Source of the DNA: Pseudomonas hefeiensis
GTDB lineage: Bacteria; Pseudomonadota; Gammaproteobacteria; Pseudomonadales; Pseudomonadaceae
NCBI RefSeq assembly: GCF_030687835.1
Contig: NZ_CP117449.1
Span: forward strand, 2,418,001-2,482,000
DNA length: 64,000 bases
Reading direction: 5' to 3'
A program made the position numbers and the translations under genes. Position 1 is the stretch's first letter, and the number at the start of each line of letters is the position of its first letter. Under the pieces are notes generated by a model. That model was not told where the DNA came from and made no database searches. It saw only the letters and a program-made list of their open reading frames with translations. Positions 1 through 64,000 of this stretch are shown piece after piece.

Positions 1-2
1 AT

Positions 3-80
3 CCGGCACGGATGGTGTTCATTCTGCACGACGGGCGCTACAGCGACGAACTGGTGGCTATGCAGGGAGTGACGCGATGA
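3..80 (+). CDS. C-terminal end of an upstream gene (partial)
   Basis: An open frame enters from the left edge and stops at 78-80. Its last 25 residues read through a segment like RMVFILHDGRYSDELV and are too short to name a family. The stop overlaps the start of the next gene in an ATGA arrangement, so the two are almost certainly cotranscribed and translationally coupled. The upstream product therefore probably belongs to the same catabolic operon as the fumarylacetoacetase-like enzyme. I cannot say what it is. Confidence 0.55.
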   Translation, partial: PARMVFILHDGRYSDELVAMQGVTR

Positions 81-1084
81 AACTGGCAACCTTGAAAAGC
101 ACCGGTCGCGACGGACGACTGGTGTTGGTATCGCGCGATTTGCACCAGGCGCTGGAGGTCGGCGATATCGCAGCCACTCTGCAACAAGCCATCGATCGTT
201 GGGACGAGGTCCAGCCGCGGTTGCAGGTGTTGTATCGCAAGCTGAACGAGGGGCGGGCGCCAGGGGCTTTCGCCTTTGATCCGGCTCAGGCTGGCGCACC
301 ATTGCCGCGCACATATCAGTGGTTGGACGGCTCGTCCTTCATCTCCCATGGCCAGCTGATGCAAAAAGCCTTTCACCTTGAGCCCATCGAAGACGTGGAA
401 AGTATTGCACTGATTTACCAGGGCGCTGGCGATGACTTTCTCGGCTCGCGTGACGATATCCCGCTGCCCAGCGAGCAACACGGCATCGATTTCGAAGGCG
501 AGTTCGCGGTGGTGGTCGATGAGGTGCCAATGGGCTGCTCGGCTGATGCGGCCATGGCGCATATCAAGCTGGTGCTGCAGCTCAACGATGTCAGCCTGCG
601 AGCCCTGGCGCCGCGAGAGATGAAAACCGGATTCGGCTTCATTCAGGCCAAGCCATCCTCCAGCTTTGCCGCTGTCGCGGTAACGCCGGACGAATTGGGT
701 GATGCCTGGCGTGAGGGGCGGGTGCACCTGCCGCTGCAAGTGGAGTGGAACGGTGAGTGGTTCGGCAACCCCCACGGCGGCGCAATGCACTTCGGCTTTC
801 ACCATCTCATTGCCCACGCCGCACTGACCCGGCGCCTGGGTGCCGGTACGGTGGTGGGGTCGGGAACGGTCTCCAATGTCGATCAAAAAATGGGATCGGC
901 CTGCATCGCTGAACGCAGAGCCATTGAGATGATCGAGCACGGGGCGCCGCGAACAGGTTTCATGCGCTTCGGCGACCGGGTGCGCATGGAGGTGCTGGGC
1001 AGTGACGGGCAGTCGCTGTTTGGAGGCATCGATCAGCGCGTCGTTTCAAGCCTGGGCGCGGGGAAAGCATTATGCGAATCCTAG
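77..1084 (+). CDS. fumarylacetoacetate hydrolase family enzyme
   Basis: A 335-residue protein of the FAH superfamily, which cleaves C-C bonds in acyl-pyruvate or fumarylacetoacetate-like compounds using a divalent metal. The opening MKLATLK and the whole layout resemble the short fumarylacetoacetase seen in gammaproteobacteria. The metal-ligand pattern is present: an acidic pair near residues 119-120, Glu140 and Glu142 in DFEGEF, and Asp171 in LNDVSLR. A conserved GSGTVSN segment lies near the C-terminus. It overlaps the gene before it by 4 bases and the next gene by 13, so it sits inside an operon. No homogentisate dioxygenase or maleylacetoacetate isomerase is visible here, so the true substrate may be another ring-cleavage product. 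Family assignment is firm; substrate is inference. Confidence 0.85.
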   Translation: MKLATLKSTGRDGRLVLVSRDLHQALEVGDIAATLQQAIDRWDEVQPRLQVLYRKLNEGRAPGAFAFDPAQAGAPLPRTYQWLDGSSFISHGQLMQKAFHLEPIEDVESIALIYQGAGDDFLGSRDDIPLPSEQHGIDFEGEFAVVVDEVPMGCSADAAMAHIKLVLQLNDVSLRALAPREMKTGFGFIQAKPSSSFAAVAVTPDELGDAWREGRVHLPLQVEWNGEWFGNPHGGAMHFGFHHLIAHAALTRRLGAGTVVGSGTVSNVDQKMGSACIAERRAIEMIEHGAPRTGFMRFGDRVRMEVLGSDGQSLFGGIDQRVVSSLGAGKALCES

Positions 1085-2082
1085 TCACAGGGGCCAACGG
1101 TTTCATCGGCCGCATTCTGGTCCAACGCCTGCTTGCGACCGGGGTTCTACGTGGCACGCCAATCAGTACGCTGATCTTACTGGACAAAGAACTGAGCGAC
1201 TTTCCCGAGGACAATCGGCTGCGTCGCAACCTGGGGAGTGCCAGCGACGCGGCTTTGCTACGGCGAATACTGGCCGATGGTATCGATGTGGTCTTTCATC
1301 TGGTGAGCATACCAGGTGGCGCTGCCGAGGCGCATTACGCTCAGGGCTACGAGGTCAATCTACTGGCCAGTCTGGAGTTGCTTGAGCAACTGCGGCAACA
1401 GCCTGCCAGGCCTGTTTTGATCTATGCCAGCAGCGTAGCGGTTTACGGCCCGAGCCTGGCTGGGCGCATGGATGAGTCTGCCAGAGCCTGTCCTGAACTG
1501 TCCTACGGCTCGCACAAATTGATGGTTGAGGTCGCCTTGAACGATCTGGCTCGGCGTGGCGAGGTCGATGGCCGTGCGCTGCGTTTACCGGGCATCGTGG
1601 CCCGGCCTCGGGCGCCCAATGGGCTGCGTTCGGCGTTCATGAGCGACCTGCTGCATGCTTTCGCCGCTGGCGAGCCTTACTGCTGTCCCGTTTCCCCGCA
1701 AGCGACTGCATGGTGGATGTCGGTGCGCTGCTGTGTCGATAACCTATTGCATGCAGCCGAAGTGGATGAAGCCGCACTGGGGGGGCAACGGGTCTGGCAA
1801 CTGCCCTTGTTGCACCTTTCCATTGCCCAGATCATCGATGCCCTGGCAGCGGTATACGGTGATCAGAGGAGAGGGCTCATCACTTTTGCATCGGACGAAG
1901 GGCTTGAGGCGCTCTTCGGTCGCTTCCCGGCAATGAGCACTCCCAAGGCTCGGGCCCTGGGTCTGCGTCATGATGGTTCTGCTGCGGCCCTGGTTCGAAA
2001 CGCGCTAAATCCCTTCTCCCGCACTCGGCGTGCACATCGGGTAGATGATCCTGCTGGAGTGGTTGCTCATGAAATTGACTAA
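1072..2082 (+). CDS. NAD-dependent epimerase/dehydratase (extended SDR)
   Basis: A 336-residue extended short-chain dehydrogenase. The Rossmann glycine motif TGANGFIG is at residues 6-13, the serine region ASSVAVYG near 119-126, and the catalytic Tyr145 and Lys149 lie in YGSHK, so the enzyme looks active. Length and N-terminus resemble the sugar-acid dehydrogenase/epimerase group (for example D-erythronate dehydrogenase), but I cannot assign the substrate. It overlaps the hydrolase before it by 13 bases and the cyclase after it by 14 bases, so all three are probably made from one message. Its job in the pathway is likely oxidation of a hydroxyl group or an epimerisation. Confidence 0.75.
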   Translation: MRILVTGANGFIGRILVQRLLATGVLRGTPISTLILLDKELSDFPEDNRLRRNLGSASDAALLRRILADGIDVVFHLVSIPGGAAEAHYAQGYEVNLLASLELLEQLRQQPARPVLIYASSVAVYGPSLAGRMDESARACPELSYGSHKLMVEVALNDLARRGEVDGRALRLPGIVARPRAPNGLRSAFMSDLLHAFAAGEPYCCPVSPQATAWWMSVRCCVDNLLHAAEVDEAALGGQRVWQLPLLHLSIAQIIDALAAVYGDQRRGLITFASDEGLEALFGRFPAMSTPKARALGLRHDGSAAALVRNALNPFSRTRRAHRVDDPAGVVAHEID

Positions 2083-2854
2083 TCGACGCCTGGTGGATTT
2101 GTCCGTGTGCCTGGAGAACAACCCGTACACCGACCCACCTCCGTTATTGCCGAAAGTTGAATACAGTAACCACCAGGAAGGTTGGCCGGAAATGGCGGCC
2201 ATGTTTCCGGGCCTGAAAAAATCTGATCTGCCGGGGGATGAATCCTGGGCCGCCGAACGTCTGTTTATCACCACCCACAGTGGCACCCATATGGATGCGC
2301 CTTGGCACTACGCCTCGACCACCGATGGCGGCAAACCCGCCTATGGTATTGATGAGTTGCCTCTGGACTGGTGCCTGCAGCCTGGCGTGAAGTTGGATTT
2401 TCGACACCTTCCCGACGGGCATGTGGTCAGCGCCGCGGAAGTGGAAGAAGAGTTGGCACGCATCGACCATGACTTGCAGCCGCTGGATATCGTCTTGGTC
2501 AACACGCGGGCAGGCGCCTTGTTCGGATTGCCAGGGTATCTGGATGCCGGTGTCGGCATGGGGCGCGAGGCCACGATGTATCTGCTGGAAAAGGGGGTGC
2601 GGGTTGTCGGGACCGATGCCTGGAGCTGGGATGCGCCATTCAAGTACACGCGCGCACGCTTCGCTGAAAGTGGCGACGCCTCGATCATCTGGGAGGGGCA
2701 CAAGGTCGGTCGGGATATCGGTTATGGCCAGATGGAAAAACTCGCCAATCTGGAAAGCCTGCCGGCCCATGGTTTTTTGGTCTCTTGTTTCCCTTACAAG
2801 ATCAAACACGCATCGGCCGGTTTTATCCGGGCCGTGGCGATTTTCGAGGATTGA
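2069..2854 (+). CDS. cyclase family protein (kynurenine formamidase-like hydrolase)
   Basis: A 261-residue protein of the metal-dependent cyclase family (Pfam Cyclase), which includes kynurenine formamidase and lactone or amide hydrolases. The signature HSGTHMDAPWH is at residues 70-80 and carries the His/Asp metal ligands. I chose ATG 2069 because a GGAG sits upstream at 2056-2059 and the family begins close to the RLVDLS segment; an ATG-less extension to 2045 is less likely. It overlaps the epimerase gene and is followed 12 bases later by a GntR gene. It may open a ring lactone or hydrolyse an amide. Kynurenine itself is unlikely as no other kynurenine gene is near. Confidence 0.75.
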   Translation: MKLTNRRLVDLSVCLENNPYTDPPPLLPKVEYSNHQEGWPEMAAMFPGLKKSDLPGDESWAAERLFITTHSGTHMDAPWHYASTTDGGKPAYGIDELPLDWCLQPGVKLDFRHLPDGHVVSAAEVEEELARIDHDLQPLDIVLVNTRAGALFGLPGYLDAGVGMGREATMYLLEKGVRVVGTDAWSWDAPFKYTRARFAESGDASIIWEGHKVGRDIGYGQMEKLANLESLPAHGFLVSCFPYKIKHASAGFIRAVAIFED

Positions 2855-2866
2855 GAATGATCGATC

Positions 2867-3613
2867 ATGACTGATATGAGTGTATCCACAGACGTACGAA
2901 AAAAGCGCCGTAGTCTTTCTCAAGACCTTGAAGCGTTGCTGTCGAAACACATTAGCGAGGGGCGGCTGCGAGGGGGAGAAAAGCTGCCCACCGAGACGGC
3001 CATCATGCGCGAGTATGGTGTGAGCAGGACAGTCGTTCGCGAAGCCATGTCTCGTTTGCAGGCCAGTGGCATGGTTCTGACGTATCATGGTATCGGGACG
3101 TTCGTGCGGGGCAGTACGCTGTCGCCAGGTCCACTCATTGACCCGGCGACGATCGACATCATCGTCGATTCGCTGGCCATCATGGAGCTGCGCATTGCGC
3201 TTGAAGTGGAAGCCGCAGGACTTGCCGCTCAACGACGAACACCCGATCAGTTGGAAGAGATGCGTGCGCTGCTTGATCGGTTAAAACCCAGGGAAATCAT
3301 GGCTGATGATGTGGCCGCCCTGGACTTTCAGTTCCATTTGAAAATAGCGCAGGCCACAGGTAATCCCTATATTGGCAACACCCTGGGCACCCTCGGCGTC
3401 GTCATCGTTCCGCGCAGCCGACTCGATTCTGCTCGTCTGTTCCACGAAGACCCCTTGAGTTACGAACAGCGCATTCACAATGAGCACGAAAGGATTTATG
3501 AAGCAATCCTGCGTCAGGACGTTGAATGCGCGCGCGCTGCGATGCGCCTGCACCTGGATGACAGTCGCGGGCATCTACATCAGGCCCATGAACGGAGTCG
3601 AGCTAGAGAATAA
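2867..3613 (+). CDS. FadR-type GntR regulator
   Basis: A 248-residue regulator with an N-terminal winged helix-turn-helix (about residues 18-80; PTETAIMREYGVSRTVVREAM is the recognition core) and a C-terminal all-helical FCD domain that normally binds a carboxylic acid with a metal. It starts 12 bases after the cyclase gene, in the same direction, so it is probably autoregulated as the last gene of the operon. Its end overlaps the end of the convergent LysR gene by 11 bases. FadR-type proteins usually repress sugar-acid or organic-acid catabolic operons until the substrate appears, which fits the enzymes upstream. Specific ligand unknown. Confidence 0.85.
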   Translation: MTDMSVSTDVRKKRRSLSQDLEALLSKHISEGRLRGGEKLPTETAIMREYGVSRTVVREAMSRLQASGMVLTYHGIGTFVRGSTLSPGPLIDPATIDIIVDSLAIMELRIALEVEAAGLAAQRRTPDQLEEMRALLDRLKPREIMADDVAALDFQFHLKIAQATGNPYIGNTLGTLGVVIVPRSRLDSARLFHEDPLSYEQRIHNEHERIYEAILRQDVECARAAMRLHLDDSRGHLHQAHERSRARE

Positions 3614-4526
3614 CCGGCGTATCGAGGCTGCGGATCGTATCAACCACTTTTGCGCGAAGCCAACGCAACATAGGGTCGCTATCCATGCTGCGGTGCCAGG
3701 CCATGAATTCTTTCATCGTAGTCAACTCGACTGGAGGCCGAATCAATCGAAGGGGCAGGGTTTTGGCATACAGTGCAGCCAGCCGGCCGAGCATGGTCGC
3801 TATACGTTCGGTGCCCATGATCAGGCTGGGTATGGTGCTGAAATCGTGCGTAATGATCTCCAGTCGACGGCTGCATCCGTACTGCTTGATCAGCCACTCA
3901 TCGACCCCCGGCGTCCTGTTTCTGCCGAAAGCGGCGGCGACGTGACCCAACTCCAGGTAGCGTTCTAACGTCAGGGTTTGACCCACGCTGGTATTGCCTT
4001 CCCATACGACGCAGACGTGTTGTTCCTCGAAGAGCAACTGCGAGGGGTGCTGGGGGGAAATGTAGTGTTCTGGTGCGATCATCAAGTCGATCTCGCCATG
4101 CATGAGCATTTCCAGAGGCGAGTCATTCGGGCTGACCAGTTCGAAGGTCACGAAAGGGGCTTCACGATTCGCTGCCTTGATGACCTCGGCAAAGATCACG
4201 CAAATCAGGTAGTCGGACGCCATGACCCGAAAATGGCGTTTGCTTTCTGCGATGTTTTCTTCAGGTTTGCTTGTGATGGATGTCTGGATCTTGAGAAGAA
4301 TTTCGCGCACGGGGTTTTGTAGTTGCTTGGCTCGCGGGGTGAGCATCATTTTGCGACCAACCTGTACCAGCAAGTCATCCTCGAAGTAGGTCCGCAGACG
4401 CCCGATGACGCCACTGGTTGCCGATTGAGTCATATGCAAGCGCGCTGCGGCACGGGTGATATTTTGCTCCTCCAGCAAAATATCGAGGGCCACCAGGAGA
4501 TTAAGATCCAGATGTTCGAATCGCAT
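3603..4526 (-). CDS. LysR family regulator
   Basis: A 307-residue LysR-type regulator. The N-terminus with LDLNLLVALDILLEE and the TRAAARLHMTQSATSG helix-turn-helix places it in the NodD/NahR-like branch that often controls aromatic catabolic genes. The substrate-binding domain follows from about residue 95. It points away from a second LysR gene starting at 4809 and its end overlaps the GntR gene. The likely targets are genes starting from the shared upstream region 4527-4808 or the catabolic genes on either side. Effector unknown. Confidence 0.85.
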   Translation of the reverse strand: MRFEHLDLNLLVALDILLEEQNITRAAARLHMTQSATSGVIGRLRTYFEDDLLVQVGRKMMLTPRAKQLQNPVREILLKIQTSITSKPEENIAESKRHFRVMASDYLICVIFAEVIKAANREAPFVTFELVSPNDSPLEMLMHGEIDLMIAPEHYISPQHPSQLLFEEQHVCVVWEGNTSVGQTLTLERYLELGHVAAAFGRNRTPGVDEWLIKQYGCSRRLEIITHDFSTIPSLIMGTERIATMLGRLAALYAKTLPLRLIRPPVELTTMKEFMAWHRSMDSDPMLRWLRAKVVDTIRSLDTPVIL

Positions 4527-4808
4527 GGCATTGTTCTCTTATTGTTTTTGTTTTCGATACTTTCAGTGCGATCTATCAGATTGTCAACTACCTGCCCTGG
4601 CGTGATGTGACAGAGGGAAAGGACGCGTGCATACGACTTGAGTTGCATCATGTATCTTTTAATTCGATATCACTTATCGCCAATCGCGATGGATGGGAGG
4701 CGGATACCGCGTGCGGACTCCGGCCAAGGGTTCTATTGTTTGCATAACGTACTGATTCGATTAATGGTTTGGTGGGCAGGGCAAGCCGAATGTTTTGGAA
4801 TTGATGAT
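4527..4808. promoter_or_regulatory. divergent promoter region between two LysR genes
   Basis: A 282-base spacer between the start codons of two oppositely oriented LysR genes. It is visibly richer in A and T than its surroundings (a T-rich run at 4530-4560). It must contain both promoters, and LysR proteins usually bind here. I see no single convincing palindrome, so no operator is proposed. An open frame reading through it from 4638 into the right-hand gene is most likely non-coding. Confidence 0.4.
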
Positions 4809-5768
4809 ATGAAAAATAATAAAAACGCTCTTAGCATCCAAGCATCCGACATAGCACGGAACTGCCCTTCAACAGATTTAACGATTGTTGATTCTCGCTG
4901 GATATTGTTTGTACGTGTAGCGGCGGCTGGAAGTTTAAGTAAAGCAGCTACATTACTTGACATGCCTCAATCCATGGTCAGTCGAAATATTGCTCTGCTC
5001 GAATCGCAATGTGGCGAGCGCTTGTTTCATCGTACCGGGCGCGGAGTGGTCCTGACTGAGTTTGGTGAGCAGTTGCTGCCTTGCATATCAAGCCTTCTGG
5101 TGGAGGCGCAGAGCATTGTCGATGACATTCGTAACCTGCGCGGCAAACCGGTGGGCGAAGTGGTCGTCGGCATGTTGCCTTCCGCGGTACGTCGTTATGC
5201 GGGGGGGCTTTTTGCGACAGTGCGAGAGCAGATGCCGGGGGTGAGAGTGCACCTGATCGAGGGCGCGAGTGCTCAACTGGAAGAACAGCTGCACGATGGT
5301 CGTCTCGATATGGCGTTGGTCCTGCGTGAGGATGAGACAAGCATCGGTGAGGCGTATCTGCTGGCCAGGGTTCCTTTGCATCTGGTGGGGCCCGCCACAG
5401 ACCCTGTCATCGGCAATCGAGATATCCCATTGAAGCAGTTGTCCGGGTTGCCATTGGTGGTTCCTGGACGCCCCCATCTGCTGAGGGCCCGGCTCGATCA
5501 CCTGGCGGTCGAGCATTCCATGGCATTGCGCGTCGCTGTAGAAGCCGATTCTGTCCATCTTCAGTACGAAGTCGTTGCGGCAGGCGGAGGTTATGCGATT
5601 GCCTCTGTGCTGCCGGGTTCGCTGGATCTGCGACTGACGTCCTCGCGCATAGTCGAGCCCGTTCTTGAGCGTTTTGTAGTACTGGTCGAATCTCCCCGTC
5701 GCCCCTTGACCCGTGCCTCCCGGGAGGTACGACGGTTAATCTGTGATTTGGCCATGCCATCGACTTAA
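4809..5768 (+). CDS. LysR family regulator
   Basis: A 319-residue LysR-type regulator. ATG 4809 is preferred because TTGGAA lies 8 bases upstream and the longer frame to 4638 adds residues unlike any LysR start. The helix-turn-helix reads AAAGSLSKAATLLDMPQSMVSRNIALLE, unusually preceded by about 35 extra residues. The effector domain contains the conserved GEVVVGMLPS strand of the CynR/CbbR-like group. It is followed 99 bases later by the ornithine-cyclodeaminase-like gene and the lyase and dehydrogenase genes, which it may control. Effector unknown. Confidence 0.85.
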   Translation: MKNNKNALSIQASDIARNCPSTDLTIVDSRWILFVRVAAAGSLSKAATLLDMPQSMVSRNIALLESQCGERLFHRTGRGVVLTEFGEQLLPCISSLLVEAQSIVDDIRNLRGKPVGEVVVGMLPSAVRRYAGGLFATVREQMPGVRVHLIEGASAQLEEQLHDGRLDMALVLREDETSIGEAYLLARVPLHLVGPATDPVIGNRDIPLKQLSGLPLVVPGRPHLLRARLDHLAVEHSMALRVAVEADSVHLQYEVVAAGGGYAIASVLPGSLDLRLTSSRIVEPVLERFVVLVESPRRPLTRASREVRRLICDLAMPST

Positions 5769-5867
5769 GCGATAACTGCTTTGCACTCCACGCAGTATTC
5801 GCCATGGCAAGTGCCTCGTAGGGTGTCAGTCAATCAATGACTGATGCCCGATTGCGAGGTTAACGAT

Positions 5868-6878
5868 ATGCATGATTCCAAGATGCCCCAGGCCATTGCG
5901 CCGACGCTCTTTCTCAGCGACTGCGATGTTGCCTCAATCACCGACTGGAGCGCAGCCGTGGCCGCGCTCGCCGACGCCTATGCTCACCCGACATCGGATG
6001 CCATGGTACCGCCTCGCTCCATGGCCCGAGGCGATGGTTTCTGGCTGCGCAGTTTGACTGCTGTGTCACCCGCTGGAGGCCATATGGGCTGCAAGTTGAT
6101 TGCGGCCTCGATGCGGGCCCGTTGCGCCAGTTATCTGATTGCATTGTTCAATCAGCAGACCATGGCCCTGAGCGCCTTGATCGATGGCAACCGGGTGACG
6201 GGGTTGCGCACGGCTGCAACCGCCGCATTGGCGATAGATCTGCTCGCACCTCAGCGAACGCTACGGGTGGGCGTGATTGGTGCCGGGTTCGAAGCACGCG
6301 GCGCGCTTGACTGCCTCATGTCCGTGCGGGAGGTGGCTCGGGTACGGGTGTTCAGCCCAACCCCTGCGAGTCGCGAGCGGTTTGCCGAGAGCTTCAGGCC
6401 TGCGCTGGATATCGAAGCGCTAAACAGTGCGCAAGAGGCGGTGCAGGATTGTGATGTGGTGATCTGCGCCGCACGCAGTCGTGACGAGTCTGCCGTGTTG
6501 CAAGGAGCGTGGTTGCCCGCAGGCGTTACTGTCGTGTCGTTGGGTTCGACCTTGCCTGAGCAGCGGGAGGTTGACGTGGTCACGATGGAGCGAGCGGTTT
6601 GCATCGTCGCTGACATGCCCCAGGAAGTACTGCACGACACTGGCGACGGCATTGCTGCAGTCAGTGCCGGCGTTAAAGTCGCCGAGAAATTAATACCTCT
6701 GGCAGACCTGGTCGCGGGTTGTGTCCAGCCGCGTCGAAATGAAAGCGACATCGTCCTCTATAAATCGGTTGGTTCGGCCCTGCAGGATGTCGTCATTGCG
6801 CAAATGCTCTACGAGCGTGCCAAGCAGCAAGGCCTCGGTATCGACCTGCCCGCCAGTATTGTCCCTGTCTCGAAATAA
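5868..6878 (+). CDS. ornithine cyclodeaminase / mu-crystallin family dehydrogenase
   Basis: A 336-residue protein. The NAD(P)-binding motif GVIGAGFEARGA is at residues 135-146 and the family segment TGLRTAATAA at 111-120. Members deaminate ornithine or reduce imines such as ketimines and pyrroline carboxylates. ATG 5868 is chosen because GAGGT lies upstream at 5855-5859; the in-frame ATG at 5844 lacks a site. It is the first of three genes read together (spacers of 27 and 16 bases) with a lyase and an aldehyde dehydrogenase. In that setting an imine- or keto-acid-forming step is more likely than arginine metabolism. Substrate unknown. Confidence 0.8.
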   Translation: MHDSKMPQAIAPTLFLSDCDVASITDWSAAVAALADAYAHPTSDAMVPPRSMARGDGFWLRSLTAVSPAGGHMGCKLIAASMRARCASYLIALFNQQTMALSALIDGNRVTGLRTAATAALAIDLLAPQRTLRVGVIGAGFEARGALDCLMSVREVARVRVFSPTPASRERFAESFRPALDIEALNSAQEAVQDCDVVICAARSRDESAVLQGAWLPAGVTVVSLGSTLPEQREVDVVTMERAVCIVADMPQEVLHDTGDGIAAVSAGVKVAEKLIPLADLVAGCVQPRRNESDIVLYKSVGSALQDVVIAQMLYERAKQQGLGIDLPASIVPVSK

Positions 6879-6905
6879 ACCATTCACTGTCTGAAGGAAG
6901 TCATC

Positions 6906-7922
6906 ATGGCAATCTACAAAAAAGCTGATGCTCGTGCTTGGGCGCGGGAAAACCTGGTTGGCTGCTCGGCGGTCACTATCCCCAGCTTCAGTGCCGATCT
7001 GAAGCGCCTCAATGAGCGCGGCATTCGCCACGACATCGAGCATACGGTCGGGCTCGGTTACAGTGCCACGCTGCTTTGCAGCGAGCTTGCGATCACGCCG
7101 CAGGAGAATGCTCAATTCACCGCCTGGGTCCGTGAATCCGGGAAAAACCTGATCCTGTTCTTCCACGCCGCTTTTGGCACGCTTGCCGAGAATATCGAGG
7201 CTGCGAAACTTGCCGAGAAAGCGGGTGCGGACATTGTTCTGCTCTCCTATCCACCGCAGTTCTGGCCAACCTGCGAGCAGGAAATCTACGACTACACCAA
7301 GTCATTTTGCGATGCGACGGATCTGGCGGTCATGCTGTTCCCGATTCCGCTCTGGGGCTTTGAGCGCGTGCATCCATCCGGCATGTCCCTGGAACTGGTA
7401 CGCCGGCTGCTGGCCGATTGTCCGAATATCGCGGCGATCAAGGCCGAGCAGGGGTTCCCACTGCCGGCAGGTATCTGCGAGATGTACCACCACTTCCGGG
7501 ATCAAGTCGTGATCAGTTGCCCGATCGAAGGCGATGCAATTCCATTGATGAGCCTGATGGAGCTGCAGTTTTCCGGCACCAGCAACACCGCCTGGATGAG
7601 CGACTACTACCCGAAGGCTTTCGAGTTGGCACGCACCGGCCGATTCGAAGAGGCGATGGAGTTGTATTGGAAGGTCAACCCGGCACGTGGTGCCAACGGC
7701 GCAGCGGCTCAAACCTATGCCGGTGGTACGGGGGTGCTCAATCGCACGATGTGGAAATACCAGGACTGGCTGGCCGGTTTCAACGGCGGCCCGTTGCGTG
7801 CGCCCGCGATGCGAGTTCCGGATCGTCTCATGAAGTCTTTGCGTCAAGGTCTGGTCGCATCCGGCCTGCCGGTGACGTCGGATCCTGATAGCGCCTTCAT
7901 GATCGGGCGTAACCCTTGCTGA
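6906..7922 (+). CDS. DapA-family aldolase/lyase with altered active site
   Basis: A 338-residue TIM-barrel protein of the dihydrodipicolinate synthase / N-acetylneuraminate lyase superfamily. The Schiff-base lysine is Lys179 in NIAAIKAEQG. Two hallmarks of genuine DapA are changed: the GTTGE motif reads LLCSELA, and the position of the catalytic Tyr in YNVP reads LFPIPLW. It is about 45 residues longer than DapA. These changes argue for a different aldol, retro-aldol or hydratase-aldolase reaction, as in the enzymes that cut substituted benzylidene pyruvates. The adjoining aldehyde dehydrogenase would oxidise the released aldehyde. Reaction and substrate are inference. Confidence 0.75.
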   Translation: MAIYKKADARAWARENLVGCSAVTIPSFSADLKRLNERGIRHDIEHTVGLGYSATLLCSELAITPQENAQFTAWVRESGKNLILFFHAAFGTLAENIEAAKLAEKAGADIVLLSYPPQFWPTCEQEIYDYTKSFCDATDLAVMLFPIPLWGFERVHPSGMSLELVRRLLADCPNIAAIKAEQGFPLPAGICEMYHHFRDQVVISCPIEGDAIPLMSLMELQFSGTSNTAWMSDYYPKAFELARTGRFEEAMELYWKVNPARGANGAAAQTYAGGTGVLNRTMWKYQDWLAGFNGGPLRAPAMRVPDRLMKSLRQGLVASGLPVTSDPDSAFMIGRNPC

Positions 7923-7938
7923 GCATGAGGATTGCAAA

Positions 7939-9408
7939 GTGAAGCATTTACTGAAAGATCCAACACTGTGGCGTACGGGCGCCTACATCGCTGGAGAGTG
8001 GCTGAACGAGACGCCACACGGTCGCTACACGTTGCATAATCCGGTCGACCAAACGGTGCTTGCCGAGCTGCCGCGCTGCCGCGAAACCGAAGTGCGCCGG
8101 GCAATCGATGCCGCGCACGAGGCTTTTGGTCCATGGCGTCGCTTGACGGCCAAACGCCGTGGCGAGGTGTTGCGTCGCTGGTACGAGTTGATGGTGGAAC
8201 ATCGCGAGGATATCGCCACGCTGATTACTTTGGAGGAGGGTAAGCCTCTGGACGAGGCGCGCGGTGAAGTCGATTACGCTGCGTCCTTTATCCGATGGTT
8301 TTCCGAAGAAGCCACACGTGTGCGTGGCGATCTGATCCCCGGCGTAAAAGATACTCAGCGTATCGTTGTACTGCGCGAGCCCATTGGGGTCTGCGCCGCG
8401 ATAACACCGTGGAACTTCCCCGCGGCCATGATTACCCGCAAGGCGGCTCCGGCACTCGCGGCGGGCTGCACGATAGTGGTGAAACCGGCGAGCCAGACAC
8501 CGATGACCGCACTTGCGCTCGCCGAACTGGCACAACGTGCTGGAGTGCCAGCCGGTGTTTTCAGCGTGATCACGGGTAATGACACCCGAGACATTGCGGG
8601 CGAGCTTACGGGCAACCCGTTGGTGCGCAAACTCACGTTTACGGGTTCCACCGAAGTTGGCCGGCTGCTCTTGGCGCAGGCGGCGCAGACGGTCAAGAAA
8701 TGCTCCATGGAGTTAGGTGGCAACGCCCCCTTCATCGTCTTCGATGATGCTGATCTTGATGCTGCGGCTGACGGTGTGATGCAGGCTAAGTTTCGCAATG
8801 GCGGGCAGTCATGTATCGGGGCGAATCGGGTGCTGGTGCAATCGGGGATTTATGACGCCCTAGCTGATCGCATCGTCGAGCGCATGGCCCGACTGAAGGT
8901 GGGAAATGGTCTTGAGCCTGGTGTGCAGGTGGGACCGCTGATCGATAAAGCCGCGGTACGAAAATCCCAGGAGCTTGTTGATGATGCGTTGGCCCAGGGT
9001 GCTCGACTATTGTCCGGTGGTACACGCCATGCATTGGGTGGGTGCTTCTTCCAACCCACGCTACTTGCAGAGGTGACGCATGGAATGAGAGTGGCACGCG
9101 AGGAGATATTCGGCCCGGTCATGCCATTGGTGCGTTTCGATAGCGATGATGACGCAATCGCAATGGCGAACGACAGCGAGTATGGCCTTGCGGCGTATCT
9201 GTTCAGCCGCGATGCGGCGCGCATCTGGCGCAACGCCGCACGCATCGAGTCGGGCATGGTCGGCATCAACTGCGGTTTGATATCGAATGAGGTCGCCCCC
9301 TTCGGTGGGGTGAAACAGAGTGGTCTTGGGCGAGAGGGATCACACCTTGGAATCGATGAGTTCCTGGAGGTGAAATACCTCTGTTGGGACGGCCTGGAAA
9401 GTGTCTGA
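7939..9408 (+). CDS. NAD(P)-dependent aldehyde dehydrogenase, GabD-like
   Basis: A 489-residue aldehyde dehydrogenase close in pattern to succinate-semialdehyde dehydrogenase. The cofactor-site strand ITPWNFPAAM is at 155-164, the general base Glu258 in MELGG, and the nucleophile Cys292 in GGQSCIGANR, so it should be active. It starts 16 bases after the lyase gene, consistent with oxidation of the aldehyde made by that enzyme. Length matches the family. The start is ATG-less upstream: GTG 7939 follows a GAGCATGAGG ribosome site. Substrate could be succinate semialdehyde or another dicarboxylic semialdehyde. Confidence 0.85.
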   Translation: MKHLLKDPTLWRTGAYIAGEWLNETPHGRYTLHNPVDQTVLAELPRCRETEVRRAIDAAHEAFGPWRRLTAKRRGEVLRRWYELMVEHREDIATLITLEEGKPLDEARGEVDYAASFIRWFSEEATRVRGDLIPGVKDTQRIVVLREPIGVCAAITPWNFPAAMITRKAAPALAAGCTIVVKPASQTPMTALALAELAQRAGVPAGVFSVITGNDTRDIAGELTGNPLVRKLTFTGSTEVGRLLLAQAAQTVKKCSMELGGNAPFIVFDDADLDAAADGVMQAKFRNGGQSCIGANRVLVQSGIYDALADRIVERMARLKVGNGLEPGVQVGPLIDKAAVRKSQELVDDALAQGARLLSGGTRHALGGCFFQPTLLAEVTHGMRVAREEIFGPVMPLVRFDSDDDAIAMANDSEYGLAAYLFSRDAARIWRNAARIESGMVGINCGLISNEVAPFGGVKQSGLGREGSHLGIDEFLEVKYLCWDGLESV

Positions 9409-9798
9409 AGTGCAGCACTGACACAGGGTGAATGCCGATGAATTGCGGTTCAGATGAGCCGTAGTTAATCGGCATCCCATATTTATGTGCGTGGGGCAAA
9501 GCGTCTTCAAACAGTGCGACAAAACCTGGTTGCAGACATCCCGGGCAATCCGGGCAGGCTTCTGGCTGGGGCGGGTATTGCTGTCAAACCTGCTCCCGTC
9601 ATCTATCACCTCCAGCGATACCTCTGATTGTGGAATGCGATTTCAGCACGGATATCCGATTCGATAGTCTCGTTCTTGCTTGGGCATTGTCAGTCTGAAT
9701 TTTATGAACTTTCAGGATCAGGTCGATAGCGCCGCTGAACTCGCTGGTGCGCAATGCGATGTCAGCCCGATTGAAATAAGAATAATTAGGAGCGCGTG
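9409..9798. other. 390-base gap without a recognisable gene
   Basis: No frame here looks like a protein I recognise, and there is no clear terminator hairpin with a T run. The last 60 bases must hold the promoter or leader of the flavin monooxygenase gene, with the ribosome site TAGGAG at 9788-9793. Confidence 0.4.
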
Positions 9799-10932
9799 AT
9801 GATTGCAGCAGTCAATAAAGTCTTGGTTATCGGAGGCGGTTTTTCCGGTATGACAGCGGCTATCCAGCTTGCCCGCCAGGGTGTCGAAGTGGACTTGGTC
9901 GAGATAGATCCCCTGTGGTGTCCCCTGGGGGCTGGCATTACGCTTAGCGGCCCCACGTTAAGGGCGTTGGATACCGTTGGCATCCTCGAAAGGGTGACCG
10001 AGGAAGGGTATTTGTCCACGGATTTCGATGTGTTTTCACCAGCAGGTGACCTAATCGTGCAGTTGGCGCTTCGACCTCCCGTCAGCCATAGACAAATCCC
10101 TTGTGGCGGCGGCATCCTGCGCCCAGTCCTGGCTCGGATTTTTGCCGATAAGACACGGGAGGTGGGCACTCACGTGCGCCTTGGCGTGACCTTCGACAGT
10201 ATCTCCGAGCATGGGGCTGGCGTCGAGGTGGCGTTCACCGACGGGACCCAAGGGTCTTATGACCTGGTCATCGCCGCCGATGGCGTGCATTCGCGGATGC
10301 GAAAAGAGTTTTTTCCTGAGGCGCCGTCACCCAAACCCATCCACCAGAGCGCCTGGCGTGCTGTGCTCAGGCGGCCGTCGGAAATCGTCCGCCCCAGTCA
10401 TTGGCTGGGACGCACCAAGGTGGGCGTCAATCCGATTTCCGCCACGCATATGTACATGTTCCTCATGGAAAATCGAGAATTTTCTGAGTGGATTGATCCG
10501 GCAAACTGGGCAGGCGAAGTGGCGCGTCTGCTTAGTGAGTTCCCAGCCCCGGTTCTGCAAACGCTCGTGCCACAACTGTACGAGCCGGGCGCCAATATCG
10601 ACTACCGTCCACTGGCCAATCTGCTGGTACCGCTGCCATGGCATAAAGGCCGCATCGTAATGATCGGGGACACAGTGCATGCCACCACTCCTCATTTGGC
10701 TTCCGGAGCCGGAATAGGCATCGAGAGCGCCATCGTGCTCGCAGAAGAATTGCTTGCCTCCAGCGATCTGCAGGTTGCTTTGGCCCGGTTCGAAGCACGG
10801 CGTTGGGAACGTTGCCAACTGGTAGTCGAGAATTCCGCACGGCTGTGCGAGATCGAAAAAAGCGGCGGCGACAAGCAGGAGCATGCGCAAATCATGGGCG
10901 ACTCCATGGCGACCTTGGCTGAGCCGATCTGA
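9799..10932 (+). CDS. FAD-dependent aromatic monooxygenase
   Basis: A 377-residue class A flavoprotein hydroxylase of the salicylate / 6-hydroxynicotinate monooxygenase type. The FAD dinucleotide motif IGGGFSGMTAAIQLA is near residues 12-26, the DG motif VIAADGVHSRMR near 158, and the ribityl-binding GD motif MIGDTVHATTPHLASGAG near 292. It would hydroxylate, perhaps decarboxylatively, an aromatic acid using NAD(P)H and oxygen. ATG 9799 is preferred over the adjacent GTG 9796 because of spacing to TAGGAG. It stands alone, 390 bases after the dehydrogenase gene and facing the convergent cache-domain gene. Confidence 0.82.
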   Translation: MIAAVNKVLVIGGGFSGMTAAIQLARQGVEVDLVEIDPLWCPLGAGITLSGPTLRALDTVGILERVTEEGYLSTDFDVFSPAGDLIVQLALRPPVSHRQIPCGGGILRPVLARIFADKTREVGTHVRLGVTFDSISEHGAGVEVAFTDGTQGSYDLVIAADGVHSRMRKEFFPEAPSPKPIHQSAWRAVLRRPSEIVRPSHWLGRTKVGVNPISATHMYMFLMENREFSEWIDPANWAGEVARLLSEFPAPVLQTLVPQLYEPGANIDYRPLANLLVPLPWHKGRIVMIGDTVHATTPHLASGAGIGIESAIVLAEELLASSDLQVALARFEARRWERCQLVVENSARLCEIEKSGGDKQEHAQIMGDSMATLAEPI

Positions 10933-11062
10933 GTGATTGAAGTCCCTGGCCACTGGGCAAGCAATTTCGCCACTAGCCTTTCACGGTCTGGCATGAAAAG
11001 ACCGTTCAAGGCTAGCAGACTAGCGTGTCGTGCAGGTCCCCTCAGCGCAAGAGTGATAGCGA

Positions 11063-11806
11063 TTAGAGCCTGGGTACCGGCCGCTCCACGACGCTCCAAT
11101 AGGATGACGTGTCGATGAGACTCAAAACGCGCCCTTGTTCCATGTCCTGGTTCAGCACGCCCCGGATCAGATCGCCGGCCAACCAACTCGCCGTATTGGC
11201 GGCCAGCACGCGGCCCTCGGCATTGAGCAACAGCGCTTCATTGCTGACTCTCATCAGGCTGCTCACGAGCAAAGGTTCCAACGAATGCAGGGAGATGTCG
11301 GCGGCGGCGACGCCAATGAAGCGATCATCGAAAAAAATCGGCACGGAAAAGGCGACGATGTACTGCTCGGTGCCGTACAAGTCGACAAAAGGACCGTCTA
11401 TGGAAGGTTGGCGAGTCTGCTGCGGACGGGTGTACCAGGGCATGTGCAGGTAATCGTAGAAACGATCGCTGCGGCTATCGAGATTCAGCTGCAAAGGCTG
11501 GATGTGTTCGTTCTGGGTCCGGCACCACCACTGCAAGTGCATCTCGCAATCTTCCAGCTCACCGGGGGCGAAGACCACGCCGGCGCCATGAAACTTGAGG
11601 CTTTCAGAATCGAGAATCTGCCGGACGCCAGCCAGCAATGGCTTGAGGTCGCGTTGATTGGGTCGCCTGGTCTTGCACCGTTGCCGTTCCCAAATGCTCG
11701 ATACCTGGGCGCCCAGGTCGTTGAGACCCTTGAAGACGTTACCAATGGAAGCGTTGATCAACGTTGCGCATTGGAATAACCCATTTGCTGACATTTCGTT
11801 ATCCAT
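11063..11806 (-). CDS. cache-domain sensor protein
   Basis: A 247-residue protein whose middle looks like a single cache (PAS-like extracellular-type) ligand domain: YDYLHMPWYTRP, then DGPFVDLYGTEQYIVAFSVPIF and a DDRFIGVAAADISL strand, the usual layout for small-molecule sensing. It has no obvious signal peptide, membrane helix, HTH or kinase domain. It lies 107 bases after the GntR gene in the same direction, so both are probably one operon controlling the divergent amine-catabolic genes. A cytosolic stand-alone cache protein may act as a co-sensor for the regulator. Family fairly sure, role inferred. Confidence 0.65.
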   Translation of the reverse strand: MDNEMSANGLFQCATLINASIGNVFKGLNDLGAQVSSIWERQRCKTRRPNQRDLKPLLAGVRQILDSESLKFHGAGVVFAPGELEDCEMHLQWWCRTQNEHIQPLQLNLDSRSDRFYDYLHMPWYTRPQQTRQPSIDGPFVDLYGTEQYIVAFSVPIFFDDRFIGVAAADISLHSLEPLLVSSLMRVSNEALLLNAEGRVLAANTASWLAGDLIRGVLNQDMEQGRVLSLIDTSSYWSVVERPVPRL

Positions 11807-11913
11807 GGCTCTAACTCATGCCTCGGAAGGGACAGTGCGGTGTTTGCTGGCGACACGAACAAACTGTCGGGCGGTGTTTGGAGTCAGTTGTTCAGCAAGT
11901 TCTGTTCCAGTCA

Positions 11914-12660
11914 TCAGGCATCTTGCGCCATCTGCTGCAGCCGTATGGCGGTCAAGCGCCGGACGCCGCGAGCGACATGGGCTTCGGCCAGTGCCCCGGC
12001 CAGATTGGCATCGTTCGCAATGATGGCCTCCAGAATCGCCCGGTGTTCCCGTTCGATCACTTGGGGGGCCGGTTGCTCATCGAACGGCAACCATAACAAC
12101 TCCCCCAGTTCCGCCTGCAAACGGGCCTCGCTGTGGGTCAGCCGCACCGACTGCGACGCCACGGCAATTTCGATGTGGAACCTGGCGTCGGCACGTCGGC
12201 GCTCCAGCCGTTCTTGCGCCTTGGCCAACGCATCGATGTAACCACCCAACCGTGCATGCTGCTCTGGCCCGGCGCGTTGGGCTGCCAAGCGGGCGGCGGC
12301 GCCTGAGATGGCTGCGTGCTCGTCGGCCAGGTCACGCAATCCAAGCGTGCTCATTTCACGCAATTGATCGAACAAGGCCTGATCGGTGGTTAGTGGGGCG
12401 GCGCAGATAAAGCTGCCGCCGTTGCGTCCACGCCGGGTTTCGATGACCCCGCGCTCTCGCAAGGCAGCCAACGCATCGCGCAGGGTGACCGTGGCGACGC
12501 CAAGTTGGGTGGCCAGGGTACTTTCGCTGGGGAGCTGTTCACCTTCGACCAGAAGCCCAAGGTCAATCATTTCAACCAGGCGGCGGGTGACGGATTCCGT
12601 TCTCCCTTCCTGATTGAGGCGGATGAGGCTCGATGTAGGGCTCATGGTCGTTTCATTCAT
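11914..12660 (-). CDS. FadR-type GntR regulator
   Basis: A 248-residue regulator: winged HTH at about residues 20-85 (EQLPSESTLATQLGVATVTL, then a wing RRGRNGGSFI) and an FCD effector domain after it with the expected His-rich metal site. It reads away from the aldehyde dehydrogenase and permease genes across a 220-base spacer, the standard position for a local repressor. A perfect palindrome in that spacer is a candidate operator. ATG 12645 is an alternative start. Effector probably an amine-derived acid (inference). Confidence 0.85.
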   Translation of the reverse strand: MNETTMSPTSSLIRLNQEGRTESVTRRLVEMIDLGLLVEGEQLPSESTLATQLGVATVTLRDALAALRERGVIETRRGRNGGSFICAAPLTTDQALFDQLREMSTLGLRDLADEHAAISGAAARLAAQRAGPEQHARLGGYIDALAKAQERLERRRADARFHIEIAVASQSVRLTHSEARLQAELGELLWLPFDEQPAPQVIEREHRAILEAIIANDANLAGALAEAHVARGVRRLTAIRLQQMAQDA

Positions 12661-12689
12661 TGGTGGCGCCGTCGACGCCTGGACTCAAA

Positions 12690-12745
12690 AAATTCTATTT
12701 CATAGTTCAAAGGCATTTTCAGGGGCCATTGACGCGAAATTCTAT
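12690..12745. repeat. two direct copies of AAATTCTAT in the divergent spacer
   Basis: The nonamer AAATTCTAT occurs at 12690-12698 and again at 12737-12745, 47 bases apart, close to the GntR start. Paired direct repeats near a regulator start can be activator or repressor half-sites. Function not shown. Confidence 0.35.
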
Positions 12746-12816
12746 GGATGAAAAGGCATTGAAGTCAAAACAACCTGACCGAATTTGGTTTTCCTGGGGT
12801 TCTCATGGATTAAAAG

Positions 12817-12830
12817 ATATGGTTCCATAT
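12817..12830. promoter_or_regulatory. candidate GntR operator (ATATGG-TT-CCATAT)
   Basis: A perfect 6+2+6 inverted repeat 51 bases upstream of the aldehyde dehydrogenase start. Size and symmetry suit a FadR-type GntR dimer, and its regulator gene is divergent. The site lies where it would block transcription of the dehydrogenase and permease genes. Confidence 0.5.
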
Positions 12831-12880
12831 GTTTAAGCGAGCCGAGATCGCATTCATCCGAACCCAGGAGCACTTCAATC

Positions 12881-14374
12881 ATGAGTCACTTGACCCGAGC
12901 AGAGTGGGAAGCCAGAGCCAAGGCGCTGAACATCGAGGGCCGTGCCTTTATCGACGGGCGATACAGGCCTGCCAGTTCAGGCGCTACCTTCGAATGCGTG
13001 AGTCCTGTGGATGGGCGATTGTTGGGCCTGGTTGCAAGTTGCGATACCGCGGATGCCGAGCTGGCCGTGAGCAGCGCCCGGGCGGCATTCGAATCCGGCG
13101 TTTGGTCGCGTCAGGCACCGGCAGTGCGCAAGGCGGTCATGCTGCGTTTTTCCGACCTCTTGCAGTCCCACGCCGAAGAGCTGGCACTGCTGGAAACGCT
13201 GGACATGGGCAAACCGATCGCCGACTCACTGTCGGTCGACCTGCCCGGCGCCATCGACAGCATTCGCTGGTGCGGTGAAGCCATCGACAAGATCTACGAT
13301 GAGGTGGCCGCGACGGCTATGGATCAGCTCGGGTTGGTGACGCGGGAGCCGGTCGGGGTGGTCGTTGCCATCGTGCCGTGGAATTTCCCGTTGATGATGG
13401 CTTCGTGGAAATTGGGGCCGGCATTGGCGACCGGCAACTCGGTGATTCTCAAGCCTTCGGAGCGTTCGCCGCTGACGGCTATTCGCATCGCACAGCTTGC
13501 CCTGGAAGCAGGGTTGCCGGCCGGTGTGCTCAATGTGCTGCCAGGCTATGGGCATACGGTGGGCAAGGCCCTGGCCTTGCACGGTGACGTTGATGCGCTG
13601 GCGTTTACCGGTTCCACCCAAGTGGCCAAGCAACTTCTCGTGTATGCGGGTGAGTCGAACATGAAGCGGGTCTGGCTGGAGGCAGGGGGTAAGAGTCCGA
13701 ACATTGTCTTCGCCGATGCCCCTGATCTACAGGCAGCCGCCGAAGCGGCGGCGGCTGCTATCGCTTTCAATCAGGGCGAGGTGTGCACCGCCGGTTCACG
13801 TTTGCTCGTCCAGGCTTCCATCAAGGCGCGCTTCGTGCCGATGGTGGTCGAGGCCATGACAGGCTGGAAGCCGGGCCATCCACTGGACCCCGACACCAAT
13901 GTCGGTGCGCTGGTGGACGCGCGCCACCTGGAAGAGGTGTTGCACCACATTCGGCAAGGACAGGATCAAGGCGCCCAGTTGTTACTGGGAGGGCGCGTGG
14001 CATTGGAGGAAACCGGCGGCAGCTACGTGGAGCCGACACTGTTCGACAATGTCAGCAACTCGATGACTATTGCCCGGGAAGAGATTTTCGGCCCGGTGCT
14101 GTCGGTGATCGAATTCGACGAAGCCGAGGATGCGGTGCGCATCGCCAACGACACGCCTTACGGGCTGGCGGCAGCCGTCTGGACGGCCAGCCTGTCGCGC
14201 GCCCACACCATGGCCCGCGCACTTCGTGCCGGAAGTGTCTGGGTCAACCTGTATGACGGCGGCGACATGATGGCGCCGTTCGGTGGTTACAAGCAGTCCG
14301 GCAATGGCCGCGATAAATCCCTGCATGCCTTCGATAAGTACACCGAGATCAAGGCCACCTGGATACAGCTCTGA
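12881..14374 (+). CDS. gamma-aminobutyraldehyde-type dehydrogenase (KauB/PuuC family)
   Basis: A 497-residue aldehyde dehydrogenase. Length, the opening MSHLTRAEWE and the SPVDGRLLG segment match the KauB/PuuC group that oxidises 4-guanidinobutyraldehyde, gamma-glutamyl-aminobutyraldehyde or related aldehydes from agmatine and putrescine. Active-site residues are present: PWNFPLMM at 166-173, Glu267 in LEAGG, Cys302 in GEVCTAGSR. ATG 12881 follows CCAGGAGC; the longer frame from 12785 would read over the operator region. An APC permease follows 86 bases later. Which amine is used cannot be told from sequence. Confidence 0.85.
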   Translation: MSHLTRAEWEARAKALNIEGRAFIDGRYRPASSGATFECVSPVDGRLLGLVASCDTADAELAVSSARAAFESGVWSRQAPAVRKAVMLRFSDLLQSHAEELALLETLDMGKPIADSLSVDLPGAIDSIRWCGEAIDKIYDEVAATAMDQLGLVTREPVGVVVAIVPWNFPLMMASWKLGPALATGNSVILKPSERSPLTAIRIAQLALEAGLPAGVLNVLPGYGHTVGKALALHGDVDALAFTGSTQVAKQLLVYAGESNMKRVWLEAGGKSPNIVFADAPDLQAAAEAAAAAIAFNQGEVCTAGSRLLVQASIKARFVPMVVEAMTGWKPGHPLDPDTNVGALVDARHLEEVLHHIRQGQDQGAQLLLGGRVALEETGGSYVEPTLFDNVSNSMTIAREEIFGPVLSVIEFDEAEDAVRIANDTPYGLAAAVWTASLSRAHTMARALRAGSVWVNLYDGGDMMAPFGGYKQSGNGRDKSLHAFDKYTEIKATWIQL

Positions 14375-14460
14375 GCATTTCTGGTGAACCACGTTACGGG
14401 CGGGATGGCTCTGCCTGCTTGACGCTTACTCAAACGAATTCCTTTTTGAAGGATGGCGCA

Positions 14461-15939
14461 ATGAACAGCTCGATAAGCTCCACGGCAGCCGTGGACCAGG
14501 ACGCGGAGCAACTCCGTGCCCTGGGGTACACCTCGAATTTCGAACGTAGCATGAGCCTGTGGCAGAACTTTGCCCTCGGGTTCACCTACCTGTCGCCGGT
14601 GGTCGGTGTCTACACGTTGTTCGGCCTGTGCCTGGCAGCGGGCGGGCCGCCGATGTTCTGGTCCTACCTGCTGGTGGGGTTCGGGCAAATGCTGGTGTGC
14701 CTGATTTTTTGCGAAGTGGTGTCCCAGTACCCCATTTCCGGCGGTGTCTATCCGTGGGCCCGTCGCCTGGTGGGGAAAAAATGGGCCTGGATGGTCGGCT
14801 GGATCTACGCCATCTCTTTATGCGTGACCATTGCGGCTGTCGCATTGGGCGCCGGTCCCTACATTGCCAATCTGCTGGGTTTCGAGTCTTCTCCGGTCAC
14901 CAATACCTTGGTCGCGCTGGTGCTGACCGGCGCCGCGACGGTCCTGAACCTGAGCGGCACCAAGCTACTGGCGCGGGTGGCGATGTTCGGCTTTCTGTGT
15001 GAGCTGGTCGGGGCGTTGTTGATCGGCGGCTATTTGCTGATTTTCGAGCGCCACCAACCCTTGAGCGTGTTGTTCGACACGTTCGATATTTCTATCGATG
15101 GGGAGTACTGGCCGGCCTTCCTCGCCGCGTCACTGGCGGGGATGTTCCTTTACTACGGTTTTGAAGCGTGCGGCGATGTCGCCGAGGAAACGCCTAATCC
15201 CAGCCGCCAGGTCCCCAAGGCCATGCGGATGACGATCTGGATCGGCGGTGCCGCTTCGATCTTTGCCGCCCTGGCCTTGATCCTGGCCGTGCCTGATATT
15301 GCCGCCGTTGTCTCCGGGCAGGACAAGGATCCCATGGCCACGATATTCGGCGCGGCGTTCGGTCCGGTCATGTCGAGAGCGGTCATGGCGGTGATCACGG
15401 TCTCGTTCGTTTCCTGTGTGCTGAGCTTGCAGGCATCCGCCAGCCGCTTGTTGTATGCCTACGCCCGAGACGAGATGCTCATGGGTAGTGGTGTGCTGAA
15501 GAAACTCTCCCCGACCACCCATGTGCCGACCGCCGCCCTGATGGTTTGCGGGGTGTTGCCGGCGATCATCGTGTGTGTCGGCTTTTATCTTCAGAACGCG
15601 ATCGCGCTGGTGGTGAGTTTTGCCGCCATCGGTATCTACCTGGCGTTCCAGATGATCGTCGGGGGTGTGATATACGCTCGCCTTCGGGGCTGGACACCCA
15701 AGGGCCAGTTCACCTTGGGACGTTGGGGCTGGCCGGTGAACATCGCTGCACTCTGCTATGGCTTGTTCGCCATCGTCAATATGTCCTGGCCGCGTACGCC
15801 GGATGCGCCTTGGTACGTGAACTACGGCATCGTGTTGGTCGGCGCCATCGTGATTCTCGTCGGCCTCGTCTACATGGTCCTGTTTCGTCCCTACGAGAAG
15901 GGCACCGCCCCGGCTTCCGATGCCTGGAAAAAAGCCTAG
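14461..15939 (+). CDS. APC superfamily amino acid/amine permease
   Basis: A 492-residue inner-membrane transporter with about 12 hydrophobic helices. The start carries the APC hallmark FERSMSLWQNFALGFTYLSP, followed by GGPPMFWSY and a SGGVYPWARRL consensus segment, typical of the amino-acid/choline or polyamine branch. ATG 14461 lies after GAAGGA with good spacing; the frame open from 14419 has no site. Position right after the KauB-type dehydrogenase suggests uptake of that pathway's amine or amino acid. Confidence 0.88.
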   Translation: MNSSISSTAAVDQDAEQLRALGYTSNFERSMSLWQNFALGFTYLSPVVGVYTLFGLCLAAGGPPMFWSYLLVGFGQMLVCLIFCEVVSQYPISGGVYPWARRLVGKKWAWMVGWIYAISLCVTIAAVALGAGPYIANLLGFESSPVTNTLVALVLTGAATVLNLSGTKLLARVAMFGFLCELVGALLIGGYLLIFERHQPLSVLFDTFDISIDGEYWPAFLAASLAGMFLYYGFEACGDVAEETPNPSRQVPKAMRMTIWIGGAASIFAALALILAVPDIAAVVSGQDKDPMATIFGAAFGPVMSRAVMAVITVSFVSCVLSLQASASRLLYAYARDEMLMGSGVLKKLSPTTHVPTAALMVCGVLPAIIVCVGFYLQNAIALVVSFAAIGIYLAFQMIVGGVIYARLRGWTPKGQFTLGRWGWPVNIAALCYGLFAIVNMSWPRTPDAPWYVNYGIVLVGAIVILVGLVYMVLFRPYEKGTAPASDAWKKA

Positions 15940-16002
15940 GAATATGACGGCTTGCCGCCGGGCGCGGCAGGCAAATCCTCTGATGAGAAAAGGGTGAACG
16001 CT

Positions 16003-16488
16003 ATGACGTCCCGAATCCATTCGATGCTGCTTGGGTTGCTCCTGATTCTGGCCAGCCATGGGGTCATGGCGGCCAGTCAAAACGATACGCTGGGCGTGAT
16101 CCATGGCTACATGAAGGCTTGGAACGCTCGCGATGCGGACGCTGCGGCGAAGTACTTCGCCGAGGACGGCGAGTTTCTCGACGCCTCGGTGGGGGCACCG
16201 CAGGTCGGTCGGGAAAATGCCAAGACCCAGGTGATCGAAGTGTTCATGCACGCAGTGCCGGATCTGCAATGGACGATGCTGGGCGAGCCGATCGTCAACG
16301 GTGAAAGCATTGCCTTCGAATGGGAGTTCAAGGGGCACAATACCGGGCCTTGGAGCACCGAGACGCCGGCCACCCAGCGTCCCCTCAGCTTCAAGGGAGT
16401 GAGTTTCATACGGCTCAAGGAGGGCAAGATTCTCACGCAGCATGATTACTATGACGCCCTTGGTTTTAACAAGCAGCTCGGCTGGTAG
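16003..16488 (+). CDS. exported SnoaL/NTF2-like protein
   Basis: A 161-residue protein with a cleavable signal peptide (a hydrophobic LLGLLLILASHGVMAA run ends near residue 23) and a SnoaL-like cone fold: YMKAWNARDADAAAKYFAEDGEF, then repeated strands and a C-terminal HDYYDALGF. This fold is shared by ester cyclases, isomerases and simple binding proteins, so function is open. It starts 64 bases after the permease and is probably the last gene of that operon. A periplasmic member beside an importer could bind or pre-process the substrate (inference). Confidence 0.72.
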   Translation: MTSRIHSMLLGLLLILASHGVMAASQNDTLGVIHGYMKAWNARDADAAAKYFAEDGEFLDASVGAPQVGRENAKTQVIEVFMHAVPDLQWTMLGEPIVNGESIAFEWEFKGHNTGPWSTETPATQRPLSFKGVSFIRLKEGKILTQHDYYDALGFNKQLGW

Positions 16489-16497
16489 TTCGATACC

Positions 16498-17860
16498 TCA
16501 CAGGCGCCAGTTGCTCATTGCCACTGGCTGTCCGGCAACCTCGGCTTCCAGCCGCTGCAAGCATCCCGAGTCGGGGGCGCCACTGAGCACTTCAAGTTTG
16601 AGTTCCTGGCGGGAACTGGTGATATACAGGGTACTGCCGTCCTTTCCCCCAAAGCAAAGATCCGAGGGGCTCGGTACGGGAAGGCCGATCATGCGGTCGA
16701 GATTGCCGTGTGCGTCGAAGCGAACCAGGCTCCAGCCATCCCGTTGAGTCGTCCAGACCCCGCCTTGGGTGTCCAGGGCCAAGCCGCTCAGGCTGCCTCC
16801 ACCACGTGGCAGGGAAGCCAAGCGGCGCATAGCATTACTGCCGAGCTGCAAGCGCAGGATATCGCCGGTTGCGGGGGTTATTGCATATAGGGCTTCGCCC
16901 GTGGCATCCCAGCGAAAACCACTGACCTGCTCGGTCAGACTCCAGCCATGTCGCAATTCTCCCTCGGCACTCACCTCACCGATCTGGCAACCACTGGCGG
17001 TCTTCGTGCATCCCCATAAGACGCCGGTGGATGAGTGGTCAAGGCCAGGAGCCGGCTGCCGATCAGGTCCTGCATTGGATGCTCGGCGCCTTGCCAATCA
17101 ATCAGCGACCAGCCCCCCGCTTGGGCCACCAATAAACCATCACGGTGCAGCTCCATGGCATGCACCGGAAGATCCAGGCGGGTGAGGATTCGGCTGCTCT
17201 GGCCATCCCAGCAATGGATCGCGGGGGCCAACGTGTCGGCCCAATAAAGTATTTGGTGTTCAGCATGCCAGCGTGGAAAGGCGCCATGGAAGGCCCATGG
17301 TCCGGGTACCACGTTGGTCGCGTGAGTGTTATGCACCGCCGGTTCCGAGCGCAGTTGTTCGCCAACCCGCCGAGCGGCATCCGTCAGCTCAGGCCCCAGC
17401 AGCGTAAGGCGCTCCAGAGTGAGCCGATAGGCTGGGCCCGCGACGCTCAGAGCACCACGCACAGTCCCCTGTTTATCGATGATGGGGGCGGCGACGCAGC
17501 GCACGCCCAGACGAATTTCTTCGTCGTCCAGCGCGTAACCACGGGCGCGGGTGATCTGGAGTTCCGTCAACAAGCGCCGGCGGTCGGTGATGGTAAGCGG
17601 GGTCAGTGGCTCCAGCACCAGTCCCTTGAGAATCTCATCCCGAGCAGTCGGTGAGAGCGCCGAGAGAATGGCCTTGCCCTGACCGGTGCAGTATACCGGC
17701 TTGCCCTGGCCCAGGCTGGCGGCGGAGCGCAGAGTGTGTGCACCGTCGCAACGTTCGAGCGAAAGCACCTGGTTGCCGTCAAGCACGGCCAGGTAGGCGG
17801 TTTCCCCCGTCAGGTCGCGCAAGGCGCGCAGCTCGGCGCTAGCGGCAGCGACGAGATCCG
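16498..17860 (-). pseudogene. IclR/SMP-30 fusion regulator, truncated by IS30 and frameshifted
   Basis: Read on the minus strand, the piece next to the insertion element encodes an IclR effector domain (the segment with ETAYLAVLDGNQVLSLER through LGVRCVAAPIIDKQG), followed without a stop by an SMP-30/gluconolactonase beta-propeller. The propeller begins in one frame (GPWAFHGAFPRWH) and continues in another (GVLWGCTKTASG to the end). The shift lies near 17035-17045, where the two frames overlap. The N-terminal IclR helix-turn-helix is missing: the IS30 end at 17861 replaces it. So the gene cannot give a DNA-binding regulator. The intact form would be an IclR regulator that senses a ligand through, or carries, a lactonase-like domain. 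Its direction faces the permease/SnoaL operon. Confidence 0.75.
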
Positions 17861-17888
17861 GGGCGGATTCAACCGGTCGTCGCAACAC
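17861..17888. repeat. IS30 left terminal inverted repeat
   Basis: The 28-base end reads inward identically to the reverse complement of 19283-19310. One or two outermost bases could be shared by chance, so the exact border may be off by a base. Confidence 0.88.
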
Positions 17889-17904
17889 CTTGATCGAGGT
17901 GTTT

Positions 17905-19302
17905 ATGGGACGACCCGCAGGATGGATGCAAAAATTGACGGGCCGGGGAGCGATGCGTTCTCCAGGTGCACCCTCACTTCGTAATGAGATCGAGCGGCTA
18001 TTTTGGGTGCAGATTGCAACAGGCATCACAAGCGAAAAGGCAGCACATGCCGTTGGCGTATCAACAGCGGTAGGTACACGCTGGTTCCGTCATCGAGGCG
18101 GGATGCCATTATCCATGTCGAATCACATATCAGGACGATACTTATCGTTTGCAGAGCGAGAAGAGATTGGGCTGCTTCGAGCGCAAAGTGTTGGCGTTCG
18201 TGAGATCGCCCGTCGCCTTGGACGAAGCCCATCGACAATTTCACGGGAGCTGACACGAAATGCTGCTACCCGTTGCGGTCTGCTTGAATATCGAGCGTCA
18301 GTAGCGCAATGGAAGGCAGAACTGGTGGCCAATAGGCCGAAATCAGCGAAACTGGTCACTAACCCGCGACTGCACCAGTACGTACGCGACCGCCTTGAGG
18401 GCAAGGTTCAAGACGCCGATGGTCGTGAGATTTCTGGGCCTCGGCAAGCGCCCTTCAAAGGCCGAAATAAACCGCATCGCAGTGACCGTAAATGGGTCAA
18501 TGGCTGGTCGCCTGAACAGATTGCCAACCGGCTCCAGATCGATTTTCCGGATGATGAATCCATGCGCATCTCTCATGAAGCCATATATCAGGCGCTCTAC
18601 ATTCAGGGTCGAGGAGCTCTCAAGCGTGAACTGGTGAGCTGCCTGCGCTCAGGACGAGCATTGCGCGTGCCGAGAGCCAGAGCGCAGGCCAAAGTGTGGG
18701 CACATGTCAGCGAGGACGTCATGATCTCCAGTCGCCCTGCTGAGGTAGAAGATCGGGCTGTACCCGGGCATTGGGAGGGCGACCTGATCATCGGTCTGAA
18801 CCGTTCTGCGATTGGAACTCTGGTCGAGCGCTCAACTCGATTTACCATGCTCGTCCATCTGCCTCGCGAGAAAGGTTATGGGCTAATTCCCCGCACGAAG
18901 AACGGTCCGGCGCTGGCTGGCTATGGGGCTGTTAGTATGGCCAATGCATTGAAAAAAACGGTGGCTGATCTTCCCATCGAGCTGTGGCGATCTTTGACCT
19001 GGGATCGTGGAAAGGAGCTGTCGGATCACGCTCGATTTACCATCGAGTCCGGAGTAAAGGTTTTCTTTGCTGATCCACATAGTCCATGGCAGCGCGGCAC
19101 AAACGAAAATACGAACGGCCTTCTACGGGAATACTTCCCGAAAGGCACTGACCTCTCTCGTTGGAGTGCCCAAGAAATACAGGCGGTAGCTCACGTACTT
19201 AATACTAGACCTCGAAAAGTACTCGGCTGGAAAACACCTGCCGAAGCACTGAATGAGTATCTAAAGTCTGTACAACAATCCAGTGTTGCGACGACCGGTT
19301 GA
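17905..19302 (+). CDS. IS30-family transposase
   Basis: A 465-residue DDE transposase. An N-terminal MGRPAGWMQ region and a first HTH (GITSEKAAHAVGVSTAVGTRW) are followed by the IS30 HTH (LSFAEREEIGLLRAQSVGVREIARRLGRSPST). The catalytic acids appear in order: Asp in GHWEGDLIIG, Asp in LTWDRGKEL, and Glu in the RGTNENTNGLLREYFPKGTD block. No stop or frameshift is seen, so it may still be active. ATG 17905 fits family starts better than the TTG at 17890. Its 3' end lies inside the right inverted repeat. Confidence 0.92.
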   Translation: MGRPAGWMQKLTGRGAMRSPGAPSLRNEIERLFWVQIATGITSEKAAHAVGVSTAVGTRWFRHRGGMPLSMSNHISGRYLSFAEREEIGLLRAQSVGVREIARRLGRSPSTISRELTRNAATRCGLLEYRASVAQWKAELVANRPKSAKLVTNPRLHQYVRDRLEGKVQDADGREISGPRQAPFKGRNKPHRSDRKWVNGWSPEQIANRLQIDFPDDESMRISHEAIYQALYIQGRGALKRELVSCLRSGRALRVPRARAQAKVWAHVSEDVMISSRPAEVEDRAVPGHWEGDLIIGLNRSAIGTLVERSTRFTMLVHLPREKGYGLIPRTKNGPALAGYGAVSMANALKKTVADLPIELWRSLTWDRGKELSDHARFTIESGVKVFFADPHSPWQRGTNENTNGLLREYFPKGTDLSRWSAQEIQAVAHVLNTRPRKVLGWKTPAEALNEYLKSVQQSSVATTG

Positions 19303-19310
19303 ATCCGCCC
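19283..19310. repeat. IS30 right terminal inverted repeat
   Basis: Exact inverted copy of 17861-17888. It includes the last codons and stop of the transposase gene, as is usual in this family. Confidence 0.88.
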
Positions 19311-19610
19311 AGTACACCAGTCACAAGTTCAGGAATGAGTTGGTGACACACAGGATCAACCAAAGCATGAGTCGCAAGGGGCAATGCTGGGACAACGCTC
19401 CAATGGAGCGCTTCTTTGGCAGTCTGAAATCAGAATGGATGCCTGAGGGCGGATACAGCTCGGAGCAGGAAGCCCGAGCTGATTTGCAGCAATACGTGAT
19501 GAGCTACAACAACACCAGGCTTCACAGCTACAACGACTACCGCTCGCCGGTAGCTATGGAAAAACTGGCCGTGTGAGAACCTAAACTGGTGTCCAGAATT
19601 ACTTGACCAG
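19311..19610 (+). pseudogene. IS3-family transposase C-terminal remnant with right end
   Basis: Directly after the IS30 end, the reading frame gives HRINQSMSRKGQCWDNAPMERFFGSLKSEW and a YNNTRLHSYNDYRSPVAME tail, the last ~85 residues of an IS3-family OrfB (catalytic Glu region and C-terminus), stopping at 19574-19576. About 12-34 bases later a TGGTGTCCAGAATTACTTGA segment resembles an IS3-type terminal repeat. The front two thirds are missing, removed at the IS30 junction. Not functional. Confidence 0.75.
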
Positions 19611-20340
19611 TTCATCGCGGCGGCGATGGAAGAAATGAGCGTGAGTATCGCCACGGTTGCAGACGGAGCCGAACAGGTACGTGCGAACTCCCTGCGGAGC
19701 CTGCAGGGTACCTAGGCGGGCTGTCTAGCGATGGACATAATGCGCGAAGAGGCTGATTGTGTGCAGGCTGTTTTCGCCGAGATACAAACCTTAGTTGAAG
19801 ACTTCCTGAAGCGTACAGCGGCGATGTCGGACCTCACTCAACGGGTGAAGGATATCGCAGGTAAGACCAATCTTCTGGCTTTAAATGCCGCAATCGAGCC
19901 AGCTCGCGCCGGAGAGCAGGGGCGGGGGCGCGCGGTGGTGGCCGACGAGGTACGTAAGCTTGCTAAACATTCGACTGGGGCCGCTAGCCATATTGAGGAG
20001 ATGACAGCGGAGCTTGGGGAGCGTTCGGAGGCGGAGGGGCGCTCGCTCGAGTCCGGCCACCATTCACTGATGTCAACACTCGATCAGCTCGCAGAGTTGC
20101 AACGCTTCGTCATCGACGCGGGTGAGGCGGTCGCGATAACAACGCACGAAATTGATGGCATCGCTGCCGCGATGAAGGAGCAGAGTTGAGGTAGTACAGA
20201 TGTGTCGCGCAACGTAGATGAGATTGCCCGCATGAGTGAACAGAACAATCGCGTGGTGGTCCAGGCGCGCTGGCGCTGCGGTGCAACTGGAGCGGTTGGC
20301 CAAGGGGTTGGAGTTGGCGGAGGCGCATTTGCGCGTTTAG
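19611..20340 (+). pseudogene. methyl-accepting chemotaxis protein remnant
   Basis: Three frames together spell the cytoplasmic signalling half of a chemoreceptor: AMEEMSVSIATVADGAEQ (stop at 19712-19714), then [35 protein letters not shown], then a stop at 20187-20189 and DVSRNVDEIARMSEQNN followed by a frameshift into LAKGLELAEAHLRV at the very end. The highly conserved hairpin tip has Glu-to-Pro and Phe-to-Arg changes. The sensor and membrane parts are absent because the IS3 end replaces them. Decayed and non-functional. Confidence 0.78.
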
Positions 20341-20614
20341 CTTCCAGGGCGGTGCGTAAAGAGCTGAAAACAGCGCTCTAGGCGCCGGCGGAAACGCGAG
20401 CGGTGTCAGTGCAGAAAACCACGACGTCTCAAAAGACAGTGGAGTATTTTTATGCCTCCGTAGGGTTTATCATCCGCTCAGAGCAATGGCTCGGCGAGTA
20501 TCGTTGCCCTGGCTGCCGTCGGAGGATGGTTGTCGAGAATGTAAACCGTCAGTTCAAGTCATGGTTTAATTGGAAACTGCCATTGGCGGCGAGCAATAGC
20601 TATAAGAGTTTTTT

Positions 20615-20848
20615 ATGACCTGTTTAATATGTGCCGGTGATGCTGATAAGCTCGAAAGTCCAAACGGCTGGGAGGAGAGAGATTGCCCGCGATGCGGGCG
20701 TTATCGAATGGCTCAAGCCCTTGTTCTTACCCTCATGGAGCAGGGCCAAATTTTCGATGTACAGAAAATGCAACGTTGGTTGGATCTGCAGCGTACAAAG
20801 ATTGACGTACCGTGCATCGAGGTACATGAAGCATTGCTTTTGCTTTGA
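20615..20848 (+). CDS. small hypothetical protein with two CxxC pairs
   Basis: A 77-residue frame with CLICAG at residues 3-8 and CPRCGRY at 25-31, a possible zinc knuckle, followed by a helical stretch (ALVLTLMEQGQIFDVQKMQRWLDL). The GWEERDCPRCGRYRM segment looks like a conserved small bacterial protein, but I cannot name a family. No strong ribosome site is visible. It lies in decayed surroundings and could be real cargo of an old mobile region or chance. Confidence 0.4.
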   Translation: MTCLICAGDADKLESPNGWEERDCPRCGRYRMAQALVLTLMEQGQIFDVQKMQRWLDLQRTKIDVPCIEVHEALLLL

Positions 20849-21376
20849 GCAGTCGGAGCTATGTTGAAACCTTCGCTGTTACACCACAAAAAGCCATTAA
20901 ATATTAGGACGTATCGGGTTTTCCCGCTTCGGAAAATGAATTCCCCCTTTTTTGTTTCAACGGGCCGGATGCTACTATGCAGCTGGGATCACCTCAAGTG
21001 GGACCGACGGCAACGTTTAGTGCTGTCTGCTGAATTTCGATAATATGACCAACGTCGATCAGGTTTTGTAGCGGCATAGATTCGTATATTGCTCACGTGA
21101 CAGCCGCTGGGGCGGGAACATACATCGGGTCACGGGCGGCCAGCGTCGCTTTGGTTTGACAGAGCGGCATTGAGTTTCCATAACTTATTCGATAGAGACC
21201 GGGACTCAGTCATCTTAGAGGCGTTCTCAATGGAGGCAGAAATTCTTCTTGTCTCAGAGCTGAACTGATATGTACGAGGATAGCACAGCGCATTTAGGTG
21301 TTGGGAAGGTCATGACAAGAGAAGGCGCGTAAGAAATTTACTTGTGTCGATGATGATGAGCTTATTTCGACTCTAT
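20849..21376. other. 528 bases with no supported gene
   Basis: Short frames only, with no recognisable protein, RNA gene or hairpin terminator. The region is mixed in base composition and looks like non-coding leftovers between mobile-element scars and the next small gene. Confidence 0.4.
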
Positions 21377-21709
21377 TCAAAAAACCGTTCCGCATATATC
21401 TTTGGTTACTGTAGTTATACCGTCAGTCAGATAGCGACCCCCCCCCAGTTGGGCAAGTCTTTCTTGCACTGCCTCGTCGAGTATCGCGTAAAGAACCTCT
21501 ATGTCTGCTTGAGACATATTTTTCGCCACGTCCAGCCCGAGAATAAAAGCAAGTTCCATAGAGCCCTCGCGCTCCAATTTTTCCTTTGTGCTTGCAGCTT
21601 TCACCGCGTGCACCATGTTAATGATCATCCCACGGATGGGCTTGGGAATTTTCAATTCACTAATTTTGTCGTTTAACATCGCTGAAAATCTAGGCAGAGA
21701 TTCGGGCAC
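21377..21709 (-). CDS. small hypothetical protein, largely helical
   Basis: A 110-residue frame (GTG 21709, or 100 residues from ATG 21679). The text NDKISELKIPKPIRGMIINM and KEKLEREGSMELAFILGLDVAKNMSQ has the amphipathic pattern of a real helical protein, and the overlapping plus-strand frame does not. No family recognised. Near the C-terminus it reads through a G9 tract (C9 on the plus strand, 21438-21446), where slippage would change the last ~20 residues. Confidence 0.4.
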   Translation of the reverse strand: MPESLPRFSAMLNDKISELKIPKPIRGMIINMVHAVKAASTKEKLEREGSMELAFILGLDVAKNMSQADIEVLYAILDEAVQERLAQLGGGRYLTDGITTVTKDICGTVF

Positions 21710-22536
21710 TCGACGGTGATCGAGTTCTTAGAGGTTACTGATAATGCATTCCTGCGCAACTCACCGTGCAACGTTTGGGAGATGCCCTTAGTCGGTTACC
21801 TTCCGGTCTAACCCTTGAGGGATGGCGAATCTATCCGTAAAGTCTGCGACGTCACGGGCTTAAGAGCTGACTTTTCGAAGGATCCTTAAGAACTCACGCT
21901 GTTCATTTTCTGTCAACGTCGCTATGAATTTTCTATCGGCTGCGCTTAGAGCTCCAGGGAGTTTTAGGACCACCGTCAAGCCCTTAGAAGACAAAGTTAA
22001 CGAAACGAATAGGCAAACCGCTGCGGTCTTCAACTTGTGCTTCCTCACCTTTCAGAAACTGATCATGATTTGTAGGCAGTGCCATTCAGAATTCTCGCCA
22101 CTTTTGGAGGTGGCAATGTCGCCTGAAAAGTCTGCTTGAAGCAGGGATACTCATTACCTAGGTTTGCGCTGACGTGATCAAAACGATTTTCCACCTGAAG
22201 GTTTTTTGAAGTATCTGATTACACATTCCGGTGCCGGTGTTGGGCAGCCAGAAATCCCAGAAGGCACGTGGTAGTCGCGGTAGCGCCTGCGACGGCATCG
22301 CATGACGTCACCCGTCAAAGCATGCGTCGAAGATAATGACTTTGGAGTCATTAAAAAGCAATGGGTGCTTTTGCTGCCTTGCTGGCCCGGGTATGACGCG
22401 CGTTAATGGGGGGAGCCGAAGCATCGATAGGGAGGTTTGTTGCCGCTTAAGCCTGGAATATGGTATGTGATGAATGTAAGGTCTTCATGCTGGCGCCCCT
22501 TGGGCATAGCTACCAACGTTATTTGAAAGGCGAAAA
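21710..22536. other. gap holding only a MarR tail
   Basis: Apart from the remnant at 21860-22048 I see no gene in these 827 bases. The last ~80 bases must hold the promoter and ribosome site (AAAGGCGA) of the TetR gene that starts with GTG at 22537. Confidence 0.4.
21860..22048 (-). pseudogene. MarR-family C-terminal remnant
   Basis: The last ~45 codons read VSLTLSSKGL, then LSAADRKFIATLTENEQREFLRILRKV. This is the wing-end and dimerisation-helix pattern of MarR regulators (compare LDSKEREKLLRLLKKV in the intact MarR gene at 23849). No DNA-binding part follows upstream in the same frame, so only the tail remains. Confidence 0.45.
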
Positions 22537-23160
22537 GTGACAGGTACCACGCGTAAGAGAACTCGGCGCAAAGAGGCGCGTCCCGCGGAAATCATTGCGG
22601 CGGCGATGAGCGTCTTTGCCGAAAATGGTTTCGCCGCTGCGAAACTGGGAGATATAGCTCAGCGCGCTGGCATTGTTAAAGGAACCCTATATCTTTATTT
22701 TGATACAAAAGAAGAGCTTTTCAGGGCTGTTGTTCAGGAAGCGATAATCGGTAGCCTACAAATTATCGAGAGCACCGCTGTGCGGTTTAGTGGTTCCATG
22801 CGTGAGATCGTTCCTATTCTGCTTAAGGAAACTGCAGAACATATGGAGTCAAGCTCCTTACCCGCGTTGGCAAGATTGGTAATTAGCGAAAGCCAAGCCT
22901 TCCCGGACATTGTAAAAATCTGGTACGACAACGTGGTTGTGCGGGTAATCGGTTTGTTTACAGTTTTAATTTCTGAAGCTCAGGCGCGCGGCGAAGTGCG
23001 TCCTGGTGACCCGGTAATTCATGCGTTTTCGATCTTAGGTCCGCTAATTAGTGGCTCGTTATTTTGTGATGTGTTCGGTGTGTCCGCGTCCTATGCACCT
23101 AATTTAGTAGCGCTCGCGTCGCAACATGCCGAGACGGTGCTCGAGGGGTTGTTAGTATAG
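22537..23160 (+). CDS. TetR family regulator
   Basis: A 207-residue TetR-type repressor. The N-terminal HTH covers about residues 14-60 (IIAAAMSVFAENGFAAAKLGDIAQRAG, then KGTLYLYFDTKEELF). The C-terminal ligand and dimer domain is of the AcrR/NemR-like kind. It starts at GTG 22537 after an AAAGGCGA ribosome site. There is no neighbouring efflux or enzyme gene, so its target is not apparent. It is the only clearly intact chromosomal-type gene between the IS scars and the ferulate operon and may be orphaned. Confidence 0.85.
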   Translation: MTGTTRKRTRRKEARPAEIIAAAMSVFAENGFAAAKLGDIAQRAGIVKGTLYLYFDTKEELFRAVVQEAIIGSLQIIESTAVRFSGSMREIVPILLKETAEHMESSSLPALARLVISESQAFPDIVKIWYDNVVVRVIGLFTVLISEAQARGEVRPGDPVIHAFSILGPLISGSLFCDVFGVSASYAPNLVALASQHAETVLEGLLV

Positions 23161-23848
23161 CTGGAGTGGGAGGGCGATTTTGTTGACGAGTCTGACTGGT
23201 GATCCCGCGTCGACGCCGTCAGGCTCGCTACCAGATTATGCAGATCGACCCCTTGATCAGCGCAACGAAAAGCACAATGCGATGGTCAATTCGAGCGATG
23301 CAATGGATTCCATGGGCAAACGTCATTGTGCTTGTTGTGGTGGCGAACCGCGTAATTATTGGGGATGAGCAAAGATAATTTAAAAATTAATATCGTATTA
23401 AAAGTGCCAAAAGACAGGAGCTGATTCAATAAATTCAAGTTGTTGATGTGAGCACCATAAGTAACTAGAAAAAACAGATATTTTAAGTGTTCGATTATCG
23501 ATCGGTTGCAGTTGACGAACGCCATCGGCTGTATCCATTCTATCCTCGCGAAGTCAACTGCACCGAGCGTGTATTATCCATAAACTATTGCAAAAAAATG
23601 GATCTCGAACGTGCCAAACTGCCTGCGAAGAGCGCCCCTACAACTGCCCGTGCAACTGATGGGCATGAGCGAACTGACCATGAGTTCGGAATTTATCAAC
23701 GCCAAGGAGCGCGTTTGACTACTACGTTGCGGCATCGGGTGTGCGGGGGCTGAAAGCCTACTGCGGTATGTGCCTGGGCGACGAGATCGGGTTGGCTGCG
23801 CTGAGCGTCGAGGACCGCAAGGGGGCGCGAGTTTAATGTCGCCCGCGA
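23161..23848. other. 688-base gap with an unidentified coding relic near its end
   Basis: No intact gene. Around 23,580-23,836 two plus-strand frames carry protein-like text: LPVQLMGMSELTMSSEF in one, then FDYYVAASGVRGLKAYCGMC and VEDRKGARV in another up to the TAA at about 23,834-23,836. The join suggests the tail of a frameshifted gene ending just before the convergent MarR gene. I do not recognise it. The rest is A+T-rich without a signal I can name. Confidence 0.35.
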
Positions 23849-24337
23849 TCAGTGCTGATAGACCTTCTTCAGCAAGCGCAGCAACTTTTCACGTTCTTTG
23901 CTATCCAGAGCGGTTGTGGAGTCAAGGTCGCTTTGGGCAGCGATCTGCTTGAGTTCCTTGAGCAAGGTTTCACCGCTCTTGCTCAGGAAAATTCCATAGG
24001 AGCGTTTGTCTGGCTTGCACCGCACGCGCACCGCCAGGGCCCGGCTTTCCAACTTGTTTAGCAGCGGCACCACTTGCGGCGGTTCGATCGCCAGGGCTTT
24101 GGCCAGGTCGGCCTGCATCAGGCCAGGATTGTGGTCGATGATCGCCAGGGCCGAGAATTGGGCGGGCCGCAAATCGTGGACGGCAAGCCGGCCGATCAGA
24201 TTCTGGAACAGTTTCAGCTGGGCGCGACGCAGGGCGTAACCGATCAGGTCATCCAGCGCGGAGTCCAGCGGTGCCTGCGCGTCGGTACCGGCGACCAGGG
24301 CCTCGGCGGGTTCGGCAAGCTTGGAAGACTTGGCCAT
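23849..24337 (-). CDS. MarR family regulator of the ferulate operon
   Basis: A 162-residue MarR protein (ATG 24337; an in-frame ATG at 24355 is possible). The winged HTH reads LRPAQFSALAIIDHNPGLMQADLAKALAIEPPQVVPLLNKLE, with the wing residues CKPDKRSYGIFLS. It is divergent from ech, as in other Pseudomonas hydroxycinnamate operons, where this regulator releases DNA on binding hydroxycinnamoyl-CoA. Two palindromes in the shared spacer, one covering the likely ech promoter, are its probable operators. Family certain; ligand inferred from gene order. Confidence 0.88.
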   Translation of the reverse strand: MAKSSKLAEPAEALVAGTDAQAPLDSALDDLIGYALRRAQLKLFQNLIGRLAVHDLRPAQFSALAIIDHNPGLMQADLAKALAIEPPQVVPLLNKLESRALAVRVRCKPDKRSYGIFLSKSGETLLKELKQIAAQSDLDSTTALDSKEREKLLRLLKKVYQH

Positions 24338-24470
24338 CGAAGTGAGCTTCCTCAAGGTAAGTGATTAACAAGGCTATCCAGTTTGCCGGGCTTGCGGTGC
24401 CGTGGCTACGGGCTTGTGTATATTCGAATTTTCAACCTTCGCCCCTGCCTCGGAAAATACAGATAAACTG

Positions 24471-24511
24471 ATTAATGGTTAATTGACATAACTAAATTTA
24501 CGGTTTAGTTT
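24471..24511 (+). promoter_or_regulatory. ech promoter with overlapping MarR-type palindromes
   Basis: ATTAA-TGG-TTAAT lies at 24471-24483, and AACTAAA with TTTAGTT (7-base spacer) at 24490-24510. A perfect -35 box TTGACA sits at 24483-24488, and 17 bases later TAGTTT at 24506-24511 could be a weak -10. The second palindrome covers the spacer and -10, so a bound MarR dimer would block polymerase. The start codon of ech is 40 bases further on. Confidence 0.6.
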
Positions 24512-24550
24512 TTGATCATCTTCAGCCAAGAACAAGAGAGCACGCATCTC

Positions 24551-25381
24551 ATGAGCAACTACAAAGGTCGCTGGAAAACCGTCAAGGTCGATATCGAGGA
24601 GGGCATCGCCTGGGTCACCCTCAATCGCCCGGAAAAACGCAACGCCATGAGCCCGACCCTCAACCGCGAGATGATCGACGTGCTCGAGACGCTGGAGCAG
24701 GATCCGGCCGCAGGCGTGTTGGTGCTGACCGGGGCCGGTGATGCCTGGACCGCCGGCATGGACCTCAAGGAATACTTCCGCGAAGTGGATGCCGGGCCGG
24801 AAATCCTCCAGGAAAAAATCCGTCGCGAAGCGTCGCAATGGCAGTGGAAGCTGTTGCGCATGTACGCCAAGCCGACCATCGCCATGGTCAATGGCTGGTG
24901 CTTCGGTGGCGGTTTCAGCCCGCTGGTGGCGTGCGACCTGGCGATCTGCGCCGACGAAGCGACCTTCGGTCTCTCGGAAATCAACTGGGGCATCCCACCG
25001 GGCAACCTCGTCAGCAAGGCCATGGCCGACACCGTGGGCCATCGCCAATCGCTGTACTACATCATGACCGGCAAGACCTTCGGCGGGCAGAAAGCCGCTG
25101 AAATGGGCCTGGTCAATGAAAGCGTGCCCCTGGCGCAACTGCGTGAAGTCACGGTGGAGCTGGCGCGCAACCTGCTGGAAAAGAACCCGGTGGTGCTGCG
25201 GGCGGCCAAGCATGGTTTCAAACGCTGCCGCGAACTGACCTGGGAGCAGAACGAGGATTACCTGTACGCCAAGCTCGACCAGTCGCGCCTGCTCGACACC
25301 GAGGGTGGCCGCGAGCAGGGGATGAAGCAGTTCCTCGATGACAAGAGCATCAAGCCGGGCCTGCAAACCTATAAGCGCTGA
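24551..25381 (+). CDS. ech: p-hydroxycinnamoyl-CoA hydratase/lyase
   Basis: A 276-residue crotonase that hydrates feruloyl-, caffeoyl- or coumaroyl-CoA and splits it into vanillin (or the matching benzaldehyde) and acetyl-CoA. The residues known for the P. fluorescens enzyme fall at the same numbers: Ser123 (GGGFSP), Glu143 (FGLSEINWG) and Tyr239. Length is also the same. Start ATG 24551 is chosen over the frame open from 24512 because the family begins MSNYKGRW. It is the first gene of the operon ech-vdh-fcs and is probably repressed by the divergent MarR. Confidence 0.96.
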   Translation: MSNYKGRWKTVKVDIEEGIAWVTLNRPEKRNAMSPTLNREMIDVLETLEQDPAAGVLVLTGAGDAWTAGMDLKEYFREVDAGPEILQEKIRREASQWQWKLLRMYAKPTIAMVNGWCFGGGFSPLVACDLAICADEATFGLSEINWGIPPGNLVSKAMADTVGHRQSLYYIMTGKTFGGQKAAEMGLVNESVPLAQLREVTVELARNLLEKNPVVLRAAKHGFKRCRELTWEQNEDYLYAKLDQSRLLDTEGGREQGMKQFLDDKSIKPGLQTYKR

Positions 25382-25489
25382 ATCGACCGGCGAATGGCGG
25401 GCCGCATCCCGCTGTTCGCTGCGTCGCCCTGGCGCTACTGTTACACCGCTGCGATGTATTCCCGATAAAGACAATAAAGAGGAATCACC

Positions 25490-26938
25490 ATGCTGGACGT
25501 GCCCCTGTTGATTGGCGGCCAGTCGTGCCCGGCCCGTGACGGCCGGACCTTCGAACGCTGCAACCCGGTGACGGGTGAGGTGGTCTCTCGAGTGGCCGCC
25601 GCCACCTTGGAAGATGCCGACGCCGCGGTGGCCGCGGCCCAAGCTGCGTTTCCCGCCTGGGCCGCGCTGGCGCCCAACGAGCGCCGTACGCGGCTGTTGC
25701 GTGCGGCCGAGCAGTTGCAGGCCCGCAGCGGCGAGTTTATCGCCGCGGCCGGCGAGACCGGCGCCATGGCCAACTGGTACGGTTTCAACGTGCACCTGGC
25801 GGCGAACATGCTGCGCGAAGCGGCATCCATGACCACCCAGATCAACGGCGAAATCATTCCTTCCGACGTGCCTGGCAGTTTCGCCATGGCCCTGCGTCAG
25901 CCTTGCGGCGTGGTACTGGGCATCGCACCCTGGAATGCCCCGGTGATTCTCGCCACCCGCGCCATCGCCATGCCCCTGGCTTGCGGTAACACGGTGGTGC
26001 TCAAGGCTTCTGAAATAAGCCCGGCGGTGCACCGGCTGATCGGCCAGGTGTTGCAAGACGCCGGGCTGGGTGACGGTGTGGTCAACGTGATCTGTAACGC
26101 ACCTGCGGATGCGCCGGCCATTGTCGAGCGGTTGATTGCCAACCCGGCGGTGCGTCGGGTCAATTTCACCGGTTCGACCCACGTCGGGCGCATCGTCGGC
26201 GAACTGTCGGCGCGCCACCTCAAGCCGGCCCTGCTGGAGCTCGGTGGCAAGGCGCCGCTGCTGGTGCTGGACGATGCTGATCTGGACGCCGCGGTGCAAG
26301 CGGCGGCCTTCGGGGCGTACTTCAACCAGGGCCAGATCTGCATGTCCACCGAGCGACTGATTGTCGATGCCCGCGTGGCGGATGAGTTCATCGCCCGGCT
26401 GACTGCCAAGATTGCCACCCTGCGCGCTGGCGATCCGGCGTCAGGCGATTCGGTGCTGGGCTCGTTGGTCGATGTCAGTGCCGGTCAGCGCATCAAGGGG
26501 CTGATCGACGATGCCCTGGCCAAAGGTGCCACGCTGGTCACGGGTGGGCAGTTGGAAGGCAGCATCCTGCAACCGACCTTGCTCGACGGCGTCACTGCGC
26601 AGATGCGCCTGTACCGCGAAGAGTCCTTCGGGCCGGTGGCGGTGCTGCTGCGCGGTGACGGCGATGAAGAACTGCTGCGCCTGGCCAACGACTCCGAGTT
26701 CGGCCTGTCGGCTGCCATCTTCAGTCGCGACACGAGCCGTGCGCTGGCCTTGGCCCAGCGGGTCGAGTCGGGCATTTGCCACATCAACGGGCCGACCGTG
26801 CACGACGAGGCGCAGATGCCGTTCGGTGGGGTCAAGTCCAGCGGCTACGGCAGCTTTGGCGGCAAGGCGTCCATCGAGCATTTCACCCAGCTGCGTTGGG
26901 TTACCTTGCAGAACGGTCCCCGGCACTACCCGATCTGA
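25490..26938 (+). CDS. vdh: vanillin dehydrogenase
   Basis: A 482-residue aldehyde dehydrogenase that oxidises vanillin and related benzaldehydes to the acids with NAD. The motif GIAPWNAPVIL is at 144-154, Glu250 in LLELGG and Cys284 in GQICMSTER. The substitution of Ala for Phe in PWNA and the ICMSTER active-site loop are typical of the vanillin/benzaldehyde branch. It lies between ech and fcs with spacers of 108 and 141 bases. No vanillate demethylase genes are in the window, so vanillate must be handled elsewhere. Confidence 0.93.
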   Translation: MLDVPLLIGGQSCPARDGRTFERCNPVTGEVVSRVAAATLEDADAAVAAAQAAFPAWAALAPNERRTRLLRAAEQLQARSGEFIAAAGETGAMANWYGFNVHLAANMLREAASMTTQINGEIIPSDVPGSFAMALRQPCGVVLGIAPWNAPVILATRAIAMPLACGNTVVLKASEISPAVHRLIGQVLQDAGLGDGVVNVICNAPADAPAIVERLIANPAVRRVNFTGSTHVGRIVGELSARHLKPALLELGGKAPLLVLDDADLDAAVQAAAFGAYFNQGQICMSTERLIVDARVADEFIARLTAKIATLRAGDPASGDSVLGSLVDVSAGQRIKGLIDDALAKGATLVTGGQLEGSILQPTLLDGVTAQMRLYREESFGPVAVLLRGDGDEELLRLANDSEFGLSAAIFSRDTSRALALAQRVESGICHINGPTVHDEAQMPFGGVKSSGYGSFGGKASIEHFTQLRWVTLQNGPRHYPI

Positions 26939-27079
26939 AACCCGTCGCATCATGGGTGGTCGAGCCTCAGAAGCCGACGCCCGGATGCAGGCCAGAATAA
27001 CAATGACAAGGCCGCAGCCCCGTGCTGCCACGCTCCGCTCGCATCGCGACCCGAGCGTGCCTTGGTGGAGGAAATGTAC

Positions 27080-28957
27080 GTGAGTTCCGAGTCCAGATCG
27101 TCCTCCCGACCCGAGGCCGGGCGGTATCGCCAGGTGTCGATTGGTCATCCTGCCGTCGAAGTCCGGGAAGAGCGTGGCATCTTGCACATGCGCTCCCTGG
27201 AGCCCCTGGCCCCGCTGCCGGCGCGATTGCTCGAGCGCCTGGTGCACTGGGCCGAGGTGCGCCCAGAGCAGACGTTTATCGCCGCCCGTGAAGCCGGCGG
27301 TGACTGGCGTCGAGTCAGTTATGCCCAAATGCTCGACAGTGTCCGGGCCATCGCCCAGAGCCTGCTCGGTTACGGTTTGTCGGCGGAAAAACCCTTGGCG
27401 CTGCTCTCCGGCAACGACATCGAGCACCTGCAAATGGCCCTCGGCGCGATGTACGCAGGTATTCCCTATTGCCCGGTATCGCCGGCCTATTCATTGCTGT
27501 CCCAGGATTTCGCCAAGCTGCGTCACGTCTGCGATCTGTTGCAACCGGGGCTGGTATTTGTCAGCGAAGCCGCACCGTTCGAGCGGGCAATCACTGCCGT
27601 ATTGCCGGCGGACGTGCCCTTGATCACGGTGCGTGGCGAGATAGCTGGCCGGTCGAGGACAAGCTTCGCCAGCCTGCTGGCCCAACCCGGTGGCGTCGAG
27701 GCCGAGCAGGCGTTCGCCGCCACTGGCCCGGACAGCATCGCCAAGTTCCTGTTTACCTCGGGCTCCACCAAGCTGCCCAAGGCCGTGATCACCACCCAGC
27801 GTATGCTTTGCGCCAATCAGCAGATGCTGCTGCAGACCTTTCCGGTGTTCGGCGAGGCGCCGCCGGTGCTGGTGGACTGGTTGCCGTGGAACCACACGTT
27901 CGGTGGCAGCCACAACGTTGGCATCGTGTTGTACAACGGCGGCACGTTCTACCTGGACGACGGCAAACCCACCGCCCAAGGCTTCGCCGAAACCTTGCGC
28001 AATCTCAAGGAGATTTCGCCCACTGCGTACCTGACGGTGCCCAAAGGGTGGGAAGAACTGGTCAGTGCCCTGGAGCAGGACGGCGAGTTGCGTGAGCGTT
28101 TCTTCGAGCGTATCAGCCTGTTCTTTTTTGCGGCGGCGGGTCTGTCCCAAAGTACGTGGGACCGGCTCGACAAGGTCGCCGAACAGCATTGTGGCGAACG
28201 CATCCGCATGATGGCCGGGCTCGGCATGACCGAGGCATCGCCGTCCTGCACCTTCACCACCGGGCCGTTGTCCATGGCCGGTTATATCGGCTTGCCGGCA
28301 CCCGGCTGCGAGGTGCGGCTGGTGCCGGTGGATGGCAAGTTCGAAGGGCGCTTCCGCGGGCCGCACATCATGCCCGGCTATTGGCGTTCGCCGCAGCAAA
28401 CCGCCGAGGTGTTTGACGAAGACGGTTTTTATTGTTCGGGCGATGCGATCAAGTTGGCCGATTCCAGCGACCCGCAACTGGGCCTGATGTTTGACGGGCG
28501 GATTGCCGAGGACTTCAAGCTGACATCCGGTGTGTTTGTCAGCGTCGGCCCGTTGCGCAATCGCGCGGTGCTGGAAGGCTCGCCTTATGTACAGGACTTA
28601 GTGATTGCCGCGCCGGACCGCGAATGCCTGGGCGCGCTGGTGTTCCCACGGCTGGCTGAATGCCGGCGCCTGTCAGGCCTGTCCCCGAGCGCCAGCGTTG
28701 CCGAGGTCTTGGCCAGCCCTCCGGTGCGCGAGTGGTTCGCCGATTGGCTACAGCGTCTTAACCGCGAGGCTGGCGGCAACGCCAGTCGCGTGGAGTGGAT
28801 TGCCTTGCTCGACGAACCGGCGTTCATCGACCGCGGGGAAATCACCGATAAAGGTTCGATCAACCAGCGTGCGGTATTACAGTGGCGCGCGGCTAAGGTC
28901 GAAGCGCTGTATCGCGGTGAAGATCCCACGATTCTGCGTGCTGGGCCCAAGTCGTGA
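27080..28957 (+). CDS. fcs: feruloyl-CoA synthetase
   Basis: A 625-residue acyl-adenylate-forming ligase that activates ferulate and other hydroxycinnamates with ATP and CoA. The AMP-binding P-loop FTSGSTKLPKAV, the VDWLPWNHTFGG signature of this subfamily and the late GYWRSPQQTAEVFDEDGFY and SGDAIK motifs are all present. I chose GTG 27080: GGAGG at 27067-27071 is 8 bases ahead of it, but only 2 bases from the ATG at 27074. The stop overlaps the next gene by 4 bases. Without this step ferulate cannot enter Ech. Confidence 0.93.
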   Translation: MSSESRSSSRPEAGRYRQVSIGHPAVEVREERGILHMRSLEPLAPLPARLLERLVHWAEVRPEQTFIAAREAGGDWRRVSYAQMLDSVRAIAQSLLGYGLSAEKPLALLSGNDIEHLQMALGAMYAGIPYCPVSPAYSLLSQDFAKLRHVCDLLQPGLVFVSEAAPFERAITAVLPADVPLITVRGEIAGRSRTSFASLLAQPGGVEAEQAFAATGPDSIAKFLFTSGSTKLPKAVITTQRMLCANQQMLLQTFPVFGEAPPVLVDWLPWNHTFGGSHNVGIVLYNGGTFYLDDGKPTAQGFAETLRNLKEISPTAYLTVPKGWEELVSALEQDGELRERFFERISLFFFAAAGLSQSTWDRLDKVAEQHCGERIRMMAGLGMTEASPSCTFTTGPLSMAGYIGLPAPGCEVRLVPVDGKFEGRFRGPHIMPGYWRSPQQTAEVFDEDGFYCSGDAIKLADSSDPQLGLMFDGRIAEDFKLTSGVFVSVGPLRNRAVLEGSPYVQDLVIAAPDRECLGALVFPRLAECRRLSGLSPSASVAEVLASPPVREWFADWLQRLNREAGGNASRVEWIALLDEPAFIDRGEITDKGSINQRAVLQWRAAKVEALYRGEDPTILRAGPKS

Positions 28958-30194
28958 GCAGCGTGGGACAATACTCAGCGTATGCCAATGTGTCGATTTT
29001 CGACGCGGTGCGCACGCCTTGGGTTGATCTCGGCGGTGCGCTGTCCCAGGTGTCGCCCATCGACCTTGGCATCCAGGTCGGCCGTGAGGTGCTAGCCCGG
29101 GCCGGCATCGACCCCCGGGCGGTGGACAGCGTATTGGCCGGTTCAATGGCTCAGGCCAGCTTCGATGCCTATTTTCTGCCACGGCATATCGGTTTGTACA
29201 GCAGGGTGGCGCAAACGGTCTCGGCGCTGGGGGTGCAGCGCATCTGCGCCACTGGCTTCGAGCTGTTGCGTCAGGCTGCGGAACAGTTGCGCGAGGAGGT
29301 GCACCTAGCCCTGTGCGTGGCCAGTGAATCCATGTCGCGCAACCCGATAACCGCGTACACGCATCGGGGCGGGTTCCGTCTGGGGGGGAGGTGCAATTCA
29401 AGGATTTTCTCTGGGAGGCGCTGTACGACCCGGCCCCCGGAGTGGACATGATCGCCACCGCCGACAACTTGGCGGGCCGTTATGGCCTGAGCCGCGAGGT
29501 CGTGGATCGCTACGCCTGCGACAGCCATCAGCGCGCTTTGCAGGCGCAGCGTTCCGGAGCCTGGGTTGAAGAAATCGTGACGGTCGATAATCAGGTGTTC
29601 GAGCTTGAGGGTCACCAACCGAGGGCAATCACACTGGCGCGCCGGGCCACCGCCGTCAGGGAGGACAGTCACTCGCGGCCCACTGATCTGGCCGCATTGG
29701 CACGCTTGCGCACGGTGCATGCCAACTGTGTGCAAACCGCCGGCAACAGTTGCGCGGTGGTGGATGGTGCGGCGGCCGCGTTGGTGGGGCGCGCTGGCGA
29801 CTGCTCGCGTCCGGCCCTGGCCCGGCTGTTGGCCAGCCCGGCGGTTGGCGTGGCGCCGGCGTCTATGGGCATCGGCCCGGCGCCGGCGATCCGCCCGCTG
29901 TTGCACCGCAGCGGGTTGAGCCCGGGCGATATCGGTCGCTTCGAGATCAATGAAGCCCAGGCCGCCCAGGTGCTGGCTGTGGCCCAGGCGCTGGAGCTCG
30001 ACGGTACCCACCTTAACGTCCAGGGCGGCGCTCTCGCGCTGGGGCATCCACTTGCTGCCACCGGCTTGCGGTTGGTCATGACCTTGGCCCGGCAATTACA
30101 CCAGTACAACCTGCGCTACGGAATCGCCGCCGCTTGCGTGGGCGTCGGGCAACGAATGGCGTTGTTGATTGAGAACCCGGCGTACCACGCCTGA
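28954..30194 (+). pseudogene. thiolase (beta-ketothiolase) with a one-base frameshift
   Basis: Two frames make one thiolase of about 413 residues. The first (from 28954) holds the N-terminal domain with the nucleophile region RICATGFELL. The second carries DMIATADNLAGRYGLSREVVD, the His motif GALALGHPLAATG and a final CVGVGQ cysteine. The frame changes at a run of seven G at 29382-29388. With eight G the text would read on as GGEVQFKDFLWEAL, as expected. It overlaps fcs by 4 bases and precedes the acyl-CoA dehydrogenase, the normal place of the operon's thiolase. Either the gene is broken, or slippage restores it, or the base was missed in sequencing. The hydratase/lyase route does not need it. 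Confidence 0.85.
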
Positions 30195-30251
30195 GGTGTT
30201 TGCGGCCCGGATTACAGACCGAGCTATCATTTCTATCTGATGAGGTTTCCC

Positions 30252-32006
30252 ATGTGGAGTTATCAGGCGCCCCTGCGCGATATGCAATTTGTTCTTGAAC
30301 ACTGGCTAGATGCGCCGAGAGCGTGGCGCCGCAGCCCGGCATTTGAGGGGCTGGACCTGCCCTTGGCACTACAGGTGCTGGAGGAGGCGGGACGTTTCAG
30401 CCAGGGGGTGCTAGCGCCGCTGAACGGCAGTGGTGATCGTCAGGGTTGTCGTTGGACGGCGGATCGGGTCAGCACCCCGGATGGCTTTGCTGACGCTTAT
30501 CGAGCCTATGTCGATGGCGGCTGGCCCGCGTTGGCCTGTGCCGAGGCGCTGGGCGGGCAGGGGTTGCCGCAACTGCTCGACGCGGCGCTGCAAGAGATGC
30601 TCTACGCCAGCAACCACGCCTGGGCCATGTATACCGGCATCGTCCATGGTGCCTACCTGTGCCTCAAAACCCATGGCGCGCCCTGGCTGCAGGAGCGCTA
30701 CCTGCCCGACATCGTCAGCGGCCAGGCCTTGCCCACCATGTGCCTGACCGAGCCCCAGGCCGGCAGCGATGTCGGGCTGCTGCGCTGCCGCGCCGCCCCC
30801 CAAAACGATGGCAGCTATCACCTTCATGGCAACAAATTGTTTATCTCCGGCGGCGAGCACGATCTAACGGGTAATATCCTGCACTTGGTGCTGGCGCGTT
30901 TGCCGGGTGCACCGTCGGGCAGTCGTGGGATCTCGCTGTTCCTGGTGCCCAAACAACTGGACACCGGCCAGGTCAACGGTGTGCGCTGCGATGGTATTGA
31001 ACACAAGATGGGTATTAAGGGCAGCGCTACCTGCTCCCTGGTGTTCGAAGGCGCTCAGGGCTGGCTGATCGGTGAGGCGAACCGGGGCTTGGCTGCCATG
31101 TTCGTAATGATGAATTCGGCACGCTTGCACGTCGGCCTGCAAGGCCTCGGACACGCCGAGGCGGCTTGGCAGAACGCTCGGGAGTATGCCGCTGAGCGCC
31201 GGCAGATGCGTGCCCCGCTCAGACCTGAAGGGATCGCGGCCCAAGCCGCCGACCCGATCAGTTATCACCCGGCCATGCGCCGGGTATTGCTGGAGCTGCG
31301 CACCACCAGCGAAGGTTTGCGGGCTATCGGCTACTGGGTCGCCCATTTGCTGGATCAGGCCGAGCACGACCCGGACCCGCAGGCGCGGCAGCCGGCCGAG
31401 CAACTGGCGCAGCTGTTGACTCCGATCATCAAGGCATTTTTCACCGAGCAGGGGTTTCGCCAGGCGAGCAACGCCTTGCAAGTCTTCGGCGGTTACGGTT
31501 ACGTCACCGAGTTCGCCATCGAGCAGACTCTGCGCGACAGCCGCATTGCCATGATCTATGAGGGCAGCAACGAAATTCAGGCTAATGACCTGCTGTTACG
31601 CAAGGTTTTGGGAGACGAAGGCCGTGCGTTCGGTCTGCTGCTGGCGCAGTTGCGCGATGAGGCCGGGCAGGGCGGTGAATGGGTCGAGTGCGCCGGTTTT
31701 GCCGTCGCGCTGGGCAAGCTGTGCGGCTCGCTGGCGGCTGTGGTTGATGATGTGCGTGAACTTTCCCAGGAGGACAGTGAATACCCCTATAGGGTCGCCG
31801 GGGATTTCCTCCAACTGTGTGGTGTGACGCTGTTGGCCCTGGCCTGGGCACGGGCGGCGCGGGTTTCCAGGGCGCTGCCTGAAGATGATCCGTTGCGCGC
31901 CAGCAAGCTGCAAAGCGCCGGATTCTTCTTCAATTACTTGCCATCCCGGGTGGCACAGCACCTGGCAGCGATAGAGGGCGGCCGCGCAGCCTTGGCTTTT
32001 GTCTGA
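30252..32006 (+). CDS. acyl-CoA dehydrogenase
   Basis: A 584-residue FAD enzyme of the long FadE-like type, the last gene of the ferulate operon. The signatures CLTEPQAGSDVG and KLFISGGEHDLTGN in the flavin-binding middle domain, VFGGYGYVTEFAIEQTLRDSRI and the MIYEGSNEIQANDLL C-terminal motif are intact. ATG 30252 is preferred to 30240 since GAGG is 6 bases ahead and family members begin MWSYQAP. With the adjacent thiolase it could give a CoA-dependent beta-oxidation side route for phenylpropanoids (for example dihydroferulate); that role is inferred. Confidence 0.9.
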   Translation: MWSYQAPLRDMQFVLEHWLDAPRAWRRSPAFEGLDLPLALQVLEEAGRFSQGVLAPLNGSGDRQGCRWTADRVSTPDGFADAYRAYVDGGWPALACAEALGGQGLPQLLDAALQEMLYASNHAWAMYTGIVHGAYLCLKTHGAPWLQERYLPDIVSGQALPTMCLTEPQAGSDVGLLRCRAAPQNDGSYHLHGNKLFISGGEHDLTGNILHLVLARLPGAPSGSRGISLFLVPKQLDTGQVNGVRCDGIEHKMGIKGSATCSLVFEGAQGWLIGEANRGLAAMFVMMNSARLHVGLQGLGHAEAAWQNAREYAAERRQMRAPLRPEGIAAQAADPISYHPAMRRVLLELRTTSEGLRAIGYWVAHLLDQAEHDPDPQARQPAEQLAQLLTPIIKAFFTEQGFRQASNALQVFGGYGYVTEFAIEQTLRDSRIAMIYEGSNEIQANDLLLRKVLGDEGRAFGLLLAQLRDEAGQGGEWVECAGFAVALGKLCGSLAAVVDDVRELSQEDSEYPYRVAGDFLQLCGVTLLALAWARAARVSRALPEDDPLRASKLQSAGFFFNYLPSRVAQHLAAIEGGRAALAFV

Positions 32007-32459
32007 AGGAGGATCAATTAACAGAAAAGCGCAGAGCATGCTTTGCTTGCAGTGGTCTTAGTCTGACCAGAATATCCAATGTGTTTTGGAATATGACCTT
32101 GATATTTGTTCTTGCGCTTGTAAAAAAGTCAGTCATTTAAGCGATTGAACATATATGTGATGTCCGCACTCTCCGGGCTCACAAATTTGTGGAGGTTGAA
32201 TGAGAGACACGGGTTAAGTGGCCCACTCAAGAACTTTTTATCCTATATGTATCAACTATTTGTTGGTTGTTTGGGCTTGGCATGAAACATGAATGGCGTA
32301 TCTGCACAGGCATTGAGTTTGATCAGCAGGTCATTGCAGATCCGACTCCTTCAGGTGGGCGAGCCTCCAGGCTCGCTGACCCCCCTTGCGAATGATGAGC
32401 CTGTATGGAAACTGCCTCTTCGAAAAACGTACGGCCCAACAAAAATAATAGGAAACCAT
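32007..32459. other. 453-base A+T-rich gap before the outer-membrane channel gene
   Basis: Begins with a strong ribosome-site-like GAAGGAGGAT that no start codon follows, as if a next operon gene was lost. The rest is A+T-rich. The leader of the channel gene ends with TAGGAAACC just before its ATG at 32460. I looked for a GG-N10-GC sigma-54 signature and found none. A frame from 32289 runs into the channel gene but adds no signal-peptide-like start. Confidence 0.4.
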
Positions 32460-33356
32460 ATGTTGAGAAAAATAAGTTCTTTGGTCGCGAGTGCTTCTCT
32501 GTGTCTAACCGCCGTTCCTGCAATTGCAGAGGTGGGTCACTACTCTGTAGGGGCTGAAGGGTTATTGATCGCAACCCTGCCACCACCGGGTGTCTACTAT
32601 CGAGGTTACCTTGTAAATTATTCCGCTGATACGCTGAATGACAAGCACGGTACGGAGAGATCCGGGCACAATAAAATTGACGTGCACGCATTCGCTAATC
32701 AATTTATATGGATAACCGATTATTCCCTGCTGGGTGGGAACTATGGCATGAACGCCATCGTACCCATTCAACAGCAGGAAACCCAAATAAGTAATTTTGG
32801 TGTGAAGGGTGATGCCGAGGGTGTTGGTGACATATTGTTGCAGCCCATCACGATAACTTGGCACGCCCAGCAATGGGATGCGGTCAGTATGTTAGGCGTC
32901 TGGGTCAAGACCGGCGATTATGATAGCGACCGATCGGTGTCAATTGGTAAAGGCTACACCTCCTATATGTTCACCCTTGGCGGAACCCGCTACTTGGATC
33001 ACGAAAAAAAGTGGGCTGTATCCGCTACATCCAGATATGAAAAAAATGGTGAGCAAGAGGGGACCCATTTGACTCCGGGCGATGCGTTTTCTGTGGAATG
33101 GGGTATCAGCAGAAAGATAAACCCACTCCTGGATGTAGGGCTTGTAGGGTACGACGTCTGGCAGTTGACAAATGATTCGGGGACCTCTGTCTTCCATCCC
33201 GGAACTAAAATAGAGCACCATGCAATAGGTGGTGAAGTTCAATATTTTTGGCGTGATACTCAATTACTCATCAATGCGGCGGTGTATCACGAATATAAAA
33301 GTGAAGATACTTTTCAGGGCGATACTGTCCGATTCACAGTAACAAGACGGCTCTAA
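32460..33356 (+). CDS. outer-membrane channel, phenol-degradation MetA/SphA type
   Basis: A 298-residue exported protein: signal peptide MLRKISSLVASASLCLTAVPAIA, then a beta-barrel pattern of alternating strands with a terminal aromatic/hydrophobic strand VRFTVTRRL. The early text GAEGLLIATLPPPGVYYRGY is typical of the family found beside aromatic and terpenoid degradation genes, thought to let hydrophobic substrates cross the outer membrane. It is the first gene of the aromatic island and is followed by a CocE-type hydrolase 89 bases on. Substrate unknown. Confidence 0.8.
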   Translation: MLRKISSLVASASLCLTAVPAIAEVGHYSVGAEGLLIATLPPPGVYYRGYLVNYSADTLNDKHGTERSGHNKIDVHAFANQFIWITDYSLLGGNYGMNAIVPIQQQETQISNFGVKGDAEGVGDILLQPITITWHAQQWDAVSMLGVWVKTGDYDSDRSVSIGKGYTSYMFTLGGTRYLDHEKKWAVSATSRYEKNGEQEGTHLTPGDAFSVEWGISRKINPLLDVGLVGYDVWQLTNDSGTSVFHPGTKIEHHAIGGEVQYFWRDTQLLINAAVYHEYKSEDTFQGDTVRFTVTRRL

Positions 33357-33445
33357 CTCCAACATAAAATGGCAACTATAAAATTCATTCCCCGACCCGC
33401 AGCCAAGGTGACGCAGCTGTGGGTTCATCCAGAAGAGAAGTCAGA

Positions 33446-35155
33446 ATGACTACCATCCGTGTCGGCAATATTGAGGTCCTGTTTAGACCGTCTACCCCGG
33501 TTGAAGAATCGTCATACCCGGGGTTTAATCAAGGCTCTTACATCCTTCCCAAAGGGTCGGTTCATCGCGAAGGAGGGATGCCTCTTACATGCGACATACT
33601 TGTTGAGCAGGATGTGCCTATTCGGCTGCGAGATGGTGTTACTGTCAGAACAGATGTCTACCGTCCGGTCGACGCGGTCAATGTGCCAGCCATTGTAGGG
33701 TGGAGTCCTTACGGCAAACGGGGTAGCTGGCTGACCAATGATGTGTTCGGGCACCCGACAAGGATGGATGTTCCTGTCCATTGGGAAGATGGTCTGAACA
33801 AATTTGAAGCACCGAATCCGGCCTATTGGGTTGCTCATGGTTACGCCGTCGTTGCTCCCGATAGCCGGGGAGTATTCATGTCCGAGGGGGACATCCGTAC
33901 GTGGGGGCCTCAAGAGCCGCTTGATGAATATGACGTTATCGAGTGGGTGGGAACTCAGCCCTGGTGCAACGCAAAGGTGGGCCTGAGCGGCAACTCAATG
34001 CTCGCGATGTCGCAATGGTTCGTTGCGGCCCTGCGCCCACCTCATTTGGCGGCTATTGCGCCTTGGGAAGGAGCATCTGACATTTACAGAGACACTTCCT
34101 GCCGTGGTGGGATTCCTGAAATCAAGTTCAGTGGCGGTATTTTCTCTCATATATACGGACATACCCGCACCGAGGATTTAATCGCCATGACGTTGGCGCA
34201 TCCGCTTTACAATGATTATTGGGATGCGAAAGCCGCGAAGCTTAAAGACATCGTTGTTCCAGCGTATATCGTCGCTTCCTGGACCAATATCCTCCATACC
34301 GCTGGCACGCTACGTGGATGGAAAGAAATATCCTCAGCTGAAAAGTGGCTGCGAGTCCACAACACGTTTGAATGGCCGGACTACTATAACCCCGCTAATG
34401 TCGATGACTTACGCCGTTTCTTTGATTGTTATCTGAAGGGTATCGACAATGGGTGGAGCGCCACGCCTCGTGTGCGTCTTACAGTCCTGAACCCCGGTGG
34501 CATGGATACCGTCGGACGGGCGGAACTTGATTTTCCGTTGAAGCGAGAGGTCCTGACCCCATTCTTCCTCCACATCGCTTCGGATGGAAACGTACTTTTC
34601 GAAGAGCCACAAGCAAACAAGAGGGAAATTTCATACGACAGTCATTCCAAAGCTGGCGCAAGGTTCCAGATCCGCTTCGATCAAGATACTGAAGTGACGG
34701 GTTACATGAAACTCAAGCTTTGGGTGGAAACCCGTGAACATGATGATATGGACGTGTTCGCTTTTATCAGGAAGCTGGATGTAAACGGCCAGGAACAACA
34801 GACCGAAGTTGTAACAGACCGTCCGTTTCTCGGTCCGAACGGGCGTCTGCGCGCCTCATTACGGGCTATTGATGAGACTAGGTCCACGGCGTCGGAACCC
34901 TACTTGAATTACGACAAATCAGAAAAACTCAAATCAGGCGAAGTGGTGCCCCTTGAAATCGGTTTCTGGCCATACTCCATGAGTTGGAAACAAGGGGAAA
35001 CGCTCGAGTTGATTATCTGCGGGGTTAATCTGTTGGTCCGCCCCGAGTTTCCGCAGGTTCCACCCGAAGACACCCTCAACAAGGGGGCGCACATCATCCA
35101 TAGTGGTGCAGAGTACGACTCCCACCTCTTGATTCCCATCATTCCTAATGCTTGA
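33446..35155 (+). CDS. CocE/NonD family hydrolase
   Basis: A 569-residue alpha/beta hydrolase of the X-Pro dipeptidyl-peptidase (S15)/cocaine-esterase family. The nucleophile is Ser184 in KVGLSGNSMLA, and the DVYRPVDA entry strand and a C-terminal jelly-roll (RFQIRFDQDTEVTGYMKLKLWVE) are present. Enzymes of this class cleave aryl esters, amides or acyl groups. ATG 33446 follows AGAAGAG. Paired with the channel gene, it may release a phenolic from an ester taken up by the cell. About 27 residues before the first strand are specific to this protein. No signal peptide, so cytoplasmic. Confidence 0.82.
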   Translation: MTTIRVGNIEVLFRPSTPVEESSYPGFNQGSYILPKGSVHREGGMPLTCDILVEQDVPIRLRDGVTVRTDVYRPVDAVNVPAIVGWSPYGKRGSWLTNDVFGHPTRMDVPVHWEDGLNKFEAPNPAYWVAHGYAVVAPDSRGVFMSEGDIRTWGPQEPLDEYDVIEWVGTQPWCNAKVGLSGNSMLAMSQWFVAALRPPHLAAIAPWEGASDIYRDTSCRGGIPEIKFSGGIFSHIYGHTRTEDLIAMTLAHPLYNDYWDAKAAKLKDIVVPAYIVASWTNILHTAGTLRGWKEISSAEKWLRVHNTFEWPDYYNPANVDDLRRFFDCYLKGIDNGWSATPRVRLTVLNPGGMDTVGRAELDFPLKREVLTPFFLHIASDGNVLFEEPQANKREISYDSHSKAGARFQIRFDQDTEVTGYMKLKLWVETREHDDMDVFAFIRKLDVNGQEQQTEVVTDRPFLGPNGRLRASLRAIDETRSTASEPYLNYDKSEKLKSGEVVPLEIGFWPYSMSWKQGETLELIICGVNLLVRPEFPQVPPEDTLNKGAHIIHSGAEYDSHLLIPIIPNA

Positions 35156-35170
35156 CGCTCGATAATATGG

Positions 35171-35205
35171 CACCCGGGCAAGTGAAAAATTGCTTGTTAC
35201 GGGTG
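35171..35205. terminator. hairpin between convergent genes
   Basis: CACCCG (35171-35176) pairs with CGGGTG (35200-35205), with CAAG/CTTG pairing inside. It lies between the stop of the CocE-type gene and the stop of the sigma-54 regulator. There is no clear T run on either strand, so termination is only probable. Confidence 0.35.
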
Positions 35206-35240
35206 GCATTCAGCTAATGCGTCATGCACTTGAGGCGTCT

Positions 35241-36857
35241 CTAGGCCGGGTTCTCTGCCTGACCTTTAATCGACTCTTTCTTATGTCGGTGCTCCAACTG
35301 CCGTCTTGTCAGACCAAGAAGGCGAGCCGCCTGAGCGATGTTTCCTTCAGCTCGTGACAGGGCTCTTTCAACCGCGGTGTCAATAATGGATTCTAAAGGC
35401 CTTTCATCCAGCCAATGCTCCAGTACCTCTTGCTTCGGCCGTATGGCTTGAGCTTCGCGAGGCGGGGATAAAAATAGCTGGCTCAAGCCAATCGGCTCGT
35501 TATCATCAGCCAGGACAACACCTCGCTCGATGAGATTTTCAAGTTCTCGGATATTTCCCGGATAGTCGTACTCCAATAGGGCCCGGACTGCGGCTTGAGT
35601 GAGTCCTTTGATATGCCTGCGATGTTGAGTTGAAAAGCGCTTAATGAAGTGCCGGATCAGAAGAGGGATGTCATTGCGTCGTTCACGCAATGCGGGGATG
35701 TGCACAGGTACTACGTTGATCCGGTAATAAAGATCCTCGCGAAAGCGTCCCTCCCGGACATCTGCTTCCAGATCCGCATTAGTCGCGGCGACCAGCCGGA
35801 AATCCACTTTGCGCGTCGCATCATCCCCCAGTCGCTGAACTTCGCGTTCCTGTAACACACGTAACAGCTTCTCTTGGGCAACAGGAGCAAGCGTGCCTAT
35901 TTCGTCCAGAAAAAGCGTGCCTCCTTCTGCCTGCTCGAACCGACCAGGGCGGCTGCGCAGCGCTCCAGTGAATGCACCTTTCTCGACTCCAAAGAGTTCA
36001 GACTCGATTAAGTTTTCAGGCAGCGCTGCGCAATTGACGGCGATGAATGGGGCCGCCGAGCGTTGGCTGAGGCGGTGCAGGAGACGGGCAAAACGCTCTT
36101 TACCTACACCTGTTTCGCCGCGAAACAAAATAGTCACGTCGCGCTCGGCGACCTTCTCTATTTGCCTGCAGGTGGCCAGGAAGGAAGGGTCGGCTCCAAT
36201 CAGGTCGGCCAGGGCCAAGGCATCGTCCATATGAGCGTCATGCAGCGATGCGTTCACATAGTCGGAGGTATCGAACACATTAAGCTGATCCGCATCGGCT
36301 CCCCACTCCTCAATTGGCTTGCCAATGATCCTGCAATGCGGATGACCCATTGCTCGGCATTCGACCTCTCGAAATAACACGGTCCTGCCGAAGAAAGCGC
36401 TATTGAATCCAGAAGCGTGACCTACCTGCATCCAGCAAACAGGCTCCATTGCCTGGGGGGAGTGCGCCAGAAATGCGCTCGCTTCCATCGAGTCGTGCCA
36501 GAGCTGCTCGACGTAATGATGACCCGACTCGACATTCACCTCCATGCGTATGGTTTCTACCCGAGTGATTCCTTCCATTGCGTGCAATAAAGGCCCTGCC
36601 GTGAAAGCTTCATCGCTTTCGCCCCCTCGAAGATTTCTTGCTAAACCAGCATCACTGGAGCCGGCTGCATAACCCAGTCTGGCCAGCAATCTTCGTGCTT
36701 GGCTTATGCCTATCTCAGCAATCAACTCATGACGGAACGCCGCAAAGGCGGGGAGCTGCATCAGGAATGCGCGTTGCTGGCCAATCCAGATATGGCCGCG
36801 TTCCGGGTCCATTCGAAGCTGACGAATTAGAGTGGCAGGGAGCGTTTCAGTGCGCAT
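35241..36857 (-). CDS. sigma-54-dependent activator of aromatic catabolism (XylR/DmpR-like)
   Basis: A 538-residue activator. An N-terminal sensor domain with a V4R motif (ECRAMGHPHCRIIG, about 166-179) binds aromatics in this family. The AAA+ core has Walker A GETGVGKE (247-254), the sigma-54 contact loop GAFTGA (294-299) and Walker B GGTLFLDEIG (312-321). A Fis-type HTH (EGNIAQAARLLGLTRRQLEHR) ends the protein. It is divergent from the hydroxyquinol operon, which has a good -24/-12 promoter and an upstream palindrome, so it is very likely its activator. The sensed compound is probably resorcinol-like or another phenol (inference). Confidence 0.92.
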   Translation of the reverse strand: MRTETLPATLIRQLRMDPERGHIWIGQQRAFLMQLPAFAAFRHELIAEIGISQARRLLARLGYAAGSSDAGLARNLRGGESDEAFTAGPLLHAMEGITRVETIRMEVNVESGHHYVEQLWHDSMEASAFLAHSPQAMEPVCWMQVGHASGFNSAFFGRTVLFREVECRAMGHPHCRIIGKPIEEWGADADQLNVFDTSDYVNASLHDAHMDDALALADLIGADPSFLATCRQIEKVAERDVTILFRGETGVGKERFARLLHRLSQRSAAPFIAVNCAALPENLIESELFGVEKGAFTGALRSRPGRFEQAEGGTLFLDEIGTLAPVAQEKLLRVLQEREVQRLGDDATRKVDFRLVAATNADLEADVREGRFREDLYYRINVVPVHIPALRERRNDIPLLIRHFIKRFSTQHRRHIKGLTQAAVRALLEYDYPGNIRELENLIERGVVLADDNEPIGLSQLFLSPPREAQAIRPKQEVLEHWLDERPLESIIDTAVERALSRAEGNIAQAARLLGLTRRQLEHRHKKESIKGQAENPA

Positions 36858-36879
36858 TTAGAGGTTCCACATTTTTGTT

Positions 36880-36913
36880 GTTAAACAAGATCTATCTAAC
36901 AAATACGTTTAAC
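36880..36913. promoter_or_regulatory. candidate upstream activator site
   Basis: GTTAAAC at 36880-36886 is mirrored by GTTTAAC at 36907-36913, 20 bases apart. It lies about 100-130 bases before the expected start of the sigma-54 promoter, the distance at which XylR/DmpR-type activators bind. It could also serve the divergent regulator gene. Confidence 0.5.
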
Positions 36914-36984
36914 ACTGGCAATGAAATATAACGACGCCCAGAGATTTTTTTACTAATCATTTGATAGGTAAGGACTTATTGGTT

Positions 36985-37000
36985 AGGCATGGTGTTTGCT
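36985..37000 (+). promoter_or_regulatory. sigma-54 (-24/-12) promoter of the hydroxyquinol operon
   Basis: AGGCATGGTGTTTGCT has GG at 36986-36987 and GC at 36998-36999, exactly 10 bases between, with TTGCT perfect at -12. Transcription should start near 37011, leaving a ~100-base leader before the flavin hydroxylase. The divergent gene is a sigma-54 activator, which strengthens the call. Confidence 0.75.
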
Positions 37001-37114
37001 TTTGGCTAAGGGCTGCAGCACGAATGTCTTTACGGATTTCAGAAAAAGGGACAGGCCCCTGCAAACACCATAATTTTTGCCAGCAGCGCTGCTGATGGTT
37101 GGAGATCAATAATA

Positions 37115-38779
37115 ATGACAATCGAGATCTGTGCCGCGACGCCAAATTCAATGACCGTTGCTCCCCTTCACTACCATTGCGATGTCGCGATTGTCGGCGC
37201 CGGCCCGGTGGGCTCGCTTCTCGCCATTCTCCTCGCTCGACAGGGACATCGGGTGCATCTCGTCGAGCGATGGCCTCAGCTTTATGACCGGCCACGCGCA
37301 GTAACCTTTGATCATGAGATCGCGCGAATCCTTGCCATTCTGGGAATTGACTCAGACAACGATCCAGCGATCGAATATCACGACGACCTGTATTACTGGC
37401 GAAACGCTGCTGGCGAAGACTTGCAGCTGGTGGATTGGAAAAGTACGTCCGCTTCTGGCTGGCGAGTCCGTTATTGGTTCCACCAGCCGGCTCTGGAAAG
37501 GCGACTGCTCGACATCGTTCACGCGATGCCGCAGATTCATTTGCTGCGAGGTTGGGAAGCGAACGAACTGACTCAGGACGACGCGGGCATCTGGTTGAGC
37601 GGTAAAACAAATGATGAGGTCGCGCCCACACATCTGCGAGCTCGCTACGTTGTTGGCGCCGATGGAGCTAACAGCTTTGTGCGCGACAAGCTCGGTCTTA
37701 GCAGCACGGATCGTGGCTTTTTCTATGACTGGCTAATTCTCGACATGATTCCGAAGACGCCGCGTATTCATGATCCGGTGCATTGGCAGTTGTGCGATCC
37801 ACAGCGACCTACGACGATCGTGCCCGGCGGTCCTGGTCGCTTGCGTTGGGAGTTCATGGCCCTGCCAGGTGAAATAAGCACCGAATTGGCGGATCCGGCA
37901 AACGCTTGGCGCTTATTGGAACCTTGGGATGTAACGCCTGAAAACGCCACGCTCGAAAGAAGCGCTGTTTATCGGTTCCAGGCACGGCTGGCGAATAATT
38001 GGCGTAATGGACGTGGCGTTATTGCGGGGGATGCGGCTCATTTGATGCCTCCCTTTGCCGGCGAGGGTATGTGTGCCGGCTTAAGAGATGCTGTGGGGCT
38101 TAGTTGGAGGCTGGATGCAATTTTGCGCGGCATCATGCAAGACACTGTCCTGGATTCCTATACCTGCGAACGCAGGGAACACGCCAAGCATTACCTCGAG
38201 TTTTCGATGGCGCTGGGCCGAATCATCTGCATTACTGACGACCAGCAAGCGGCCATCCGAGATGAGCGGATGAAGCTCGAGCTTGAAGCCAGTGGCCGTA
38301 CTCCTCTTATAACCGACAAGGTCGCACTGGGCCCTGGGGCATGGTGTGCGCACGCTCCGCACTGCGGAGAGCTGTCGGTACAAGGCGTCGTACTGAGCAA
38401 TGGTCGAAAGGGCCGTTTTGACGAGATCGTGGGGCGCGGCTGGCTTCTGCTCTGTTGGGGCATGAATCCGGTGGATGCGCTCAACCCAGTTCACTTCCCA
38501 GTGCTTGAGGCGCTCCAGGCGCGACAGGTACACATTGGGGCGTCGGGTAGCAATAGTGAGGTCGTGGACGTTGATGGGGCCTATGCAGCCTGGTTCGAGT
38601 CATTGGGTGCGTGCTATCTGCTGATCCGCCCGGACTTTTATGTCGCTGCCTGTGCGGCCTCGCCAAATGCGCTACAAGAACAACTGGAACTTCTAGCTCA
38701 ACGTTTAGGCCTCCATCCGTCGCCCAAGGGGGCGGTGTTGGACCTGTTGCGGCCAACTTCTGAACCGAGGACCGTTTAA
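37115..38779 (+). CDS. FAD-dependent phenol hydroxylase (resorcinol/MhpA-like)
   Basis: A 554-residue single-component flavoprotein hydroxylase of the MhpA/PheA/TfdB group. It has GAGPVG at 28-33 (FAD), the DG motif VVGADGANSFVRDKLG, the GD motif VIAGDAAHLMPPFAGEGMCAG, and a C-terminal thioredoxin-like domain ending VAACAASPNALQEQLE. Its two downstream genes process hydroxyquinol, so the natural reaction is probably ring hydroxylation of resorcinol or hydroquinone (or a substituted form) to a 1,2,4-trihydroxybenzene. ATG 37115 follows GGAG. Activated, I infer, by the divergent sigma-54 regulator. Confidence 0.85.
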   Translation: MTIEICAATPNSMTVAPLHYHCDVAIVGAGPVGSLLAILLARQGHRVHLVERWPQLYDRPRAVTFDHEIARILAILGIDSDNDPAIEYHDDLYYWRNAAGEDLQLVDWKSTSASGWRVRYWFHQPALERRLLDIVHAMPQIHLLRGWEANELTQDDAGIWLSGKTNDEVAPTHLRARYVVGADGANSFVRDKLGLSSTDRGFFYDWLILDMIPKTPRIHDPVHWQLCDPQRPTTIVPGGPGRLRWEFMALPGEISTELADPANAWRLLEPWDVTPENATLERSAVYRFQARLANNWRNGRGVIAGDAAHLMPPFAGEGMCAGLRDAVGLSWRLDAILRGIMQDTVLDSYTCERREHAKHYLEFSMALGRIICITDDQQAAIRDERMKLELEASGRTPLITDKVALGPGAWCAHAPHCGELSVQGVVLSNGRKGRFDEIVGRGWLLLCWGMNPVDALNPVHFPVLEALQARQVHIGASGSNSEVVDVDGAYAAWFESLGACYLLIRPDFYVAACAASPNALQEQLELLAQRLGLHPSPKGAVLDLLRPTSEPRTV

Positions 38780-39846
38780 TGTACAACTTTACCTACCACT
38801 CTAATTCTGCCCGCGTGATATTCGGGATCGGCAAGTCTCATCTTTTGGCAGAAGAGATTCAGGCTTTAGGCTGTAGTCGCGCACTGCTGCTTTCAACTCC
38901 AGAGCAGCGAGCAGACGTTGAACGCCAGGAAACAGTGCTCGGCCCTCTGTGCGTAGGTATTTTTGCCAACGCTACCATGCATACACCAGTCGAGGTGACC
39001 GAGCAGGCGCTGGACTATTACCAGCGTATTGGTGCTGATTGCGTAGTGGCCTTGGGTGGAGGGTCGACGATCGGCCTCGGCAAGGCTATCGCCTACCGCA
39101 ATGATGCGCCGCAGCTGGTCATTCCGACCACCTATGCGGGGTCGGAGGTCACCCCGATTTTGGGGCAAACCGCTGACGGGATCAAAACGACTGTTTCATC
39201 CAATAAAATCCTTCCGGAAGTGGTGATTTATGACGCTCAGCTTACCCTGGGTTTGCCGGTAGCGATGAGCGTTACCAGCGCGCTGAACGCGATGGCGCAT
39301 GCAGTCGAAGGCTTGTACGCAAAGAACCGTAACCCGATCACATCGCTGATGGCGATAGACGGTATCCGAGCCCTTCATCGTGCTCTGCCACAGATCATTC
39401 TCCAGCCAGACAACCTTGAAGCGAGGCGTGAGGCGCAATACGGGGCTTGGTTGTGCGGAACTGTATTGGGCAGCGTAGGCATGGCGCTGCACCATAAGCT
39501 ATGCCATACCCTCGGTGGTAGTTTCGGTCTGCCACACGCCCAGACGCATGCAGTGATGTTGCCTCACACCGCTGCTTATAACCAAGACGCTGCTGCAGAA
39601 TGGCTGCGACCTCTCGGCGATGTGTTTGGAAGCGATCTGGGCGCAGGATTGTACGACTTCGCCAAGGATCTAAATGCTCCAATGGCTCTTCGAGACCTCG
39701 GTTTATCAGAGTCCGATCTGGATTGTGCTACGGAACTGGCACTTCGCAATCCCTACTGGAATCCAAGGCCGTTGGAGTCAGCGGCTATTCGTGATTTATT
39801 ACAGCGCGCCTGGTCCGGTGATCGCCCTGTCAACGGGGGGCTTTGA
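38779..39846 (+). CDS. maleylacetate reductase
   Basis: A 355-residue iron-type alcohol dehydrogenase of the maleylacetate reductase branch, reducing maleylacetate to 3-oxoadipate with NAD(P)H. Motifs: ALGGGSTIGLGKAIAY, PTTYAGSEVTPI, NAMAHAVEG and LHHKLCHTLGGSFGLPHAQTH with the His cluster. Its ATG overlaps the hydroxylase stop (TAATG), and the following dioxygenase overlaps its end, so the three genes are tightly coupled. The product feeds the beta-ketoadipate pathway, which is not in this window. Confidence 0.92.
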   Translation: MYNFTYHSNSARVIFGIGKSHLLAEEIQALGCSRALLLSTPEQRADVERQETVLGPLCVGIFANATMHTPVEVTEQALDYYQRIGADCVVALGGGSTIGLGKAIAYRNDAPQLVIPTTYAGSEVTPILGQTADGIKTTVSSNKILPEVVIYDAQLTLGLPVAMSVTSALNAMAHAVEGLYAKNRNPITSLMAIDGIRALHRALPQIILQPDNLEARREAQYGAWLCGTVLGSVGMALHHKLCHTLGGSFGLPHAQTHAVMLPHTAAYNQDAAAEWLRPLGDVFGSDLGAGLYDFAKDLNAPMALRDLGLSESDLDCATELALRNPYWNPRPLESAAIRDLLQRAWSGDRPVNGGL

Positions 39847-39848
39847 TC

Positions 39849-40697
39849 GTGGAGTATTTCAGCGAAGAGGCCTCGGCCCAAGTGGTAAATACCCGTATAG
39901 GCGATGGTACCGATGTGCGTTTTCGCACAATTATGACCTCGCTGGTTGAGCATCTGCACGCGTTCATCAAAGAGGTCGAAATAACCGATGCAGAGTGGGG
40001 GGAGGCTATCGACTTCCTGACTCGCACCGGTCAGATGTGCTCTGAGCATCGGCAAGAATTTATTCTGCTGAGCGATACCCTTGGAGTGTCAATGTTGGTG
40101 GATGCGATCAATCATCGACGTCCGTCTGGAGCGACTGAGAATACGGTGCTTGGGCCGTTTCACGTTTGCGATGCGCCCATACGCAGGATGGGCGAGACTA
40201 TAACCCTGGAGGGAAAAGGGGAGAGCTGCCTGTTCCAGGGACGAGTTGTGGACCTTCATGGCAATCCAATTGCTCAGGCGACGATTGACGTCTGGTCGGA
40301 CAATCCAGAGGGTTTCTATGACGTGCAACAGCCGGATCTGCAGCCTCGATGGAACAATCGGGGGCGCTTCATCACGGGTGATGATGGACGCTACTGCTTC
40401 ATCGGTATCAAGCCAGTCTCATACCCTATTCCCGATGATGGGCCGGTGGGGCAAATGCTCGCGAGGCTGGGAAGGCATCCTTGGCGGCCAGCGCATATGC
40501 ACTTTCTTGTGACTGCCCCAGGTTTGCGGCGTATCGTCACCCATACTTTCGTTGCTAATGATCCCTATCTGGAGTCCGACACTGTCTTCGGCGTGAAAAA
40601 TACGTTGGTACAGCACTTCAGGCGCTGCGCTGAAGCTAATACCGAATGGCAGGCAGAGTTCGATTTCGTCATGGTCCCCGAAGAAATCCTGTCTTAG
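39849..40697 (+). CDS. hydroxyquinol 1,2-dioxygenase (intradiol)
   Basis: A ~282-residue intradiol ring-cleavage enzyme. The four ferric ligands are in place: Tyr in PEGFYD (about residue 157 from GTG 39849), Tyr in VSYPIPDDG (192), and two His in RPAHMHF (216, 218). Pairing with maleylacetate reductase points to hydroxyquinol (1,2,4-benzenetriol) rather than catechol, giving maleylacetate. Start is uncertain: GTG 39849 has the better spacing to the GGGGGG at 39835-39840 than TTG 39843; either overlaps or nearly touches the gene before. Ends 14 bases before a hairpin. Confidence 0.9.
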   Translation: MEYFSEEASAQVVNTRIGDGTDVRFRTIMTSLVEHLHAFIKEVEITDAEWGEAIDFLTRTGQMCSEHRQEFILLSDTLGVSMLVDAINHRRPSGATENTVLGPFHVCDAPIRRMGETITLEGKGESCLFQGRVVDLHGNPIAQATIDVWSDNPEGFYDVQQPDLQPRWNNRGRFITGDDGRYCFIGIKPVSYPIPDDGPVGQMLARLGRHPWRPAHMHFLVTAPGLRRIVTHTFVANDPYLESDTVFGVKNTLVQHFRRCAEANTEWQAEFDFVMVPEEILS

Positions 40698-40711
40698 TCA
40701 GGGTGGATATA

Positions 40712-40737
40712 ATGGTGTCCACTTAGGTGGACACCAT
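40712..40737. terminator. perfect hairpin after the hydroxyquinol operon
   Basis: ATGGTGTCCAC (40712-40722) and GTGGACACCAT (40727-40737) form an 11-bp perfect stem with a 4-base loop. There is no T run. It may end the operon's message, protect its 3' end, or be the scar of a mobile element. Confidence 0.45.
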
Positions 40738-41043
40738 AGCCTCAAGCGACAGTGTCAGGAAGGTGTGTAGCCCAGGCGGTTAACTTTAAAGTGCTTTGGA
40801 CAAAGACGTTCGTTGGTGCTTGGCAGTATGCGTCTGGGTATCACGCCTTGCGCGATTGAATGGGCTGACTGATGCGGAAGCAACTAATCAATTTCACCCG
40901 CTAGCTAAGTCGGCAGGCATGTGACAATAACTGCATTTCACACCACCGTTCTCAGGCCATTCCCAGGCTGCGACAGCGTCAGATAACGGCCTCAAGATCA
41001 GGATATCCAAAATCGGTAGGCGTACGGCCTGGTAGATTTTGAG
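40738..41043. other. 306 bases without a recognisable gene
   Basis: Lies between the hairpin and the end of the broken LysR gene. Stops occur in all frames at short intervals. I cannot identify a relic. Confidence 0.4.
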
Positions 41044-41932
41044 CTAACGCGAAGCGGGTAATTTTGCAATAATCTGAGCAAGCCAATCCCTGGATACACT
41101 GCCCGATGCTCTTCTATGCCATCCCATAACCACATTGAAATTTAGGGAAGACATGTCTATATCGATAACTTGGAAGCCTCCGGCGGCGGCAATCGCCGAG
41201 GGTACGAAGGCCACCGTGTCATTCACGTGCATAAACGCTTGCAGAGACGTATAGCAGGGCAAAGTGGCAATCACGGTGCGGCTGACCTCCTTGGCTCTAA
41301 GGAAATCATCCACTCGGTTCCCAAAGATTGCCTACGCCACTGGCGAAATCCACATGAGGATGGAAGGACACGTCGGCCAGCGCCTTTATCTGCCGAGGCA
41401 ACGGCGAACCTTGCCGAGCGACGCAGCAGTAGTGGTCGCGTCTCAGTGTATTTCGTATCAATCCCGCATCGACGTAGTCAGAAAAACCGATCACTAGGTC
41501 AGCCTCTCCTTGCGCCAGCGTCTTGGCATGCTGATCGGGATTAAAGTCAATCACTTCAAGTTTCACCCCGGACGCGCTTTCGCGCATGAGCAATGAAAGC
41601 GACGGGATGATAGACAGTTGCGCATATTCATTTGCGATGACCCTGAATACGTACTTACTCGTTGCAGGATCGAATGGGAATGAATTGAAGATGCCATCGA
41701 CCTCTTCAACTATTTTCTCGAATTTAGCCGCGAGGTCGTACGCATAGTCGGTCGGCTGTAGGCCTGCGCTCTGGCGCAGGAACAGCTCATTCGGGAACAC
41801 TTCACGCATGCGCTTGAGGTAGTTGCTAACCGCTTGTTGTGATATGTCAAGTCGCTCAGCAACGCGAGAAACGTTTTTCTCGCGTACGAGATGCAGTAAA
41901 ACCCGCATATGCCTGATATCGATTTTTTCCAT
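41044..41932 (-). pseudogene. LysR regulator interrupted by a frameshift
   Basis: The first 208 residues (from ATG 41932) hold the HTH VREKNVSRVAERLDISQQAVSNYLKRM and most of the effector domain, then stop at GNLWEPSG. The next frame continues VDDFLRAKEVSRTVIATLP and runs 88 residues to 41044. Joined, they give a normal ~295-residue LysR protein. The shift is one base within 41300-41315. It faces away from the SDR gene over a spacer with a palindrome, the usual LysR layout. Either a recent loss or a sequencing slip. The C-terminal dimer part is needed for normal function. Confidence 0.78.
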
Positions 41933-41940
41933 AATTTTTG

Positions 41941-41978
41941 TTGTATCTCATACAAGGCGATCGTGATTCTAATTGTAT
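41941..41978. promoter_or_regulatory. LysR-type operator between regulator and SDR
   Basis: TTGTATCTCATACAA at 41941-41955 is a perfect 6+3+6 palindrome, and a second TTGTAT half-site with GTATG begins at 41973. Two such sites between divergent LysR and target genes match recognition and activation sites of this family. Confidence 0.6.
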
Positions 41979-42027
41979 CAGTATGCGCCTAGAGTACCGC
42001 CTCCTTAAGATTTAACGAGGCATTGCT

Positions 42028-42636
42028 ATGAAAACCGTAATTTTGATTGGCGCCCAAGGGCACATGGGTCAAGCCGCTATGACCGGCCTCAAGAACCACA
42101 ACGTCATCACCGCCAGCCGATCCGGCACAGGCTGCGACCACACGGTCGATATCACCAACAAGGCGTCGATCAAGGCTCTGTTCGAAAAGGTCGGGCCGTT
42201 CGATGCCGTCGTTAATACAGTTGGCTACTGCGAATACGCTAATTTCAGCGAAATGACCGATGAGCAGTGGGACACGACTATCCAAAGCAAGATGGTCGGC
42301 CAAATCAATCTGGTAAATGTGGGCCTGAGCTACATCAACGATGGCGGTTCGTTTACGCTGATTTCGGGCATTCTCAATGTCAAACCCATTCCTATGGCAA
42401 TCGCTGACGCGACCACCAGCGGCGCCATCGATACCTTCGTACAGTGCGTAGCGCACGAGCTTCCACGCCAGATTCGCATCAATGTGGTGAACCCCACAGT
42501 CCTAGAAGAGGCGTGGGACGTATATGGGGAAATGATGCCAGGCTTCCAGCCTGTTCCTGGCGCGCTGGTAGGCAAAGCCTTCGAGCGTTCGGTTGATGGT
42601 TTCATCACCGGCAAGGTTATATTCGTCGACGCCTGA
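42028..42636 (+). CDS. short SDR-family protein lacking the catalytic Tyr-Lys
   Basis: A 202-residue protein with a Rossmann start VILIGAQGHMGQA, an acidic DHTVDIT loop, NTVGYCEYANF (NAG-like position) and TLISGIL (Ser). Where classical SDRs have YxxxK it reads MAIADATTSGAIDTF, so the proton-relay Tyr and Lys are missing. The C-terminal KVIFVDA strand is normal. It is shorter than most SDRs (about 250). It could use another chemistry, like a few atypical SDRs, or bind NAD(P) as a sensor. It is the only gene clearly controlled from the LysR operator. Confidence 0.75.
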   Translation: MKTVILIGAQGHMGQAAMTGLKNHNVITASRSGTGCDHTVDITNKASIKALFEKVGPFDAVVNTVGYCEYANFSEMTDEQWDTTIQSKMVGQINLVNVGLSYINDGGSFTLISGILNVKPIPMAIADATTSGAIDTFVQCVAHELPRQIRINVVNPTVLEEAWDVYGEMMPGFQPVPGALVGKAFERSVDGFITGKVIFVDA

Positions 42637-42776
42637 AAAAGGGTTCTTTCTCTACTGAAAGCAGCCTGTGACAGGTAGAGAGGACACCGACTTGAATATC
42701 AATCAGGTCGGATGAGCCCCCCAGCGCTATAAAGATTCGCTAATCACACCTTGCGACCTTGGGCTTTTAGCTGGCG

Positions 42777-43168
42777 CTACTCCTTGGATAAAAATCGTTC
42801 GGTGATCACCGCCACCGCCACCGCCGGAGACGTCAGGGCTGTGTCTATATTAAACGGATCGCTTTCCCACGCCTCATATTCGTGATCCAGTACAGATTGC
42901 CAAGTCGGTGGAGTCAGCCCAAGAATATCATTTTTTCTGGTTTCTATCCGGCGCTGGTGTTCATGTTTATCAGAGCAGATCACTTGGATGTTCACTAATG
43001 GAGCACCAGAGCGTGTGGCGAGATCACTCCACGTCCTTCGGCTTTCGATTACTGGGTTAACACAGTCAACTATGACGGTGCTGCCAAAACGAAGATTGCT
43101 CAGAGCAAGCTCATTGGCGACCATGTAACCGCTCCGCCCTACGTCTTTTGCAAGAGCACCGGAGTCAC
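42777..43168 (-). pseudogene. C-terminal half of a P-loop kinase-like gene
   Basis: The minus strand reads DVGRSGYMVANELALSNLRFGSTVIVDCVNPV and ends ITERFLSKE at 42777. The GYxVAN, ALSNL and VIVDCVNP text is typical of small ATP-binding kinases (zeta-toxin/shikimate-kinase-like predicted nucleotide kinases). The N-terminal P-loop is missing. Upstream the frame runs into the tail of the group II intron protein at about 43160-43175, so the gene was cut there. Not functional as it stands. Confidence 0.6.
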
Positions 43169-44368
43169 CGGCGATACCTCTTTAACATTGGCGTACTGCT
43201 GATCTCTGGGGCAACGCAGATGGTAGATCTCAAGATTGACTGCCGCGTCCGTTCCGCCATTAGCCAGCTTCACGATGTGGCGACTGTGCCACGGCGTATC
43301 TTTGGTAACGGGCTTATGACAGACCGAGCACAGGCCGTCTTGCTGCCGCCAGACTCGATACATCTTCGCTCGTCCCTGTGTCGATTTGAGCATTTTCTTG
43401 CCCCAGCGGAACTCGAAATACTCATCCCAATTAGGGTCATGCGGATTGGCTGCGGCTTTGATCTTGATATGCCGCACGATCGGCGTATCCGATTCTTTCA
43501 GTAAGGTGTATTCCCTTGCCTTACCGTCTGCGTATTTTTCAGCGACTGAGAACACCCACCGGCGCGATCCTCGGACTTTGGAATACCTATCCTCCACCGT
43601 GTTCCTTTGCACGGATGTCGTTTCACCGCCCAGCGCCAGAGCATTGTCCAGACTTCGCTGTCTACCTGATTGAAGACTTTCTTGGCGACCACCTGGCTAT
43701 GGTAGTTCGCCCATCCCCGTAAAATCGGGTTGAGCAACCCGATCAAATTGACTTGTTTGATCGCCTTGTTGGTCTTGATCACTTCACGGAGCTTGGCGAG
43801 GTGAGCCCTGATGTTCGCTTTTGATGGCTTGATCAGGAGCTTGCCGTTGTACTTGCGCAAGTTCCATCCTTTGGGCTGTCCACTTTGCATTGGGAAATTT
43901 CTTCGCCAGCATCGCTTCCAAACCATCCAGCGTCATGTTGGCCAACACCGGGGATATGATGCCTCCTTGCGGTGTTCCGCGTGGCTGGGGAATAGTTCGT
44001 TTTGGTAGACGTAACCGGCCTTGAGCCATTTCTGCAAAATCGCCTTATCCATAGGGATGTTGGCGATCATCCAGTCATGGCTGATATTGTCGAAACTGCC
44101 TTGAATGTCGCCCTCTAACACCCACTCCGCGTTTGCTTTTCGTGCCAGCACACCAAAGCTGTGCGGCGGCATCCGCAGTTGAGCGTTCCGGTCTGAACCC
44201 ATACGAGTTCGGATCGGCGGTGGTTTCCGCTATCGGTTCCAGAGCCAGCAAATGGAGCGCCCGCATAGCCCGGCATTTCATCGCGGGAATTCCGAGAGGT
44301 CTCGTCTTGCCGTTTTTCTTCGGAATGAGGACTCTCCGAAGCGGAAGCGGCGAGTACAGCACCGTCAT
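43139..44368 (-). pseudogene. dead group II intron reverse transcriptase/maturase
   Basis: Consecutive frames on the minus strand spell an LtrA-like protein: RVLIPKKNGKTRPLGIP and DPNSYGFRPERST (RT 1-2), WVLEGDIQGSFDNISHDWM (RT 3), GTPQGGIISPVLANM (RT 4), then the maturase domain GLLNPILRGWANYHSQVVAK and an HNH endonuclease (CSVCHKPV, HSRHIV). At least three frameshifts separate these pieces. The YADD catalytic box between KKFPNAKW and the maturase is gone, so an internal deletion removed the active site. The 3' end is fused to a kinase remnant and I find no domain V, so the intron RNA is truncated too. Confidence 0.82.
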
Positions 44369-44543
44369 CTGGGCGGCATCAGTCCTGAGGCCTTTGAAAG
44401 TGCCTCACTTTGAGGCTGGAAAATGTCTACGGGAGCGGGGGCAGTCCAGTCACCGGCGGCATGGCTTTTCCTGACACCCTCGCATAAGGCGATGGCGTTC
44501 ACTTGATGTAAGTGCACGCCATGTTTTGGCTTTGTAGAGCGGG

Positions 44544-45623
44544 TTAGATGACTTTGCCGCCCGGATACAGTTTGTTTGCGAACCAGTCCGCCACGAATGC
44601 AGTTCGCTCCGTCGCGTGGTTATAAATCGTATGTTCGCCGTCCGGCCAGGTTTTCAGCGTTACGTTTTCCTTGTCGGTGGCGTCCATGAACGGTTGCTGA
44701 TCTTCGAGTTGTACAAGGGGGTCGGCGCCCCCGTGCAGAACAAGGAGAGGGCAAGCAATCCTGTCGCGTCCTGAGTGAAAGCTCATACGATCGAAGTTCG
44801 CCTGTATAGCGTTTGGATCCTCGTTCCCAAGCATTGCTGCTGCCTGCTCCGTAAACATTCGGTAAGGCAGCAATTTTGGAGAAGCAAAAGCACCATTTAC
44901 GCAACACGCTCGAATTCGATCATCGGCAGCTGCCGTTTTAGCGGCCCATAACCCACCAATGCTATTGCCCCAAATGCCCACGGCACCTAATGAGTGATCG
45001 TCTGCAATATGGGTGATGAAGCTTTGGTAAGCGGCTGTGATGTCACCGTTGACGTATATGCCTTTATTCAATCGCGTTTCTCCTTGGCCAGGACCTTCAG
45101 CCAAGAGTGTCGCGAGCCCTCGACGAGCAAGGGCTTGAGCGATAGGAAAGTATGCCATCCCCCAGCCGCTCTGGCCCCCAAATACCAAGACGGTGCCACG
45201 CACCTGGTCCGGTGGACGTATCAGCCAACCGACTGCATGGGCGTTTTCGAAAGGCACCTCAATCCGCATCATTTGAGCTGCAGAATAATCAGCGAGCCGG
45301 TGAGTCTCTTCTGCAAGCCGGCCATAAAGGAAACGCTTGCGTGAGTCGTCAAAATTCAACGCCATTTGAGCAAAGACCAAGCTGGCGATCCCTGCTGCCT
45401 GGGCTTCTCTCGCCGTCGTAAGGTGTCCTCTAGTCATCGCGCGGCCAGCGCGCTCAAATTGTCTGTTAGCAAGCAATTCAGCTTTTTTGTCCCATTCGCA
45501 TCCGGCGCTCGTTTCCTTGAACAGTTCCTGCGCATCGGCATAATCCATGCCGCAGTCCAGCAAACGAGTGATCGGCATCGCCCGCTGAAGAGCAAGGATT
45601 GCCGAGGATTCTGTTGTGGTCAT
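44544..45623 (-). CDS. alpha/beta hydrolase, C-C bond hydrolase type
   Basis: A 359-residue hydrolase with a long helical N-terminal cap, as in 2,6-dihydroxypseudooxynicotine hydrolase and similar FrsA-like enzymes. Nucleophile Ser221 is in GIWGNSIGG, the acid Asp301 in LHGGADPL, and His331 in PDGEHTIYNH. It overlaps the flavin monooxygenase gene by 4 bases (ATGA), so the two act in one step series: hydroxylation next to an acyl side chain would make the aryl-carbonyl bond open to hydrolysis. That scheme, by analogy with nicotine breakdown, is inference. Substrate unknown. Confidence 0.8.
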   Translation of the reverse strand: MTTTESSAILALQRAMPITRLLDCGMDYADAQELFKETSAGCEWDKKAELLANRQFERAGRAMTRGHLTTAREAQAAGIASLVFAQMALNFDDSRKRFLYGRLAEETHRLADYSAAQMMRIEVPFENAHAVGWLIRPPDQVRGTVLVFGGQSGWGMAYFPIAQALARRGLATLLAEGPGQGETRLNKGIYVNGDITAAYQSFITHIADDHSLGAVGIWGNSIGGLWAAKTAAADDRIRACCVNGAFASPKLLPYRMFTEQAAAMLGNEDPNAIQANFDRMSFHSGRDRIACPLLVLHGGADPLVQLEDQQPFMDATDKENVTLKTWPDGEHTIYNHATERTAFVADWFANKLYPGGKVI

Positions 45624-47290
45624 TGCGCTGATCCTCCGCTCAAAGACGCTTGTGACTTTGCAGCGTTCATGGAAGTAGCAGGTTCTTGCCAGTGCAATTG
45701 TTCCCGTAGGTTCTGGATAAGATCGGGTAGTCGCTCCATGGATTCGACTGAACCGAATACCAGAAAATCCGGACGACTTATGTACGCTTGCATGCCATGT
45801 GTAGACATATAGGTGCTTAGCTTGTCATCCAGCTCGGAAACAGCCCCCGACACATTTGGATCTTCCGTGAGGATGATCTGTCGGCAACCAAGCTGGTTCA
45901 GGAAGTCCATCAGTTCATCATTCAGGACATCCGTGGGGTCCTGGAGAGCCATCAGATGGAAGCCCTGGCCAACAACATCATCAAGGTGTTTCTCTGCATT
46001 CCCTCGCCGAACACGCCCTTGTGGTGCAGGAGCACCCGTTGACGGAAGCAGTGTGCCGTCTGACTCACGGTATAAAACGCCATCTTCAAGCTTGGGAAAC
46101 GGTGGCATCGGCGGGACCTTGCCAGTTAGAAAGGCATGGTCACGCTGCGCCACTTTCTCTGGATCGTCCTCATTGGCCAGTTGGCCAAGAAAGAGTGCCA
46201 TTTCCATGATTTTCATGACATGCGGCCTACGCTCCTGCTCATACGAGTCTAGGAGGGCGGGGGTACAACGGCCGCTGAGAACCAGATCGAGCTTCCATGC
46301 CAGATTGATACCGTCGCGCATACCAGAGCATGCGCCTTGCCCCATGTATGGCATCATCGTATGGGCTGCATCACCGGCCAACAGAACGCGGTCGACGCGC
46401 CATTGGTTCGCGATTCGCGTTTCGAAGGTGTAGACAACATGACGCAGCAGGTGCAGATCATCTGGACCGAGACCATGCTGTTCCTCGAGCCATTGCCAAC
46501 CCGTGGCTTCCTTTTCCCAATGCGCTGTGTCTTCACCTGGTAGAATACGCAGCTCGAAGCGGGTTCGTTTGCTGCCTATCGGCATGTACATGTGCGCGCG
46601 GGCAGGGTCGCAAAAAATTGTGGAGTGTGAAAACCTACCACCCAGATCATGTTTATTTTCAGAATCTAAATTGAGCCAACGCTCATTGTGACCAAAATCA
46701 GTACGCTCAATCGCCAACGCCCGTCGTACATGGCTATTGGCACCATCGGCCCCAATCAAATACTTGACGGAGAACTTACGAGAAATGCCGGTCCACTCGC
46801 AGTCCTGGTCACGACTTACGCTGCGAGCAGAAACAGTGACCTCGTCTTTAGTTTGCTTTAGCGCCTGGGCTTCCCACCCGCGAAGAATTTTGACACCCGG
46901 GAAGGTCATAGCCTGCTGGTTAATGGCTTCTTCAATATCAGGTTGATAAATCGAGATATGGGCAGGAAATCCACAAGCCTCTCCTGTCCAATCCAACTCG
47001 GTCAGAAGGTCGCCATGAGCATCTCGATAGTGGTAATCCCGTACCGCGCAAGCATCGCGAAGTGCATCCTCAATATTGCCGCTGGCCTGGATGATACGAG
47101 CAGTCTCGCCATCGATATGGCTCAACCTCGGAAGGCCATAGGGGGTCGGCCACCGTTCGATGACCAAGACCTTGTAGCCTGCTCGACCGAGCATCGAAGC
47201 GGCGACAAGTCCTGTGGGACCATAGCCGATAATGGCTATATCAAAAAATTCAGTCTGCTCAATAGGGGCTTGATCTTGGTTGGGTAACAT
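45620..47290 (-). CDS. FAD-dependent aromatic monooxygenase (MhpA-like)
   Basis: A 556-residue class A flavin hydroxylase with GYGPTG at 22-27, the DG motif LIGADGANSHVRRAL and the GD motif LLAGDAAHTMMPYMGQGACSG, then a thioredoxin-like C-terminal domain. It is of the same family as the hydroxylase at 37115, but clearly divergent, so it is not a recent duplicate. A good AGAAGGAG ribosome site precedes ATG 47290. It forms a two-gene operon with the C-C hydrolase that follows. Likely acts on an acyl-substituted phenol or hydroxypyridine (inference). Confidence 0.87.
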   Translation of the reverse strand: MLPNQDQAPIEQTEFFDIAIIGYGPTGLVAASMLGRAGYKVLVIERWPTPYGLPRLSHIDGETARIIQASGNIEDALRDACAVRDYHYRDAHGDLLTELDWTGEACGFPAHISIYQPDIEEAINQQAMTFPGVKILRGWEAQALKQTKDEVTVSARSVSRDQDCEWTGISRKFSVKYLIGADGANSHVRRALAIERTDFGHNERWLNLDSENKHDLGGRFSHSTIFCDPARAHMYMPIGSKRTRFELRILPGEDTAHWEKEATGWQWLEEQHGLGPDDLHLLRHVVYTFETRIANQWRVDRVLLAGDAAHTMMPYMGQGACSGMRDGINLAWKLDLVLSGRCTPALLDSYEQERRPHVMKIMEMALFLGQLANEDDPEKVAQRDHAFLTGKVPPMPPFPKLEDGVLYRESDGTLLPSTGAPAPQGRVRRGNAEKHLDDVVGQGFHLMALQDPTDVLNDELMDFLNQLGCRQIILTEDPNVSGAVSELDDKLSTYMSTHGMQAYISRPDFLVFGSVESMERLPDLIQNLREQLHWQEPATSMNAAKSQASLSGGSAQ

Positions 47291-47398
47291 TTAATGTCTC
47301 CTTCTTATAGTAATAAAACCGACACCACTCTTGGTACTCAGTGCTTGCTAAGTTCGTGACGTTAAAGAGTCCTCGTTGCGTTTTTGGTGTCTATCGAA

Positions 47399-47421
47399 TC
47401 CGCTCTATAGCGGATTTTTTA
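47399..47421 (+). terminator. orphan Rho-independent terminator
   Basis: ATCCGCT-CTAT-AGCGGAT is a perfect 7-bp stem followed by six T on the plus strand. No plus-strand gene precedes it, since all nearby genes read leftwards, so it is probably left over from a gene that has been lost. Confidence 0.6.
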
Positions 47422-47429
47422 TGGCGCAG

Positions 47430-47712
47430 AAGTGGATGGGGGACTTCAGCAAGAGTTAGAGCAGATTATTTCAGTTACCCGATCGAAATATGTTTGAGTC
47501 ATACCCAACTCGCGCAGCGACATCTATGCTCGATTGTCGCGGGCCAGTTCATAGACACCCTCCACGGCGTTGCCAGTATTAAAAGCACAAGCAATACGCT
47601 GCATTGCCTCTGGTACAAAGCGAGAGTTATAGGCAAAACATGCCGACACTGCCCGGCACCGTTTCACAAAACCAAGCGCCATGGAGCGCGCGATTGTGAG
47701 CGTTGATGTCGC
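47430..47712 (-). pseudogene. maleylacetate reductase remnant
   Basis: The minus strand reads NRALHGAWFCETVPGSVGM, then jumps to AYNSRFVPEAMQRIACAF and GNAVEGVYELARDNRA, a stop, then MSLRELGMTQTYFDRVTEI. These line up in order with the C-terminal third of the intact enzyme at 38779 (YGAWLCGTVLGSVGM, AYNQDAAAEWLRPLGDVF, GLYDFAKDLNAPMALRDLGL). The metal-binding stretch between VGM and AYN is deleted and frames are broken. It lies upstream of the monooxygenase operon, so that operon once had its own reductase. Confidence 0.65.
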
Positions 47713-47849
47713 GAGCATCGGCACGTAAGCCGGTCTGTTTATTCAAGGCTTTTTGTTTCAGACAGCGAACCGTCGGGTCGTCCGCAATATGTAAGCCCAA
47801 GACAAACAGTCACGGTAAGCGGCTCTGAGCATCTTGCGACCTTTTCCGG

Positions 47850-48746
47850 TCATGCCAGGCCCAGTCGTGAGCAAAGCCAGCCTGCCGTGCGTTTCACAAT
47901 CGCCTCATAGCCGTCAACCAGGATCCCATAGTGCTGGCCGGGATACTCAATCAGTTCCTTGTCGCGAGAGGCGACACGTTCGAACATTTCACGGGCATCG
48001 GAAGCCGGCGCGACGGTATCGTCCGAAGCCAGTACTAGCAACAGTGGAGCGTTCAGCCGCTCCGCATAGGCTGGCGCCTCGATCTCGAAGAGATGGTCGA
48101 GAGATCCGATCGCCAGTTCGTTACGAAAGCTTGGAATGTGATTGTAATGACGACCGACGAAATCGATCCCGGCCTGGTCGGTGAACATGACCGGCGGCCC
48201 TCCCGGTGTACGCTCTCCCGAGGTGATCAGCATTTTAGGTGGCATCCCCTGTAGCTGTGCGGCACGGTCGGCATAAATCGCGTCATCAACATGGCGCAAC
48301 TGTTCTGGTGGAAATAGCTTGCGCGCCGACCAGCCACTGACCGGAGGCACGATGGAGCAGATCGCACTGATGCGCCGATCCGTGCTGGCCGCGAACAATG
48401 AAACCAAACCCCCCAGGCTAACGCCCCATAGTGCGATGCGAGATTCGTCGATGTCTGTGCGAAGCGATAGATGAGTAATGACATGGCGAAGGTCGCGGCC
48501 GAACTGCCATGGGTCCACCAACTGACGTGTTTCTCCATCACTAAGACCAAAGCCACGGTGATCGTAAAATAGGACACCCAACCCCATTGCTGTAAATATT
48601 GGGGCTAGCGCCCGGGTTCCTTCAGCCACGCTGCCAATTCCTGAATGGGCGATCACTACGGGGTGAGGGCCTTCTACATCGTCAGGTAAGTAAAGGCGAC
48701 CCCGTAGAATTGCACCAGGTACAGAAAATTCCACGTCTTCAAACAT
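47850..48746 (-). CDS. alpha/beta hydrolase (dienelactone hydrolase/esterase-like)
   Basis: A 298-residue hydrolase. Nucleophile Ser110 in IALWGVSLGGL, an early YDHRGFGLSDG segment, a LASDDTVAPASDA acid loop and a PGQHYGIL histidine complete the triad. The pattern suits esterases and acyl hydrolases with small cap insertions. It begins 129 bases from a divergent LysR gene and was probably the first gene of an operon that led into the reductase now seen only as a relic. Substrate unknown; an aryl ester or lactone is plausible. Confidence 0.8.
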   Translation of the reverse strand: MFEDVEFSVPGAILRGRLYLPDDVEGPHPVVIAHSGIGSVAEGTRALAPIFTAMGLGVLFYDHRGFGLSDGETRQLVDPWQFGRDLRHVITHLSLRTDIDESRIALWGVSLGGLVSLFAASTDRRISAICSIVPPVSGWSARKLFPPEQLRHVDDAIYADRAAQLQGMPPKMLITSGERTPGGPPVMFTDQAGIDFVGRHYNHIPSFRNELAIGSLDHLFEIEAPAYAERLNAPLLLVLASDDTVAPASDAREMFERVASRDKELIEYPGQHYGILVDGYEAIVKRTAGWLCSRLGLA

Positions 48747-48827
48747 CTTTGCTCTCCGTTGTTAGTTAGGTTTGTGGCTCAATCTATCTGCCCCCTAGCC
48801 ATACAACAATTAGCATGTGATTATATC

Positions 48828-48850
48828 GTACATTCATGAGACAAATGTAC
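48828..48850. promoter_or_regulatory. LysR-type operator
   Basis: GTACATT (48828-48834) and AATGTAC (48844-48850) form a perfect inverted repeat with a 9-base spacer, containing the T-N11-A core expected for LysR proteins. It ends 25 bases before the LysR start and about 80 bases before the hydrolase start. Confidence 0.6.
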
Positions 48851-48875
48851 TGTCCAATAGCATGAAGGCCGTCAT

Positions 48876-49790
48876 ATGAAGCTTGATCTCAATCTGCTTG
48901 TAACGCTTAACGCCTTATTACAGGAAATCAGCGTAACCCGGGCCGCACAGCGCATTGGACTTTCCCAGCCGGCATGCAGTGCTGCTCTGCGAAGACTGCG
49001 AGAGCATTTTGACGACCCGCTCCTGATACGTGCGGTTGGGCACAGAATGCAACTCACGCCGTTGGCTTATGGCCTTCGAGAACGCGTTTCTGTGCTTATA
49101 GCGGATATTAATAAACTGACCACAGCGTCAAACGTCTTCCAGCCTGCGCTCCTTGAACGCGAGTTCACCGTTATGCTGGGTGATGCCGAATCTGCATTGT
49201 TAGCGCCACGCTTATTGCAGTTAATCAGGGCTCGCGCGCCCGGTGTTATTCTTCGACTGAAGCCACCGCATCCGAGTGTTCACTGGTCCCTGACTGACGA
49301 AATGCGCAACGTGGATGCGGCAATACTGCCGTCTCACATCGTTTCCAATACCTTGCCCAGCCTGGGGTTATACGAGGACGAATGGTCCCTGGTGTCCGAC
49401 AGTATCGAAGGTGTAGATCATCCGGACGATGTGGACGAATTGCTTCGTCGCCCTTGGGTCCTATGCTTCGACTATCCTCCAATGTACTGGTCGCCGGCTC
49501 GGATGCTAGAGCAAGAGGGGCGCCCGCTGTTGGTCACCGCACGCACGGACGGCTTTGCCGATCTGATGCGCCTGATAGCCGGTACCAATGTGGTTGGCCT
49601 TGCTCCTCGCAGCTTTGCAGCCGCACACAGCAGCCTCATGGGAATGCGATGCCAGACACCGCCGTCCCAGCTATCGCATCAACTTCCGATGGCAATGACA
49701 TGGCACCCAATCCACAACAACGATATTGCACATAGGTGGTTCCGCTCCCTGATTGTTGAGGCCGCGCGGCACACATCGGCAGAAGAGTGA
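48876..49790 (+). CDS. LysR family regulator
   Basis: A 304-residue LysR protein beginning MKLDLNLLVTLNALLQEISVTRAAQRIGLSQPACSAALRRLR, the NahR/NodD-like subgroup with inducers of salicylate or phenolic type. The effector domain has the family's ESALLAPRLLQLI start. It is divergent from the hydrolase gene at 48746 and shares the operator at 48828-48850 with it, so it probably activates that gene and itself. Confidence 0.87.
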   Translation: MKLDLNLLVTLNALLQEISVTRAAQRIGLSQPACSAALRRLREHFDDPLLIRAVGHRMQLTPLAYGLRERVSVLIADINKLTTASNVFQPALLEREFTVMLGDAESALLAPRLLQLIRARAPGVILRLKPPHPSVHWSLTDEMRNVDAAILPSHIVSNTLPSLGLYEDEWSLVSDSIEGVDHPDDVDELLRRPWVLCFDYPPMYWSPARMLEQEGRPLLVTARTDGFADLMRLIAGTNVVGLAPRSFAAAHSSLMGMRCQTPPSQLSHQLPMAMTWHPIHNNDIAHRWFRSLIVEAARHTSAEE

Positions 49791-50384
49791 GCATCTCCCT
49801 GCATATCCCGGTTTCTTTGCAAAACTCTTATGCCCGGTCAGGACGCCCAAGCCCGGTCATAACGCTACCGTCAGCATTCCCGTGGGTTAGGCCAGCAGCA
49901 ATCGCATCCTCGGAGGTCAGTCCCATTGCTTCTAGCCTGGCACCGCGCAGCAGTGTCGGCTCTCCCGCGCGTCACTGTCGCGCTTAAGGTCGTCGATGAG
50001 GCAGACGGTTTGGGCTAATGGTGCGCGGCTGCATGCTTTTTAGCGTTGAGCGACCTTGAGCTTGTCAATTGATTACTGAGTATAACTTTTCGATAATCGA
50101 ACACTTTTAAGTTTGGAAGATATACAGATTTGCATGCTTAATAAGTGATAGTTATTTTTTTGTTTTTTATATGATTGATTTTAAAAGGTATTTTTGTTTT
50201 TTGTGACGCCTGCTTGTCGGGGATGGCGCTCCACGTCTGGCGTTGATCAAAATAGTTAGTTGTGATAACAATTTGTTGCGCTCGCTGAGCGTCACAAAAA
50301 TAACAAAATGAGGTCCTCTCTCATGCCCTATGCCATCTCACTTCCGTTTTTTACGGAGCAAACCTCCGCCAGATTGGAGGCGCG
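49791..50384. other. 594-base gap with a strongly A+T-rich core
   Basis: The left part (to about 50,040) has no supported frame. From about 50,085 to 50,210 the sequence is very rich in T and A (runs such as TTTTTTTGTTTTTTATA), then a GCGCTC-GCTGAGCGTC stretch near 50,279-50,296 and the leader of the Tat-protein gene. It likely carries the promoter of the eugenol-hydroxylase-type operon. A -24/-12 signature was sought and not found. Confidence 0.45.
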
Positions 50385-50969
50385 ATGATCAACAGAAGAA
50401 CATTTCTCGGAGCGAGCTTAGGTGCCGGTGCTGTCTCGGTGATGGCGAATGCGGCTGCGTTGCCATTCCATTCATACCAATGGAGCGCAAAATTTCATTC
50501 GCTGCTGGTTGATCAGCGGTCCGTCGAAGGTTTGCTCTTCGCCAGAGCGGCGAGAAGCCGTGGCTTGCTGGTGACGCCAGTGGAGGACGATGTGACCGCG
50601 TTCTGGGTCGAGCATCTTCACCAACGTTGGCACCTCACCCAAGGCGTTATTGCAGGCCTGACCAGCTATAGCGTTTTGATCTGCCTCGGGCAACTGGCCC
50701 GCGACCACGGCATGCGGCTGGTTTATCAAGGCGAACACCACCCTTTGGGCGCACAAGGCATCAGGCACACGCTGGAAGGCGCACCCACAATTCTCGCCAC
50801 AGTGGCCGACGTCAGGTTTTCAGACGCCTGGCCGCATGACGTCCTCGATTTACTATCCACAAATGTTAAGAGTTCCCCTCATGTGAGTCATGAGAAACGC
50901 TCTTTTGAAGGCCCGGGACGGATGTCTGTTTCGATGTATTCCTGGTTAATCGTACCTCGCACGGTTTGA
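50385..50969 (+). CDS. Tat-exported protein of the alkylphenol hydroxylase operon
   Basis: A 194-residue protein with a twin-arginine signal (MINRRTFLGASLGAGAVSVMA, cleavage near residue 24). The mature part contains paired aromatic-rich helices (DDVTAFWVEHLHQRWHLTQG) and HHPLGAQGIRHTLEG, with no metal or haem motif I can name. It precedes the flavoprotein gene by 34 bases, so it is one operon with it and the cytochrome. A small gene of unknown role (pchX) is known in the p-cresol operon of P. putida, and this may be its counterpart, perhaps an assembly factor. That link is inference. Confidence 0.6.
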   Translation: MINRRTFLGASLGAGAVSVMANAAALPFHSYQWSAKFHSLLVDQRSVEGLLFARAARSRGLLVTPVEDDVTAFWVEHLHQRWHLTQGVIAGLTSYSVLICLGQLARDHGMRLVYQGEHHPLGAQGIRHTLEGAPTILATVADVRFSDAWPHDVLDLLSTNVKSSPHVSHEKRSFEGPGRMSVSMYSWLIVPRTV

Positions 50970-51003
50970 CGATTGGCTCCTCAAATCATCTGGAGTGAAT
51001 GCA

Positions 51004-52629
51004 ATGGCTTCATACAATATCAATAATAATGGCGCCTATAACCAGGCAATCGACTCTTTCAGAAAAACAGTCGGTTCAGAATGGGTGTTTACCAGCAAGG
51101 AGGATCTCTCCACCTACAGGGATCCCTACTCAGTTATCTGGGACGAGCCTGGTGAGGTGCTCCCTTTGGCGGCGGTGGCGCCAGGTAATGTCGAGCACGT
51201 CCAGGAAATTGTTCGTGCGGCCAACGAGCATGGTGTTGCGTTGTACACCATATCCACGGGTAAAAACCTTGGCTACGGTGGTGCATCTGCCAATCTCGCG
51301 GGTTGCGTTATTCTCGATCTGAAGAGGATGGATCGCATCATAGAAGTTGATGACACTCGCAACTTCTGCATCGTGGAGCCGGGTGTATCTTACTTCGACC
51401 TCTACCGTTACCTGGAGGCACGTGGATTACGGTTGATGCTGGACTTGCCCTCTAATGCCATGGGCGGCCCAATCGGTAATTCGCTAGATCATGGAGTTGG
51501 CTACTCCGCTGCCCCGTACCGTGACCATTTCGCCAATCATTGTGGAATGGAGGTCGTTCTGGCGAATGGCGAAATTCTTCGGACCGGCATGGGGGCGGTG
51601 CCGGGGGCAGAGACATGGGCAGAGTTCAAGTACGGATTTGGACCGAATGTCGATGGTTTATTTTCTCAGGCCAACTATGGTGTCGTTACCAAAATGGGTT
51701 TCTGGCTGATGCCAATGCCTGAACACTTCTTGTCGGCCAGCGTGTCGGTGGCACGATACGAAGACATCATTCCACTTGTACGCCACCTCAATTATCTTGA
51801 GGATTCCGGGCTGGTGGGATTCGTTCGTTACAGCAGCCCACTGGAGATTCCGCGCGTCCTCAAGTCTGCACCAGACCCGGCATTATTAAAGTTGATGGCC
51901 CAGCCTGGGGGAGGGGAGCCGCAAGCCTATGAGCATTATGCAAAAAGCCATAATCTGCCGTTCTGGACAACCACACTGAATTTCTATGGGCCGCAAACCA
52001 CCAACTGCGCCAATTGGGACTATGCCAGGCAGCGTCTGGCTTCAATACCTGGCGTAACGTTCCAAGAGACAGAGTCCATCAGCTTTCCGTTGAGTGCTGA
52101 AGCAAAAAATAACGCTAGAAGCCAAGTCAGCCTCGGTGTGCCGAACCTCACAGCCTTTGCGCTGGGGAGTCGGTCTGCGTTCAACGCTAATCCCTCGGAT
52201 GGCCACCTTTGGTTTTCGCCCGTCATTCCCCGCTCTGGAGAGGCTTTGCTCAAGGCTCATAAAGTATTCGGCCAAGCGTTCAAAGATCTTGGAATACCAT
52301 CGAGAATCGGCCCTTATAGCGGGCCTCGAACGTGGATGTATCGAGCGTTCGTTTTTGTCATGGACTTCAATACCTCTCGATTAGACAAGGTTCAAAATCA
52401 GCAGGTGAGGCAGGCGTTCGAACACCTTATCAAGGTTGGCGCAGAACATGGCTGGGCGGAATACAGGACGGCGCCAATCTTTCAAGATCTGGTTGCCAGC
52501 ACATACTCTTATAACAACAACGCCCTCCTGAGATTCAATGAGACCTTAAAGGATGCGCTTGATCCTAAAGGCATACTGTCCCCAGGGCGTGGTGGAATCT
52601 GGCCGAAGCACTTGCGTGGAGGTCACTGA
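51004..52629 (+). CDS. flavoprotein subunit of a 4-alkylphenol/eugenol hydroxylase
   Basis: A 541-residue flavoprotein of the vanillyl-alcohol oxidase/p-cresol methylhydroxylase family. The PCMH-type FAD domain reads HVQEIVRAANEHGVALYTISTGKNLGYGG, and the cap domain ends with FNETLKDALDPKGILSPGRGGIWP, the usual C-terminus. Coupling to a c-type cytochrome gene (1-base overlap) marks it as a dehydrogenase/hydroxylase like PchF or EhyB, not an oxidase. It oxidises the benzylic or allylic carbon of para-alkylphenols with water as oxygen source. The window also has ferulate genes, so eugenol or a 4-alkylguaiacol is attractive. ATG 51004 follows TGGAG. No signal of its own; I cannot point to the FAD-linking residue. 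Confidence 0.85.
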   Translation: MASYNINNNGAYNQAIDSFRKTVGSEWVFTSKEDLSTYRDPYSVIWDEPGEVLPLAAVAPGNVEHVQEIVRAANEHGVALYTISTGKNLGYGGASANLAGCVILDLKRMDRIIEVDDTRNFCIVEPGVSYFDLYRYLEARGLRLMLDLPSNAMGGPIGNSLDHGVGYSAAPYRDHFANHCGMEVVLANGEILRTGMGAVPGAETWAEFKYGFGPNVDGLFSQANYGVVTKMGFWLMPMPEHFLSASVSVARYEDIIPLVRHLNYLEDSGLVGFVRYSSPLEIPRVLKSAPDPALLKLMAQPGGGEPQAYEHYAKSHNLPFWTTTLNFYGPQTTNCANWDYARQRLASIPGVTFQETESISFPLSAEAKNNARSQVSLGVPNLTAFALGSRSAFNANPSDGHLWFSPVIPRSGEALLKAHKVFGQAFKDLGIPSRIGPYSGPRTWMYRAFVFVMDFNTSRLDKVQNQQVRQAFEHLIKVGAEHGWAEYRTAPIFQDLVASTYSYNNNALLRFNETLKDALDPKGILSPGRGGIWPKHLRGGH

Positions 52630-52958
52630 TGAACCGATATCATCCAATGATCCTGATGGTCTCGCTTCTGCCTTTGACTGTCCAGGCGGGGCCTGTTCTT
52701 GACGGTAAAGAGCTTTACGATCGCTGGTGTGCGTCATGCCATGCGCCTGGCCCCGGCCATCCAGGGACCCAGGCACTTAAAGCGCTGTATCAAGAGGCTT
52801 TGCCCGCGGCACTGGAACAGCGCTTGGACTTGGCGCCTGGCGTCATTGAGTATGTTGTGCGCAATGGTCGCTCGACGATGCCGTCATTCCGAAAAACTGA
52901 AATCAATGATGAACAACTCAATGCAATTGGCGCCTATCTCAGCAAACCTAAACCTTAG
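52629..52958 (+). CDS. c-type cytochrome subunit of the hydroxylase
   Basis: A 109-residue periplasmic cytochrome: Sec signal peptide to about residue 20, the haem-binding CASCH at 34-38, and Met84 in RSTMPSFRKT as likely sixth ligand. Size and order match PchC/EhyA-type subunits that take electrons from the flavin and pass them to azurin or the respiratory chain. Its ATG overlaps the flavoprotein stop by one base. The flavoprotein lacks a signal, so assembly and export of the complex need explanation; the Tat-borne first gene product may help (inference). Confidence 0.88.
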   Translation: MNRYHPMILMVSLLPLTVQAGPVLDGKELYDRWCASCHAPGPGHPGTQALKALYQEALPAALEQRLDLAPGVIEYVVRNGRSTMPSFRKTEINDEQLNAIGAYLSKPKP

Positions 52959-52973
52959 TGCAAAGGTTTAGGT
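52946..52973 (+). terminator. hairpin at the end of the hydroxylase operon
   Basis: ACCTAAACCTT (52946-52956) pairs perfectly with AAGGTTTAGGT (52963-52973) across a 6-base loop. The stem overlaps the cytochrome stop codon. No T run follows, but the 11-bp stem at the operon end is a plausible terminator. Confidence 0.5.
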
Positions 52974-53128
52974 ATCAGGGGTTTGCGACCCTGAGCAATA
53001 GCACAAACCGAATGGGGGGCTAGGGGGCGAGTGTTCTAATCACTCCGTCCCGACCATATAACTCAAGGGGATGCGAAGTTTTATCGCGCGCCCCCTTTTT
53101 AATTGACCGGTACTTCATTGTTGCCGAA

Positions 53129-53904
53129 TCAGGCCTCGAACGTGCGATAGAACTTCGAGATCGCCTTGGTGCTGACTTTCCAGTCTTCTGGGTCATTGGC
53201 CGCGTGGGCGTGGGGGGATGCCGCACCATCAATTGCGGGTTTGGCGTTCGGGTTGTTGTCTAGGGCGGCCTGGGATTTGGTCTTCAGGTCGAGGACCTCT
53301 TCGTCGTCCTTCATTGGCGGCGTGACAACGACGTTGCAGCCGTTGGCCACGGAAAAGTTGTGCGAGTCCGGGTCGCGAGCGATGAACCGCATCGGCGGAT
53401 TAGGCTTCTGGATCGGCTTCGGCACACCGGTGGAGGTGGGGAGTTTCCAGATATCGCCATCGTGAACGTAGTCGTCTTGCCATAGGGCACGCACCACCGA
53501 CACCATCTCGCGCAGCGCATGACTGCCAGGGGGAGGCGGGCATGCCGTAAGTCATGCGGTCGAACTCCATCTGATAGGTGCATGGGCCAGACCGACTTCC
53601 ATGCGGCCGTTACTGATAACGTCCAGCAATTCGCATTGGTCCGCGACCCACAACGGATGCCAGAACGGTGCAATGATGGTGCCTGCGCCGAGGTGAATGA
53701 TGGTGGTCTTGGCAGCCAGGTAGGCCAGGAGCGACATCGCGCTCGGGAAGATGTCGGGTTCCACGGCCTCGTGTGCGCCGATCCAGACGGTACTGAAACC
53801 GTCGGCTTCGACCATCAGGTCAGTTCGATCAAGTCTTCGGACAGCCGACGGTGGCTGACACTTTCATCCCCGCGTTCCATGTGCGCGAACAATGAGAGTT
53901 TCAT
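53129..53904 (-). pseudogene. luciferase-like flavin monooxygenase, frameshifted and truncated
   Basis: Minus-strand pieces in changing frames: MKLSLFAHMERGDESVSHRR, then LMVEADGFSTVWIGAHEAVEP and GAGTIIAPFWHPLWVADQ, then TYQMEFDRMTYGMPA in a third frame, then SHALREMVSVVRALWQDDY to ISKFYRTFEA. At least three single-base shifts are needed, near 53,830, 53,590 and 53,545. Intact LLM-class oxidoreductases of this type have about 340 residues, and here the C-terminal part after FYRTF is missing. The gene is dead. Confidence 0.78.
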
Positions 53905-54070
53905 GACGCTTACCTCGTATCTTCTGTTGTCAGCCTGTCAGCCGCGGCTACGGTCAGTCCTGGGGGCTGTTGGTGGAAAAATCTTGTTCTAGCAGCTCAA
54001 CTGACAACAGTCGGGATAGGCTGTATCGAATGAAGGTGGTGCGATGACGCTTGCAGTGTTTCGGCCGCAG

Positions 54071-54538
54071 TCAGTGACGGGCAAGCATGCTCCAGTTTTC
54101 TGATGTGTAAGCGTCCATCGTTGTTTGCAGTCGTCGCCTGGCCTCATCGCCAAATCGGCACACTTTGCGGGTATCGAGATTCACATTCACCGCCGTCTGC
54201 TGCATGGTCGCGCTGAGATAGTTTTGTTCGTCATGGTAGAGCTCGACCTGAGTGACCAGGCGTTTTTCGTCGAAGCTAACAGGCGTGAGCTCAACGCGCA
54301 GTGGATCGCCTGCGCAGACCTCCCTGAGGTATTTCAGATTTGCCTCAACGGTGAAGAGGCCGCAGTTAAACTCAAGTGTGTAGCCCTTACCCATCCCAAA
54401 CTGGTCCAGAATGCGATGGCCGAGATCATCGAGAAGCATGACGTAATACGCCATGTTCATATGGCCATAGAGGTCGATCCATTCATCTTTGACCGACCCT
54501 TTCTCGTAAGGTCTGCCGCTCGGTGAGGGGACGTTCAT
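54071..54538 (-). CDS. hotdog-fold thioesterase (4HBT family)
   Basis: A 155-residue acyl-CoA thioesterase. The hotdog signature DEWIDLYGHMNMAYYVMLLDD carries the catalytic Asp/His region, and VEANLKYLREVCAGDPLRVE and SFDEKRLVTQVELYH follow. It is likely the first or second gene of a short leftward unit with the LysR gene at 54569-55510 (30-base spacer). It could release CoA from a product of the divergent acyl-CoA pathway, or relieve CoA trapping. Acyl group unknown. Confidence 0.8.
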   Translation of the reverse strand: MNVPSPSGRPYEKGSVKDEWIDLYGHMNMAYYVMLLDDLGHRILDQFGMGKGYTLEFNCGLFTVEANLKYLREVCAGDPLRVELTPVSFDEKRLVTQVELYHDEQNYLSATMQQTAVNVNLDTRKVCRFGDEARRRLQTTMDAYTSENWSMLARH

Positions 54539-54568
54539 CGCCTAGCTCCTTGTTCTATGAAAGTGCTG

Positions 54569-55510
54569 TTATGGTGCAGAAACGGGGGACGGTACCCGGA
54601 CTGGTGCATTAATGTCGCCTTTTTCCAACTCGCCGGGGAACACGGAATGCAGCCACCGACGCAGCCGGACGATGGCTTTATCGTTCCATTTTCGAGTCGG
54701 TGCGATGAAGTAATACCCGCCTAGACGAATCGTCATCGGCAATACATCGATCAGCTCGCCAGCGGCAATTTTTTCGTCGGCCAGCAGCTCGCTGACCAGG
54801 GCCACACCCTGGCCCATACAAGCTGCTTCGAGCGTAAGGTGACCGTGCCACAGCCGAGGTCCGCGTAATCTGGGAATATCTGTAACACCGGCGATGCTAA
54901 ACCATTGCGACCAGCGCTGGGTATTGCGCTCATGGATCAACGGCAAACCCAGTAAGTCTTCGGCGCAGGTCACTTCGGCGAAGCGGTTGCAAAATGCGGG
55001 GCTGGCCACTGCCCGGATCAAGGGCCGGGCGAACAGCTCAGCGCACAATTCCTCGCCGAGATTGAGCTCCTCAAGGTAGACAATCTCGGCATCCGCTTCA
55101 TTGCGACTGAAGTCGGGACGCGTGCTGGTCGGTTCGAGTGTCAGCTCACGGCCGTTGAGTGCTTCTTCCAGCTCACCCAGTCTCCCCAGCAACCGCCTGG
55201 AAGCCAGGCCCGCCATGCAGCAGACGTGCAGCGCATCTTCGCCTTGACGCAGGTCACTGCTGGCATCGGCGATGATTTCCAGCGCTCGTCGCAGCTGCGC
55301 CGCGTAGCGTTGGCCTTCACGCGTCATCTCAAGTCCACGACCTGATTTCTTGACCAGCTTTGTGCCCACCGCGGCTTCCAGATTCTGGATATGCCGGGAG
55401 ATCACGGTATGTGAAACTGCTAGTTCTTCGGCGCACTGGCGCACGCTTCCACAACGACTGAACCCTTCGAAGGCGCGTACAGCGAGAAGTGGCGGAAGGC
55501 GTCGATTCAT
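54569..55510 (-). CDS. LysR family regulator (GcvA-like)
   Basis: A 313-residue regulator with the N-terminus PPLLAVRAFEGFSRCGSVRQCAEELAVSHTVISRHIQNLE, the GcvA/AmpR-type HTH with longer spacing. It reads away from the acyl-CoA catabolic operon over a 159-base spacer holding nested palindromes, so it is the probable regulator of that operon and of the thioesterase behind it. Effector unknown. Confidence 0.86.
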   Translation of the reverse strand: MNRRLPPLLAVRAFEGFSRCGSVRQCAEELAVSHTVISRHIQNLEAAVGTKLVKKSGRGLEMTREGQRYAAQLRRALEIIADASSDLRQGEDALHVCCMAGLASRRLLGRLGELEEALNGRELTLEPTSTRPDFSRNEADAEIVYLEELNLGEELCAELFARPLIRAVASPAFCNRFAEVTCAEDLLGLPLIHERNTQRWSQWFSIAGVTDIPRLRGPRLWHGHLTLEAACMGQGVALVSELLADEKIAAGELIDVLPMTIRLGGYYFIAPTRKWNDKAIVRLRRWLHSVFPGELEKGDINAPVRVPSPVSAP

Positions 55511-55558
55511 AAATACTCCAGACGTCGATAGTTAACGATAAACGCAAGCCTTATGCCA

Positions 55559-55592
55559 ACGCACACGTGCATCGAATGCACCAGTTGTGCGT
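55559..55592. promoter_or_regulatory. nested inverted repeats, candidate LysR operator
   Basis: Outer arms ACGCACA (55559-55565) and TGTGCGT (55586-55592) enclose TGCAT-CGA-ATGCA (55568-55580). The centres differ by only 1.5 bases. It lies between the LysR gene and the thiolase-like gene, 78 bases before its start codon. Confidence 0.55.
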
Positions 55593-55669
55593 GTTCTAAC
55601 TGCTTGTTCGCACGGCGCTCGATGGCGGAATTTGTGGGGCATGGCTTTCGATCTTTTCAGGAGTGTGCC

Positions 55670-56836
55670 TTGAACGTTTCCGAACGCGCCGTCATTGTCG
55701 GCGCCTATGAGTCGCCCAGGAGGGATGCGCCCAATGTGCATCCTTTCGCGATCCAGGTGGAATGCATTCGGGCAGCGCTGGCCCAAGCCGGGTTGACACT
55801 CGGGGACGTAGACGGCTTGTGTGTGGCCTCCGGCGACTGGGCTGAGGGGGGCGGTGTCAACAGCGTCACAGAAATGGCCGAGTACCTGGGCATTGAGCCG
55901 CGCTGGTTCGACAGCACCGACGTCGGGGGTTGTTCCTATCTGGTGCATGCCGCACACGCGGCGGTGGCGATTGCTGCCGGGCTGGCGGATGTCGTGGTGA
56001 TCAGTTACGCCGCTTCACCGCGCTGGTGGCCATTGAAGACTCCGTCGTTCGACCCGTTCGTTCTGCCGGCAGGGCCGGGTCAATTCGAATTGCCCTTCGC
56101 ACCGACGCTCATTTCTACGTATGCCATGTACGCCCAGCGTCATATGCACCTCTATGGCACCACAGCAGAGCAGCTAGCTCAGGTAGCGGTGACATTCCGG
56201 CAGCACGCAGCTGAAAATCCACATGCTTTTCTGGGCGGTAAATCAATTACGGTCGACGACGTGCTCAATTCTTCGATGATAGCGTCACCTTTGCACCGGC
56301 TCGATTGCTGCGTCGTCACGGACGGCGGCGGTGCTATCGTGATGACCAGTCGAGAACGAGCCTTTGATTGCCGGACCCGGCCGGTCTTCGTCAGCGGTTT
56401 TGGCATGGCCACACAACGCACGCAAATCAGCCAGATTTCCCGCGAACTCATCACGCCTGCCGCTCGCACCGGTCCCCGCGCTTTTGAAATGGCCGGGTTG
56501 TCGCCCTGCGATGTCGACGTGGCGCAGCTTTACGATGCCTTCACCATCACGCCGATGCTGGCGCTCGAGGACCTCGGATTCTGCCCTCGCGGCGAAAGCG
56601 GCCGGTTCGTCGCGGACGGCCATTTGAGCATTGGTGGCTCTGTGCCGTGCAACACCGATGGTGGCGGACTGGCGTCCAACCATCCGGGCAAGCGCGGCCT
56701 GCTGGCGTTGATTGAAGGCGTCCGGCAGTTACGCGGTGAAGGGCCTGGGGTGCAGGTGGAAGACGCGGAAGTCGCGTTGATTCATGGGTTGGGCGGAACG
56801 TTCTGTGCCGCTGCCACTGTCATTCTGACCGTCTGA
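55670..56836 (+). CDS. thiolase-like enzyme (SCP-x/lipid-transfer type, possible aldolase)
   Basis: A 388-residue thiolase-superfamily protein. TTG 55670 is the best start: AGGAG at 55659-55663 is 6 bases ahead, and family members begin near ERAVIVGAYESP. Features: GGCSYLVHAAHAAVAIAAGLADVVVISYA, VAQLYDAFTITPMLALEDLGF and the late CNTDGGGLASNHPGKRGLLAL with HGLGGTFCAA. Such proteins act with a DUF35 partner, which is the very next gene. In steroid side-chain breakdown the Ltp2-type pair is a retro-aldolase that works after a MaoC hydratase, also encoded here. A real thiolase role remains possible. First gene of the operon. Confidence 0.8.
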   Translation: MNVSERAVIVGAYESPRRDAPNVHPFAIQVECIRAALAQAGLTLGDVDGLCVASGDWAEGGGVNSVTEMAEYLGIEPRWFDSTDVGGCSYLVHAAHAAVAIAAGLADVVVISYAASPRWWPLKTPSFDPFVLPAGPGQFELPFAPTLISTYAMYAQRHMHLYGTTAEQLAQVAVTFRQHAAENPHAFLGGKSITVDDVLNSSMIASPLHRLDCCVVTDGGGAIVMTSRERAFDCRTRPVFVSGFGMATQRTQISQISRELITPAARTGPRAFEMAGLSPCDVDVAQLYDAFTITPMLALEDLGFCPRGESGRFVADGHLSIGGSVPCNTDGGGLASNHPGKRGLLALIEGVRQLRGEGPGVQVEDAEVALIHGLGGTFCAAATVILTV

Positions 56837-56847
56837 GGGGCCGCTAT

Positions 56848-57249
56848 ATGACCACTTCCAGTCTAGTTGTCACTGACGCCATGTCGGCTCCCTGGTGGGC
56901 CGCTCTTGGGGAAGGGCGTTTGCTCGTTCAACGTAACCCTGCGTCGGGCACATGGCAGTGGTACCCAAGGGACCACTGCCTGGACGACCTGTCGATAGAA
57001 CCTGAATGGGTGCAAGTCAGCGGGCACGGCACGCTGTTTACCTACTCGGTTATCCATCGAGGGCATTCACGCCTGGCGGCGCCTTACATATGCGCCCTCG
57101 TCGAGCTTGCAGAAGGCCCGCTGATGTTGTCGCAACTTCACGGCATAGCGTTCGACGAGATCACCATCGGCATGGACGTGTCGGTTGCGTTCATTGAAGT
57201 GGATTCATCCACCTTGTTGCCGGTTTTTCGCCCAAGGAGCCACCCATGA
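56848..57249 (+). CDS. DUF35 OB-fold partner protein without zinc-ribbon cysteines
   Basis: A 133-residue protein of the DUF35 family: a short N-terminal helix (PWWAALGEGRLLVQRN), a ribbon-like WQWYPRDHC segment, then an OB-fold (GTLFTYSVIHRGHSRLAAPYICALVELAEGPLMLSQLHG). The usual CxxC pair is replaced by NPAS, and only one Cys remains, so the zinc ribbon is probably lost. These proteins bind thiolase-like aldolases and acyl-CoA. It starts 11 bases after the thiolase-like gene and overlaps the MaoC gene by 4 bases, which supports a shared complex. Confidence 0.8.
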   Translation: MTTSSLVVTDAMSAPWWAALGEGRLLVQRNPASGTWQWYPRDHCLDDLSIEPEWVQVSGHGTLFTYSVIHRGHSRLAAPYICALVELAEGPLMLSQLHGIAFDEITIGMDVSVAFIEVDSSTLLPVFRPRSHP

Positions 57250-57701
57250 GTACCACCCTCTACTTCGACGACCTGATAGCCACGCAGTCGTTGGTGTCGT
57301 CGCGGATCACGCTGACAGAAACCCATATCGTTCTGTTCGCGGGATTGACCGGGGATTTTAACCCGCTTCATATGGACGAGGAATCTGCGCGGCAAGGCAC
57401 CTTTGGGCGGCGAATTGCCCATGGCATGTTGGCTCACTCCATCAGCACCGGCCTGCGTTCGAGTATTGATGACTGGGCAATCATCGCTTTCCTTGAGACC
57501 CATCGCCGATTCGTCGCACCGGTTTTCGCGGGTGACACGCTGCATTACGTGGCTGAAATCGAAGAGTTGCGCAAAAGCCAATCAAACCCCGCGCGCGGCA
57601 TCGCCAGAGTCAAGCTGCGCCTGCTCAACCAGGGCGCTGAAGTGGTGCAGGACGGTGAAGACGTATTCGCAGTCGCCTGCCGCCCAGGGGGCGAGTCATG
57701 A
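57246..57701 (+). CDS. MaoC-family enoyl-CoA hydratase
   Basis: A 151-residue hotdog hydratase. The R-hydratase motif lies in FAGLTGDFNPLHMDEESARQ with the catalytic Asp and His, followed by FGRRIAHGMLAHSIS. It hydrates trans-2-enoyl-CoA to the 3-hydroxyacyl-CoA, the substrate needed for either oxidation by the next gene's SDR or aldol cleavage by the thiolase-like enzyme. It overlaps its neighbours by 4 bases on both sides. Confidence 0.87.
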   Translation: MSTTLYFDDLIATQSLVSSRITLTETHIVLFAGLTGDFNPLHMDEESARQGTFGRRIAHGMLAHSISTGLRSSIDDWAIIAFLETHRRFVAPVFAGDTLHYVAEIEELRKSQSNPARGIARVKLRLLNQGAEVVQDGEDVFAVACRPGGES

Positions 57702-58447
57702 GCCCACGTCTGCAAGGTCATGTTGCGTTGATCACCGGTGGCGCCGGCGGCATTGGCTCGGCCATTTGTCAGCGCCTGGCTCAAGAGGGTGCCGCGGTCA
57801 TTATTGCCGACCTCGGTCCCGGAGTCGCCGAGCTGGCTCACTCCCTGACCACTCGGGGATATCAGGCGATAGCGGTCAATCTCGACGTTTCCAGCCGTGA
57901 CAGTTGGACCGCGGTCATGGCTGACCTGCCGCCGGCCTTCAAAGCCGTCGACATTCTGGTAAACGTGGCAGGCATCGTGCGTGATAGAACGTTGATAAAG
58001 ATGACCGATGAAGAATGGGATGCGGTGATCGATGTCAACCTGCGTGGCTCGTGGATGGGGTGCCAATTTGGGTTGGCGGCGATGGTCGGGCACGGTTGGG
58101 GCAGGATCATCAATATCGCTTCCACAGCGATCCTCGGCACTTACGGTCAGGCGAATTATTCATCGGCCAAGGCCGGCGTGGTGGGGTTGACTCACACCGT
58201 CGCTCTGGAGGCCGCGCGCCATGGTGTATTGGTCAACGCTGTAGCGCCTGGGATCGTCGAGACATCTATTCTGGCGAGTGTGCCAGAGGAGGTCAGGGCC
58301 CGCTGGATCGCAAAAATGCCATTGGGCCGGCCTGCACAACCTGCAGAAATCGCCTCCGTGGTTGCGTTTCTTGCCTCCGACGACGCCAGTTACATGAGCG
58401 GGCAGGTACTCATTGTCGATGGCGGCGCAACGACGGGCGATTACTGA
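57698..58447 (+). CDS. SDR 3-hydroxyacyl-CoA/3-oxoacyl reductase-like
   Basis: A 249-residue classical SDR: TGGAGGIGS at 13-21, NVAG near 89, Ser142 (NIASTA), Tyr154 and Lys158 in YSSAK, and a FabG-like C-terminus VLIVDGGATTGDY. Intact catalytic set. As part of the hydratase operon it probably oxidises or reduces a hydroxyacyl-CoA. Its ATG overlaps the MaoC stop by 4 bases, and the ABC transporter genes follow after 61 bases. Confidence 0.86.
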   Translation: MSPRLQGHVALITGGAGGIGSAICQRLAQEGAAVIIADLGPGVAELAHSLTTRGYQAIAVNLDVSSRDSWTAVMADLPPAFKAVDILVNVAGIVRDRTLIKMTDEEWDAVIDVNLRGSWMGCQFGLAAMVGHGWGRIINIASTAILGTYGQANYSSAKAGVVGLTHTVALEAARHGVLVNAVAPGIVETSILASVPEEVRARWIAKMPLGRPAQPAEIASVVAFLASDDASYMSGQVLIVDGGATTGDY

Positions 58448-58508
58448 ACCACCGAAACACGGCTATCCACTCACAACAATTAAGCAGCAACAGCGAAGGG
58501 GCATTGAT

Positions 58509-59546
58509 ATGGTCGAATTTACACGGCGCAGATTTTTGCAAGCGAGCGGTATCGCGGGGGCAGGTTTAGCCGCAGGATTGATACGCCCTTCGTTCGCGGC
58601 CGACGAATCGCTGTACGCGGCTGCGCAGAAAGAGGGCGCACTCAATCTTTACTGGGGCTCCTACGAACAACAGACCATTGAAGCCATCCGCGACGCATTT
58701 ACCCGGCGCTACACAGGGATCAAGGTCAACCTGCTGCGTCAGGCATCGCAAACCATCTACACCCGCTTGCGTCTTGAGCTGCAGAATAATGCGCCCAACT
58801 GCGACTCGCTGGGCAGTACCAACATCCTTCACTACTTGGAATTGAAAAAGATCGGCGCGTTAATGCCTTACAAACCGGCAGGTACCGAGTTTCTGCCGCA
58901 GGAATTCCAGGGGCTGGACAAGGACGAAACCTATCAGGTCGGTGCGATCAGCCTGACCAGCCTGAATTTCCAGTCGGATAAAGTCACATCAGCACCCACC
59001 TCATGGGAGGCTGCTCTGGATGCTCAATGGGCCAACAAGCTGACGGTCGGCAGCCCGTCCTTCTCCGGGGATGTCGCTTCCTGGGTGGTAGCGATCCGTA
59101 AAAAGTACGGCGACCATTACCTCAAGGAACTGGCGAAGTTGAAGCCCAAGGTCGGCCAGTCGAACGTGGATACTGTCACCGACATTCTGTCAGGCGAGCG
59201 CCTTGTGGGTCTGGGTGCGCCATTCAGTTATTCGCTCGCACAGAAGGCGGCTGGCAACCCGATAAACGTAGTTACCCCGACTGACGGCACCATCCTCAAC
59301 CTGGGCTTGAGTGCCATTCCGCTGAAAGCCCCGCACCCGAATGCGGCGAAGCTGTTCTCCGGTTTTTTGTATGACCCTGAAGTCTCGCAGATCCTGGCGG
59401 CAAACTTTTGGCCGACATTGCGCACTGACGTTCCATGGGCCGAGGGTCGCAGCCTGTCCCAGTTAATCTGGTACCGCAATCCACCTGAAGACCTGGCGGC
59501 CGAAGTCGCTGAAGGTATCGCCAAATGGAAAGAAATCATCGGTTGA
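58509..59546 (+). CDS. ABC importer substrate-binding protein, Tat-exported
   Basis: A 345-residue binding protein of the ferric/2-aminoethylphosphonate type (SBP family 1). The signal MVEFTRRRFLQASGIAGAG has a twin-arginine motif, so it is probably folded before export. The mature part opens with LYAAAQKEGALNLYWGSYEQQTIEAIRDAF, normal for this family. Iron ligands cannot be confirmed by eye, and in this operon an organic substrate is more likely than iron. ATG 58509 follows AAGGGGC. Its partner permease follows after 57 bases. Confidence 0.85.
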   Translation: MVEFTRRRFLQASGIAGAGLAAGLIRPSFAADESLYAAAQKEGALNLYWGSYEQQTIEAIRDAFTRRYTGIKVNLLRQASQTIYTRLRLELQNNAPNCDSLGSTNILHYLELKKIGALMPYKPAGTEFLPQEFQGLDKDETYQVGAISLTSLNFQSDKVTSAPTSWEAALDAQWANKLTVGSPSFSGDVASWVVAIRKKYGDHYLKELAKLKPKVGQSNVDTVTDILSGERLVGLGAPFSYSLAQKAAGNPINVVTPTDGTILNLGLSAIPLKAPHPNAAKLFSGFLYDPEVSQILAANFWPTLRTDVPWAEGRSLSQLIWYRNPPEDLAAEVAEGIAKWKEIIG

Positions 59547-59603
59547 ACCAGCACCCGCCAGGCTGAACGGTCTGGCGACGGTAGATTCAGGAGTGACCCC
59601 TTT

Positions 59604-61361
59604 ATGGGCGTTTTTGCGATAGGCACTTCCTCGGCGAGCGTTGGCGCTGAGCTTCGACGACACCGACCCTGGGTGCGCTGGACCGTGGTGGCCGTGGTTC
59701 TGGCGGCGCTGTTCTTATTGGTTGCGCAACCGGTCGGCTGGATTCTGTTCAATAGCGTGCACGATGACGCTACGCAACAATGGACGCTGAACAATTACGT
59801 GCGCCTGGTGACTGCCAAAGGCATGCTCCAGCCAATAACCAATTCGATTATTTTGGCGTTTTCGACCGCAGCGATCTCAACGCTGTTGGGTGTTCCACTG
59901 GCCTGGCTGGTGGCGCGTACCAATATGCCCGGCCGGGGGCTCATCAGGATGCTCACGCTGGGGGCATTCGTGACCCCCTCGTTCATCGGTGCACTGGGGT
60001 GGATTTTGCTCGCGGCACCTAACGCCGGTTGGCTGAATACGCTCTATCGACAAATCTCGGGCGGCGATTTGCCCCTGTTCAACATCTACTCCATGAGCGG
60101 CGCAATCTTCGTCTGCGCCATCTATACCGTTCCGTATACCTTCACCATCGTCGCAAGTGCACTTGATGAAATGGCGGTCGAACTGGAAGACGCGGCGACG
60201 ACCCTCGGCGCCAGCGTTTTACGCACAATGTTCAGCGTGACCATCCCGATGGTGATGCCTTCGGTTATCGTCGGTTTCATTCTGTCCTTCATTCAGGGGA
60301 TGACCCTGTTCGGTGTTCCAGCCTTTTTGCTCACACCTTCAGGGACATCGGTCGTCACCACTAAACTGGCCGAGTTCTATCAGTTGTTCCCGCCTGAGCT
60401 ATACATGGCGGCGGCGTATTGCATGCCGCTTCTGTTGCTCACTGGTGGGTTGTTCTGGGTACGCAAAAAAATGCTTGGCCGCAGACGCTTTGTGATGATC
60501 GGTGGCAAGAGCCGGGCGGGGCGCAGCATTGATCTGAAAGGCTGGCGCTGGGCCGGGTTGTTGTTCGCGCTGATTGTCCCGGTGACGGCGGTGATCCTGC
60601 CTTACTTCGCCTTGATCGTCGTTTCTCTCTCCAAAGCCTGGGGCCAGGGACCATCGTTGAGCAACCTGACGTTTCACTGGTATCGATGGGCGATTCTGGA
60701 GAACGCTGAAACTCAGGCGGCGATTATCAACTCATTGGCCTACGCCGCCATCGGCGCCAGTCTTTGCGTCCTGCTCGGAACCCTCATTGCTTACATCGTC
60801 GAACGCCGCCTGGTCGCGGGCACGACCATTATCGCAGCGTTGACCAATCTGCCGATCATCATCCCTGGGATTGTGTTGTCGGTGGGCTTCTTCGCCGCCT
60901 ATACCCAGCCACCCTTGAGCCTATACGGGACCTCGGCGATCATCATTGCGGCGTTCGTCGCGACGTTCCTGCCGATCGCTTATTCGCATGGCGAGGCAAT
61001 GCTCAAGGGCATCAGCCCGGACCTGGAGCGGGTTGCACGAATTCTGGGCGCCAGTGAGTCGAAGACATTCGCCAGCATCACGGCTCCGCTGATGAGGTCC
61101 GGGCTGATTTCAGGTTGGCTGTTGGTGTTTATCCCCGTGATGCGGGAGCTCTCAGTCGCGGTGTTCCTGATAACGCCCAGCACTAACGTCATGACCACTT
61201 TGATTTACAACTACAAGGATGGCGGCAATTACGAGGCGGTGGCTGCCGCCAGCGTATTGCTTCTGGTTGTCACCATGATGGTGGTGGCGATCGCTCAAAT
61301 GCTCAGCGTGAAGCTGGCGAAACATAAGCGTGCCAGTGTTGAACCCGGAGTCGCCCAATGA
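59604..61361 (+). CDS. ABC importer permease, two fused domains
   Basis: A 585-residue inner-membrane permease with about 12 helices, built of two homologous halves as in FbpB-type importers. The EAA loops that contact the ATPase read AVELEDAATTLGASVLRTMFSVTIP in the first half and GISPDLERVARILGASESKTFASITAP in the second. AGGAG precedes ATG 59604. The stop overlaps the ATPase start by 4 bases. Confidence 0.88.
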   Translation: MGVFAIGTSSASVGAELRRHRPWVRWTVVAVVLAALFLLVAQPVGWILFNSVHDDATQQWTLNNYVRLVTAKGMLQPITNSIILAFSTAAISTLLGVPLAWLVARTNMPGRGLIRMLTLGAFVTPSFIGALGWILLAAPNAGWLNTLYRQISGGDLPLFNIYSMSGAIFVCAIYTVPYTFTIVASALDEMAVELEDAATTLGASVLRTMFSVTIPMVMPSVIVGFILSFIQGMTLFGVPAFLLTPSGTSVVTTKLAEFYQLFPPELYMAAAYCMPLLLLTGGLFWVRKKMLGRRRFVMIGGKSRAGRSIDLKGWRWAGLLFALIVPVTAVILPYFALIVVSLSKAWGQGPSLSNLTFHWYRWAILENAETQAAIINSLAYAAIGASLCVLLGTLIAYIVERRLVAGTTIIAALTNLPIIIPGIVLSVGFFAAYTQPPLSLYGTSAIIIAAFVATFLPIAYSHGEAMLKGISPDLERVARILGASESKTFASITAPLMRSGLISGWLLVFIPVMRELSVAVFLITPSTNVMTTLIYNYKDGGNYEAVAAASVLLLVVTMMVVAIAQMLSVKLAKHKRASVEPGVAQ

Positions 61362-62437
61362 GCCAGATCCAGATCCGTGATTTGCAAAAAAGCTTCGGCC
61401 CGTTCCAGGCGCTGAAAGGTATCGACCTGACCGTGGAGGATGGAACGCTGCTGGCGTTGCTTGGCCCATCCGGCTGCGGAAAATCGACCACACTGCAGTT
61501 GCTGGCCGGTTTCGAAACCCCCTCTGCAGGCGAAATCTGCGTTAATGACCGGGTTATTTCCAGTTCGCAAGGCGTGGTCCCTCCAGAGCGCCGGGATATT
61601 TCGCTGGTCTTTCAAAACTACGCAGTGTGGCCGCACAAAACCGTTGCCGAGAACGTGGCGTTTGGCTTGCAGGTACGCAAGGTGCCGCGCGCAGCCCTGC
61701 AAGAAAAGCTCACCAAAACCCTGAAGACCGTACACCTCGACCATCTGGCTGACCGCTACCCCTCCGAGTTGTCGGGTGGGCAACAGCAACGTGTGGCGCT
61801 GGCGCGGGCGCTTATTGTCGAGCCAAGCATTCTATTGCTCGACGAACCGCTGTCGAACCTTGATGCGCACCTTCGAGAAGAAATGCGCTTCGAAATTCGT
61901 CGAGTACATGACTTGCTTGGACTGACGACAGTCTACGTCACCCACGATCAGGGTGAGGCCTTGGTGACGGCCAACCAAGTGGCGGTCATGAATGGAGGCA
62001 GCGTGCAACAGCTGGGTTCGCCGAGGGAAATTTTCGAGCTGCCGGCCAACGCGTTTGTCGCGGCGTTCATCGGCAGCAACAACGTGATCAAAGGCGTGTT
62101 GACGGGGCCCGGCACATTGCGCTTCGGCGAACAGTCATTGATGGGGGTTGACCGCAGTGGGGCCGGTCCTGGTGCAGGGATCACCCTGTGCATCCGTCCC
62201 TCCAAAGTTCGCATCGTCGGACCCAATCAAGGTGTGACCAATGTGCTGCCCGGCACGGTGCTGCGCACGGCCTACCTCGGCGAGTATTGCGACGTGTTGG
62301 TGGACATTGGTGCTGGCCTTTCGGTGCGCGCCTTTACCCCTCCAACTAAGGACTATCGGGTGGGGCAGGTGTTGATGCTGCATTTACCGGAACAGGATTG
62401 TCATCTGCTGCAATCCGGAGAACGAGTTAACAGTTAA
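61358..62437 (+). CDS. ABC importer ATPase
   Basis: A 359-residue ATPase. Walker A GPSGCGKST is at 36-44, Q-loop FQNYAVWP near 86-93, signature LSGGQQQR at 139-146, Walker B LLLDEPLSNLD at 160-170, and H-loop VTHDQGEAL. A C-terminal TOBE domain (RPSKVRIVG) completes the FbpC/PotA-like architecture. With the two genes before it, it makes a full importer for the operon's substrate. Confidence 0.93.
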   Translation: MSQIQIRDLQKSFGPFQALKGIDLTVEDGTLLALLGPSGCGKSTTLQLLAGFETPSAGEICVNDRVISSSQGVVPPERRDISLVFQNYAVWPHKTVAENVAFGLQVRKVPRAALQEKLTKTLKTVHLDHLADRYPSELSGGQQQRVALARALIVEPSILLLDEPLSNLDAHLREEMRFEIRRVHDLLGLTTVYVTHDQGEALVTANQVAVMNGGSVQQLGSPREIFELPANAFVAAFIGSNNVIKGVLTGPGTLRFGEQSLMGVDRSGAGPGAGITLCIRPSKVRIVGPNQGVTNVLPGTVLRTAYLGEYCDVLVDIGAGLSVRAFTPPTKDYRVGQVLMLHLPEQDCHLLQSGERVNS

Positions 62438-62501
62438 ACCAGCAGAGCGGCAGCGACCTCCCTGCTGTAGCACTCAATAAATGGCCTGACAGGATTCAAC
62501 T

Positions 62502-63299
62502 ATGAAAATCGAAGAGAGCGGCGAAATTGTTCGGTTACGACGTGGGAGCGTTGAATGGATCATTTTCAATCGACCTCACGCTTTGAACGCGATGTCGCCA
62601 GCCATGGAAGAAACGTTGACGCACATCTTCCAAGAGCTTGCACACGATGCCTCGGTCAAGGCACTGGTGCTGACCGGCTCAACCGGAAAAAGGCCCTCGT
62701 TCATGGCAGGGGCAGATTTCGGCACACTGGAGGATGCGAAGACGACAGCCGAGTTTCTTGAACTCGAAGCTCACAGTGAAACGCTCATCCGGTCGCTCGA
62801 AGCGCTGACGTTCCCCACCATTGCCGCTATTGCGGGGCCGTGCGTGGGCGGGGGCGCGCTGATTGCCGCGGCGTGTGATGTGCGCCTCATCAGCCGGTCG
62901 GCGAGGTATGGATTCCCCATTGCCCGGACCGTTGGCAATTGCCTCAGTGCCCTGAACTATCAGCGTCTTGTCGATCTGTTCGGCACGGCGGTGACCAAAG
63001 AAATGGTGTTCAGCGCTCGCTTGCTGGATGCCCCGGCTTTGATGGCAAGCGGCGCGTTCCGGGAGCTGGTCGACGAAGACGCGTTGGAAGCTGCCGCCGA
63101 ACGGGTCGCAGAACATCTGGTGCAGCTTGCGCCACTGACGTTATGGGCGACCAAAACCATCTTGCGCCGACTTCGCGACGTAAAACTGGCAAGCGTCGAC
63201 GACGAGGATGTGTTGTTGCATTGCTATCACTCAGCTGATTTTCGTGAAGGCGTCGCAGCGTTTCAGCAAAAACGTTCCCCTCTATGGAAAGGGCTTTAG
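62502..63299 (+). CDS. enoyl-CoA hydratase/isomerase family protein
   Basis: A 265-residue crotonase. The oxyanion-hole segments read FMAGADFGTLED and AGPCVGGGALIAAACD. The second active-site Glu of hydratases is not obvious in the FPIARTVGNC stretch, so it may be an isomerase or act on an unusual substrate. It begins 64 bases after the ATPase gene. With MaoC it gives the operon two possible hydration or isomerisation steps. Confidence 0.83.
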   Translation: MKIEESGEIVRLRRGSVEWIIFNRPHALNAMSPAMEETLTHIFQELAHDASVKALVLTGSTGKRPSFMAGADFGTLEDAKTTAEFLELEAHSETLIRSLEALTFPTIAAIAGPCVGGGALIAAACDVRLISRSARYGFPIARTVGNCLSALNYQRLVDLFGTAVTKEMVFSARLLDAPALMASGAFRELVDEDALEAAAERVAEHLVQLAPLTLWATKTILRRLRDVKLASVDDEDVLLHCYHSADFREGVAAFQQKRSPLWKGL

Positions 63300-63441
63300 A
63301 ACGACCTTGCGGTGTCTTGAAGCACCGGTATTATCGCGTTACCTAGAGTAGAAAGTGCTGACGTCTGGATGAGCAGCGGCTTTCTCTAATTTAACTCCTC
63401 ATTATTCGCTGGCAACTTTAATTGCCGGGCAGGGTGAAGTC

Positions 63442-64000
63442 ATGTCGATTGAATCTGAAATACCCAATAAAGGGCCTCTTAGCGGCATCCGTGTCATCGA
63501 TGCCACACATATGTTGGCAGGGCCTTATTCAACTTGGCTGCTCGCGATGCTCGGGGCTGACGTCATCAAGATTGAACGGCCGCAAGGCGGGGATTACACC
63601 CGCAGCGTTGCGCCGTTCAAAGGCAAGAAAAGTATCTACTTCAATAGCGTCAACCGAAACAAACGCAGCGTCGCGCTGAACCTGAAAGAGGAAGAGGGCA
63701 AAGCTGTTCTTCGCCAGTTGCTGACAACTGCCGACGTGTTCATTGAAAACAACCGGGCGGGGGTGATGGAACGATTGGGGTTTGGTTATGAAGCCGTGAG
63801 TGAGCTGAACCCGAAACTGATTTACGCGGCCATTTCAGGTTTTGGGCAGGATGGCCCTTATAAACATTTGCCATCTTTTGACGTGGTCGCACAGGCGATG
63901 TCCGGCATGATGAGCATTACCGGCGAAGAGTTCGGACCACCTGCACGTGTGGGCATTTCGCTGGGCGATATCGGATCTGGCTTATTCACCACCGTCGGGG
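63442..64000 (+). CDS. CaiB/BaiF-type CoA transferase (family III), 3' end outside the window
   Basis: The first 186 residues of a class III CoA transferase: GPLSGIRVIDATHMLAGPYSTWLLAMLGADVIKIE, the CoA-binding NRNKRSVALNL, and the catalytic Asp176 in SLGDIGSG. ATG 63442 follows AGGGTGAAG. It would move CoA from a donor such as succinyl-CoA to the imported acid, giving the operon its activation step without ATP. Cut off by the window edge while still open. Confidence 0.87.
   Translation, partial: MSIESEIPNKGPLSGIRVIDATHMLAGPYSTWLLAMLGADVIKIERPQGGDYTRSVAPFKGKKSIYFNSVNRNKRSVALNLKEEEGKAVLRQLLTTADVFIENNRAGVMERLGFGYEAVSELNPKLIYAAISGFGQDGPYKHLPSFDVVAQAMSGMMSITGEEFGPPARVGISLGDIGSGLFTTVG

Follow-up and report, generated by a model that had tools for sequence, protein, structure and literature searches.

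The bbs operon encodes a DUF35-thiolase (BbsAB, benzoylsuccinyl-CoA thiolase), an SDR, a class III CoA transferase, a hydratase, and an acyl-CoA dehydrogenase, and is not known to contain an importer. The cassette described here, which lies at one end of the window (the whole 64,000-nucleotide stretch of DNA that was analyzed), holds the first four of these as a set but adds an importer. PhlABC is described as a DUF35-thiolase complex that forms C-C bonds by acylation (PMC12329534), and Sal-Shy as a proteobacterial bile acid aldolase with its hydratase (PDB 9MYR; PMC12329534, PMC11321319). No published account of the cassette was found in the literature searches made.

Like Sal-Shy, the cassette combines a thiolase-fold protein (THL) with a DUF35 partner, has Gly at the Cys position and a putative Tyr base in a YDxx motif, follows the order aldolase, DUF35, MaoC, and contains a single MaoC domain with the catalytic dyad. 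It differs in that DUF35 and MaoC are encoded by separate genes, the DUF35 protein has no conserved zinc ligands, and an SDR, an ABC importer, and a CoA transferase are added. In addition, Sal has YDCY and Gln352 where THL has YDAF and His, and THL is on a different tree branch. Ltp2-ChsH2 (PDB 6OK1) likewise has the thiolase fold and a DUF35 partner, with a Tyr base and with Gly replacing the Cys. However, Ltp2 has YDHF with the acid Tyr344, whereas THL has YDAF with His (the thiolase His, in most members), and no ChsH2-style fused MaoC domain is present in the cassette. The kinship with an Ltp2-type thiolase/DUF35 pair proposed in the sequence-only reading is supported, but Sal-Shy is nearer.

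Gene content, linkage, and control region

Nine genes in the same direction run from 55670 to beyond the window end, in the order THL, DUF35, MaoC, SDR, ABC binding protein (SBP), fused permease (PERM), ATPase (ATP), crotonase (ECH), and class III CoA transferase (CoAT), the last of which ends in the genome at about 64647 (L002:15442-16647). The LysR and thioesterase (TE) genes are divergent from this run (Table 1). Every family named in the sequence-only reading was recovered with Pfam and NCBIfam, the CoA transferase by NCBIfam alone, and its operon start was right, with AGGAG upstream of the TTG codon. The genes lie on one strand as claimed, but the 4-base overlaps are restricted to three junctions (DUF35/MaoC, MaoC/SDR, and permease/ATPase); the others are gaps of 11, 61, 57, 64, and 142 bp. 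The GC content of the cassette (0.54-0.61 per kb) is not clearly foreign, and a tRNA-borne island was discarded because ARAGORN detected no tRNA in the window. Consensus promoters and terminators gave matches at shuffle level only.

Table 1. Features of the cassette and its divergent flank
Feature	Position	Strand	Evidence
4HBT-type thioesterase (TE), 155 aa, divergent side	54071..54538	-	Pfam 4HBT_2 3.6e-24
LysR-type regulator, GcvA-like, 313 aa	54569..55510	-	Pfam, NCBIfam
Palindrome GTGC-N7-GCAC, probable operator	55567..55581		upstream-region comparison
Conserved block TTCTAACTGCTTGTT, probable promoter or activator element	55594..55608	+	upstream-region comparison
Thiolase-like protein (THL; PF22691), 388 aa, TTG start	55670..56836	+	Pfam, NCBIfam
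DUF35 partner (zf-ChsH2 + OB_ChsH2_C), 133 aa, OB fold	56848..57249	+	Pfam; 6ok1_B 2.2e-18
MaoC hydratase, 151 aa, Asp/His dyad kept	57246..57701	+	Pfam
SDR, 249 aa, Ser-Tyr-Lys kept	57698..58447	+	Pfam, NCBIfam
ABC solute-binding protein (SBP_bac_6/8), 345 aa, twin-arginine signal TRRRFLQ	58509..59546	+	Pfam, NCBIfam
ABC permease, 585 aa, two fused BPD_transp_1 stretches	59604..61361	+	Pfam, NCBIfam
ABC ATPase with TOBE domain, 359 aa	61358..62437	+	Pfam
Crotonase-fold protein, PRK06144 type, 265 aa, both hydratase glutamates replaced	62502..63299	+	NCBIfam
Class III CoA transferase, 401 aa, gene cut by window end	63442..64000	+	NCBIfam

Of 404 confirmed relatives, the best 80 were taken into the comparison. 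Among these matches, the neighborhood check suggested by the sequence-only reading found LysR and all nine genes together in 25 of 25 records (THL identity, 73-95%), in three layouts. The hosts were Pseudomonas, Bosea, Ancylobacter, and Azospirillum, so the unit is not specific to Pseudomonas, the setting first assumed; the copy of Azospirillum brasilense Sp7 is on a plasmid. LysR, THL, DUF35, MaoC, SDR, SBP, PERM, ATP, ECH, and CoAT were also present in three of three further same-genus loci, one of which (L035) was counted as a duplicate of L044, and the genes were full-length in all 28, as judged by extracted length. A TE match was obtained in 22 of the 25 records (40-84% identity, tblastn). 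By contrast, none of 11 proteins that flank the cassette in the window was found around seven other Pseudomonas loci, save a 28% LysR match in two, and the linkage of the cassette therefore exceeds chance. Furthermore, the THL orthologue, SBP, and CoAT share an identical distribution in the genus, each being present in the same 4 genomes out of 298. One of these is the own genome, which was also the single hit among 398 genomes of a phylum-wide sample at E 1e-100. About ten genes are inherited together by scattered soil bacteria; as had been claimed, the importer and the CoA transferase belong to a single linked unit with the hydratase and the thiolase-like/DUF35 pair.

Within the best 80 of 404, THL identity drops from 73% to 50%; a protein search returned relatives of 55-72% identity, including Rhodococcus, and plasmid relatives are at 52-57%. 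In five same-genus loci of 43-48% identity, DUF35 was found in four, SDR in two, and MaoC in one, so neither SDR nor MaoC always accompanies THL. A ligase and a carboxylase are encoded in the three annotated plasmid relatives (L124, L126, and L127); the record of a further one, L125, carries no annotation.

GTGC-N7-GCAC, which we take to fit the T-N11-A pattern of LysR sites, lies upstream of the operon in 26 of the 29 sequences compared (one duplicate pair) and was found in 4 of 51 homologues of 46-50% identity (background, 0.034 per 450 bp). This common element is probably the LysR operator, as predicted from upstream sequences. With up to two mismatches allowed, the block TTCTAACTGCTTGTT was present in all 14 of the non-Azospirillum sequences (one pair being duplicates), and in 0 of 15 loci L051-L065 within three substitutions, and it matched once in the own genome at one mismatch or fewer; it is a probable promoter or activator element. 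The best Fur-box match in the LysR-THL region was 12/19 (shuffle mean, 10.2; maximum, 14), and no Fur-like site above shuffle level was detected in the intergenic gaps of the cassette.

Active-site residues of the thiolase-like protein and its partners

In THL, Gly87 (388-aa numbering; Gly85 in truncated numbering) aligns with the nucleophilic Cys of the true thiolase 7YVY, and Tyr288 (Tyr286 in truncated numbering) of the YDAF motif replaces the His of the HD motif. Gly and Tyr occupy these positions in 71 of 71 sequences of the wider alignment, which rules out a normal thiolase. This Tyr also stands in place of the His/Asn-type catalytic residue of the canonical (H/N)xAF motif. The second Cys, found in thiolases within a CxG motif, is absent, and all 29 orthologues have HGLGG at its position. 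The GHP-motif His is kept as NHPG in all 29; across the wider alignment the residue is His in 66 and Gln in 5 of the 71. The four thiolase active-site residues are thus not all retained. Two hallmarks of the Sal/Ltp2 type are present (the Tyr of YDxx, and Gly in place of Cys), but the known acids are not, since Ala is found at the Sal Cys304 position and His at the Ltp2 Tyr344 position. We propose from the alignment an active site with Tyr288 as base, His338 as acid, and Gly87 in the place of the nucleophilic Cys.

In the tree, THL grouped with Sal, Ltp2, and 4U4E and, in line with the sequence-only reading, apart from the true thiolase 7YVY. Together with 4U4E it forms a branch (support, 0.881) distinct from those of Sal and Ltp2. 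4U4E, an uncharacterized protein of Sphaerobacter thermophilus, is the closest solved sequence (E 1.3e-88) and has VGGSS, YDSF, and THPG motifs. These results support the predicted retro-aldol role. Database entries in the THL branch are often named acetyl-CoA acetyltransferase, and others "hypothetical" or "thiolase C-terminal domain"; the first name is unlikely to apply because the nucleophilic Cys is missing.

In DUF35, no Cys is conserved across 29 aligned rows of the zinc-ribbon region. In MaoC, the dyad motif GDFNPxHMD was kept in 29 of 29 rows, with the Asp and His of R-specific hydratases. The SDR, to which no step had been assigned, belongs to the conserved gene set and has Asp after strand 2, which marks the NAD type. 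The crotonase has no Glu at the positions aligned with 5Z7R and 5ZAI, presumably those of the two catalytic hydratase glutamates, and is unlikely to be the pathway hydratase.

Proposed substrate and pathway

Among solved structures, the CoA transferase is nearest to SUGCT and YfdE (296 and 302 bits); no literature on a SUGCT structure was found in our search. The protein scored below the NCBIfam cut-offs of all seven types matched, including the succinate/glutarate (335/750 bits) and oxalate (330/522 bits) types. A malonyl-CoA synthase (MatB) gene is a neighbor in 8 of 25 records; it was found neither within the fetched flanks of the other 17 nor in the own genome. Because of the CoA transferase type and the MatB neighbor, we favor a dicarboxylic acid, which would suit the transferase better than the branched or aromatic acid of the sequence-only reading. 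Weak support for the earlier suggestion comes from aromatic genes in other parts of the window and from VanA-type Rieske genes near L042 and L043 (seven flank proteins chosen by eye).

The cassette probably imports a small organic acid, loads it with CoA, and splits it via a Cys-less thiolase-like enzyme. We infer the individual reactions as follows. LysR would sense an inducer and, acting from the palindrome region, switch on the operon. A small organic acid in anionic form, probably a dicarboxylate, would enter through the ABC importer; because the cassette contains no acyl-CoA dehydrogenase, this acid is probably unsaturated or hydroxylated at entry. The class III CoA transferase would move CoA from another thioester to this acid, and MaoC would add water to the double bond to give a 3-hydroxyacyl-CoA. 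The THL/DUF35 complex would then split this intermediate by a retro-aldol reaction, yielding acetyl-CoA (or propionyl-CoA) together with a carbonyl product (aldehyde, ketone, or keto acid). The SDR, being of the NAD type, may interconvert that product or act on a hydroxyl before cleavage, and the crotonase and thioesterase may handle side or end products. On this whole sequence of acid import, CoA loading, hydration, and retro-aldol cleavage, taken jointly with the view that the cassette is a horizontally moving, self-contained catabolic unit, our judgment is evenly divided.

A broader proposal, which we offer only tentatively, is that THL-DUF35-MaoC-SDR is a widespread, previously undescribed plug-in core for C-C cleavage whose aldolase active site follows a third design, in which a Tyr serves as base, the His derived from thiolases serves as acid in most members, and the nucleophilic Cys is lacking. 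Varied importers and CoA-activation sets (CoA transferase; AMP ligase with biotin carboxylase; ADP ligase with acyl-CoA dehydrogenases) would in each case supply this core with the CoA ester of an alpha,beta-unsaturated diacid (for example, a substituted glutaconyl-CoA). If the THL branch does consist of aldolases, DUF35-thiolase aldolases extend well past steroids, and a transportable cassette for acid use in plant- and soil-associated bacteria becomes testable.

Alternative explanations

The cassette might instead perform a bbs-like, R-specific round of beta-oxidation, in which the CoA transferase loads a diacid, MaoC hydrates, the SDR oxidizes the 3-hydroxyl, and THL-DUF35 carries out a Cys-free retro-Claisen reaction on the 3-ketoacyl-CoA. 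The bbs-like gene content and the NAD-type SDR agree with such a round, as does the presence of an SDR with THL-DUF35 in 37 of 48 wider homologues examined (55 loci, 7 of which were left out for short downstream sequence) and in plasmid relatives L123-L127. However, HD and GHP are both kept in the aligned portion of BbsB, which does not include its Cys region, whereas THL has the Gly and Tyr substitutions. The matches to the BbsA (25/250 bits) and BbsB (148/750 bits) models are weak and far under the curated cut-offs, and the acyl-CoA dehydrogenase of bbs is missing. We regard this route as a serious but unlikely candidate.

Synthesis, in which THL-DUF35 would join a CoA thioester and a carbonyl before reduction by the SDR and dehydration by MaoC, is improbable. 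MatB could supply malonyl-CoA as a building block in some strains, a carboxyltransferase is encoded in the three annotated plasmid relatives (propionyl-CoA-carboxylase-like in L126, the one tested), and PhlABC sets a precedent for C-C bond formation; yet MatB was not found in the fetched flanks of most records or in the own genome, and the importer and CoA transferase accompany the core in every one of the 25 among the matches listed.

Participation in steroid or bile acid side-chain degradation, as for Sal-Shy or Ltp2-ChsH2, is very improbable. THL and DUF35 are akin in sequence and fold and the gene order agrees, but THL falls outside both branches, and the cassette DUF35 is the single OB_ChsH2_C match in the own genome at E 1e-3, whereas a bile acid degrader would be expected to have both the Shy and ChsH2 types. 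Finally, an iron transporter lying by chance beside an unrelated acyl-CoA operon was rejected as largely refuted: SBP resembles proteins that carry an Fe3+ or iron periplasmic name in the PDB, but the importer is linked and shares the phyletic pattern of the cassette, no Fur-like site above shuffle level was detected in the intergenic gaps, and the same set of PDB matches includes pyridoxal-phosphate and putrescine binders.

Conservation of the cassette as a unit

We scanned named genome contigs for relatives of the thiolase-like protein (THL); of the 404 that were confirmed, the best 80 were retained. Among these, 25 records had a THL of 73-95% identity (4 Pseudomonas, 3 Bosea or Boseaceae, 3 Ancylobacter, 14 Azospirillum, and 1 filed as Roseomonas), and all 25 contained genes for LysR, THL, DUF35, MaoC, SDR, the ABC binding protein (SBP), permease, and ATPase, the crotonase, and the class III CoA transferase. 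The thioesterase was matched in 22 of them. The same ten genes were also present in 3/3 further loci from the genus, one of which we treat as duplicating a named record, and the proteins were extracted at full length from 28/28 loci. Furthermore, THL of at least 90% identity, SBP, and the CoA transferase were confined to the same four of 298 genomes of the genus, our own included; the next-best THL match across the 298 was 49% identical. Per-gene divergence tracked that of THL, with descriptive r values of 0.957-0.985 over related rows. These results confirm and widen the sequence-only reading, which had proposed a linked unit of importer, CoA transferase, THL/DUF35, and MaoC and a neighbourhood search for its genes together.

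The gene content is constant across loci and the layout is variable. In Pseudomonas, the CoA transferase gene is downstream and on the same strand as the other operon genes. It is also downstream in Bosea and Ancylobacter, where it is inverted, and in the 15 relatives L051-L065 it is divergent, adjoining LysR. In the window, the single strand claimed earlier was observed, but the claimed 4-base overlaps occur at three junctions only, with gaps of 11-142 bp elsewhere. Eleven flanking window proteins were not found around seven other Pseudomonas loci, except for a 28% LysR match in two; the genes 3' of the CoA transferase, which we take to be pqi-like, had no match in the fetched flanks of other Pseudomonas loci.

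Features of the window
Feature	Position	Remarks
Palindrome GTGC-N7-GCAC	55567-55581	upstream of THL
THL gene	starts 55670	TTG start; first gene of operon
Operon		one strand: THL, DUF35, MaoC, SDR, SBP, fused permease, ATPase, crotonase, class III CoA transferase
SBP gene	start 58509	twin-arginine signal
Class III CoA transferase gene	to about 64647	extends beyond window end
LysR and thioesterase genes		divergent from operon
Crotonase, aldehyde dehydrogenase, AMP ligase, thiolase, acyl-CoA dehydrogenase	24512-32006	in a row
XylR-type sigma-54 activator (XylR_N, V4R)	35241-40697 region	divergent from FAD monooxygenase, iron-type alcohol dehydrogenase, intradiol dioxygenase
FAD_binding_4 oxidase, then small cytochrome c	50995-52958	
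Possible gene remnant	53129-53506	minus strand; no Pfam match at E 1e-8

The next relatives among the best 80 were 55 loci with a THL of 46-50% identity, of which 7 were dropped for short downstream sequence. The remaining 48 mostly retained the catalytic part alone (DUF35 in 48, MaoC in 40, SDR in 37); the CoA transferase was found in 4, ATPase and crotonase in 3 each, SBP and permease in 1 each, and LysR and thioesterase in none. Five same-genus loci of 43-48% contained DUF35 (4), crotonase (3), SDR (2), MaoC (1), and LysR (1), and importer, CoA transferase, and thioesterase in none. A protein search additionally recovered relatives at 55-72% identity, mostly as proteins alone. Another THL-like subgroup in the genus (L026-L028, 37-39% identical) carries the motifs VGGGS, YDAF, NHSG, and VQA(A/S)GL; the matched stretch of L026 includes a single codon that is either a stop or unreadable.

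Upstream elements

The palindrome was found 5' of THL in 26/29 sequences, one duplicate pair among them, against a background of 0.034 per 450 bp in the same loci; the exceptions (L049, L050, and L066) have a one-base variant, as judged by eye. It was present in 4/51 of the 46-50% homologues. Contained within it is T-N11-A, the LysR pattern. L051-L065 have two copies in 15/15, spaced 35-45 bp. In 14/14 other sequences the palindrome is followed by a second block, TTC[TA]AACTGCTTGT, with one own-genome match at up to 1 mismatch. This block was not found within 3 substitutions in L051-L065, of which 10 aligned loci have a related TTCT-CTTGTGAC stretch 3' of the second palindrome. An importer that is unlinked and iron-regulated in homologous loci had been named as evidence against the proposed operon; no Fur-like site above shuffle level was found in the intergenic gaps.

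Reaction and substrate

No publication on the cassette was found in the literature searched. The cassette DUF35 matches the DUF35 of ChsH2, partner of the steroid aldolase Ltp2, at 2.2e-18, with no conserved Cys in its zinc-ribbon region. MaoC retains Asp and His, and its top NCBIfam model is PaaZ (54 of 563 bits, far under the cut-off). According to the Shy paper, Shy, hydratase of the bile-acid aldolase Sal, is encoded downstream of sal and has DUF35 preceding MaoC in one chain; its DUF35 binds Sal, and its MaoC is nearest PaaZ. The aldolase-DUF35-MaoC order is shared by the cassette, in which DUF35 and MaoC are separate genes. Five loci of the genus with the Sal-type YDCY motif were examined, and in all five, DUF35 then MaoC matches lay 3' of the Sal-like gene. 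The retro-aldol cleavage put forward in the sequence-only reading ranks as most likely, with about an even chance of being correct; the main rival, an oxidation-cleavage like that of the benzylsuccinate (bbs) pathway, is doubtful.

The SDR is predicted to be of the NAD type because an Asp follows strand 2, by the established SDR rule. The crotonase was assigned to PRK06144 (301.5 bits, cut-off 272), and both hydratase glutamates are absent, so it is unlikely to act as the hydratase. YfdE and SUGCT are the closest relatives of the CoA transferase, which scores under the cut-offs of all 7 NCBIfam types matched.

A malonyl-CoA synthase (MatB) gene adjoins the cassette in 8 of the 25 records; the two tested scored 847 and 845 bits (cut-off 558), with a match to PDB 4FUQ at 4e-213. 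None was found in our own genome (best match 33% identity). The CoA transferase type and MatB may point to a dicarboxylate substrate. Weak support for the aromatic acid suggested earlier comes from aromatic genes located in the window and from VanA-type genes close to relatives L042 and L043. The 35241-40697 genes resemble a hydroxyquinol or resorcinol pathway, and the 24512-32006 row, of which the crotonase alone was scanned, looks to us like a ferulate-to-vanillin cluster. The oxidase/cytochrome c pair resembles two-subunit eugenol or cresol hydroxylases, and the possible remnant resembles a piece of a luciferase-type monooxygenase.

Plasmid-borne relatives

On plasmids L123-L127, a THL of 52-57% identity lies beside DUF35, MaoC, and SDR. 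AMP ligase, biotin carboxylase, and carboxyltransferase replace CoA transferase and crotonase in three annotated plasmid records (Aureimonas, Agrobacterium, and Sinorhizobium chiapasense), where the importer is distantly related (SBP 18-20%, permease 22-34%); the L126 carboxyltransferase, the sole one tested, was propionyl-CoA-carboxylase-like. The Rhizobium gallicum core neighbours an ADP-type ligase, two acyl-CoA dehydrogenases, a CoA transferase, an electron-transfer flavoprotein, and an amino-acid-type importer. TRAP or tricarboxylate-transporter genes were nearby in 3/4 records viewed of more distant plasmid relatives (47-51%). These varied surroundings suggest a THL-DUF35-MaoC-SDR core with swappable importers and activation sets. 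By plasmid typing, L123, L125, L126, and L127 were conjugative and L124 was non-mobilizable.
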